NCBI GenBank assembly: GCA_009783755.1
Contig: WRCW01000005.1
Span: 1-32,765 of the forward strand
Direction of reading: 5' to 3'
Length of the DNA stretch: 32,765 nucleotides
Origin: Spirochaetaceae bacterium
GTDB lineage: Bacteria > Spirochaetota > Spirochaetia > CADAEX01
Position 1 is the first letter of the stretch; every line of letters starts with the position of its first letter. A program made the position numbers and the translations under genes. The notes under the pieces were generated by a model. The model had not been told where the DNA came from. It was given only the letters and a program-made list of their open reading frames with translations, and made no database searches. Of the stretch, positions 1 through 32,765 are shown one piece after another.

Positions 1-1
1 G

Positions 2-427
2 GGCACATCTCTCAATTTAATGAAGGATAATAGAATACAATCGCACAGTAACTTAATACAAATGCCTTCCAGCCATGTAGTGGATGCTGCTATCAATATG
101 GATCTTGTTCTGCTGCCCATGTCAGAAGAAGCTATTAAGAAAGTAAATGCCGCAGTAGGAACTTATAAAACAATAATCCCCAAGGGCACTTATTCATTCT
201 TGAAAGAAGATATCCCAACAGTTGCAGGTACCTTGATTTTAGTTACCAACACAGATGTACCAGAAGATGTTATTTATAAAGTTGTTAGATCAATGGGTGA
301 GAATGTTAGTTATCTTAAAAATATTCATGCTTCGTTAGCTGATTTGACCATTGAAGCCATGCAAAGAGTTGCTCCTGCTGAACTGCACTCTGGAGCTGTA
401 AAATACTTTAAAGAAGCTAAAAAATAA
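2..427 (+). CDS. TAXI-family TRAP transporter solute-binding protein, C-terminal part (cut by window edge)
   Basis: The frame is open to the left edge, so the start of this gene lies outside the window; the first ATG seen (position 20) is internal. What remains is about 140 residues of the C-terminal lobe of a periplasmic substrate-binding protein of the TAXI type. That family feeds a TRAP transporter and often binds dicarboxylates or similar acids. The order of segments is typical: a 'KDNRIQSHSN' region, 'VVDAAINMDLVLLPMSEEAIKKV', a 'YKTIIPKGTY' segment, 'ILVTNTDVPEDVIYKVVRSM' and an 'LHSGAVKYFKEA' end. It is followed by a strong terminator, then by an aconitase-like pair, so uptake of an organic acid and its conversion may be linked. 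The substrate cannot be told from the sequence. Confidence 0.8.
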   Translation, partial: GTSLNLMKDNRIQSHSNLIQMPSSHVVDAAINMDLVLLPMSEEAIKKVNAAVGTYKTIIPKGTYSFLKEDIPTVAGTLILVTNTDVPEDVIYKVVRSMGENVSYLKNIHASLADLTIEAMQRVAPAELHSGAVKYFKEAKK

Positions 428-456
428 TCAGTTTATCTTGACTGATCAATCAATAA

Positions 457-487
457 AGAGGCTGTTGCACAACAGCCTCTCTTTTTT
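457..487 (+). terminator. Rho-independent terminator after the TRAP gene
   Basis: An 11-bp perfect stem (AGAGGCTGTTG paired with CAACAGCCTCT) with a very small central loop is followed at once by a run of T. It lies 30 bp after the TRAP stop codon and separates that gene from the aconitase-like genes. Confidence 0.9.
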
Positions 488-523
488 AGGGCTCTAACTA
501 TATAAAATCTAAGAAGGTGTTAA

Positions 524-1783
524 ATGAGTAAGACTATGTCACAAAAAATACTCGCTAAAGCTGCTGGACAGCCATCTGTTAATGTCGATGATATTTTTTG
601 GGTAAACATAGACAAGGCTATGATGGATGATGTTCTGGGTCCCAGAATAGAAATTGATGACCGGCTTAAAGAACTCGGAGCAACAGTTTGGGATCCTGGC
701 CGCGTAGTAATCATTTCAGATCACTACACACCGCCTGCTAACGAAAAACAAGCTAATGTTGTAAAGTTTACAAGGGATTGGGCAAAAGAAAACAACTGTA
801 AAAATTACTATGAGTTTTGCGGCCCTTGCCATCAGGTAATGGTAGAAAAAGGACATGTTCTACCAGGCGAAGTGATCGTGGGAACTGATTCCCATTCCTG
901 CACCTATGGGGCTCTTGCGAGTTTTGGCACAGGGATTGGGTCTACTGAGATGGCAGGTGTTCTTGCTACCGGGCAGACCTGGATGCGTATACCGAGCACA
1001 GTTAAAATAGAGTGGAACAATTCGCTTGCTCCTCTTGTAATGGCTAAGGATATTTCTTTGCGAACTATAAAAGAGATAGGGCATTCCGGCGCTACTTACC
1101 AGACAATTGAATACTGCGGCAGCACTGTCAGCAACCTGAACATGGATGAAAGACTTTGCCTTACCAATATGGCAGTGGAAGCTGGGGCAAAAGCAGGATT
1201 GATTGGATATGATAGCGTTACAGCTGAGTATCTTCGTGCATTTGGTGTGACTGGGGATTTTAGTTGGGTCAATTCTGATCCTGATGCTGAGTATAGCTCT
1301 GTTTATGCTTTTGATTCTTCCAGTCTTGTTCCTCAAGTTTCATGCCCCTATGAAGTGGACAATGTTATTGATCTGACGGAAATGGAACCAGTGGTTATTG
1401 ATCAGGCTTACATAGGATCCTGTACCGGAGGACGATACACCGATTTGTTTTTAGCTGCTCAGCTCCTAAAAGGAAAGAAGATTGCAAAGGGTTTACGCTT
1501 GCTGGTTTCCCCTGCATCTCGGGAGATTTACAACCGCTGTCTAAAGGATGGGGTTTTGGATATATTGGCAGATGCTGGCGCGGTGATTCTCGCCTCAAGT
1601 TGTGGCGCATGTCTGGGTATCCATTCGGGCGCTCTGGCTGATGATGAAATCTGCATTTCCACCACAAACCGCAACTTCCTGGGTAGAATGGGCAGCAAAA
1701 AATCCAAAGTTTATCTGGCATCTTCTGTTTCAGTAGCAGCCGCAGCGATCACAGGGAAGATTGTTGATCCCCGTGTGATTTAA
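524..1783 (+). CDS. Aconitase-family hydro-lyase large subunit (LeuC/homoaconitase type)
   Basis: The 419-residue protein matches the large subunit of the two-subunit 3-isopropylmalate dehydratase/homoaconitase group, a [4Fe-4S] enzyme that moves a hydroxyl group by dehydration and rehydration. The three cluster cysteines are visible: Cys300 in GSCTGGRYTD, and Cys360 and Cys363 in SSCGACLG. The conserved block GTDSHSCTYGALASFGTG begins at residue 120. Its length fits the short LeuC form. The start is fixed by AAGAAGGTG about 8 bases upstream. The small subunit follows 15 bp later. No leuA or leuB is near and a TRAP transporter gene precedes it, so the substrate may be another 2-hydroxy acid (homocitrate, citramalate or 2,3-dimethylmalate) rather than isopropylmalate. 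This substrate remark is inference. Confidence 0.9.
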   Translation: MSKTMSQKILAKAAGQPSVNVDDIFWVNIDKAMMDDVLGPRIEIDDRLKELGATVWDPGRVVIISDHYTPPANEKQANVVKFTRDWAKENNCKNYYEFCGPCHQVMVEKGHVLPGEVIVGTDSHSCTYGALASFGTGIGSTEMAGVLATGQTWMRIPSTVKIEWNNSLAPLVMAKDISLRTIKEIGHSGATYQTIEYCGSTVSNLNMDERLCLTNMAVEAGAKAGLIGYDSVTAEYLRAFGVTGDFSWVNSDPDAEYSSVYAFDSSSLVPQVSCPYEVDNVIDLTEMEPVVIDQAYIGSCTGGRYTDLFLAAQLLKGKKIAKGLRLLVSPASREIYNRCLKDGVLDILADAGAVILASSCGACLGIHSGALADDEICISTTNRNFLGRMGSKKSKVYLASSVSVAAAAITGKIVDPRVI

Positions 1784-1798
1784 AAGGAGACAACGCAG

Positions 1799-2287
1799 AT
1801 GCAGTACGAGAAAGTTTGGAAATATGGCAATAACATCAACACAGATATTATTTCACCACCCGCTTATCTTGAGTGGACAGTAGAGGACGCCAAGATTTAT
1901 ACAATGTCTCCCATAGACCCGGATTTTGCCTCTAATTACAAACCAGGTGAAATATTTGTAGCTGAGCGTAACCTGGGTTCAGGCTCCAGTCGCGAAACTG
2001 CGCCTCTGATGCTCAAGGCTCTGGGTGTAAAGTTTGTGGTAGCAATGGATTTTGCACGGATCTTCTACCGTAATTGCATCAATATAGGTATAATACCTGT
2101 GGAATGCAAGGAAACCAATAAAATCAAAACTGGCAATTGCATCAAGCTTGATTACATCAATGGGGAGATCTATAACGAAACCACTGGCGAGACTTATCCT
2201 TGTAGCAAAATACCTGATTTTATCATGGAAATTGCTGAGTGTGGCGGACTGATTGAGTATATTAAAGAAAAGAGGATGCCAAAGTAG
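1799..2287 (+). CDS. Aconitase-family hydro-lyase small subunit (LeuD type)
   Basis: The 162-residue swivel-domain partner of the large subunit just upstream. It has the family motif NLGSGSSRE at residues 58-66, which carries the substrate-binding Ser and Arg, and the N-terminal NNINTDIISP block. The loop at residues 23-26 reads YLEW. In this family that loop follows the conserved P-x-Y and helps set substrate choice; I recall YLRT/YLRL in well-studied members, so YLEW is unusual. AAAGGAGA 8 bases before the ATG supports this start. It forms an operon with the large subunit. Confidence 0.9.
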   Translation: MQYEKVWKYGNNINTDIISPPAYLEWTVEDAKIYTMSPIDPDFASNYKPGEIFVAERNLGSGSSRETAPLMLKALGVKFVVAMDFARIFYRNCINIGIIPVECKETNKIKTGNCIKLDYINGEIYNETTGETYPCSKIPDFIMEIAECGGLIEYIKEKRMPK

Positions 2288-2454
2288 CCCTTAATTACGG
2301 CTATATTTACTTTGGAATTTACCCTTCTGTTTCTATATTATAAGAAATATGCTTGATTTCCTTAAATCAACAGGAGCATTTTCATTAGATGTACTTATAC
2401 AATACCAATTATCTTTGTCTATATCCTTATCCCTTATACCCAATATAAACTAAC

Positions 2455-3024
2455 TCACTCATTTTCTTGCTCCCACCCCTTTCCGGCTATCCACTTATAT
2501 CCTCTCATTATTTCAAACCTAATACCTTCCATCGTTTCCTCAATTTTCCCCTTATTCCTTTTTGTAAATGTCTTATATGCATTAACTGCATCAAGATTAC
2601 TAATCATTGAACTCCAACAAACCAAATAATAATCAGCTATATATTCTTTAACTTTTTCTAAAATATCTTCATACCTAACATCACTGCCTTTGCTGCCTTT
2701 TTCTAATTGAAATGTTTTTATATTTCTAACATACTGCCTACTATCCAAATTCGTCGCAATTACACCAGCAATAAATCCAACATATCTTTCCCCATCCATT
2801 ATAAAATAACTATCTATATTTGTTCTCCTAATACTAACATACATTATATCCCACAATGACCCATTCTCTACCCAACTACCTTCTGCTAAACCACTTAACT
2901 CTGGAATCTTTCTTATTTCTGTCTCAATCCAATAATATAAATCCTTATCCTGTCCAGCTAATTCCCCTAACTTATTCAATTTTTGCATGTCTGCTTTAAC
3001 TAAATTACTTTTAATATTATCCAT
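2455..3024 (-). CDS. Unrecognised protein, possibly GNAT-like
   Basis: 189 residues, no confident family. The middle (from about residue 74) has 'YFIMDGERYVGFIAG' followed by a long helix-rich part and 'NLDAVNAYKTFTKRNKG' near residue 150. That order recalls a GNAT acetyltransferase (a strand, an acceptor loop, then an Ala/Tyr helix), but the acetyl-CoA loop is not clear. It lies 17 bp behind the 110-residue gene and 0.4 kb behind the FlhA-like gene on the same strand, so it is probably the last gene of that operon. A convergent gap of 167 bp with no visible gene separates it from the aconitase pair. The product function is unknown. Confidence 0.65.
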   Translation of the reverse strand: MDNIKSNLVKADMQKLNKLGELAGQDKDLYYWIETEIRKIPELSGLAEGSWVENGSLWDIMYVSIRRTNIDSYFIMDGERYVGFIAGVIATNLDSRQYVRNIKTFQLEKGSKGSDVRYEDILEKVKEYIADYYLVCWSSMISNLDAVNAYKTFTKRNKGKIEETMEGIRFEIMRGYKWIAGKGWEQENE

Positions 3025-3041
3025 TTCTTACACACCTACAC

Positions 3042-3374
3042 CTATTTCTTATCCCAAAAAGAAGCTCTTACTATTTTTAATTTTGACCTGTACCTACCTA
3101 AACCAAAATACTTAATAACTTCTTCTATCATATACTCTGGACACCCTTCACCAATTGAAAGTGTAACAATACCAGCATTTAACTCTACTCTTGCTCTAGG
3201 CGTTGTAAATCTTTTTGACTTATATTCCCCATGCGACCCTTTAGGTAATACTGTTTGTTTCATGATAGCATCTCTTACCGAAAACGCTATCACACCCTTA
3301 GCATCTATTATATCTGTATACCTTTCATCAAACCAAAGTAAACCTACAAAAGAACTTCTTATTTTTTGTCTCAT
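3042..3374 (-). CDS. Unrecognised 110-residue protein
   Basis: A small basic protein with no signal peptide or membrane segment and no motif that I recognise. It has a central 'RFTTPRARVELNAGIVTLSIGEG' stretch that looks like beta-strands, then a helix 'PEYMIEEVIKYFG'. The SD is weak (AAAGAG). It sits 71 bp behind the FlhA-like gene and 17 bp ahead of the 189-residue gene, so co-transcription with FlhA is likely. The role is unknown. Confidence 0.65.
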   Translation of the reverse strand: MRQKIRSSFVGLLWFDERYTDIIDAKGVIAFSVRDAIMKQTVLPKGSHGEYKSKRFTTPRARVELNAGIVTLSIGEGCPEYMIEEVIKYFGLGRYRSKLKIVRASFWDKK

Positions 3375-3445
3375 AACTGATTAACTCTTTCTTTATATAT
3401 GCTCTTAAATTTATAAAAACCTCACCAAAAAATAAAAAAGAGACC

Positions 3446-5215
3446 TTATTTTTCCTTACTTGTTTTAGCATTACTCTTTTTGGCTTCAAGATATTTAACT
3501 ACAGCAGGAGAAATTGTTCCAAAAGAACCGTATTCCTTAATATCTTTTGCAAAAATACCTTCAATAACTTCAAAAGCAGTAGGAGTAAAAGGTTGTGGCA
3601 ATTCTTTTATTATCAACTCAGTAATTTTATCAATATCATCCTTTTCATCTGCGTAAAATATTAACAATTCTATTATTTTCACTATATCTAACAAATTTTT
3701 CTTCTTTTCGAGTATCTTGCTCAGTATCCTTTTTATTTCTATATGTCTATATTTTGAATAGCAATCATAAATTAATAAAGGATTTGACTCGGAGACTTTT
3801 TCTAATAAATTTTTTGAATTATCGTAAGTAAATATCTCAAATAATTTTTCTTTCATAAAATGACGCAAACTAACTGAAATAATATCTTGAGCATCAGCAA
3901 CAATATAACCAGCATCAACAGCGTCCTCTATTTGTTCTTTATTTATTAGAATTGCTGGAAGACCAAAAGTAGGGTCTTTAATACATTTACCATCAATCTT
4001 ATTTTTTACACGTCCATTTTCTATACATAAATATTTATTATATTCAATTTCATATTTTATCATCTCTTTGCCACATATATAAAAGGAGTATTCAAATTCT
4101 TTTAGATTAATATTATCCCTTATACGTATTCTTGGTATACATATACCTGTCTCTCTTTCAATTTCTTTATGTATCAATGAAATTCTTTTGAGCAAATTAT
4201 TTTCAAAATATTCATCAACCAGATGTATTAAGCCCAAACCAATTTCTAGCCGTATTATATCATCTTGAATAATTTTCATTTCATTGAGGTTTTGGTTTAT
4301 AGACTTAATCTTTTTTATTATTTCTTCATTAACAGGTTTTAAATCTTGATATAGTATTTTTTTCTCTTCATTAACTGATTTTCTTAAATAAAAACTCACA
4401 GTCATAGATAGCAGTAAAACAGGCAATAAAAAAATTACGCCGCTTCCTATAGCAAGAGGAATATATATTTTTATTGCAGAAAAGATCTCTCCGCCGTGAT
4501 GCAGAATCTCAATTAAGATACCTCCAAGAATTATGATAAAAATTGAAAGTATTATTATTTTATAATATCCAGATACGTAATTAAATCCTCTATCAATTGC
4601 TGAATATAGATTTACTTCTTTCTGAAGTCTCTTTCTATTTTCCATTGCCTCATATTCTGTTATTATGCAACTGGCAAGCTCTGAATTGATTAAGATACTA
4701 TTCTTCGCCATTTTATCAAGAGAAAATCTTGCAGTAACTTCTACAGTATAGGCAGTTCTCTTTAATACTATAACAACAAAAGAAAAAGCTAATAAAAAAC
4801 CTGCAGAGCCTGCGATTAGGTGTACGATATTTCCTGTCCCAGCCACAAGATAAGAAGTACCCCTTATCACCCAGTCATTAAGATCTGAGCCCTCCTTCAA
4901 AACAAGCAATATAACAGGCATTTTAACCACTGCTGTGTTAGAAAATATAAAAATCGATATCAGTATATGAAATATAGAAAAGTCCGTTGTCATATTTTTT
5001 CTACATAACGTCATTATATGAAAAATCATAATTACAAAAAGCAGATTCATTACAATAAAAATATCCATCACTATCGCAGAACGTAAAATTAGGGATGCTG
5101 ATGATACACTAAAAACTACAATCACCCAAATACATATTAACGTAAGAACCCTAATCACCCTAATGCCGGCGAATTTGTTTTTTAATCTGATTAATAAATC
5201 TTTATATTTGCTCAT
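3446..5215 (-). CDS. FlhA-like export-gate protein, divergent, with complete cytoplasmic domain
   Basis: 589 residues, slightly shorter than usual FlhA (about 690). FlhA is the inner-membrane gate of the flagellar type III export machine. The N-terminal half has about eight hydrophobic segments and the family order: DIFIVMNLLF (51-60), DFSIFHILISIF (78-89), TARFSLDKM (161-169), RKRLQKEVNLYSAID (194-208) and the GGILIEILHHGGE segment (231-243). The C-terminal half has RIRDNINL (364-371), KDPTFGLPA (413-421) and the long helical end. AAGGAGT 6-7 bases before the ATG at 5215 decides the start; an ATG at 5287 has no SD. The segment after 'FVKGD' in normal FlhA reads YVSGYYK here, so the aspartate I recall as important in Salmonella (Asp208) is missing. 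A 27-bp control element lies 84 bp upstream. A second copy without the cytoplasmic domain is at 31498. Confidence 0.85.
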   Translation of the reverse strand: MSKYKDLLIRLKNKFAGIRVIRVLTLICIWVIVVFSVSSASLILRSAIVMDIFIVMNLLFVIMIFHIMTLCRKNMTTDFSIFHILISIFIFSNTAVVKMPVILLVLKEGSDLNDWVIRGTSYLVAGTGNIVHLIAGSAGFLLAFSFVVIVLKRTAYTVEVTARFSLDKMAKNSILINSELASCIITEYEAMENRKRLQKEVNLYSAIDRGFNYVSGYYKIIILSIFIIILGGILIEILHHGGEIFSAIKIYIPLAIGSGVIFLLPVLLLSMTVSFYLRKSVNEEKKILYQDLKPVNEEIIKKIKSINQNLNEMKIIQDDIIRLEIGLGLIHLVDEYFENNLLKRISLIHKEIERETGICIPRIRIRDNINLKEFEYSFYICGKEMIKYEIEYNKYLCIENGRVKNKIDGKCIKDPTFGLPAILINKEQIEDAVDAGYIVADAQDIISVSLRHFMKEKLFEIFTYDNSKNLLEKVSESNPLLIYDCYSKYRHIEIKRILSKILEKKKNLLDIVKIIELLIFYADEKDDIDKITELIIKELPQPFTPTAFEVIEGIFAKDIKEYGSFGTISPAVVKYLEAKKSNAKTSKEK

Positions 5216-5298
5216 AATTTTACTCCTTACACACTCCATTAAACGGTTTGCTGTTTTCTGGTTAAGATCCCTATACTTTATTTTCAAATATATACTTT

Positions 5299-5325
5299 TC
5301 AGTATGTCAAATAGCGATATACTGA
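5299..5325 (-). promoter_or_regulatory. 27-bp dyad element, single copy before the FlhA-like gene
   Basis: Same length and layout as the other island elements: outer arms TCAGTAT and ATACTGA around a GTCAAATAGCGAT core. With flanking bases the arms extend to a perfect 10-bp inverted repeat (TTTTCAGTAT / ATACTGAAAA), so it might also act as a weak terminator for the DUF4116 gene whose stop codon is 8 bp away. The core is the most diverged of the ten copies. Confidence 0.6.
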
Positions 5326-5332
5326 AAAAGAT

Positions 5333-7141
5333 TTAGCTTTTATCTGCCACTGAAGAAACTTTTATCTTCCCTTGATCACTCATCTGCTCCTTGATTTCTT
5401 CGGGTACAGCGACAATCGCTCTGCTGTCCTTCTCCACCGCGATACGGCAGAGATCTGCTATTTTGAATTTCTCCGGTACATGCTTAAGAGCTATTCCGGC
5501 TTTTTTTACCGCGATGTGGCAAAGTTCTTTGGTTTTTAATTCTTCCGGTACATACTGAAGAGTCCAACCAGCATCCTCTACTGAAATACGACAGAGTTTT
5601 GCTGTTCTGAATGCTTTTGGTACACACTGAATCACTGCGCTATTTTCCTTCACTGCGATTTGGTAAATCTTTTCAGTTTTGAATTTCTCCGGTATATCCT
5701 GAAGCACCCAACCATCCTTCTTTACCGCGATTTGGCAGAGTTTTTCGGTTTTGAATATTTTTGGTACATATTTAATTGCATGACCACTCTTTTTCACAGC
5801 AATATGACAGAGTTTTTCAGTCTTTAGTTCTTCCGGTACATACTGAAGCGCACCGCCATACTTTGCTACAGAGATTTTACAGAGTTCTTCAGTTAGTAAT
5901 TCTTCAGGCACATAACAAAGTGCCCAGTCCGAATAACCACCTTTTACAGCAATATAGCAGAGTTCTTTTGTTTTTAGTTTTTCTGGTACATACTGAAGTG
6001 CATAACCCATGGTATCTTTTTCTATGGCGATAGTGCAAAGCTCTTTTGTTTTTAAATGTTCCGGTACATACTGAAGCGCTGTACCAACATTTTCCACAGC
6101 GATTTGGCAGAGCTTTTCGGTTTTGAGTTTTTTTGGTACATACTGAAGCGCTACGCCATACTTCTTTACAGCAGTACGGCATAATTTTTCAGTCTTAAGT
6201 TCTTTTGGCACACACTTGAGAGCATTACCTTTCTGCATTACAGCGATACGGCAGAATTTTGAAGTCTTTAATTCCTTTGGTACAAACTCAAGCGCCCAGC
6301 CATCAATTCCCACAGCAATACGACAGAGTTTTTCTGTCTTAAGTTCTTTTGGCACCAACTCAAGTGCCCGGCCAAACTGATTCATGGCAGTGTAACAGAG
6401 TTTCTTTGTCTTGAGTTTTTTTGGCACATATTTAAATGCCCAACTAATCTGTTCTACCGCAATACGGCAGAGATCTGCTGTTTTTAGCTCTTCCGGTACA
6501 TACAGAAGCGCCTCACCATTCAGTGTCACAGCAGTAAGGCATAACTCTTTGGTTTTTAATTCTTTTGGTACAAATGCAAGCGCTCTTGTCATTTGTTTCA
6601 CAGCAAAATAACAAAGTTCTGTAGTTATGAATTCTTTTGGTACGAACATAAGTGCATCTGCATTCTGCGCCACAGCAATTCTGCTAAGTTCTTCACTTTT
6701 AAATTTTTCGGGTACATACTGAAGCGCTTCTCCATTTTTCTCCACAGCAATATGGCAGAGTTCTTTTGTCTTAAATTCTTCGGGTACAGCGATGATTGAT
6801 CTTCCATCCTTTTGTACAGCAATGTGACAAAGTTTTATAGTTCTTAATTTTTGCGGTACATACTGAAGCGCCACTCCACATTCTTCCACAGCGATTTGGC
6901 AGAGTTCTTTGGTTTTTAATTCTTCCGGTACATGTTGAAGCATCCATCCATTGTATTCTATAATAGCTCGACAAAATTTGTAGGTTTTTAATTCTTTTGG
7001 TACAAACTCAAAAGCCCAGCTATCCCGCGCTACCGCGATATGACAAATTTTCTCTGTTTTGAGTTTTTTTGGCACATATTTAAGCAATTTACCATTTTGT
7101 TTTACTGCCCCAAGTGCTTCTTTTTCTGTTGTGATTTTCAT
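5333..7141 (-). CDS. DUF4116 repeat protein, about 24 repeats
   Basis: 602 residues made almost entirely of a 24-residue repeat with consensus [24 protein letters not shown] count about 24 'VP' repeat cores. This is the DUF4116 family, of unknown function, likely an all-helical solenoid (two short helices per repeat). No signal peptide or membrane segment is visible. It starts MKITTEKEALGAVKQ, and all four such proteins in the window share this M-x-IT-x-E-x-x-AL start. AAGGATGG lies 6 bases before the ATG at 7141; the ATG nine bases upstream overlaps that SD, so I prefer 7141. It is the first gene left of the divergent control region at 7.2 kb and is followed by the FlhA-like gene, which has its own element. 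A role as a scaffold or effector is only inference. Confidence 0.85.
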   Translation of the reverse strand: MKITTEKEALGAVKQNGKLLKYVPKKLKTEKICHIAVARDSWAFEFVPKELKTYKFCRAIIEYNGWMLQHVPEELKTKELCQIAVEECGVALQYVPQKLRTIKLCHIAVQKDGRSIIAVPEEFKTKELCHIAVEKNGEALQYVPEKFKSEELSRIAVAQNADALMFVPKEFITTELCYFAVKQMTRALAFVPKELKTKELCLTAVTLNGEALLYVPEELKTADLCRIAVEQISWAFKYVPKKLKTKKLCYTAMNQFGRALELVPKELKTEKLCRIAVGIDGWALEFVPKELKTSKFCRIAVMQKGNALKCVPKELKTEKLCRTAVKKYGVALQYVPKKLKTEKLCQIAVENVGTALQYVPEHLKTKELCTIAIEKDTMGYALQYVPEKLKTKELCYIAVKGGYSDWALCYVPEELLTEELCKISVAKYGGALQYVPEELKTEKLCHIAVKKSGHAIKYVPKIFKTEKLCQIAVKKDGWVLQDIPEKFKTEKIYQIAVKENSAVIQCVPKAFRTAKLCRISVEDAGWTLQYVPEELKTKELCHIAVKKAGIALKHVPEKFKIADLCRIAVEKDSRAIVAVPEEIKEQMSDQGKIKVSSVADKS

Positions 7142-7203
7142 GTTATCCATCCTTATAAAGGAAATTATATCTCTTCGATAAATCTGGTCTTATTTTGCAA
7201 TAG

Positions 7204-7230
7204 TTACTATGTCATATAGTGCTAGGGTGA
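7204..7230 (-). promoter_or_regulatory. 27-bp dyad element facing the DUF4116 gene
   Basis: TTACTATG...TAGGGTGA with core GTCATATAGTGCTA. Read on the minus strand it has the gene-facing form TATAGCA-x-TATATGACA seen in other copies (here CTAGCACTATATGACA). It starts 63 bp upstream of the DUF4116 ATG. Its inverted partner begins 64 bp to the right. Confidence 0.75.
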
Positions 7231-7267
7231 TAAGTTTTTGGAATATTTTGCAAAAAATTAATTTTTA

Positions 7268-7294
7268 TCACTATAGCATTATATGACATGGTGA
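7268..7294 (+). promoter_or_regulatory. 27-bp dyad element facing the FliM-FliN operon
   Basis: Outer arms TCACTAT / ATGGTGA and core AGCATTATATGAC. It differs from the minus-strand reading of the element at 17528 at only two of 27 positions. It is placed upstream of the small-protein/FliM-FliN/FliG/LRR operon. TATGAC inside it could serve as a -10 hexamer. The control region between 7142 and 7401 holds no gene that I can support. Confidence 0.75.
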
Positions 7295-7401
7295 AAGAGG
7301 TATGTTTTAAAAAATAAGAATAAAGAACAGTGCTTTTGAACGGAAAACAGTGAAATATTTTGTGGGGTGTAAGTAGTCTGGAGAATATAGGGGGTGAAAG
7401 T

Positions 7402-7632
7402 ATGGGTAAAGAAAAAAGATTAGGGGATATGGCAGGACAAGAGTTAACACAAGCGATTATTGAACAACTTGGTGGTGAAAAAGGAATAGATGCTATTCTA
7501 ATGGAACAAGAAAAATTAGCACAAGAAGCGTTTGCAAAAATGAGAGTTCGAAAACTAGCTCCTGCAGATGGTTCAAAAAACAAAAAAAATAATGCTAAAA
7601 CAAATAAGGAAAATAAGATTAAGGATAGATAA
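7402..7632 (+). CDS. Small GSKNKK-tail protein A
   Basis: 76 residues, mostly helical, with a basic C-terminal tail. An ATG at 7360 is in frame, but GGGGGTG sits about 7 bases before the ATG at 7402, which I prefer. Residues 52-62 read LAPADGSKNKK. The 63-residue protein at 21319 has VPAHGSKNKK in the same place, so the two are paralogs. Both are the first rightward gene after an inverted pair of 27-bp elements with a DUF4116 gene on the other side. This one precedes the FliM-FliN gene by 34 bp. The function is unknown; a small adaptor, chaperone or nucleic-acid-binding protein would fit, but nothing proves any of these. Confidence 0.75.
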   Translation: MGKEKRLGDMAGQELTQAIIEQLGGEKGIDAILMEQEKLAQEAFAKMRVRKLAPADGSKNKKNNAKTNKENKIKDR

Positions 7633-7666
7633 AATAAGAATAAATAAGCAGGAGGATGGAGATAAA

Positions 7667-8938
7667 ATGTCTGTAGTTTTAAATCAAAATCAATTACCCG
7701 CAGCGACAACCATTGAAAACGGGGCAAAAGACTTTGGAGCTGTTTGTGATCATCGGAATATAAGAAATTATGATTTTAAAAAGCCCAATAAATTCACAAA
7801 AGAACAGATTGATGCTATTTCATTAATACATGAAACTTTTGCCCGCCTGGCACGAACCAGCCTTTCTGCCCAGCTTCGTACCGTGGTACATGTAAACCTT
7901 ATTTCTGTTAATCAGCTTACTTATGAAGAGTATATCTCATCCATAGCAATGCCAACTACACTAGCCATTATTGATTTTGATCCTTTAAAGGGGAGTGTTA
8001 TTCTGGAAATTGATCAGTCAATAACGTTTTCAATAATTGATTTCCTTGCCGGAGGCGCTGGAGAAAAATCTGAATTCCAGCATGAACTTACTGATATTGA
8101 AAGATCTATCATGGAAGGGGTTGTTGTCCACTTGCTTGGGAATTTAAGGGCAGCGTGGAGCTCTGTAATTGATTCAAAGCCACGACTTTGTCAAATTGAA
8201 ACAGATTCAAGATTTGCACAAATCGTGCCCTCTGCAGAAATGGCAATACTGGTAACAATGAAAGCTAAAGTCAGGGAAGTGGAGGGGAGGATCAATTTGT
8301 GTATTCCCTACATGACCATGGAGCCAATCATTGGAAAACTTTCAGAACAATACTGCTACTCAGCTTGTTGCAAAGATTCTCCATTTAAAGCTATGCCAAT
8401 TTTTAAAACTATAATTCCTGTAAAATTAACTGCTGAAATATTAAAGCGTAAATATTCTATCAAAGAAATATCTGACTGGAAAGAAGGAACAATTTTATTG
8501 CCAGTACGTCCTTTGGCTCCTGATTCTTGCTTTTTAAGGATCGGGGAGAGAAATATATGGCAATGTGAAATAATAAAAGATACAAAATTGTTACTCAGGC
8601 AAATTAAAGTAGTAAAGCATGTTGAGAAACTGTTTGAAAAGGAGGATTCAAAAATGGAAATAAATAATATGACTGGTTTGCTTAAAGCAGGTATAACAAT
8701 TTCTGTAGAGCTTGGTTCTGCAGAGAAGACAGTTAAAGAAGCCATGGCAATAGGCGAAGGAACAATTATTGAACTTGATACATTAGCCGGAGAACCAGTG
8801 GATGTAAAAGCAAATGGTGTTCTTTTTGGCAAGGGAGAAGTAGTTGTGATAGAAAAAAACCTTGGTGTGAAAATTACCAAAATAATATTTGACCAGGTTG
8901 AAGAAGAAGAAAAAATAGAAGGGAGTCAGAATGATTAG
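7667..8938 (+). CDS. FliM-FliN fusion protein 1 (flagellar switch paralog)
   Basis: 423 residues. Residues 34-230 match the FliM middle domain: NYDFKKPNKFTKEQI, IHETFAR, VNQLTYEEY, RLCQIETDSRFAQIVPSAEM and INLCIPY. Residues 245-320 are the first SPOA domain and 340-410 a FliN-type SPOA domain (VELGSAEKTVKEAMAIGEG, LDTLAGEPVDV, GEVVVIEKNLGVKI). FliM and FliN normally are separate proteins that form the C-ring of the motor. The FliM N-terminal CheY-binding motif (EIDALL type) is absent. The loop that contacts FliG reads GGAG (129-132) instead of GGPG. The start is chosen from AGGAGG 11 bases upstream; the frame extends further up without a better start. An internal SD and ATG allow a separate FliN. 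The stop overlaps the FliG-like gene by 8 bp. Confidence 0.88.
   Translation: MSVVLNQNQLPAATTIENGAKDFGAVCDHRNIRNYDFKKPNKFTKEQIDAISLIHETFARLARTSLSAQLRTVVHVNLISVNQLTYEEYISSIAMPTTLAIIDFDPLKGSVILEIDQSITFSIIDFLAGGAGEKSEFQHELTDIERSIMEGVVVHLLGNLRAAWSSVIDSKPRLCQIETDSRFAQIVPSAEMAILVTMKAKVREVEGRINLCIPYMTMEPIIGKLSEQYCYSACCKDSPFKAMPIFKTIIPVKLTAEILKRKYSIKEISDWKEGTILLPVRPLAPDSCFLRIGERNIWQCEIIKDTKLLLRQIKVVKHVEKLFEKEDSKMEINNMTGLLKAGITISVELGSAEKTVKEAMAIGEGTIIELDTLAGEPVDVKANGVLFGKGEVVVIEKNLGVKITKIIFDQVEEEEKIEGSQND
8639..8656 (+). promoter_or_regulatory. Internal ribosome binding site and ATG for a separate FliN product
   Basis: AAGGAGG ends 8 bases before the in-frame ATG at 8654 (Met330), exactly between the FliM and FliN parts. 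Translation from it would give a 94-residue FliN-like protein ending at 8938. The second fusion gene has the same signal with the same 8-base spacing. Type III secretion SctQ genes are known to make a short C-terminal product from an internal start, so the arrangement has a precedent. Confidence 0.7.
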
Positions 8939-9959
8939 CGCTGCTAGCGTAATGTTATTGGCTTTATTATTGCTAATGTTAATGGTTCTCATACTTGGAG
9001 TTTTGTTCTTTTATTTTAAAAAAGATGTATCGCGACAACTATTTGAAACAAAAAAAACATTGGATAATATGCAAGTTACTTATAATAATTTTTTTAAATC
9101 AACAAACCCTTTTGCTAACTCTTCCGAAGATGAATCAGGATATGTTGATGTCCTTGATTTTTTATCTTCTGCTATAAAAAATCATATTGATAATGTAGTT
9201 GGAGTCATCCGTTTTTTATTAGGACAGAGTGATTGTTCAAAAATTGCTGCTTTTTTTATTGCAATTGGTTCAAAACTATCAGTTGAGATTTTTAAGAATC
9301 TTCAGGAAAATGAAGTCGAGATTATAACATTTGAGGTAGCGTGCTTTGAAAAGATAAATAGTGAGCAAAGAACAACGATTCTTAAAGAATTCTATGAATT
9401 ATTTATGGCTAACCAATATGTTTTTACCGGAGGTATTGATTATGCCCGTGTTCTTCTTGAAAAATCATTTGGAACGATGAAAGCAATTGATATAATTAAT
9501 CGATTAACTTTAAGTCTTAAAACTATGCCATTTGATTTTGTCCGTAGAGTTGAACCTATGCATTTATTAAATTTCATTCAACAAGAACATCCGCAAATAA
9601 TTGCTCTTATTCTCTCACACCTGGAACCTGATAAATCTGCAATTATATTAGAAAAATTACCATCTGAATTACAAGAAGAAATTATTCGGCGAATAGCAAC
9701 AATGAAGAAAACAAGTCCTGAAACTTGCAGAGACATTGAAAGAGAATTAGAAAAAAAGTTATCAACTTTATCAATAGAAGATGAGCCTGCTGTGGGTGGA
9801 CTTGAAAGTGCTGTCAAAATATTAAGTCTTATTAATTCTGGTTCTGAAAAGCAGATAATAAAAATCCTTAAAGATAAAGATCCGAAATTAGCTGATAAGA
9901 TCGAGAAAAGTGGAATAAAAAAATCAGGAGATAGCAAGGAATGGTTTTATGAAAAATAA
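8931..9959 (+). CDS. Membrane-anchored FliG N/M-domain protein lacking the C-terminal domain
   Basis: 342 residues. Residues 5-29 are one strong membrane helix, followed by a linker. From about residue 100 the protein matches FliG N-terminal and middle domains: SKLSVEIFKNLQENEVEIITFEVA, then FTGGIDYARVLLEKSFG (165-181), LLNFIQQEHPQIIALILSHL (212-231) and RRIATMKKTSPE (253-264). The FliM-binding EHPQ (219-222) with Arg254 is kept. The protein stops at 'KDPKLADKIEKSGIKK', just where FliG would run into its C-terminal domain. That domain is found at the start of the next gene, which overlaps this one by 11 bp in another frame. FliG is normally soluble, so the membrane helix is odd; it may replace the FliF anchor. 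GGGAG lies upstream of the ATG. Confidence 0.87.
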   Translation: MISAASVMLLALLLLMLMVLILGVLFFYFKKDVSRQLFETKKTLDNMQVTYNNFFKSTNPFANSSEDESGYVDVLDFLSSAIKNHIDNVVGVIRFLLGQSDCSKIAAFFIAIGSKLSVEIFKNLQENEVEIITFEVACFEKINSEQRTTILKEFYELFMANQYVFTGGIDYARVLLEKSFGTMKAIDIINRLTLSLKTMPFDFVRRVEPMHLLNFIQQEHPQIIALILSHLEPDKSAIILEKLPSELQEEIIRRIATMKKTSPETCRDIERELEKKLSTLSIEDEPAVGGLESAVKILSLINSGSEKQIIKILKDKDPKLADKIEKSGIKKSGDSKEWFYEK

Positions 9960-11988
9960 TAAGAAAAATAAAGTTTTTACATTTGAGGATATTATTTTTC
10001 TTGATGATTTTAGTTTGCGAAGAGTTGTAAAGGAAATAGAAGAAGAAGATCTGGAAAATGCTTTTATAGGAGCAGAGGAGCAAGTAGTGGCAAAGGTTTT
10101 AGAGTTCATGTCCTACTTGTCGGCGAAAGAACTTAACCAGTTGATTAAAACATCCGGACAGGATGTTTTAAAATCTTCCATTGAATTGAGCAGAGAAAGG
10201 ATTGGCAATATAATAACGAGCTTTGTGGGGAGAGGCAGAATTCTTTCTCCCGATGGCTGGAGAGTGCCGGCGAGAGATGGCGTTATTCGCCAGATTGAAG
10301 AAGCAATACAAACAGGGCATCTTGATTTGTATAATTGGTATTGCCAAAAAAATGCCTATTCCGGTTTTGAGGAAGTAGTAAAAAGCGCATTTGATTCATT
10401 CAAAGACCGCGAAAAAGAGCTTTCTGCTATTACTTCTCTTAAAATAAAAGGAGAAATCCTTTACAGCGCCGAATTGCTATTTAGCAGGAATTCGCTTGAA
10501 CATCTTGTTATTAGTTATGATAATATTTTGATTCCTTGTACATTGCTTCCTGCATCGCTTTTAAAACCGATTGGACAATGTAAAAACTTGAAAAGCTTGG
10601 TTTATTCCACGCCATATTTGGACTTGCCTGAATGGATATTTGATTTAACATCATTGACAGATCTTTTTCTTGGCGGTAGTCATCTTGATGGGAAAAGTAT
10701 TACTGCTTTATCAGAAAGGTTAGGTAATCTGATCAATCTGAAAACATTATCTTTAAATTACATGGACATTGACTGTGTTCCCGATAATATCGTGAATCTT
10801 GAGCGATTGGAATATTTAGAGATTTCAAGGTGCCGTATAACATCACTTCCTGAAAATATTGGAAAACTTACAGAGCTTAAAAGGCTTGATATAAGCGGAA
10901 CCTCTGTTGCAAACCTACCGGAGAGTATTGGGTCTCTTACAAAACTTTTAAAACTCGATATAAGTAATACACTTATTACGCACCTTCCTGAAAGCATTGC
11001 AAAACTTATATCGCTTAGGAAACTTGACATAAGGGATACCTGCATACGCGAGCTGCCTCTTTTTCTTGAAAATCTGTATGGACTAAGCATTTGTATGTAT
11101 GGACTTGATGCAAAAATACCTCCTGCGCTTCCGCAGAATAAAAATATAACCTTCAACCGCGAATATAAAATAGAAACACTTCCTCCTCATGACCTGAATT
11201 TAGATGAGTTTATTCGTGCATATTATATGTTTATTCAGGATATATATTATGTTAATCCAATGGCAAGAAGAATGGGGCTTATGGAATTAGAAGATTTTTT
11301 TAGAGATTTATATGAAAAAAATGATTTTTTTGGAGTAGGTATGATGTTGGTAATTGATGGAACAGATCCGGAAAATATTCGTCATATTTTGTCTTGTAAG
11401 ATTGAGCATGAAAACTGCTTTTTAAAAAAGAAATTAAGAAAGATACAGATGGAAGGAATTCTGGGAATCCAGAGGGGCGATGATACAATAGAACTTATTT
11501 TGTACCTAAATAATCTTGTTGATATTGATGGGAATAAAGTTACCCTTTTGTGTAAAGATTACTGGCAAGGAAAACAGAATGCTTTTGAAGACCTTGAAGA
11601 TATTCGCCATGAACTTCCAAAAGAGAGGGAAGAGGTTGCGTTTATCAAGCGGGCAACTAAGATACACAAGATTGCCTGGGACAATGGGCTTTTGGCGCTG
11701 GAAGCAGAATGGAACAGAGAAGGATATGATAATAATGACATATTTGAATATGGGATTCCTCTTGTGATTGATGATTATTTAGGGGCGCATCATATCGAAA
11801 GCCAACTTAACGCCATGATTGAGCGGGAACATAACCCATGGAAAAAGAAAATGGGGCAGGTGAAAAAAACAGCAGTCATGGCTATTCTGGCAGGGGATAT
11901 TCCAAGAATGGTTGAGGAAAAATTATTGTGTTACTTTGATGACAATGTTTTAAGGATTTTAAAAGCGGATCAGGCACGGGAAGAATAG
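9949..11988 (+). CDS. FliG_C-LRR-MotA-like chimera 1
   Basis: 679 residues, no membrane helix. Residues 8-100 match the FliG C-terminal domain (KVFTFEDIIFLDDFSLRRV, then DLENAFIGAEEQV and the end RIGNIITSFVGRGRIL). Residues about 185-395 are leucine-rich repeats of about 23 residues (LPESIGSLTKLLKLDISNT type). Residues 425-520 resemble the MotA cytoplasmic loop joined directly to the MotA tail: ARRMGLMELED, LVIDGTDPENIRHIL, MEGILGIQRGD. Residues 560-672 repeat this pattern (GLLALEA, PLVIDD, AVMAILAGDIPRMVEEKLL). MotA is the stator protein that touches FliG_C. By eye, the acidic pair of the FliG torque helix is replaced here (LNQL). AAGGA lies 8 bases before the ATG. It follows the FliG N/M gene with overlap, so the two are probably translationally coupled. 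A paralog follows at 12949. Confidence 0.85.
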   Translation: MKNNKKNKVFTFEDIIFLDDFSLRRVVKEIEEEDLENAFIGAEEQVVAKVLEFMSYLSAKELNQLIKTSGQDVLKSSIELSRERIGNIITSFVGRGRILSPDGWRVPARDGVIRQIEEAIQTGHLDLYNWYCQKNAYSGFEEVVKSAFDSFKDREKELSAITSLKIKGEILYSAELLFSRNSLEHLVISYDNILIPCTLLPASLLKPIGQCKNLKSLVYSTPYLDLPEWIFDLTSLTDLFLGGSHLDGKSITALSERLGNLINLKTLSLNYMDIDCVPDNIVNLERLEYLEISRCRITSLPENIGKLTELKRLDISGTSVANLPESIGSLTKLLKLDISNTLITHLPESIAKLISLRKLDIRDTCIRELPLFLENLYGLSICMYGLDAKIPPALPQNKNITFNREYKIETLPPHDLNLDEFIRAYYMFIQDIYYVNPMARRMGLMELEDFFRDLYEKNDFFGVGMMLVIDGTDPENIRHILSCKIEHENCFLKKKLRKIQMEGILGIQRGDDTIELILYLNNLVDIDGNKVTLLCKDYWQGKQNAFEDLEDIRHELPKEREEVAFIKRATKIHKIAWDNGLLALEAEWNREGYDNNDIFEYGIPLVIDDYLGAHHIESQLNAMIEREHNPWKKKMGQVKKTAVMAILAGDIPRMVEEKLLCYFDDNVLRILKADQAREE

Positions 11989-12022
11989 AAAAATGTTTCC
12001 TGGTATTTTATGGAGATAAGTT

Positions 12023-12913
12023 GTGATAACGCGAGAGGTTATAAATAAACATATTTTAAATATGTCTGAAGAACGATTAAAAAATTGGATCATCTCTCAC
12101 TTTAAAAGAAAGCATAAAGAAATGATAGTGGGTGATTACAATAACTTTATCGAATACTTAAAAGAAGAGCATTTAGTTACAGATGGTATTTGCTCAAGTG
12201 GTGTTGGTAAATCAATATTAAAAAAAATATTAAATGCTTATGAACTTAAAGATATAAATCCTGATGAATTATATGAACATATAAAATTAAACGCTACATT
12301 CGTATTAACTCAAGACTCTGGCTGGGAAATAAAAGAAATATCTCTTTTAAGTGAGACTCCAAACATTGAAAATATAAAATGTTATTTTGCTGAATTTATA
12401 TGGCTTAACAAATGGGGGTATGAACTTTCTAAATATAAACATATTTATAAAATAATGTATTACGCTAATAAGGTTATATGGATAGGGTACGCAGGAGATT
12501 ATTTTGAGCCACATTACTTTATAATCCAAAAAAATAAAATATATGGATTAAAATACAAGCATAAATGCACAAGAAGTAAAAGCTTAAAAATTATGAAAAA
12601 TCTCGACAATGCATTCGATGAATTGTTGCATGTTGGACTGGATGATATAGCACAACAATATAGAGAAAAAAAATTTAATATTATTAAAACTGAAATCGAC
12701 TTATCTGAATATTTTTATAAAGGTTTTTTTTACAAGGGTATTTTATTTGACAGAAATTGGAAAGATGAAATATCTGTTATAAAAAAAATCAGTTTTAATA
12801 ATGGATTATTAAAAATAGAAATCGAAAATTTAACATATCCTCATACTGGATATGCATTATTGGATTTGGAAAATAGTAAAGTAGTCGAAGTTGATAAACC
12901 AATGGTTTTATAA
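12023..12913 (+). CDS. Unrecognised 296-residue protein between the two chimera genes
   Basis: It starts with GTG, about 7 bases after TGGAG, 34 bp behind the first chimera gene. It is rich in Lys, Ile and Tyr and more AT-rich than its neighbours, which may mean a separate origin. No membrane segment or signal peptide. The N-terminal 100 residues look helical; the rest has many aromatic residues and looks like beta-structure (for example 'VIWIGYAGDYFEPHYFII' and 'GLLKIEIENLTYPHTGYALLDL'). I do not recognise a family. Its place inside the operon suggests a part of the same system or a later insertion with its own role. Confidence 0.7.
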   Translation: MITREVINKHILNMSEERLKNWIISHFKRKHKEMIVGDYNNFIEYLKEEHLVTDGICSSGVGKSILKKILNAYELKDINPDELYEHIKLNATFVLTQDSGWEIKEISLLSETPNIENIKCYFAEFIWLNKWGYELSKYKHIYKIMYYANKVIWIGYAGDYFEPHYFIIQKNKIYGLKYKHKCTRSKSLKIMKNLDNAFDELLHVGLDDIAQQYREKKFNIIKTEIDLSEYFYKGFFYKGILFDRNWKDEISVIKKISFNNGLLKIEIENLTYPHTGYALLDLENSKVVEVDKPMVL

Positions 12914-12948
12914 AATATGAGTTTGGCTAAACAGTAAGGAGAGTCAAT

Positions 12949-15171
12949 GTGGAGAAAAAAGTTTTTACATTTGAGGATATTATTCATCTTGATGATCGTG
13001 CTATATGGAGGATTCTGCGGGAAACAAATATTGAATATCTGCGAGATGCTCTTATTGGAGCTGAGGAAACGATATTAGAAAAGATATATAAAAATATCTC
13101 ACCTCGTATAATAGAAAGATTAAAAAAGATGGTGAAAGAAGCTGAACAGGATTATATATCTCAAGATACCATTAACGAGAGAAGAGGAGGAATTGTCTAT
13201 CATACTATAGTGGGGCTTGCGACAAAAGGAGAAATTGTTTTGCCCGATAATCTAAAACTCCCGACGAGAGGATACAAAGCTCATGCACAAGATAGCAGTA
13301 GAATATTGACGAAAGATAACGTCGTTCATCGGATTGAAAAAGCAATACAAACAGGTCATCTTGATTTATATAATTGGGATTGCAAAGAAAAGCCAATTTC
13401 TGATTTTGAGGAGACAATAAAAAATGCATTTGATTTATTCAAAGGCCATGAAAAAGAGCTTTCTGCAATTACTTCTCTTGTAATTAATGGAGCGATCCTT
13501 TATGGCGCTGAACTGCTATTCAGCTTAAATACACTTGAAGATCTTGATATTAATTATAGGGGCACCTCGAAACATGGGATACCTCCTCGCAACATGCCGC
13601 AGGTATCGCTTTCAAAACCAATTGGGGAATGTAGAAACTTGAAAAAGCTTTCTTTTTCTACACCATATTCAGGGTTACCGGAATGGATATTTAGCTTAAC
13701 ATCATTAACAGACCTTTGCCTGGGTGATTATTGGTTTGAAAATAAAAGCATTATTAGTTTACCGGAGAGCCTAGGGAATCTGAGCAATCTGAAATTATTA
13801 TCTTTGAGATTAATGGAAATTACCTCTCTTCCGGACAGTATAACAAATCTTAAGCACTTGAAATACTTGGAGATTTCATCGAGGAGAATAATGTCGCTTC
13901 CGGAAAGTATTGGAAACCTTACAACTCTTGAAGAGTTGCATATAGACATACCTATTAAAGTTCTGCCGGAAAGTATTCGCAATCTTACAAACCTTTTAGA
14001 ACTTACTATAAACTATACTAATATTATATACTTGCCGGAAAATATTGGCAGCCTCACAAACCTTGTAAATCTTGGATTAATTTCTAACAAATCAATGGAA
14101 AAACTTCCTGATGCCATTGGCAATCTTTTATCACTTAGGAGAATGTCTGTTTGTTGGTCTGCTATAAAAGAATTACCAAAAAGCATGGCAAACCTTAAAT
14201 CCCTTAGAGAACTTGCTATACGCTATACCGGCATACAGGAGATTCCTTCTTTCCTTGGAAGCCTATCAGATCTAACTATTTCGATGTCAGGACTAGATGC
14301 AGAAATTCCTCCTGAGCTTTTACAAAATAAAGATATAAATATTTATCCCAACCCAAAACATAAAATAAAAATACTACCTCATCACGAAATGAATTTTGAT
14401 GAATTCATTCACGCCTATTATGAGTTTATTCGTGATGCTTATTATTATTCCTGTATGGCGAGGAGAGAAGGTCTATTGGCACTGGAAGAATATTTGAATA
14501 ATTCAAATGATTTTTTTAACATTGGATTAAGATTAGTCGTTGATGGAACAGATCCTGAGCTTGTACGAAAAATGCTTACATGCAAGCTTGAACGAGAACA
14601 TGACTTTCTGAAAAATAAACTTAGACAGGTGCAGATGGAAGCACTCTTAAGTATTCAGATAGGAGAGATCCCGGAAGAACTTATTTTACGACTTAATCAA
14701 CGTGTTGATATTGATGGCAATAAAGTAACTCCATTGTGCAATGATTATTTGAAAGGAAATCTTAATGCGCTTGATGATCTCGAAGATCTTCATCATGAAC
14801 TCCCACCGGAACGGGAAGAGGTGGCTTTTATCGAGCGAGCTGTTAGTATATCTGAGAAAGCCAGAAGAGAAGGGATACCGGCACTGGAAGATGAACGGAG
14901 CAGTGAAGGGTACGCTGAGGGAGATATTTTTGAATATGGGCTTTCTCTTATAATAGATGATTTAAGCCCACGTTATATCGAAGCAGTACTGGATGCAATG
15001 ATTAAGCGGGAACGCTGTCCATGGAAAAAGAAAATGGGGCAGGTGAAAAAAGCAGCAGTCCTCTCCATTCAGTCCTATGATAACCCGCGCATACTGGAGG
15101 AACATTTAATGTGCTACTTTGACGACGATGTCCGCAGCTTTTTAAAAGAAGCTTGCTCCAGGGAAGAATAG
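12949..15171 (+). CDS. FliG_C-LRR-MotA-like chimera 2
   Basis: 740 residues, GTG start 7 bases after AAGGAG. Same domain order as chimera 1. FliG_C spans residues 4-98 (KVFTFEDIIHLDDRAIWRILRE, ALIGAEE, IYKNISPR, ATKGEIVLP). The LRRs run from about 195 to 455 (LPESIGNLTTLEELHI type). MotA-like segment 1 is at 490-585 with ARREGLLALEE (504-514), LVVDGTDPELVRKML (529-543) and MEALLSIQIGE (563-573). MotA-like segment 2 is at 625-732 with ARREGIPALED (638-648), LIIDDLSPRYIEAVL (667-681) and LSIQSYDNPRILEEHL (705-720). In both segments the Arg and Glu matching E. coli MotA Arg90 and Glu98 are kept, while MotA membrane helices 3 and 4 are missing. The RDD of the FliG torque helix reads KKM here. The gene ends 58 bp from the convergent DUF4116 gene, with no clear terminator between. 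Confidence 0.87.
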   Translation: MEKKVFTFEDIIHLDDRAIWRILRETNIEYLRDALIGAEETILEKIYKNISPRIIERLKKMVKEAEQDYISQDTINERRGGIVYHTIVGLATKGEIVLPDNLKLPTRGYKAHAQDSSRILTKDNVVHRIEKAIQTGHLDLYNWDCKEKPISDFEETIKNAFDLFKGHEKELSAITSLVINGAILYGAELLFSLNTLEDLDINYRGTSKHGIPPRNMPQVSLSKPIGECRNLKKLSFSTPYSGLPEWIFSLTSLTDLCLGDYWFENKSIISLPESLGNLSNLKLLSLRLMEITSLPDSITNLKHLKYLEISSRRIMSLPESIGNLTTLEELHIDIPIKVLPESIRNLTNLLELTINYTNIIYLPENIGSLTNLVNLGLISNKSMEKLPDAIGNLLSLRRMSVCWSAIKELPKSMANLKSLRELAIRYTGIQEIPSFLGSLSDLTISMSGLDAEIPPELLQNKDINIYPNPKHKIKILPHHEMNFDEFIHAYYEFIRDAYYYSCMARREGLLALEEYLNNSNDFFNIGLRLVVDGTDPELVRKMLTCKLEREHDFLKNKLRQVQMEALLSIQIGEIPEELILRLNQRVDIDGNKVTPLCNDYLKGNLNALDDLEDLHHELPPEREEVAFIERAVSISEKARREGIPALEDERSSEGYAEGDIFEYGLSLIIDDLSPRYIEAVLDAMIKRERCPWKKKMGQVKKAAVLSIQSYDNPRILEEHLMCYFDDDVRSFLKEACSREE

Positions 15172-15228
15172 AAATGCCATGCTGCAATTTGCAGTTGTGG
15201 TCGTAATAATTGATCTGCTAGAGTATTT

Positions 15229-16725
15229 TTATTCTGCTTTTGGCAGTTTTTTAATTTTTTCTTTTAGTTTTATAGGCATATGCCTGATAGCCCACTTGTT
15301 TTGCTTTACGGCAATCAAGCAGAGTTTTTCTGTTTTGAATTTATCAGGAACATATAAAAGAGCTTCACCGTTCTGCTTTACAGCAATTAAACAGAGTTTT
15401 TCGCTCTTGAGTTTTTTTGGTACAAATTGAAGTGCTTTGCCATCTTTCTTTACAGCAATACTGTAGAGTTTTTTTGTCTTTAATTTTTCAGGTAAAAACC
15501 TAAGCGCGTCGCCGTCTTTTTCTATAGCGATCTTACATAATTCTGTGCTTTTTAGTTCTTCCGGTACAGCTTTAAGCGCGTTGCCATTTTTCTCCACAGC
15601 AATACGACAGAGTTCCGCTGTTTTTAAAACTGTTGGTACAAGTAGAAAAGCACGGGGATCTTTTTCTGTTGCTATTTTACAAAGCTCTGCGGTTTTTAGT
15701 TTTTCCGGTACATCCTCAAGCGCTAAGTGATATTTTCCCACAGCAATAAAGCACAGTTTCTCTGTCTTTAATTTTTCAGGTACACATTTAAATGCCCATC
15801 CGTTCTTCTCTACAGCTATGTGGCATAGTTCTTCTGTTATAAATTTTTTTGGCACAAACTTAAGCGCAGGCTGGAGTACTGCGGCATCATTCTTTATAGC
15901 GATTAAGCAGAGTTTTTTTGTCTTAAGTTCTTTTGGTACAAACCTGAGCGCCCCACCTTTTTTCTTTACAGCAATTAAACAGAGTTTTTCGCTCTTGAGT
16001 TCTTTTGGTACAAATTGAAGTGCTTTGCCATCTTTCTTTACAGCAATATGGCATAATTCCAATGTTTTTAGTTTTTTTTGTACAAACATAAGCGCTGTGC
16101 CATTATTTTCTATAGCTATTCGGTAGAGCTCTTCTGTTTTGGCTTTTTTTGGAATATATGCAAACGAGTTGCCACTCTTTTTCACAGCGATTTGATATAG
16201 TTCTTTTGTCTTAAGAGCTTCAGGTACAAACTGAATTGCTCTGCCATCATTTTCTACAGCAATGTGGCAGAGCTCTTTTGTTATGAAATTTATTGGAACA
16301 AATTTAAGCACCCAGCCATTTTTCTCCACAGCAATATGACACAGTTTTTCTGTTATGAATTTTTTTGGAACAAATTTAAGCGCATCACCATTTCGATGTA
16401 CAGCAGTATGGCATATTTCTTCTGTCTTATATTTTTCCGGTACATATTTTAGTGTCCAGCCCCCCTGTTGTACAGCAATGAGGCAGAGATTTTCTGTTTT
16501 TAGTTTTTCCGGTACATCTATAAGTGCAACGCAATAATCTTCCACAGCAATACGGCATATTTTCTTTGTTTTGAATTTTTCAGGAACATACATAAGAACA
16601 TGGCCATCATCCTCCACAGCAATGCGGCATATTTCTTCTGTCTTAAGTTCATCCGGTACAATGTCAAGCATCCAACCACCCTTTTTCACTGCTGCAAGCG
16701 CTTCTTTTTTTGTTGTAATTTCCAT
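15229..16725 (-). CDS. DUF4116 repeat protein, about 20 repeats
   Basis: 498 residues of the same 24-residue repeat (for example ALKFVPKKFITEELCHIAVEKNGW), about 20 repeats. The start MEITTKKEALAAVKKGG matches the other DUF4116 proteins, and AAGGAA lies 7 bases upstream of the ATG at 16725; longer versions of the frame lack an SD and overlap the preceding gene. One repeat is extended by a few residues (NDAAVLQPALKFVP). It is the second gene after a BspA-like gene (29 bp gap), controlled by the element at 17528. The C-terminus is short and basic. Function is unknown; a solenoid binding protein is the likely fold. Confidence 0.85.
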   Translation of the reverse strand: MEITTKKEALAAVKKGGWMLDIVPDELKTEEICRIAVEDDGHVLMYVPEKFKTKKICRIAVEDYCVALIDVPEKLKTENLCLIAVQQGGWTLKYVPEKYKTEEICHTAVHRNGDALKFVPKKFITEKLCHIAVEKNGWVLKFVPINFITKELCHIAVENDGRAIQFVPEALKTKELYQIAVKKSGNSFAYIPKKAKTEELYRIAIENNGTALMFVQKKLKTLELCHIAVKKDGKALQFVPKELKSEKLCLIAVKKKGGALRFVPKELKTKKLCLIAIKNDAAVLQPALKFVPKKFITEELCHIAVEKNGWAFKCVPEKLKTEKLCFIAVGKYHLALEDVPEKLKTAELCKIATEKDPRAFLLVPTVLKTAELCRIAVEKNGNALKAVPEELKSTELCKIAIEKDGDALRFLPEKLKTKKLYSIAVKKDGKALQFVPKKLKSEKLCLIAVKQNGEALLYVPDKFKTEKLCLIAVKQNKWAIRHMPIKLKEKIKKLPKAE

Positions 16726-16753
16726 TTTATTGTTCCTTAAAATAAATATAATT

Positions 16754-17485
16754 TTAATCACTATAGATGATTTTTTCTTTTGGAATATCATCAAAATGCA
16801 TTATGCGTCGTGAAAGTATGATTTTTTGTAAATTGTTGCCTTTCCAAAATGCCGGACTTCCAAGGGCAAATACAGATGCCGGTATTGTAAGCTCTGTTAA
16901 ATTCTTACAACCATCAAATGCTGAGTCATCAAAGGCTGTTACTGATGAAGGTATGATATATGTTTTTGCTTTTTTATTACTCGAATATGCTATGATATTT
17001 TTTTCCTCTTTATCAAAAAGCACTCCATCAATGCTTGTATAATTTGGATTTTGCGGATCTACTATTATATTTGCCAATTTATAGCAATGGTCGAATGCAA
17101 AATCGCCAATGTGTGTTACTGAAGATGGAATCGTAATCTTTTCTAAATTTATGCAATACCGGAAAGCATAATGCTTAATGCATGTTACAGATGGGGGAAT
17201 TATAATTTCTCTTAAATTCATACAATCGTTGAGTGCCATATGCCTAATGGAGGTTACTGCTAATCCAAAGATTTTATCGGGAATAGCTAAAGATAGATCG
17301 CTTTTACAGCAATTGACAAGCTCAAGACTTTCTCCATCAAGTTCAAAATTCATATTATTTTTTTCAAGAGTTTTATTTGTATAGTAAACCTGAATCCCCA
17401 TACGTTTAGCATGATTTTTATATTTTTCTGCTATTTTTTTTGTTTTAAAAGAAACTGTATTGTTCCCATCTGTTAATATATGCAT
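16754..17485 (-). CDS. BspA-like LRR_5 protein, short
   Basis: 243 residues. The first 60 residues are a separate domain (HILTDGNNTVSF...) with no signal peptide; then come about six LRR_5 repeats such as NLREIIIPPSVTCIKHYAFRYC and NLEKITIPSSVTHIGDFAFDHC. Surface versions of this repeat (Treponema and Tannerella BspA) bind host or bacterial partners, but this protein has no visible export signal, so it is either cytoplasmic or sent out by another route. GAGGAG lies 8 bases before the ATG at 17485; the upstream ATG at 17503 comes before that SD. It is the first gene of a two-gene unit with the DUF4116 gene, and a 27-bp element starts 43 bp upstream. Confidence 0.8.
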   Translation of the reverse strand: MHILTDGNNTVSFKTKKIAEKYKNHAKRMGIQVYYTNKTLEKNNMNFELDGESLELVNCCKSDLSLAIPDKIFGLAVTSIRHMALNDCMNLREIIIPPSVTCIKHYAFRYCINLEKITIPSSVTHIGDFAFDHCYKLANIIVDPQNPNYTSIDGVLFDKEEKNIIAYSSNKKAKTYIIPSSVTAFDDSAFDGCKNLTELTIPASVFALGSPAFWKGNNLQKIILSRRIMHFDDIPKEKIIYSD

Positions 17486-17527
17486 TTTTAATGCTCCTCT
17501 CATTTATTTGCTTTAAATATATCCCTT

Positions 17528-17554
17528 TCACTATGTCATATAATGCTATGGTGA
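17528..17554 (-). promoter_or_regulatory. 27-bp dyad element, single copy before the BspA/DUF4116 unit
   Basis: Arms TCACTAT / ATGGTGA around GTCATATAATGCT. This copy is close to the consensus of all ten. It points to the minus-strand BspA-like gene. No partner element is near, which fits, because the gene to the right (17635-18477) ends here and does not start here. Confidence 0.78.
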
Positions 17555-17634
17555 TAAAAATAATGCATAGTTTTATACTAATTTTATCTCTGTCACAAAA
17601 TATTTAAAGGAGAAAAAATATTGTCTTTATGAAG

Positions 17635-18477
17635 TTATTTTTCTGAATTCTCTAACTTTTGATACTGGTGAATAGATAGCACATCATATACAGATTCAAG
17701 AACAACTAATTTTTCACGTACCGCTTTCTTCTCTTTGCTGTTATATAACTCATCCTTAGTTATCTTATCAATATCACGCCTATGTGAAATATTACCCATA
17801 GCAAATTCTGTAATTTTAACATCTGAAAACTTTCTTTTACTATTTGCTTTAACAACGCCATTAGCCCAGGCCCATAAATAATCTTTTACTTTTTTAGTAA
17901 GTTTATTTAACTCAATTACATAAAAAGCTTCTTCAACATAATATCTTATTCTGATCCATCCCCCCCTGATAAGGGCTTCCATTATTTCATGCCTTGCTTT
18001 ACCCTCGAAACCCATGGGCTCATTATACTTTTTATACATAGCATCAACATATTCTTTAGTAAGTCCAAAAGATTTAGGACTTTTTATTATTTCATCAATA
18101 TGATTCTTTTCCACTTCAAATAACTGACCACCAGGACTTATCCAATACGCATTAGCATCTGGCACTTCAAAAACTTCAAGCTTTGTCTCTTCAGATTTTA
18201 AATACTCTTCCGGTGATGTAATAGCTTTTCTTAACTCATCTATCAACATATCCTTTATTGGTAATAATCCAGGTTCAGTATCCATAATGGTTTCTACACC
18301 ATCTTTAATTATTGTTTCAATCCTTGAATCTGTATTTGACTTTATATCATCACTTTTTATCTTTTTTGCAAGATTATCTTTAAGATCCTTTAAAATAATA
18401 TTGTCCCACATAGCTTTATGCTCTTCTATTAGTTTTTGTTGTTCTTCTTCTGGTAAATCCTCAAAAAATTTATCCAT
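17635..18477 (-). CDS. Unrecognised 280-residue protein
   Basis: The N-terminal 100 residues are charged and helical (MDKFFEDLPEEEQQKLIEEH start). A middle part at about 107-200 has YWISPGGQLFEV, a helical segment and RGGWIRIRYYVEEAFYVIEL. I recall this 'ISPxG ... GWIRxR' pattern from phage-type and genomic-island proteins of unknown function. AAGGAG 6 bases before the ATG at 18477 decides the start. It is the last gene of the operon DUF4116 - FliM-FliN 2 - FliG-M-like - this gene. The function is unknown. Confidence 0.7.
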   Translation of the reverse strand: MDKFFEDLPEEEQQKLIEEHKAMWDNIILKDLKDNLAKKIKSDDIKSNTDSRIETIIKDGVETIMDTEPGLLPIKDMLIDELRKAITSPEEYLKSEETKLEVFEVPDANAYWISPGGQLFEVEKNHIDEIIKSPKSFGLTKEYVDAMYKKYNEPMGFEGKARHEIMEALIRGGWIRIRYYVEEAFYVIELNKLTKKVKDYLWAWANGVVKANSKRKFSDVKITEFAMGNISHRRDIDKITKDELYNSKEKKAVREKLVVLESVYDVLSIHQYQKLENSEK

Positions 18478-18526
18478 ACTATTCTCCTTACCCATATAGT
18501 TTTTAAATAACAAAACACATTTTATT

Positions 18527-18823
18527 TCAAACTTCCTTTATTTTTATAGAAAGATATTCCTCTATACTTTTAACAAACTCGGCATCTGGTTTTTCATCTT
18601 TGGGCTTTTTTACATAATCCTGATATACTTGTTCCACCTCCACATCTTTCCATAGCTTAAGAGCTTTTTTTACATATTGCTTTGACCTGGAAAATGAAAG
18701 CAAAAATGTTATGGTTTGATAAGCCTCATTGCGAAAAATCGCATAAAAGTCTTTAGGACTAAGTTTTTGATACATCTCCTCAAAAGGATAGTGTTTTTTA
18801 TTTTTGGAAAAAATATTAATCAT
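18527..18823 (-). CDS. Small protein resembling a FliG middle domain
   Basis: 98 residues. 'SPKDFYAIFRNEAYQTITFLLSFSR' lines up by eye with the FliG middle-domain start 'LLNFIQQEHPQIIALILSHL' of the protein at 8931, with NEAYQTI at residues 32-38 in place of EHPQ. The following helices have the same spacing up to the end of that domain. GGAG 6 bases before the ATG at 18823 favours this start over the one four codons upstream. It follows FliM-FliN 2, just as the FliG-like gene follows FliM-FliN 1, which supports the match. The similarity is weak, and the EHPQ residues that would bind FliM are changed, so this remains an inference. Confidence 0.6.
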   Translation of the reverse strand: MINIFSKNKKHYPFEEMYQKLSPKDFYAIFRNEAYQTITFLLSFSRSKQYVKKALKLWKDVEVEQVYQDYVKKPKDEKPDAEFVKSIEEYLSIKIKEV

Positions 18824-18842
18824 TTTTATCTCCATCTTCTGC

Positions 18843-20264
18843 TTACCTTATAGTGCATAGCGGTCCCAGATAAAAAGGATCTTCATCCGGGTTTTCCCCG
18901 GAAGATTCGTCTTGCTGTTTAATAGGATTGCTTTCCGAAGTCTTTCCCATTACACAGTTTGTGACTCTTACTCCTAAATTTTCATCTATTACAACAACCT
19001 CGCCATGAGCAACAAGTACATTATTGGCAAAAATATCTATTGGTTCACCTGCCAATTTTTCCAGTGTGAGGATTCTCCCTTCGGACATACTTAATAATTC
19101 TTCCATGGTCAACTCTGTTCTTCCAAGTTCAACAATACATTGGATTTTCATTTGTCCCATGGCTTCTTCCCTGTTCTTTGCTGTTGCGTAGTTTACATTC
19201 TTTTTCATTATGCCGACCTCCTTAAAATCGCATTGTTTTTCGATAATTATTTTTTTGTTAAATACAGGATTTGTTTTAAGTATCCTTGCTGTAAATAATT
19301 GTATTCCATCAATGCAGAGTGTGTATTGGTTTGGATCTAAATTTTCATAGGGATAGATTATTGTCCCGGGCTTCCACTCTGATAATTCGCTATAGAGTAT
19401 TTCTTTTTCAAAAAGTATTGCATTAGCGCTCATTTTAACATTACGCAAAGATTCAGGATTTATACGCTGGCGTTGTTTTGAAGTACCTCCAGTTGAGTAC
19501 CAGTTTTTTCTTGTGAGTTCATCCAGGATACTTTCTAGTGATAGATATGGAATGCAAATGTTTATCATTCCTTCAACACCACAAAATTCAATTTCAATAT
19601 CTATGAGGATAACCATTTCATTTGGCGGGACGAGTTGCACAAATGTCGGGTTTGTTTCAATATGGCTTAGTTTTGGTTTTATAACAGCAAATGGCTCCCA
19701 TGCTGAGCGAAAACATTCCAGTAGTCCAATAACTGGTTTTTGCATTGTAAAATTTTCAAGCGCAGTCAAGGTTATATCTTTCCTGTGTACGAAACCATTA
19801 ATATCACCTGGGCCGCCAAATATTTTATTCAACATGGCAGAATATACCGAAGGATCAATTTCAATGCAGGCAGTTCCACCTGTCTCTTCCATGTTTATTA
19901 TTCCAAGCAATGTAGGTATTGGAATAGAACAGATGAATTCCTCGTATGACAACTGGTCAACAGAGGCAACATGACAATGAACATCTTTTCTGAATTGCCT
20001 GGAAAGATACTCTGTTGCTTTTCGGACAAAAGTTTCATGGATCATGGTAATTGACCGTATTTGTTCTTTGGAAAACTTATCCAGTCTTTTGAAATCATAA
20101 ATTTTTATTTTACGCACATTTTTATAAAATGAATTATAGGCATCTTCTTCGCCTTCCTCGGAAGGAGTGGAAAAGGCTGTAAGCAACTGATCGATTTCAT
20201 TTTGGCTTAGAATATCACATTTAAAAACATCATCAATGATATCCTCTTCTTTGTCTTTTTCCAT
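18843..20264 (-). CDS. FliM-FliN fusion protein 2 (flagellar switch paralog)
   Basis: 473 residues. Unlike copy 1 it keeps the FliM N-terminal CheY-binding motif, [11 protein letters not shown] at residues 18-28. The FliM middle domain spans about 55-250 ([32 protein letters not shown] at 148-154, [26 protein letters not shown]). SPOA domain 1 is at about 277-345. The FliN part is at 375-440 ([44 protein letters not shown]). After it comes an acidic tail of about 30 residues. GGPG, the FliG-contacting loop, is kept. AAGGAG sits 8 bases before the ATG. It follows a DUF4116 gene by 16 bp and precedes the FliG-M-like gene. It carries an internal FliN start at 19208. Confidence 0.9.
19206..19223 (-). 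promoter_or_regulatory. Internal ribosome binding site and ATG for a separate FliN product (copy 2)
   Basis: On the minus strand AAGGAGG (19223-19217) stands 8 bases before the in-frame ATG at 19208 (Met353). The product would be a 121-residue FliN with an acidic tail, ending at 18843. The spacing and place equal those in the first fusion gene although the surrounding bases differ, which argues for selection. Confidence 0.72.
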
Positions 20265-20280
20265 AATTACACTCCTTAAC

Positions 20281-21156
20281 TTAAATTATGCCAATATTCC
20301 TTTGCGGATTTTTCCCTGCTGCAATGCTGTAAAGTTCCATACTCTTTATCTCTTCAGGTACAAACTCATCTGACTTTTCATGGTACGCCACAGCAAAACA
20401 GCACAGCTGTAAGCTCTTTAGTTCTTCTGGCACATACCGGATCGCATAACCATTCTGCATCACTGCAATGTAGCAAAGTTCCTTTGTCCTGAATTTTTCA
20501 GGTACATCTCCCAGACCTAAACCATACTTCTTTACAGCTATACGGCAGAGTTTAAAAGTTTTTAGTTCTTCAGGTACAAAATTAAGCGCGCTGCCATCAT
20601 TTTTCACAGCCATAAGGCATAGCTCTTCTGTCTTAAACTTTTCTGGAACATGCAAAAGCGCCCATCCATCATTTTTCACAGCAATGTGGCACAGTTCTTT
20701 TGTTTTAAACTTTTCCGGCACAAGCTCAAGCATACTGCCATCTTTTTCAATAGCAATACGGCATAGTTCTTCTCTCCTGAATTCTTCAGGAACATCTAAA
20801 ATCGTCCAATAATCTTTCTCCATAGCAGAGAGGTATATTCCATATAGTTCTTCACTATTGAGTTCCCATGGCAAAAACTTAAGAGCCTTGATGTTTTCTA
20901 ACAAAGCAGCACAGTATATCTCCTCTGTTAAGAGTTCTTTTGGTATAAGTTTAAGAGCATTTCCATCTTTTTTTGCAGCAATATGACAAAGTTCTGTTGT
21001 CATAAGTTTTTTTGGTACAAACATAAGTGCTCTATAGTCCTTTTCCACAGCAATACGGCATATTTCTGCAGATTTGAGTTCTTCTGGTATAAACAAAAAC
21101 GCCCAAAAGCCTTTTTTTATTGCAGAGAGGGCCTTCTTTTCGCTTGTGATTACCAT
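20281..21156 (-). CDS. DUF4116 repeat protein, about 11 repeats
   Basis: 291 residues. The start [16 protein letters not shown] is the shared DUF4116 head. About eleven 24-residue repeats follow ([23 protein letters not shown] type); the fourth is longer and irregular ([25 protein letters not shown]). AGGAG lies 7-8 bases before the ATG. It is the first gene left of the inverted element pair at 21.2 kb and leads the operon with FliM-FliN 2. No signal peptide or membrane helix. Confidence 0.83.
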
Positions 21157-21209
21157 GCAGGTCTCCTTTTATCTTTATCTGTAGAATATGATGATCTATT
21201 CTACTAAAA

Positions 21210-21236
21210 TCAGTGTGTCATATACTGCTATGGTGA
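21210..21236 (-). promoter_or_regulatory. 27-bp dyad element facing the DUF4116/FliM-FliN 2 operon
   Basis: Arms TCAGTGT / ATGGTGA, core GTCATATACTGCT. It begins 54 bp upstream of the DUF4116 ATG. Its inverted partner starts 54 bp to the right, ten less than in the other pairs, about one helical turn. Confidence 0.75.
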
Positions 21237-21263
21237 AAAATAAAAGAGAAAATTAAAAAATTC

Positions 21264-21290
21264 TTACTATAGCACTATATGATAGTGTGA
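21264..21290 (+). promoter_or_regulatory. 27-bp dyad element facing small protein B
   Basis: TTACTAT at the left, GTGTGA at the right, core AGCACTATATGATA. It ends 28 bp before the ATG of the small GSKNKK protein at 21319, the shortest distance in the set. TATGAT inside it could be a -10 hexamer. Confidence 0.75.
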
Positions 21291-21318
21291 GGATGTATAT
21301 TAAAGTTAGGAGTTTAGT

Positions 21319-21510
21319 ATGCCAGTTTATGATATTAGTGAAACAGAGAAGATTGAGGCAGCAATTGAGGAGCAGTTAAGTAAAATGTCTGATAAGGTTT
21401 TGAAAAAGGTAGCAAGGGATTTTGGTCTTAAAGTTCCAGCACATGGTTCAAAAAATAAAAAGAGTAAGGAAGATCTTGAGGAGATTAAAGTAAACAAAGG
21501 AGAAGGCTGA
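21319..21510 (+). CDS. Small GSKNKK-tail protein B
   Basis: 63 residues, helical, with KVPAHGSKNKK at residues 38-48, matching LAPADGSKNKK in the protein at 7402. GGAG is about 8 bases before the ATG. It stands alone: the next gene is convergent, 52 bp away. The start is acidic and the tail basic. Two copies of such a small gene, each opposite a DUF4116 gene across the same control element pair, suggest a duplicated module. The function is unknown. Confidence 0.7.
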   Translation: MPVYDISETEKIEAAIEEQLSKMSDKVLKKVARDFGLKVPAHGSKNKKSKEDLEEIKVNKGEG

Positions 21511-21562
21511 TAATCTTTTATTGCTTTAAAAAACCTAAGAATAAAGGAAATTAATTTGTTTT

Positions 21563-23059
21563 TTAGCCGCAAATTTTCTGCAGCTTTTCCAGAATCTTAA
21601 CCATGGCAAGCGTATCCAGGCAACAGTAGGCAAGGAGGGCAGCTCTTATCCGTTGCTTCTCCTCTGGGCTTGCATTATATAGTTGCGCATAGGCGATCTG
21701 GGCTTCTATCCCATTATGAACAAGGTCAAGTGCATTGTAGTCAAGTTCAGGATCATTCGGACAAAGAGCAGGGAGTACTTTCTTAATGGAATAAGAGCCT
21801 TCAAGTTCTTTTGAGTAGTATGCACGAGATCGAAAAGGTTTCATAAGGTCTTTGATGTTGTTGTGTATGTTCATTAAATGAGATGCTAAATTTGGATAAG
21901 ACTTCTTCAAAAAATCAGTAAGTTCTTTTATTCGCCCTTTTTCAAAACCCATGTTATATGTAAGAACACAGATGTTTTCAGGTATATCGGCGCAGAGACA
22001 TTCAGCCAGAGAGCGGCGGGGGTCTCTCCCTTCTTCTGCAAGAAATTCCCGATGCTCCGGTACTGCTCCAGGTGATTTCTGTATATGCAGTGAATACTGA
22101 AAAGGTACCTGCATATATGGGCGCAAACCTTTATAAGGAGGGATAGCTTCCCCAAAAGTCTCAAAGTCAAGAAAGTAAAGCGGCCAGCTTAAAGTTTCAA
22201 GAAAAGAGCAGAGTGCCTCTTTATCGATAGTTGGGGGACGGTTATAAACATGTGTTACTACCTGGAGCAGAGCAGCAGTGCTGAATTTTTCGTTGCTATC
22301 AAGAAGTTGTTCAAATCTGACAATACCTCGTCTATAGAGATCAATTTTTTTATCAAAACGTAGTGCCTTGTTTGGAATAGTAAAGAGGCTATTTTCAGGA
22401 ATGTGGCGCCAGCAATAGGTGCTGTACACACAATCATATGGATCGCTGCAATGTGTTCCAATATCAATAGCAGGCTCATCCTCGCTGGCAGTATATTTTC
22501 TAAAGCGTACGATATTAGCAGCAACTTCTTCTTTCATGGAACGCGCTTTTTCTGTACAATCGTGAATATTAAGTAATCTGTGAAGATCAAGGTCATCCTG
22601 CCTCTTGTAATTTTTATTGATATACATAATAGAAACTTTGGTAACATTTAGACCACAAGAAGTTAGAACATAGTATTGATACGCAACATCATCATAATAG
22701 ATTGGCTTTATTGCAGTAGAACTTTTTACTTCAATAATTTCAAACCCATTGTCCAAAACGCGGAGTATATCAGCACTACAAAAACTTTTATTGAAGGAAA
22801 AAGAGGCTTCACAAATAGTTTTAATTTTTGCATCAAGTACTTGTTGGGTTTCGGCAATCATAATGGATTTGTCATCATTGTATGGTACTTCTATATAGTC
22901 GCTGTAGTAACCCATGGCAAGATCGCCGACCCTGCTGCCGGCCTCAAGAATCTGTTGATTTAATATGGAGTCATCGCGGACTTCTCTCTTGTTTTCATCC
23001 AACCAGAGAAATTTTTTACACTGAATACCTTTACAGTAACGGGATTTAGATAAATTCAT
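21563..23059 (-). CDS. DUF2779 protein, nuclease-like
   Basis: 498 residues. The N-terminal part looks like a Cas4/RecB-type PD-(D/E)xK nuclease: Asp98, then EVK at 110-112, and several Cys residues near both ends of the domain (Cys9, Cys14, Cys204, Cys210, Cys216), fitting an iron-sulfur or zinc site. The C-terminal part is DUF2779, which starts YFLDFETFG (DFET at 298-301) and resembles a DEDD exonuclease, ending with ALDLVHNGIEAQIAY and a CCLDTLAMVKIL helix. A TTG at 23068 could also start it, but no good SD is seen for either. It lies directly behind the WYL regulator gene. This pair is something I remember from other bacteria; the biological role is not established. Confidence 0.8.
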   Translation of the reverse strand: MNLSKSRYCKGIQCKKFLWLDENKREVRDDSILNQQILEAGSRVGDLAMGYYSDYIEVPYNDDKSIMIAETQQVLDAKIKTICEASFSFNKSFCSADILRVLDNGFEIIEVKSSTAIKPIYYDDVAYQYYVLTSCGLNVTKVSIMYINKNYKRQDDLDLHRLLNIHDCTEKARSMKEEVAANIVRFRKYTASEDEPAIDIGTHCSDPYDCVYSTYCWRHIPENSLFTIPNKALRFDKKIDLYRRGIVRFEQLLDSNEKFSTAALLQVVTHVYNRPPTIDKEALCSFLETLSWPLYFLDFETFGEAIPPYKGLRPYMQVPFQYSLHIQKSPGAVPEHREFLAEEGRDPRRSLAECLCADIPENICVLTYNMGFEKGRIKELTDFLKKSYPNLASHLMNIHNNIKDLMKPFRSRAYYSKELEGSYSIKKVLPALCPNDPELDYNALDLVHNGIEAQIAYAQLYNASPEEKQRIRAALLAYCCLDTLAMVKILEKLQKICG

Positions 23060-23071
23060 GACTACCAATAT

Positions 23072-24082
23072 CTATCGCGCGATTTTTGACATTGCTTGTA
23101 TGGTTTCTTTCCAACGAGTAATCAGAGTTTTTGGGGCAAGAGGTTTGGCGCAAGCTCCTTGAGAGAGTATCCATTGCAGCACTTTTTCAAACTGATTGCT
23201 GGTAAAGGAGAGTTCTATGCCATTTTTGATTTTTTTTATATGCTGATCTTTTGCCCATATCCGTTCTTTGATCCACCGGGTATCGCCCGTAAGTGCTATA
23301 ATAAATTTAAAGGATTTATTTTCTTTAACATATATACCGAAGTAGCTTGTCCCTTCCAGGCTGCGGTAATCAAAATCACCACGAATTTTAAAAGTCTCAT
23401 CTACAAGCGTAGCATCAGTAATTCTGGTGATGCTGAACATTCTCATTGCATTTCGATCTACATCATAAGCATAGAGATACCAGGCGCTCTGGTCAAAGAG
23501 CATCTGATATGGGTGGACTCGGCGTAGATTAAGTTTTTTTGCAGTGTTTTCTCCTTTCCCTGATAACTCTTCTTTATCTGCGCTAAGATAGCTAAAGGTA
23601 ATTACCTTGTTATCCCGTAATCCGCAAACAATAGTATTCCATATTTCTGCGTTTACAGTAGCTGAGGCGGTTTTAGGAATTACAATTCGATTATTAAACC
23701 ACTCTGCTTTTTGGTCTCCTCTTAAGGGTAAAGAAATATTTTCCAGGAGATTTAAAGCAGCTGCATGGAGAGGGGTATTTTGATACAACTCCATAAGGTT
23801 TTTTGCCATGCCTAAGGCTAACAGGTCGTCAGCAGTAGCGTAGGCAGCAGCCAGGCGAAATGTTTTTTCTGTATAGTAGAACCCTTTTTTAAAAAAATCA
23901 TAAGCTATAGGCGCATCCATCATATCCCTCATGTAGGCAATATCTCTGTTTATGCTGGATACGCTGGATTCATACTTTTTTGCCAATGTTGGTGCGTTGG
24001 GATAGGTTCCTGAGGCAATTTCTTTATCAATAAAATAGATCCGGGGAAGCGCGATCTTTGGAAGATTTTTTCTTTGTTTCAT
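23072..24082 (-). CDS. WYL-domain transcriptional regulator
   Basis: 336 residues. A DNA-binding winged-helix region covers about 10-60 (PTLAKKYESSVSSINRDIAYMR looks like the recognition helix area). The WYL domain is at about 150-230, and the name-giving residues appear as WYL at 201-203, followed by YAYDVDRNAMRMFSITRI. A C-terminal WCX-like part completes it. Such proteins bind DNA as dimers and may sense nucleotides or nucleic acid. The gene is third in the operon that begins at 28264, behind a 27-bp dyad element, so it is my best candidate for the factor that binds the island's dyads; this is inference. The SD is weak, and the gene follows the previous stop by 14 bp. Confidence 0.85.
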   Translation of the reverse strand: MKQRKNLPKIALPRIYFIDKEIASGTYPNAPTLAKKYESSVSSINRDIAYMRDMMDAPIAYDFFKKGFYYTEKTFRLAAAYATADDLLALGMAKNLMELYQNTPLHAAALNLLENISLPLRGDQKAEWFNNRIVIPKTASATVNAEIWNTIVCGLRDNKVITFSYLSADKEELSGKGENTAKKLNLRRVHPYQMLFDQSAWYLYAYDVDRNAMRMFSITRITDATLVDETFKIRGDFDYRSLEGTSYFGIYVKENKSFKFIIALTGDTRWIKERIWAKDQHIKKIKNGIELSFTSNQFEKVLQWILSQGACAKPLAPKTLITRWKETIQAMSKIAR

Positions 24083-24096
24083 ATTATATAGTTATA

Positions 24097-26103
24097 TCAT
24101 GAGTGAATTCTCCTATCAAGAAAAAAAGTCTTAATGTAAGATTGTATGCTTTGTGGTTCTCCCAATATGGGTTTTATATACTCAAAGATAGCTTCATCAT
24201 ATACTGATTTAAGATTTATGCAGCTTTTGAATACATCTTCTCCGATAGCTGTAATACTCTTTGGGATATTTATCGATGTAAGGTTAATACAGTCCCTAAA
24301 TGCCCCTTCTCCAATAAATGTAACACTACCTGGAATGGATATTGATGTAAGGCTTTCACAGAAAGAGAATGCGTTTTTTTCGATAACTGTAACGCTGTCA
24401 GGAAGATTTATTGCTGTAAGGTTCATACAGTTCCAGAATGTACCTTCTCCAATAGATGTAACACTACCTGGAATGGTTACTGATGTAAGGTTTTCGCAGC
24501 CCTCGAATGCATTTTCTCCAATAGATGTAACACTATTTGGGATATCTATCGATGTAAGGTTTATACATCCTTTGAATGCTTCTTTTCCAATAAAGATAAC
24601 ATTGTTAGGAATGGACATTGTTGTAAGGTTTATGCAGTTCATGAATGCACCCTCTCCGATATATGCAACACTGCTTGGAATGGTTACTGATGTAAGGTTT
24701 TCGCAGCCCTCGAATGCATTTTCTCCGATAGATGTAACACTGTCTGGAATGACTATTGATGTAAGATTACTGCAACCCTCGAATGCCCAAGCTCCGATAG
24801 ATGTAACGCTCTTTGGAATGGTTATTGATCTAAGATTGTCACAATCATAGAATGCATGATCTCCGATGGATGTAACACAATTTGGAATATTTATCGATTT
24901 AAGATTACTGCAAAACATGAATGTACCTGCTCCGATAGATGTAACACTATTTGGAATATTTATTGATGTAAAGTTTTTGCAAAACATGAATGAACCTGCT
25001 CCGATAGATGTAACACTGTCTGGAATGATTATTGATGTAAGGTTTTCGCAGCTCTCGAATGCATTTTCTCCGATAGATGTAACACTGTCTGGAATGACTA
25101 TTGATGTAAGATTATAGCAGTAATCGAATGCATGATCCCCAATAGATGTAATATCTGATGGTATTATCGCTTCGCTGGTCTGGTTGTTACAGTATCCTAC
25201 CAGCACAGACCCATTTATATAGTACTCTTTACAATGTATTCTTTGCAAAATAGGCTCTTGCTCTTGCTCTATTATTTTGTAGGCATTTTGCAATGACGAT
25301 GAGAATTTATCTCTTTTCAATATTTTACTTTCCATCAAGAAATCACAGATCTCTTCTGAGAATTTGTCTTTTTTCAATATCTTACTTTCCGGTAAGAGAT
25401 CACAGATCTCTTCTGTGTTGATTCCAAAAAAAATATCAAACTCAAAAAATAGTTGTTTTGACACTTCTTTTTCATTTAGTAGATGAGAATACCATTCACT
25501 GGGCAAATTTTTGTAGAGAGGTGGGTTCTCTTTTTCCTGGCTATCACATAATGGCAAATAGTGATCCATAATATTTACAAGAGGCACGTCATCCTGATTC
25601 CAAAAAATAAAATCTTTTTCTCCCGGCTCATATTGAAGTAATATTTTTTTTCCAAAAACTGGATGTCTTTTAGTAAAGAATAATAAGGCAAATAAATTTT
25701 TATCGAGTCTATAAGTATACCAGGTTTTTGGATTTTTTTTGTATCCTATGCACCAGCGCGCCCCTTCTCCACCGCAATTAAAAGAATTAAAGAACACAGC
25801 ACATTCCCAGTCATAAGGAACTATTATCAAAAAATCATCTGTTTGAGTTATAATTTTACAGTTGTATTTTTCAAACAATAGCTGTGGATCACTTTTTGTT
25901 TTGTGCTTTAAGCTTCTTCTTGAGTTTTCAGCTATCTTAAACACCTGCTCAAAATCTTTATATGTTAAAGATTGGCAACGATTCCAGTCTATATATTTTT
26001 CATATTGAGGAAATTTTGTAAAAAAATTAATAGCATAAAGTTTCTCTTCTTTAGATAAACTTTCTATTTTATCGATAAATCGGTACTTCTTTGTTTCCTT
26101 CAT
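24097..26103 (-). CDS. BspA-like LRR_5 protein, long
   Basis: 668 residues. The N-terminal domain (1-210) contains 'GEGARWCIGYKKNPKTWYTY' at about 111-130, a block I remember from other large bacterial BspA-like proteins. A linker follows with a tandem duplication. From about 290 to 650 come about 15 LRR_5 repeats of 23 residues (NLTSIVIPDSVTSIGENAFEGC). No signal peptide or membrane segment is visible, so the location is uncertain. It is the second gene in the operon, 13 bp behind the LRR-AAA+ gene. The repeats are nearly identical to each other, a sign of recent expansion. Confidence 0.82.
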   Translation of the reverse strand: MKETKKYRFIDKIESLSKEEKLYAINFFTKFPQYEKYIDWNRCQSLTYKDFEQVFKIAENSRRSLKHKTKSDPQLLFEKYNCKIITQTDDFLIIVPYDWECAVFFNSFNCGGEGARWCIGYKKNPKTWYTYRLDKNLFALLFFTKRHPVFGKKILLQYEPGEKDFIFWNQDDVPLVNIMDHYLPLCDSQEKENPPLYKNLPSEWYSHLLNEKEVSKQLFFEFDIFFGINTEEICDLLPESKILKKDKFSEEICDFLMESKILKRDKFSSSLQNAYKIIEQEQEPILQRIHCKEYYINGSVLVGYCNNQTSEAIIPSDITSIGDHAFDYCYNLTSIVIPDSVTSIGENAFESCENLTSIIIPDSVTSIGAGSFMFCKNFTSINIPNSVTSIGAGTFMFCSNLKSINIPNCVTSIGDHAFYDCDNLRSITIPKSVTSIGAWAFEGCSNLTSIVIPDSVTSIGENAFEGCENLTSVTIPSSVAYIGEGAFMNCINLTTMSIPNNVIFIGKEAFKGCINLTSIDIPNSVTSIGENAFEGCENLTSVTIPGSVTSIGEGTFWNCMNLTAINLPDSVTVIEKNAFSFCESLTSISIPGSVTFIGEGAFRDCINLTSINIPKSITAIGEDVFKSCINLKSVYDEAIFEYIKPILGEPQSIQSYIKTFFLDRRIHS
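25301..25414 (-). repeat. Tandem 57-bp coding duplication inside the long BspA-like gene
   Basis: Two copies of a 57-bp unit code for EEICDLLPESKILKKDKFS and EEICDFLMESKILKRDKFS, 19 residues each, in the linker before the LRR_5 region. The period is exactly 57 bp, so the frame is kept. Confidence 0.8.
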
Positions 26104-26116
26104 GCTTCTACTTCTT

Positions 26117-28264
26117 TCATGTTAGAAAGCCTATTCTTGTTTCAGGCTTTTCCAGCAGTTCTTCTTCGCAAAAGGTTTTTAGATCGGACAAGCAAGGAAC
26201 TGCTCCACGCAGGATAAAGGAAACCATACTTTTACGAGAGATATTTTCTATCTGACCGCCAGAAAAATCAAACTGTTTTGCCAGTTGAATAGCATCATTG
26301 TCTGCGAGAGCAGGAAGCTGGCTTTTCCATATCATTTTTTTTGACTCAATGTCCGGTTTCCCAAATTCGATCTTATAAAGAAAACGACGCTCAAATGCTT
26401 TGTCAAAATTCATTGTCATATTGGTAGTGGCAATGAGAATTCCATTAAGGTTTTCCATTTCCTGAAGGATAATATTCTGTATGGCGTTCTCGGTTTGAGC
26501 AAGATTGGATCTTGAAATATCTTTTCGTTTACCGAAAACAGCATCTGCTTCGTTAAATAGTAAAATTGGAGTTATTTCTGCTTCTTCAACATAGTCACGA
26601 TAGCGGGTGAAAATTTCTTTTATTTTCTTTTCACTCTCTCCAAACCACATGCTTTTTGTTTCAGAAATATCAACAGCTAAGATATCTCTGCCTGTTTGTT
26701 TGGCAATCTGATAAACTGTTTCGGTTTTTCCTGTACCTGCTTGCCCGGAGAAAAGGCATGCAAAACCTGTTCTCATTCCGGAATCTGAAAGCCGTGTTTT
26801 TATTTCTTTATACGCACTATCGTTAAGGAGAGATATCAACTGCTCTACCTGAGTTCTCTCTTTTGCGTTGTAAAATAATTCTTTAGTATGAATTGTCGAG
26901 GCTCGGATTATATCTTTATGATTGCGTGAAGATTTTATTTTTAATTCTGATAACAGATCATTTTTTATGTTAGTCGTTAGCTTGAATAATTCCCGGTTTC
27001 CAAATCCATTGCTGTTGGCAAATTCAACAAACCCACGAATCATAAGAATATGTTCACCTAATTTAAATTGTCGTCTACTTATCCCAAAGTCAGAATCTTG
27101 CTCATATATGGCTGATATTGTATTGAAATCTAATTCATCACGATCACAGTTAATATATAAATGGCAGAAACGTAGCAGAAGTAAAAAATCTTCTTGGGAA
27201 AGTTCATATCCAAAGATTTTTTTTACAAAGATAAGATGCATATTCTCTTTTAGCAGTTCGTTGATTCTTGTTGAAAGTTCATTATAAGATATCCTGTCTT
27301 GGCAGCACTCTTCAAATAATGAATGCATTCTCACAAACAGTTCAGTATTCGACAAATTTGACTGACTAACAGGTTTGTATTCTTCGTTCTTCATCAGGGA
27401 AACCATTACTTCTTTAGGAATGCTATATGAAGCTACATCGCTTGCAGAGAAACCAAATCTCCTTCGGTTAGATTTGGGGGAAATCCGAATAAGTTTTTTT
27501 TGTTCAAGTTCTTCAAAATCGCTCATATACTGCATAAGTTTTAGTTTACTGCAATCAAGAGATCTGGCGATTTCTCGCAACTCTACCGGAGTGGTTTCAA
27601 ATTCTGAAACAATATGGGAAAATAAAACAGCCTGGATCTGAGAAATATTCAATTTTTGAGTGATATGTTTTATATGCGTCATAGCACTTAAAATAGAATT
27701 CTCAGAAAGATCGTTTTTTTCTGTTAATTTAACAATTTGCTCTACATGTCCCAGAAGATTTAATTCTTTTTGCTTCGTTGTCAGAGCAATGATTTTTTCT
27801 GAAAGTCTCGATATATTATTTCCTTTAATAATACAATTCTCAAGATTGGGAAGGTTATTGATTGTTTCCGGCAATTCAGAAAGCTGATTATAGCTGATAT
27901 CAAGAGAACGTAGAGAGTTAAGTTCTCCAATAGATTCTGGAATTTCCCTTAAATTGTTACACTTGAAATTTAATTTTTTTAGACAAGTCAGCCTGCTTAT
28001 TGATTGTGGCAGAATTGAAAGCTTATTGTAACTAAGATCAATATACTCAAGCTTATCAAGTGAGCATAAAAAGTCCGGTAATTCTGAGATTGAATTTTCG
28101 CTTAACTTCAGAACTTCAAGATATTTTAATTTTTTTACCTCTTCTGGAATTGCTGTAAGTTCAATGTCAGAAAGATCTAAAATACTTAAATGCCTATCAT
28201 GGCATATATTTATAAGACTTTCTGCTTCATTGATAACTTTATTCTGTTCCTGTATGTTTGTCAT
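26117..28264 (-). CDS. LRR-AAA+ ATPase
   Basis: 715 residues. Residues 25-160 hold about five leucine-rich repeats (LEVLKLSENSISELP type). The middle (about 190-480) is helical, with a part that looks like a winged helix (about 215-285). The C-terminal AAA+ domain has Walker A GQAGTGKT (507-514), Walker B PILLFNEAD (566-574), sensor TTN (613-615) and an arginine pair RR (626-627). Asn in place of the first Walker B Asp is, as I recall, common in this AAA subgroup. AAAGGAGC 6-7 bases before the ATG at 28264 favours this start over one seven codons upstream. It is the first gene of the operon AAA-BspA-WYL-DUF2779. LRR plus ATPase suggests a sensor or remodeller that recognises a partner, as in STAND-like proteins, but the target is unknown. 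Confidence 0.83.
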   Translation of the reverse strand: MTNIQEQNKVINEAESLINICHDRHLSILDLSDIELTAIPEEVKKLKYLEVLKLSENSISELPDFLCSLDKLEYIDLSYNKLSILPQSISRLTCLKKLNFKCNNLREIPESIGELNSLRSLDISYNQLSELPETINNLPNLENCIIKGNNISRLSEKIIALTTKQKELNLLGHVEQIVKLTEKNDLSENSILSAMTHIKHITQKLNISQIQAVLFSHIVSEFETTPVELREIARSLDCSKLKLMQYMSDFEELEQKKLIRISPKSNRRRFGFSASDVASYSIPKEVMVSLMKNEEYKPVSQSNLSNTELFVRMHSLFEECCQDRISYNELSTRINELLKENMHLIFVKKIFGYELSQEDFLLLLRFCHLYINCDRDELDFNTISAIYEQDSDFGISRRQFKLGEHILMIRGFVEFANSNGFGNRELFKLTTNIKNDLLSELKIKSSRNHKDIIRASTIHTKELFYNAKERTQVEQLISLLNDSAYKEIKTRLSDSGMRTGFACLFSGQAGTGKTETVYQIAKQTGRDILAVDISETKSMWFGESEKKIKEIFTRYRDYVEEAEITPILLFNEADAVFGKRKDISRSNLAQTENAIQNIILQEMENLNGILIATTNMTMNFDKAFERRFLYKIEFGKPDIESKKMIWKSQLPALADNDAIQLAKQFDFSGGQIENISRKSMVSFILRGAVPCLSDLKTFCEEELLEKPETRIGFLT

Positions 28265-28328
28265 TTTTTTGCTCCTTTTTTTCATTAGCAGCTTTTCCTG
28301 ATTTATTCGTGCTTTATGTATAGCACTA

Positions 28329-28355
28329 TCACAATGTCATATAGTGATAGAGTGA
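28329..28355 (-). promoter_or_regulatory. 27-bp dyad element facing the LRR-AAA+ operon
   Basis: Arms TCACAAT / AGAGTGA, core GTCATATAGTGAT. It starts 65 bp upstream of the AAA+ ATG. Its inverted partner begins 65 bp to the right. Confidence 0.77.
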
Positions 28356-28436
28356 GAAAGATTTTTAAAGTTATTTAAAAAATAATTATTTTTTCAGTAT
28401 AGCAATATATGATAGGGTGAATGAGGTATTTTATTA
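28334..28436. repeat. Duplicated control block, copy 1
   Basis: About 103 bp that match 29372-29473 with one single-base indel and only a few differences. It contains the inner part of one dyad element and all of the second. The match ends before the start codons on both sides, so only the control DNA is duplicated here. Confidence 0.85.
28394..28420 (+). promoter_or_regulatory. 27-bp dyad element facing the short DUF4116 gene
   Basis: Arms TCAGTAT / AGGGTGA, core AGCAATATATGAT. It is identical in all 27 bases to the element at 29431. It ends 53 bp before the ATG at 28474. TATGAT could be a -10 hexamer. Confidence 0.78.
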
Positions 28437-28473
28437 AAAATATGAGAAAAAACGCCTGCCAGAAGGAAGGATT

Positions 28474-28800
28474 ATGAATATCACAACAGAAGAAGAAGCT
28501 CTTGAGTCTGTGAAAAAAGATGGGGATAGAGCACTTAAGTATATACCAGAAGAACTAAAGACGGAAAAGCTCTGTCACATTGCCGTAGAACAGAATGCCA
28601 GAGAACTTGAATATGTGCCAAAACCGCTAAAAACAGAGAAACATTGTTATATCGCTGTGAATAATAATGGAGAGTCCTTTTTGCATGTTCCGGATAAACT
28701 AAAAACCATAGAGATCTGTTTTATTGCAATAATACAAAATAGTTATAGCAGTGCTATTAAATATGTGCCGGAAAAATATAAAAAAATGAGGTTAACATGA
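28474..28800 (+). CDS. DUF4116 repeat protein, short (about 4 repeats)
   Basis: 108 residues, starting with MNITTEEEALESVKKDG, the shared head of these proteins. About four repeats follow (ALKYIPEELKTEKLCHIAVEQN). AGAAGGAAGG lies before the ATG. The next gene overlaps its stop by four bases (ATGA), a sign of translational coupling. It may be a reduced copy of the longer DUF4116 proteins. Confidence 0.8.
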   Translation: MNITTEEEALESVKKDGDRALKYIPEELKTEKLCHIAVEQNARELEYVPKPLKTEKHCYIAVNNNGESFLHVPDKLKTIEICFIAIIQNSYSSAIKYVPEKYKKMRLT

Positions 28801-29264
28801 AAATAGCAAATGCATTTATAAACTGTAAAATAAATAATAAAGTAAAAAAAAGAATCATGAAAAAATGGATAAATAGGTTCATCAAATATTACAGGAACCC
28901 AAAAAATGAATTTGGATTTATGGTTCTTTCTTTAATGAAAAAATGGACAAATCTTCCCGCAAATGTTCTTATAGATGATGGTGGATTATGGACTAACATT
29001 GGTAATAAACAAATAATTTTGTTTCAAATTAATAATAATTATTATAGAGATTTTAATAAGATTATACCAATGAGTATTGAAAATGAGCCTCAAATATTGG
29101 TAAAAAATGTAAAAATAGATTTAAGTAATTTTGAAATAGAACAAATAAAAGATTTTGTAAAAAAATGTCAAAAAGAGTTAATTCAAATTGCTGATGACTA
29201 TGATCATTCGGAGTTTTTTGAAAAAATAAGGAATAAAGGTTTTTATAAAGAAAAGTGCAAGTAG
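28797..29264 (+). CDS. Unrecognised protein resembling a 'TGLP-x-x-WID' family
   Basis: 155 residues, basic N-terminus. From about residue 40 the pattern 'MKKWTNLPANVLIDDGG ... IILFQINNNY ... PMSIENEPQIL ... LSNFEIEQIKDFVKKCQKELIQIAD' resembles a widespread family of small bacterial proteins that I know only as uncharacterised. It is coupled to the short DUF4116 gene by an ATGA overlap, with GAGG six bases before the ATG. The function is unknown. Confidence 0.7.
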   Translation: MKIANAFINCKINNKVKKRIMKKWINRFIKYYRNPKNEFGFMVLSLMKKWTNLPANVLIDDGGLWTNIGNKQIILFQINNNYYRDFNKIIPMSIENEPQILVKNVKIDLSNFEIEQIKDFVKKCQKELIQIADDYDHSEFFEKIRNKGFYKEKCK

Positions 29265-29337
29265 AGTTATTCCCATACAGTTATCTCCGAATGAGCCCAA
29301 AAATTAGGCTGTAAAATCTTCCTTTCTCTCATGGCTT

Positions 29338-29359
29338 ATATTAACTTAAGTGTTAATAT
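29338..29359. repeat. Perfect 8-bp inverted repeat
   Basis: ATATTAAC and GTTAATAT flank a 6-base loop. It lies between the stop at 29264 and the duplicated control block. It has no T-run, so a second operator is as likely as a weak terminator. Confidence 0.45.
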
Positions 29360-29366
29360 ATCTCTT

Positions 29367-29393
29367 CTGCCATGTCATATAGTGATAGAGTGA
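29367..29393 (-). promoter_or_regulatory. 27-bp dyad element with no gene on its facing side
   Basis: Right part AGAGTGA and core GTCATATAGTGAT as at 28329, but the left arm (CTGCCAT) is damaged. It points left, where there is only the end of a plus-strand gene. It is probably a leftover of the copied control block. Confidence 0.65.
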
Positions 29394-29473
29394 GAAAGAT
29401 TTTTAAAGTTTTTAAAAAATAAATATTTTTTCAGTATAGCAATATATGATAGGGTGAATGAGGTATTTTATTA
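29372..29473. repeat. Duplicated control block, copy 2
   Basis: Copy of 28334-28436 with one base less. It places a complete element 65 bp before the rtcB start and so brings rtcB under the island's control signal. Confidence 0.85.
29431..29457 (+). promoter_or_regulatory. 27-bp dyad element facing rtcB
   Basis: Same 27 bases as at 28394. It ends 64 bp before the rtcB ATG. The spacing to the partner element at 29367 is 64 bp. Confidence 0.77.
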
Positions 29474-29521
29474 ATTACAAAATTAGATAAAAATGTCTGA
29501 TAAATATGAATAGGAGGAAAA

Positions 29522-30763
29522 ATGCAAATATTTTCCAGTGAAAAGATTCCAATTATGTGTTGGGCAGGAGAAGTAGAACCAAATTGCCTGGAGCAGGCTA
29601 AAAACCTGGCAAACTTGCCTTATGCTTTTCATCATATCGCCTTGATGCCCGATGTGCATTTTGGTATGGGTATACCTATTGGTGGAATATTGGCTGCTAA
29701 AAATGTGGTTGTGCCAAATGCTGTTGGTACAGATATTGGCTGTTCTGTTTCTGCCTATCGGGTAAATACGACAATTGAAAATTTCAGCAAAGAATTATTA
29801 AAAGAGATTATGGGCGATATTCGAAAGGTTTTTCCTGTGGGCGAGGCAAGGTACCCGCCAAAAGACAAAGGAGTAGTTAAGTTTTTTGAGAAACTGGAAA
29901 ATGTTTCGGAAATACAAAATGAGGATTTGAAAAGTTATTTATCTTCGGAACAATTCAAAACAGTGTATCTGCGTCAAGACACTGAGCTAAAAAGAATTAT
30001 TAGAAAAATGTTTGAATGTTTGCCAAGCATGGGCGGCGGGAATCATTTTTTGGAAATACAAAAAGAAAATAACGAAACAGGCAATATTTGGATAATGACT
30101 CATTTTGGTTCCAGAGGACTTGGCGCGGAAACTTGTAGGAAATTCAATAATATTGCCAGAAAAATTAATGAAGAGCATGGCTGTCCTGTGCCGGATGAAT
30201 TAAAGCTTAGCGGTTTGGCTTTGGACTCTCAGGCTGGAAAGGAGTACTGGGATATGATGACTTTAAGTTTACAATATGCGCGTCTTAACCATTTATTTAC
30301 CAAAGAAATCTTGAGAAGTGTTTTACGCGACAAAGGGCTTGATTTTCTGGATGAGCATTTTATTCATCATAATTACGCGGCAAAAGAAACCCATTTTGGC
30401 GAAGAGGTAGTTGTGCATCGTAAAGGGGCGACATCTGCCAAGTTGGATGAGTTGGGTATTATACCAGGTTCAATGGGTACCTCGTCTTATTTGGTAAAAG
30501 GTTTAGGCGAGCCTAATTCATACATGTCTTGTTCGCATGGCGCAGGAAGGAAATTTGGCAGAGCAAAAGCAATGGAAACTTTGGATCTGGCAGAAGAAAT
30601 AGCGAAAATGGAAAAACTGGGTGTAGTGCATGGTCTGCGCAATAAAAACGATTTAGAAGAAGCAGATGGCGCCTATAAAAATATAAAAGATGTTTTAGCT
30701 GAGGAACAGGATTTGGTTAAAGTAGTGCTGGAATTAAAACCTCTAGGTGTGATTAAGGGGTAG
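29522..30763 (+). CDS. rtcB: RtcB RNA-splicing ligase family protein
   Basis: 413 residues. RtcB joins RNA ends with a 2',3'-cyclic phosphate (or 3'-phosphate) and a 5'-OH, using GTP and manganese. Visible signature blocks: PDVHFGMGIPIGG (43-55), VGTDIGCSV (68-76, with metal ligands Asp71 and Cys74), GGGNHFLEI (171-179), THFGSRGLG (193-201), HHNYA (282-286), HRKGAT (299-304), GSMGTSSY (316-323) and SHGAGR (338-343), whose His339 would carry GMP. All catalytic residues I know of are present. AGGAGG lies 5 bases before the ATG. No rtcA or archease gene is next to it. Its promoter region is a copy of the one before the short DUF4116 gene, so it may answer to the same regulator. Confidence 0.95.
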   Translation: MQIFSSEKIPIMCWAGEVEPNCLEQAKNLANLPYAFHHIALMPDVHFGMGIPIGGILAAKNVVVPNAVGTDIGCSVSAYRVNTTIENFSKELLKEIMGDIRKVFPVGEARYPPKDKGVVKFFEKLENVSEIQNEDLKSYLSSEQFKTVYLRQDTELKRIIRKMFECLPSMGGGNHFLEIQKENNETGNIWIMTHFGSRGLGAETCRKFNNIARKINEEHGCPVPDELKLSGLALDSQAGKEYWDMMTLSLQYARLNHLFTKEILRSVLRDKGLDFLDEHFIHHNYAAKETHFGEEVVVHRKGATSAKLDELGIIPGSMGTSSYLVKGLGEPNSYMSCSHGAGRKFGRAKAMETLDLAEEIAKMEKLGVVHGLRNKNDLEEADGAYKNIKDVLAEEQDLVKVVLELKPLGVIKG

Positions 30764-30790
30764 CTGGGGCTAATCAGGGAGACAGGATTA

Positions 30791-31483
30791 ATGGGATGGC
30801 TTAATGATTTTTGTAATAAATATGAGTGGTGGAGGAAGGAGAAACTGAATTCCTCTCTTAGTCTTTTCTTGAACTCTTTATATTGCACATTTCGTGGATG
30901 GACTCCTGTTTTTAAGGTGAGGATGTTCCTTCAGAAGATTTTCAGGAAAGACCATCTCAATGATTTTGAAAATTGGAATTGCGGGTCCTATATTGCGAAG
31001 GATATCCTTAGACGACTCAGGGCGTACAAGAGAATGAACAGGCATGGCTATCCGGTAAGTTTCGTCGAATATGAGGATTCCAGTATGTCCATGGAAGAAT
31101 ATAATAAGCGTATCGAGAGTGGAGAGTGGGAGGGCGGAGGTCCCGATGCATGGGAGATTGTTCTAGACACAATGATAATCTCCTTTGAGTATATAGTTGA
31201 GGTTGACCGCCATTACGGTTCCAAGAGGGCGCATGAGTGGTATATAAAGCATTATGGTATGGATCCCCATGATGAGACTAACGAGTGTAATAAAATGGAG
31301 AGTTGGGATCACGAGATAGAGAACGATGATGGGTCAAGCACTAATAGGTGCGAGCGTGTTAAGACCGATGGTTACACCTATAAAGTTTCCTACTGCAACT
31401 ACGAGTTGGAAAAATATATATCTGAGGATCAGGAATATGGCTTGTATTTATTCAGCAAATATTTTCAGACGATATGGGACTAA
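30791..31483 (+). CDS. Unrecognised protein of a phage-like family
   Basis: 230 residues, 27 bp behind rtcB. The pattern 'YIAKDILRRLRAYKRMNRHGYPVSF ... W-E-I-V-L-D-T-M-I-I-S-F-E-Y ... GLYLFSKYFQTIWD' resembles uncharacterised phage proteins in which a 'PRLKxFK...GYP' segment is followed by 'W-x-x-x-L-D-x-M-I' and a 'LF-x-K-Y-x-x-x-L-W' end. The region in between (about 85-125) is acidic and glycine-rich. No membrane helix. The gene is less AT-rich than the LRR-system genes. It probably shares a transcript with rtcB; the role is unknown. Confidence 0.7.
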   Translation: MGWLNDFCNKYEWWRKEKLNSSLSLFLNSLYCTFRGWTPVFKVRMFLQKIFRKDHLNDFENWNCGSYIAKDILRRLRAYKRMNRHGYPVSFVEYEDSSMSMEEYNKRIESGEWEGGGPDAWEIVLDTMIISFEYIVEVDRHYGSKRAHEWYIKHYGMDPHDETNECNKMESWDHEIENDDGSSTNRCERVKTDGYTYKVSYCNYELEKYISEDQEYGLYLFSKYFQTIWD

Positions 31484-31497
31484 GGAGAGGCGTATTT

Positions 31498-32262
31498 ATG
31501 AGCAAAGACATAGTACTAGTTGGGGGGGAGATTGTATTTTTATTAATAGCGCTTTTTTTACCTTTCCATGGGATAGTAGTTGATATTTTTATAGTAATGA
31601 ATCTGCTTTTTGCAATTATGATTTTAAGAATAGCCCTTCTCAGAAAAGAAATAATGGACTTTCCTACACTTCCTACACTTCTGTTGATATTTGTGATTAT
31701 TAGCATAGCTGTTAATATTTCTGTTGTAAGGCTTGTTTTATCTATGGGTGCAGATCTTAATGACTGGGTGATAAGGGGTGTTTCCTATCTTATGGCAGGG
31801 GCAGGCTATATCGCGCACCTGATTGCAGGATCTGTGGTTTTTATATTTACTGTTGTTTTTGTGGTTATAAAATTAAAGCGAACTAACCGCATGGCGGAAG
31901 CAACTGCAAGGTTTTTTCTTGATGGAATGGTGGCAAAAAATATGTCAATTGATTCAGAACTTGCAAGAGAATGGATTGTCGAATACGAGGTAATGGAAAA
32001 GAGAAAAAGAGTTCAGAAAGAAGTAGCTTTATATTCAGCAATGGATGGTGTATCTAAATTTGTGTCTGGTCATATTAAGATAATAATAATTTCAATTTTT
32101 GTCATAATTCTGGGAGGTGTTTTAATTGAGGTTCTGTATCGCGGCGAAGAGATAATTTCTGCAATAAAAATCTATCTTCCTCTTTCTATTGGAAGCGGTA
32201 TAGTTTTTTTACTTCCTGTTTTTCTAGTGCTTGCGGCTGTGGGTTTTATTTTTAAAAAATAA
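31498..32262 (+). CDS. FlhA-like membrane domain without cytoplasmic domain
   Basis: 254 residues. It aligns over its whole length with residues 20-275 of the FlhA-like protein at 3446: VVDIFIVMNLLFAIMI (27-42), DFPTLPTLLLIF (54-65), ATARFFLDGM (135-144), RKRVQKEVALYSAMDG (169-184) and GGVLIEVLYRGEE (206-218). The stop comes after the last membrane helices (FIFKK), so the FlhA cytoplasmic domain that binds chaperones and substrates is missing; I see no remnant of it downstream. The 'FVSGHIK' segment has His where normal FlhA has Asp. AAGGAGAGG 7 bases before the ATG at 31498 sets the start, 14 bp after the previous stop. Either a truncated relic kept in frame or a real gate-only protein; the clean SD favours expression. 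Confidence 0.83.
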   Translation: MSKDIVLVGGEIVFLLIALFLPFHGIVVDIFIVMNLLFAIMILRIALLRKEIMDFPTLPTLLLIFVIISIAVNISVVRLVLSMGADLNDWVIRGVSYLMAGAGYIAHLIAGSVVFIFTVVFVVIKLKRTNRMAEATARFFLDGMVAKNMSIDSELAREWIVEYEVMEKRKRVQKEVALYSAMDGVSKFVSGHIKIIIISIFVIILGGVLIEVLYRGEEIISAIKIYLPLSIGSGIVFLLPVFLVLAAVGFIFKK

Positions 32263-32373
32263 GCTATTACCGAGAGATTGTAACTTTTTTGTGTAAAACC
32301 TGAAATATCATAACGAAACTCTATTTCTGTAAATAACGGAAAATTGACGCATTGTCTTGCCCCAATTCCTAAT

Positions 32374-32394
32374 CGGAAAAATTCCTATTTTCCG
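32374..32394. terminator. Possible weak bidirectional terminator
   Basis: CGGAAAA and TTTTCCG form a 7-bp stem with a 7-base loop between two convergent genes. No T-run follows, so this is only a guess from position and symmetry. Confidence 0.25.
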
Positions 32395-32415
32395 CAACCT
32401 TCCCTTGTTAAAAGG

Positions 32416-32765
32416 TTAAGCTAAATATTTCTGCAGTTTCTCCATAACTTTATCAATATCTATCGGTTTACCTAGATGATCATCCATGCCAGCAGCGATG
32501 CATGCCGCTATATCATCTTTAAAGACATTTCCGGTCATTGCGATTATGGGCATTCTTTTGGAAAGTTTTGATTCGGAACCGGAATTTTGTTTTTTTTCCA
32601 TTTCACGTATCAGTCGTGTTGCTTCAAGCCCATCCATCTGAGGCATCTGAACATCCATTAACACAATATCATATTTTTCCTGCGCAGCCGCAACCATTGC
32701 CAACGCTTCATTTCCATTTTCTGCGCAGTCGATAATAAGCCCGGAATCACCAAGAAGAGTTAAAA
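32416..32765 (-). CDS. Receiver domain of a response regulator or hybrid histidine kinase, C-terminal part (cut by window edge)
   Basis: The frame is open to the right edge. The visible part reads LTLLGDSGLIIDCAENGNEAL and continues with VLMDVQMPQMDG (the Asp before VQMP is the phosphorylation site), PIIAMTGN (conserved Thr) and HLGKPID (conserved Lys). The protein ends right after the receiver domain. This layout and the 'DVQMPQMDGLEATRLIRE' type are common at the end of hybrid sensor kinases. It is convergent with the FlhA-like gene and shows no 27-bp element in the window, so I place it outside the island. Confidence 0.88.
   Translation of the reverse strand, partial: LTLLGDSGLIIDCAENGNEALAMVAAAQEKYDIVLMDVQMPQMDGLEATRLIREMEKKQNSGSESKLSKRMPIIAMTGNVFKDDIAACIAAGMDDHLGKPIDIDKVMEKLQKYLA

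Follow-up and report, generated by a model that had tools for sequence, protein, structure and literature searches.

The gene at 8931-9959 of the window, by which we mean the whole 32,765-nucleotide stretch analysed here, probably encodes a natural fusion in which the C-terminal end of FliF precedes FliG_N and FliG_M while the ring-building domains of FliF are missing; this reading is based on a membrane helix and a segment comprising residues 70-98, which resemble the second membrane helix of FliF and its C-terminal FliG-binding tail and are correctly positioned and ordered ahead of FliG_N. Together with the neighbouring FliM-FliN and FliG_C-LRR-MotA proteins (Table 1), the product, here termed TM-FliG, would most likely make up a scaffold that resembles a C-ring, is tethered to the membrane, generates no torque and acts on the flagellar motor or next to it.

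Table 1. Features of the window
Feature	Position	Strand	Details and basis
Diverged FlhA-like protein	3446..5287	-	613 aa; Pfam FHIPEP E 4.6e-69
DUF4116 repeat protein	5333..7150	-	Pfam PF13475
FliM-FliN fusion 1	7667..8938	+	open frame from 7568, likely start 7667; Pfam
TM-FliG: TM, FliF-tail-like segment, FliG_N and FliG_M, without FliG_C	8931..9959	+	342 aa; ORF, Pfam, hydropathy, AF2
Membrane helix, position matching FliF TM2	8931..9032	+	within residues 1-34; hydropathy, tblastn
FliF C-tail-like two-helix segment directly before FliG_N	9138..9224	+	residues 70-98; profile tests, AF2
FliG_N domain	9234..9533	+	residues 102-201; Pfam PF14842
FliG_M domain with EHPQ	9558..9770	+	residues 210-280; Pfam PF14841
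FliG_C, linker, LRR, two MotA cytoplasmic-like domains	9949..11988	+	679 aa; Pfam; NCBIfam MotA 79-135, TIGR00207; alignments
FliG_C of the preceding protein, torque charges lost	9964..10242	+	Pfam, alignment
Protein between the two FliG_C-LRR genes	12023..12913	+	296 aa; no Pfam match over cut-off
Paralog: FliG_C, linker, LRR, two MotA cytoplasmic-like domains	12949..15171	+	740 aa; Pfam, NCBIfam, alignment
Further DUF4116 repeat proteins	15229-16794, 20281-21156, 28474-28800	-, -, +	Pfam PF13475
FliM-FliN fusion 2	18843..20264	-	CheY-binding-type N-peptide kept
FlhA N-terminal-half-like protein, related to 3446-5287	31474..32262	+	262 aa

The membrane anchor of TM-FliG

The best 19-residue hydropathy mean within residues 1-34 of TM-FliG is 3.27, in agreement with the proposal of an earlier note on this DNA that the N-terminal helix serves as a membrane anchor, and since KK comes right after the helix the FliG part is placed in the cytoplasm. 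The same note had regarded the helix as an addition to FliG, a view from which we depart in that the anchor is probably TM2 of FliF plus its FliG-binding tail fused before FliG_N and not an unrelated added helix. When TM-FliG was compared by tblastn with relatives that carry fliF and fliG in one frame, the alignments started at residues 7-13 and ran through FliF TM2, the tail and the stop codon into FliG. When residues 1-110 were searched by single-protein BLAST against FliF, FliG, MotA, MotB and FliL of the same genome, no match was significant, and profiles were therefore used. For residues 70-98, an ungapped spirochaete FliF-tail profile yielded a shuffle p of 0.001-0.003, a fraction of 3.2e-4 of 34,557 natural windows scoring equally high, and with a profile anchored at the C-end the score of TM-FliG was reached by 1 of 5000 shuffles; in a gapped test 26 of 2417 natural segments scored equally high, some of these being FliF itself. 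A mixed T. maritima and spirochaete FliF-tail profile was discarded, its specificity being lost and FliG_M repeats scoring equally high.

A structure model of TM-FliG, such as the earlier note had proposed for residues 1-100, was obtained with AF2 using FliG rows only as input and contains two helices before FliG_N (69-84 and 86-98, pLDDT about 80-87), which fall where the two helices of the FliF tail are expected and are separated at the site of the HP kink. By its order, place and helix pattern the anchor would correspond to the FliF membrane helix plus tail, with a sequence p of about 0.0002-0.01 depending on the test; the sequence similarity to the FliF tail is weak, and the FliG_N part agrees only loosely with 5tdy, a solved structure of FliF bound to FliG (Z 6.8, 5.1 Å). 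Because the repeats of FliG_M themselves score about equally against the FliF profile, the helices of residues 70-98 could instead come from FliG. The YscJ/FliF ring-building domain is absent from TM-FliG, the only match to Pfam PF01514 in the genome lying on contig C3, and class and family searches for similar TM-FliG proteins returned no ortholog of the fusion.

Division of FliG over two genes

The split of FliG at the border of its middle and C-terminal domains, as claimed in the earlier note, is borne out by Pfam: FliG_N (residues 103-201, E 3.3e-34) and FliG_M (residues 210-280, E 7.2e-31) are carried by TM-FliG, while the FliG_C torque domain is absent from this chain and encoded by the next gene (residues 6-98 of its product, E 1.3e-12). 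TM-FliG scored 238.2 bits against TIGR00207 of NCBIfam (cut-off 226.7). As had been described, the two genes are in different frames and share 11 bp; TM-FliG ends with ...DPKLADKIEKSGIKKSGDSKEWFYEK, the following product starts with MKNNKKNKVFTFEDIIFLDD, and the corresponding stretch in the normal FliG of the genome is ...DPELAEEIKKRMFVFEDIVLLDD. Compared with normal FliG, at least ~20 extra residues lie across the junction, and the pair is thus not a single frameshifted FliG. A sequencing error that splits a normal FliG, which the earlier note had considered, is ruled out by the extra residues on both sides of the junction, by good ribosome-binding sites on both genes, and by the paralog at 12949 and a homolog in the single-contig complete genome G246 of another family, both of which begin with FliG_C alone.

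The FliM-binding motifs are present as claimed, namely EHPQ (219-222) and the Arg motif (R253-R254). FliG_N and FliG_M are under strong constraint (dN 0.34, dS saturated) and 49 of 69 and 62 of 89 class-invariant residues are kept, while the FliG part of the AF2 model matches Salmonella FliG with a Z of about 14 in structure comparison. The branch of TM-FliG in a FliG tree is too long, which renders the tree useless for its placement.

Companion proteins and the normal flagellar set

Several features had escaped the earlier note: the intact FliG_N, the LRRs and two MotA cytoplasmic domains encoded by the gene that follows TM-FliG, the 56% identical paralog, and a full normal flagellar set elsewhere in the genome. 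Both FliG_C-LRR proteins possess the MotA cytoplasmic loop and C-tail motif (NCBIfam MotA down to E 1.6e-17), these parts align with the loop and tail of the genome's MotA, and the R and E of the ARREGLLALE motif are kept in most copies. The four ion-channel membrane helices of MotA are absent from both proteins by hydropathy, the sole marginal hydrophobic segment (1.61) lying outside the MotA-like part. In the AF2 model of the paralog the MotA-like part contains helices, and structure comparison of this model gave matches to structures with LRRs over residues 109-471. In FliG_C, both proteins have lost the acidic pair and the Lys of 'ALK', and only the paralog keeps the Arg of 'S.R'; since the torque charges are mostly lost in both, a second rotating C-ring is unlikely, as is a role of the FliG_C-LRR-(MotA)x2 set as a rotary motor. 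Constraint differs between the parts, dN/dS being 0.23 for the MotA parts, 0.70 (relaxed) for FliG_C and 0.36 for the paralogs overall.

Upstream, FliM-FliN fusion 1 (FliM E 4.9e-66, FliMN_C E 1.5e-25) provides a FliM middle domain and a FliN SpoA domain, and overlaps the TM-FliG gene by 8 bp. As the latter gene lies between, overlapping each neighbour by a few bases, the three proteins are probably made together.

Normal FliF, FliG, FliM, FliY, MotA and MotB are encoded by a complete flagellar operon of the genome, and a second full-length FliG lies on contig C158 (455 aa, with N, M and C domains and without a TM). We conclude from this that MS-rings exist and that the TM-FliG set is an accessory module. 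FliF gave one match by Pfam profile search, on C3, and a second FliF was not found in the genome; a lack of FliF in the organism is thereby ruled out. The earlier note had envisaged that TM-FliG is tied to the membrane without FliF as a C-ring seat that needs no MS-ring, a proposal at odds with any FliF encoded elsewhere in the system that clearly binds TM-FliG through a usual FliG N-domain. The membrane seat withstands this comparison in part: the absence of a second FliF and of ring-building domains from the anchor suggests a seat without an MS-ring of its own, yet FliG_N is fully present, owing to which TM-FliG may bind, or mix into, the normal MS-ring, and the loss of torque charges argues against a seat for a rotating C-ring.

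Function, alternatives and relation to known systems

We give close to an even chance to the explanation that a natural FliF-FliG chimera, within a FliM-FliN/FliG_C-LRR-MotA set, acts as a membrane-tethered, non-rotating accessory scaffold on the normal motor. The last membrane helix of FliF and its FliG-binding tail would have been joined directly to FliG_N-FliG_M with loss of the FliF periplasmic domains and FliG_C, and the three proteins produced together would represent a single C-ring-type protomer whose pieces were severed and reassembled in a different order. The FliF tail would fold onto FliG_N in cis, so that the unit could be seated on the inner membrane with no need for an MS-ring, and FliG_M would be the docking site of FliM-FliN. 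Since the FliG_C torque charges are mostly lost and the set has no stator channel, it is most likely non-rotating; its FliG, FliM and MotA faces may act on the normal motor of the periplasmic flagella through binding, capping or recruitment, as a regulator, brake or adaptor, with the partner carried by LRR, DUF4116 or TPR repeats. A broader proposal, which is possible if somewhat unlikely, is that spirochaetes own a modular second kit in which pieces of the rotor (FliF tail, FliG, FliM, FliN), the stator (the cytoplasmic part of MotA) and the export gate (FlhA) are rejoined and combined with LRR, DUF4116 or TPR repeats, and that it is used here for a membrane-seated, MS-ring-free switch complex with a non-flagellar task or a role in controlling the periplasmic flagella.

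It is rather unlikely that TM-FliG is instead a third FliG built into the ordinary C-ring beside normal FliG, binding FliF or a neighbouring FliG_N and, lacking FliG_C, tuning torque or switching in some motors. The well-kept FliG_N and FliG_M, the normal FliF, the FliG on C158 and the division of roles between two FliGs in Borrelia (PMC7225975) are consistent with such a role, but the tail-like helices, if docked, would fill the FliF-binding groove in cis, a membrane helix of its own would be redundant, and the locus supplies separate FliM-FliN fusions and FlhA-like proteins. We also think it rather unlikely that the contig stems from another spirochaete and was misbinned, which would make its relation to the normal flagellum of the genome uninformative: the genome is 7% contaminated, the locus is absent from same-genus genomes, relatives of the contig's aconitase-like gene within the genus reach only about 41%, and family f42 is a slightly closer match for the FliG and FliM parts, yet lateral transfer would explain these facts equally, tetranucleotide correlation (0.937, a foreign spirochaete locus giving 0.73) and GC (0.353) are in line with the other contigs, and contig C99 of the same bin holds relatives of the FlhA-like proteins.

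A stand-alone, non-flagellar base secreting through the FlhA-like proteins of the contig is less likely still; FlhA-like genes occur at 3446-5287 and 31474-32262 and on C99, and Chlamydiaceae have a FliF-FliG fusion with FlhA kept (PMC4768692), but the copies have diverged (far below the NCBIfam equivalog cut-off) and are relaxed (dN/dS about 0.7), and FlhB, FliP, FliQ, FliR or ATPase paralogs were not recognised in the window. Recombination debris of duplicated flagellar genes shuffled with repeat genes, of no fixed function, is equally improbable in spite of the many differing shuffles in related genomes, the relaxed FliG_C and FlhA-like copies (0.70 each) and the broken copies on C99, given that the frames are open, overlap tightly and have good ribosome-binding sites, that the FliG N+M and MotA parts and the paralogs as a whole are strongly constrained, and that the architecture recurs in other genera.

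The favoured scaffold may be compared with the EpsE clutch and YcgR brake, which are soluble regulators working at FliG or MotA faces and are not built from rotor or stator domains, whereas the module here is FliG_C and the MotA cytoplasmic domain itself. FliG1 and FliG2 of spirochaetes (PMC7225975) are alike in that an extra FliG of the same FliG_N/FliG_M domain family exists beside the flagellar one, but are taken to be whole soluble FliGs, as is that on C158, while TM-FliG has gained a membrane anchor and leaves FliG_C to a separate gene. The Chlamydiaceae protein (PMC4768692) is likewise a natural shortened FliF joined to FliG with FlhA present; however, it retains part of periplasmic FliF and fuses FliG_M, whereas TM-FliG includes FliG_N and nothing FliF-like beyond the TM and tail, and comes from a host with a normal flagellar operon. 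Salmonella FliF-FliG deletion fusions (PMC6445934) and a Vibrio FliF-FliG fusion (PMC11481574) also combine both proteins in a single chain that still makes C-rings or MS-rings, but these are laboratory-made and keep the FliF ring domains, and that of Salmonella also the FliG_C stator face.

This case illustrates how motor parts are cut at domain borders and reused: (i) a FliF-FliG 'split domain' in one chain; (ii) FliG_C detached from FliG_N/M; (iii) a MotA stripped of its membrane helices, which renders its rotor-facing surface soluble. If functional, such proteins would offer a natural means of probing the rotor-stator interface, would have a bearing on the control of spirochaete periplasmic flagella, and would provide a test of a C-ring-like unit standing on the membrane without an MS-ring. 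Searches of open-licence papers for FliG-LRR, DUF4116 and non-flagellar C-ring paralogs turned up no account of these proteins, and the reshuffled set is apparently undescribed so far. Shuffled motor proteins occur in other, mostly gut-type, spirochaetes, including eight further genomes (G397, G531, G561, G512, G207, G063, G057 and G087), and the FliG_C-LRR-MotA homolog of G246, a cultured termite-gut spirochaete, is neighboured by DUF4116, FliM-like, DUF2779, WYL and AAA genes.

The divided FliG and its host genome

An earlier note claimed that FliG is split here into an N/M piece bearing an added N-terminal membrane helix and an overlapping next gene that opens with FliG_C, and this arrangement was confirmed from the two genes (see table). 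That a sequencing error or other break had divided a normal FliG was rejected because extra residues flank the break on both sides, each gene has its own ribosome-binding site, and the FliG_C gene forms its own family: a paralog with 56% identity at 12949-15171 and a homolog in G246, a genome consisting of a single contig, both start with FliG_C, without FliG_N/M ahead. The host genome comprises 2.1 Mb in 247 contigs, the window being one complete contig (C5; 32,765 bases), and its spirochaete-type flagellar operon is located on contig C3 (hslVU, flgB, flgC, fliE, fliF, fliG, fliH, fliI, flgD, flgE, motA, motB, fliL, fliM, fliY; names assigned by reading the sequences). A FliF encoded elsewhere, which the note would have counted against its reading if it clearly bound this protein through a usual FliG N-domain, is present as the normal fliF beside the normal fliG of this operon; a second full-length FliG is found on contig C158.

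Coordinates of split FliG, FliM-FliN and MotA cytoplasmic part (MotA-cyt) loci; L-numbers denote other DNA stretches examined
Feature	Position	Strand	Description
Membrane-anchored FliG	8931-9959	+	Strong N-terminal membrane helix, then 70-residue stretch, then FliG_N, FliG_M
FliG_C-first gene	9949-11988	+	FliG_C at its start; 11 bp overlap with 8931-9959
Second FliM-FliN fusion	18843-20264	-	CheY-binding-type N-peptide retained
MotA-cyt with FliG_C	L077:2605-3506		
MotA-cyt with FliG_C	L079:576-1469		
MotA-cyt with FliG_C	L080:3448-4215		
MotA-cyt with FliG_C	L082:6977-7720		
MotA-cyt with FliG_C	L211:2417-4318		
MotA-cyt with FliG_C	L216:7722-11714		
MotA-cyt with FliG_C	L218:902-3292		
MotA-cyt with FliG_C	L220:3517-4269		

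Origin of the membrane anchor

FliG_N is the normal binding partner of the FliF cytoplasmic tail (PMC6445934). When relatives having fliF and fliG in one frame were searched by tblastn with the anchored FliG protein, the alignment ran from its residue 7-13 through FliF TM2, the tail and the stop codon into FliG. A junction-anchored profile of 105 spirochaete FliF tails, tested on residues 31-101, gave a score reached by 1 of 5000 shuffles of these residues and by 26 of 2417 natural segments, FliF itself among them. An ungapped profile located the tail motif at residues 70-98 (GYVDVLDFLSSAIKNHIDNVVGVIRFLLG versus, for example, SRLEMMENITNMAKGHPEDVAQLIRTWLL), matched or beaten by a fraction of 3.2e-4 of natural windows, while HMMER local scores corresponded to p of about 0.006-0.008. 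AF2, with FliG only as input rows, predicted confident helices at 69-84 and 86-98, immediately ahead of FliG_N, which would form the helix-kink-helix pattern to be expected of a FliF tail. The strong helix upholds the proposed membrane tie, while the idea of an added helix unrelated to FliF is revised: the gene probably, though this is short of proof, encodes FliF(TM2+tail)-FliG_N-FliG_M. The main doubt is that the helices may derive from FliG itself, since the repeats of FliG_M resemble the FliF tail.

Distribution of shuffled motor proteins

Both window FliG_C proteins comprise FliG_C, a linker, leucine-rich repeats (LRR) and two tandem MotA-cyt copies, in which the TM2-TM3 loop joins directly onto the tail that follows TM4. 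The R and E of the ARREGLLALE motif, which we take to correspond to R90 and E98 of E. coli MotA, are retained in three of the four copies; the protein of 679 aa (9949-11988) lacks the R in its second one.

The membrane-anchored FliG was detected in this genome only. Searches covered 148 relatives, 395 genomes from the class and 200 from another spirochaete family (f42), and yielded normal-FliG-level matches or none over the set threshold; thresholds in the class and f42 searches were strict, and a diverged ortholog could escape detection. Full or partial MotA-cyt/linker relatives outside normal MotA, sought in 395 class genomes and 200 from the family of G246, occur in a minority (23/200 in the latter at E 1e-11). 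The shuffles seen were three MotA-cyt with FliG_C; MotA-cyt with two FliG_M and FliG_C; MotA-cyt with TPR/Sel1 repeats; FliM pieces with TPR; FliM with FliG_M and FliG_C; and FliG_C and MotA-cyt as separate adjoining genes. Soluble MotA cytoplasmic domains, with loop joined to tail and membrane helices removed, are fused to or adjoin FliG_C in several spirochaete genera. One 638-aa protein of genome G207 (L082:749-2665) combines the FliM middle domain with FliG_M and FliG_C, a MotA-cyt-FliG_C fusion lying nearby, and TPR/Sel1 repeats are fused with MotA-cyt and FliM pieces in G561 (L217:7317-11184), close to a DUF4116 protein. Named relatives are Spirochaetota, and isolate names, as read, point to termite guts for many.

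FliF joined to FliG, as it would be here if the FliF-tail reading holds, occurs naturally in Chlamydia (PMC4768692) and has been made in laboratory strains (PMC6445934), and spirochaetes with two FliGs are already known (PMC7225975). No FliG with its domains distributed over a FliF-tail anchor and an LRR-MotA chimera is described in the full-text literature searched, and the shuffled motor proteins as a wider set may count as more novel than the anchored FliG gene alone.

Proposed role and genomic setting

The simplest and most likely reading is a membrane-tethered scaffold at or near the motor. A single operon would supply the C-ring protomer in rearranged pieces, with FliM-FliN made as one chain, FliG_N/M held at the membrane with its own docking peptide in cis, and FliG_C carried by an LRR protein that also bears the stator's rotor-facing part; rotor-stator and FliG-FliM contacts would be reused as docking faces, and the scaffold would act on, or beside, the periplasmic-flagellum motor. 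A secretion role is possible but less so. Judged from sequence, torque generation is unlikely because the charged torque residues of FliG_C, retained in relatives such as G057, are mostly lost in both window proteins, and rotation by the set is likewise unlikely. Constraint acting on FliG N+M and the MotA parts speaks against decay of the locus.

Since the FliG and FliM portions match f42 versions a little more closely than they match the genome's own, and same-genus genomes lack the locus, lateral gain or erroneous binning of the contig is possible; window composition agrees with the genome bin (r 0.937).

Directly upstream of the anchored FliG gene, with an 8 bp overlap, lies a first FliM-FliN fusion, from which the CheY-binding-type N-peptide has disappeared. 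Two FlhA-like genes are present on the contig, and DUF4116 and LRR repeat protein genes take up much of what remains of it. Further FlhA-like pieces lie on contig C99, some joined to a domain found alone in the window and G246; those at L095:1-7500 are partly broken, and one carries as a fusion an 'AYWISP' domain, which is found again at window 17635-18513 and L075:14583-15065.

The G246 locus (about 50 kb) and the window have in common a FliG_C-LRR-MotA protein, a FliM-like piece, the 'AYWISP' domain, DUF2779, WYL and AAA genes, and DUF4116 proteins, two of which carry MotA-cyt at the head. In two paralogs (L076:12625-13437 and L076:14045-14899), a FliM-type CheY-binding-like peptide (ILSQEEIDQLLVAI, TLNQDEIAQLLTAI) forms the N-terminus and precedes a domain that contains a Cys pair; in the first paralog, the one tested, this domain had no Pfam match. 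The DUF2779, WYL regulator and AAA ATPase genes, beside motor chimeras in both genomes (window 21563-28285; L076/L097), possibly mark a defence-type or mobile island, and the AAA protein of the window contains LRRs.

Follow-up and report, generated by a model that had tools for sequence, protein, structure and literature searches.

What could an FlhA that stops after its sixth membrane helix do in a bacterium that also carries a complete flhA? The question is raised by a 254-residue gene, here called SHORT, which a first-pass annotation made from the letters alone had singled out as an unusual, membrane-only FlhA. It lies at 31498..32262 on the forward strand of the window, the whole 32,765-nucleotide stretch that we analysed, which is the entire contig C5 of a 2.1-Mb spirochaete MAG (247 contigs; estimated 90.5% complete, with 7% contamination).

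Extent of SHORT and its setting in the genome

The open reading frame is genuine: SHORT residues 16-252 match positions 2-235 of the 657-position PF00771 FHIPEP profile (E=6.1e-51). Against the FlhA equivalog TIGR01398 the protein scores 165.5 bits, short of the cut-off of 772.1, and against TIGR01399 (SctV/HrcV) it scores less still, 135.8 bits. As had been claimed, it has its own Shine-Dalgarno sequence (AGGAG, 31483-31487, forward strand), placed 10 nt 5' of the ATG and overlapping the stop codon of the upstream gene (31481-31483). Hydropathy and alignment with canonical FlhA give TM1-TM6, TM4 and TM5 being separated by the cytoplasmic FHIPEP loop, and put the C-terminus at the R270-equivalent residue, directly past TM6. 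Canonical FlhA continues from here into the TM7-TM8 hairpin, a linker and the ring-forming cytoplasmic domain, all of which SHORT lacks; no residue aligns to E. coli 272-329, where TM7-TM8 lie (~285-330). The protein therefore does not end right after the last membrane helix, as the first-pass annotation had it, but after helix 6 of 8. An AlphaFold model from a three-row alignment had a pLDDT of 44, too low for use, and a promoter and terminator scan around the gene found no more sites than in shuffled sequence.

A frameshift near 32262 was the obvious worry. When three FlhA cytoplasmic domains were searched against the window tail by tblastn, one chance antisense match was returned (E=1.1), and the nucleotide homology between SHORT and its longer paralog in the window, LONG (75% identity), ends within 4 nt of the SHORT stop codon. 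The earlier statement that no remnant of the cytoplasmic domain follows thus holds and, because no FlhA_C similarity lies downstream in any frame, no frameshift at this point could restore the C-terminal domain; on the same ground we rejected an assembly artefact at 32262. Taken more broadly, to include misassembly, a stop codon created by sequencing error or a binned contig of foreign origin, the artefact explanation can draw on the contamination estimate and on the composition of C5, whose tetranucleotides have a mean correlation of 0.54-0.62 with the bin's own contigs (0.75 among those contigs themselves), making it an outlier. Contigs C99 and C136 also correlate less with the bin, both being short, which by itself lowers the value. 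In addition, the genomes of the genus hold no close relative of the leuC on C5. C5 is thus possibly a recently acquired region or a foreign contig that stems from a related organism, and the diagnostic sites described below, which link SHORT to the FlhA of its own genus, argue that such a source would lie near that genus. However, a foreign contig would alter the host and not the gene, there is no FlhA_C downstream to be restored, and eight other genomes share the design, so that we consider an artefact highly improbable.

The gene is not simply a second FlhA copy, as first described. A canonical flhA of 705 aa lies on contig C16, and the flagellar operon order flhB-flhA-flhF-flhG, like the outcome of the class-wide searches, fits the spirochaete assignment. 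LONG (3446..5287, reverse strand) encodes 613 aa in which profile search and alignment show TM1-TM6 joined straight to FlhA_C (profile 312-553); the last part of FlhA_C is unmatched, and several conserved charges are gone, among them R94, R147 and K203. LONG, at first described as full-length, thus also lacks TM7-TM8. SHORT, which keeps those three charges, is closer to normal FlhA (41% identity to its best canonical match, versus 37% for LONG), as had been noticed from individual blocks. Further pieces lie on contig C99, which carries a frameshifted FlhA paralog and a cytoplasm-only FlhA gene (C99:4534-5874) that has a ribosome-binding site of its own and encodes 446 aa, matching profile positions 314-557 only. 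The latter protein also carries an extra C-terminal region of unassigned type.

The homology of this cytoplasm-only gene to LONG begins within 4 bp of the point where that of SHORT ends, and three homology ends (the end of SHORT, the start of the C-only gene and the end of the C99 membrane copy) fall within ~12 bp on LONG; the TM6/FlhA_C junction is therefore the point at which the modules part. Such a coincidence would suit a split FlhA, with SHORT supplying the membrane part and the C99 gene supplying FlhA_C. We nevertheless give this arrangement very little credence: TM7-TM8 are absent from both halves, the C-only protein covers just the cytoplasmic part of the profile, the residues of the proton path have gone, the two genes lie on separate contigs, and a non-systematic look at SHORT-type relatives revealed no C-only partner.

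SHORT stands outside any flagellar operon. It follows, by 14 nt, a 230-aa gene on the same strand (30791..31483, forward) with a weak phrog_11543 match, and judging from the spacing the two are probably co-transcribed. Ahead of these, after a 27-nt gap, lies another forward-strand gene (29522..30763) that we take from its sequence to be RtcB-like.

Elsewhere the window holds altered copies of other flagellar genes. Profile searches identified two FliM paralogs, of 456 aa (7568..8938, forward; PF02154, E=4.9e-66) and 473 aa (18843..20264, reverse), both located outside flagellar operons, both with a C-terminal FliMN_C domain, and 45-49% identical to canonical FliM of the same genome and of genome G002. 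A FliG paralog (8931..9959, forward) carries a hydrophobic N-terminal segment together with FliG_N and FliG_M but lacks FliG_C. It is followed by a FliG_C domain fused to leucine-rich repeats (9949..11988, forward) and by a second such fusion (12949..15171, forward); FliG is thus split and re-fused across 8931-15171. Arrays of DUF4116 repeats occur at 5333-7150, 15229-16794, 20281-21156 and 28474-28800 and also on G000:C136, and all 37 repeat matches in the genome are on C5 and C136. A domain of unassigned function is common to window positions 17635-18513 and C99 3664-4509 (65% identity); on C99 it comes after a stretch that matches LONG's tail, which suggests domain shuffling between C5 and C99.

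This company raises the alternative that the C5 flagellar paralogs (LONG, the membrane-anchored FliG-N/M protein, the FliG_C-LRR proteins and the two FliMs) form a membrane assembly that does not secrete but has been repurposed, with SHORT as a member and LRR or DUF4116 proteins as partners. The selection of genes is suggestive, since C5 and C99 add further copies only of FlhA, FliG, FliM and the SpoA domain, without FliF, FliI, FlhB, MotAB or others (about one third of the genome was covered). SHORT, however, is more than 11 kb from the nearest FliG or FliM gene, in an apparent operon with the RtcB-like and 230-aa genes, and none of the seven short-FlhA loci examined in genus g93 adjoins a recognisable FliG or FliM paralog. 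Thus, we think it unlikely that SHORT serves such an assembly.

Residues kept and lost

A recent description of the FlhA membrane ring, a 2026 cryo-EM preprint, provides a frame for reading the truncated protein (PMC13308203). There, TM2-6 form the core, TM1 packs against one adjacent protomer and TM7-8 against the second; R147, R154, D158 and D199 make up an inner charged ring, and a proton path runs through N137, Q254, D249, D208 and R85, of which N137, Q254 and D249 are needed (PMC13308203). In the injectisome homolog SctV, TM5 and TM6 self-associate (PMC8369761). Export is abolished in Salmonella by each of the substitutions R94A, D208A and D249A, and the mutant proteins, where not dominant-negative, at least fail to complement; dominant mutants must still enter the export apparatus, and the export-dead, dominant-negative D249A protein is hence still incorporated (PMC3139655).

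We compared SHORT with 76 distinct full-length spirochaete FlhAs, using E. coli numbering. D45, Gln at 137, R147, R154, D158, D199, K203, D249 and Q254 are each present in 76/76 of these. All seven conserved charged residues (D45, R94, R147, R154, D158, D199 and K203) are retained in SHORT: the residue corresponding to E. coli and Salmonella R94 is R79 (31732..31734, forward), and the FHIPEP loop, residues ~128-191 (31879..32070, forward), contains the R147, R154, D158, D199 and K203 equivalents. The three proton-path positions, in contrast, have all changed. There is no amide at 137, S233 occupies the position of D249 (32194..32196, forward), which is essential in published work (PMC3139655, PMC13308203), and F237-L238 stand at positions 253-254 (32206..32211, forward), so that Gln137, Asp249 and Gln254 are lost. 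SHORT is an FlhA paralog reduced to TM1-TM6 and the FHIPEP loop, with the proton-path residues gone and the inner charged ring retained. Read against the structure, its sequence corresponds to the ring core minus the proton path and minus one neighbour-packing element. The first-pass annotation had missed both the loss of TM7-TM8 and that of the proton-path residues, as well as the parallel cases described below.

A further change affects the second glycine of the TM5 GxxxG motif. At the G227 position, glycine in 76/76 canonical FlhAs, SHORT has E211 (32128..32130, forward), and the residue is also acidic in LONG, in the C99 copy and in three relatives. Together with N219I and S253F, G227E/D is common to SHORT, LONG, C99 and the short genes of genomes G392, G539 and G562. 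Among 11 short or paralog forms, D249 is retained solely in that of genome G460 and Q254 solely in that of G534.

The table also bears on spirochaete FlhA in general. Across 75 full-length proteins, position 85 is G or S (one N) and position 208 is N (one S, one T), and these proteins lack the R85-D208 salt bridge on which the FlhA proton path is described as centring.

Short FlhA genes in other spirochaetes

Searches of ~580 spirochaete genomes (395 class members, 200 of family f42 and 40 of genus g93) showed that membrane-only FlhA is rare but recurrent: such genes are present in at least nine, the source genome and at least eight others, counts that are lower bounds as degenerate copies rank below canonical FlhAs in match lists. 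Membrane-only versions are thus as unusual as had been supposed, and looking for homologs of about 250 residues, as the first-pass annotation had proposed, yielded genes with the same cut point. In all eight other genomes the FlhA-like part ends ~0-19 residues past the R270 position, and each also has a full-length FlhA elsewhere. The products measure 267 aa (G392), 265 aa (G539), 259 aa (G534), 291 aa (G561), 262 aa (G549) and 259 aa (G547), the G549 and G547 genes occupying the same chromosomal place before the same run of genes. That of G562 is 374 aa long, owing to an unrelated C-terminal domain. In G460 (C151), a 284-aa membrane-only gene stands in tandem before the intact flhA, its 3' end overlapping the flhA start; the two are 79% identical (dN/dS 0.43), which marks the short gene as recent and independent in origin. 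It retains D249, yet already has S253F and Q254L.

Three genomes of SHORT's own genus carry only canonical FlhA, and the apparently short frames of G045, G171, G419 and G466 are contig ends or an interrupted full-length gene. Next to the membrane-core fusion of G562 (G562:C99 1709-2833) lies an AAA ATPase gene (2864-4576); its product shares 44% identity with the LRR-AAA protein encoded at 26117-28285 of the window. A phage origin for SHORT, pursued from a phrog_12657 match (E=1e-24), was not upheld: INPHARED matches were distant (30-45% identity) and resembled bacterial DNA in phage records, and two scans of viral contigs found no relative. A plasmid origin was likewise discarded, all matches being below 60% identity and those listed mostly annotated as FlhA or SctV.

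We consider these genes probably functional as a family, given their patterns of substitution. The G392, G539 and G562 branches have an omega of 0.145, and omega=1 is rejected (LRT 166.8, p=4e-38), although this value would partly reflect a full-length past if the truncations were separate. For the type-C shorts the branch test was saturated (branch lengths >20) and was not used. The apparently separate origins in other spirochaetes also suggest that the short copies are used. For SHORT itself, function is only suggested. Its branch omega of 0.39 is not different from 1 (LRT 1.28, p=0.26), its dN/dS against LONG is ~0.68 (dS 0.47), and LONG looks relaxed (omega 1.4). Moreover, in the alignment read by eye, the SHORT stop codon, TAA, aligns with a serine codon, TCA, of LONG; this and the modest dS make a fairly recent truncation of this particular copy possible. 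The two refuting outcomes named by the first-pass annotation, assembly error and homologs pointing to a recent truncation, were not borne out: there is no frameshift remnant, and relatives cut at the same place exist.

All of this could be read as a truncated duplicate drifting towards a pseudogene, particularly since the related C99 copy is frameshifted and LONG has lost conserved charges. Against decay, the 254 codons are open even though ~3.8 nonsense changes would be expected on the SHORT branch under neutrality (157 sense substitutions; Poisson chance of none ~2%). Random decay would also not be expected to keep 7/7 charged positions while changing 3/3 of the proton path, other lineages share the cut point and the replacements, and purifying selection on three relatives is strong. 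We therefore regard decay as a doubtful account of SHORT.

Whether the short genes share one origin depends on which evidence is followed. In a maximum-likelihood tree, SHORT and LONG fall together with the short genes of g93 (support 99/97), and an AU test does not reject descent of SHORT from own-genus FlhA (p=0.159). At 16 diagnostic sites, which separate own-genus from f42 canonical FlhAs, the ratio of own-genus-like to f42-like residues is 6:1 for SHORT and 6:0 for the C99 copy, versus 2:8 for G539 and 0:9 for G562. Two origins at the least are certain, since the G460 tandem copy arose on its own, and the diagnostic sites favour three or more. SHORT and the g93 shorts may share ancestry by transfer; this has the tree in its favour, but the diagnostic sites contradict it and the AU test does not settle the matter. 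The grouping in the tree would be accounted for by long branches together with parallel replacements, and we lean towards convergence, parallel evolution appearing more likely than common ancestry.

Proposed role and relation to known systems

What, then, might SHORT do? It would retain the ring-building core, without the packing of TM7-TM8 on the neighbouring protomer. Because the ring core is kept but the neighbour-packing helices are absent, SHORT would most likely enter, cap or compete with the FlhA nonamer, and proton-driven flagellar export could be lowered or tuned as it is with Salmonella D249A. We tentatively favour this reading, a non-conducting FlhA membrane module acting on the nonamer, as a serious possibility. 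SHORT would then possibly be a natural counterpart of the dominant-negative D249A protein. Such a decoy fits the dominance of D249A, the retention of the ring's charged residues and the placing of the G460 gene in tandem with intact flhA. Several observations pull the other way: selection on the SHORT branch is not distinguishable from neutrality, the state of LONG and the C99 copy indicates ongoing decay within the family, the acidic residue at G227 might weaken packing with normal FlhA, SHORT is outside the flagellar operons, and the tree would leave fewer independent origins, a point on which the AU test does not decide. More speculatively, spirochaetes may have repeatedly and convergently evolved a six-helix, non-conducting decoy that brakes or caps export from within the nonamer, the same TM6 replacements (S253F, Q254 to a hydrophobic residue, loss of D249) having been selected in separate lineages. 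We hold this bolder form with considerable reserve.

Natural ring-core modules without the proton path bear on the problem of how FlhA converts proton flow into export. They set the building of the ring apart from proton conduction, and the short FlhAs are ready-made tools with which the roles of helices and residues can be tested. Their repeated evolution at one cut point marks TM1-TM6 as a separable unit. Full-text literature searches, covering work outside subscription journals, found no report of a membrane-only FlhA.

Like FlhA (TIGR01398/PF00771), SHORT is homologous over TM1-TM6 and the FHIPEP loop and keeps the inner charged ring; unlike FlhA, it has neither TM7-TM8 nor FlhA_C, lacks D249, Q254 and the amide at 137, and scores far below the equivalog cut-off. 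It has lost the same TM6 aspartate as Salmonella FlhA D249A, which incorporates but blocks export (PMC3139655), although the latter is a full-length laboratory mutant and not a natural truncated gene. SctV/HrcV belongs to the same membrane fold family, but SHORT scores lower against it than against FlhA, and no further injectisome gene was recognised in the window. Finally, FlhX of Campylobacterota, a stand-alone FlhB-like fragment related to the C-terminal part of FlhB, is likewise a natural stand-alone piece of the export gate beside an intact gene; unlike SHORT, it is a piece of FlhB, and represents the cytoplasmic rather than the membrane part.
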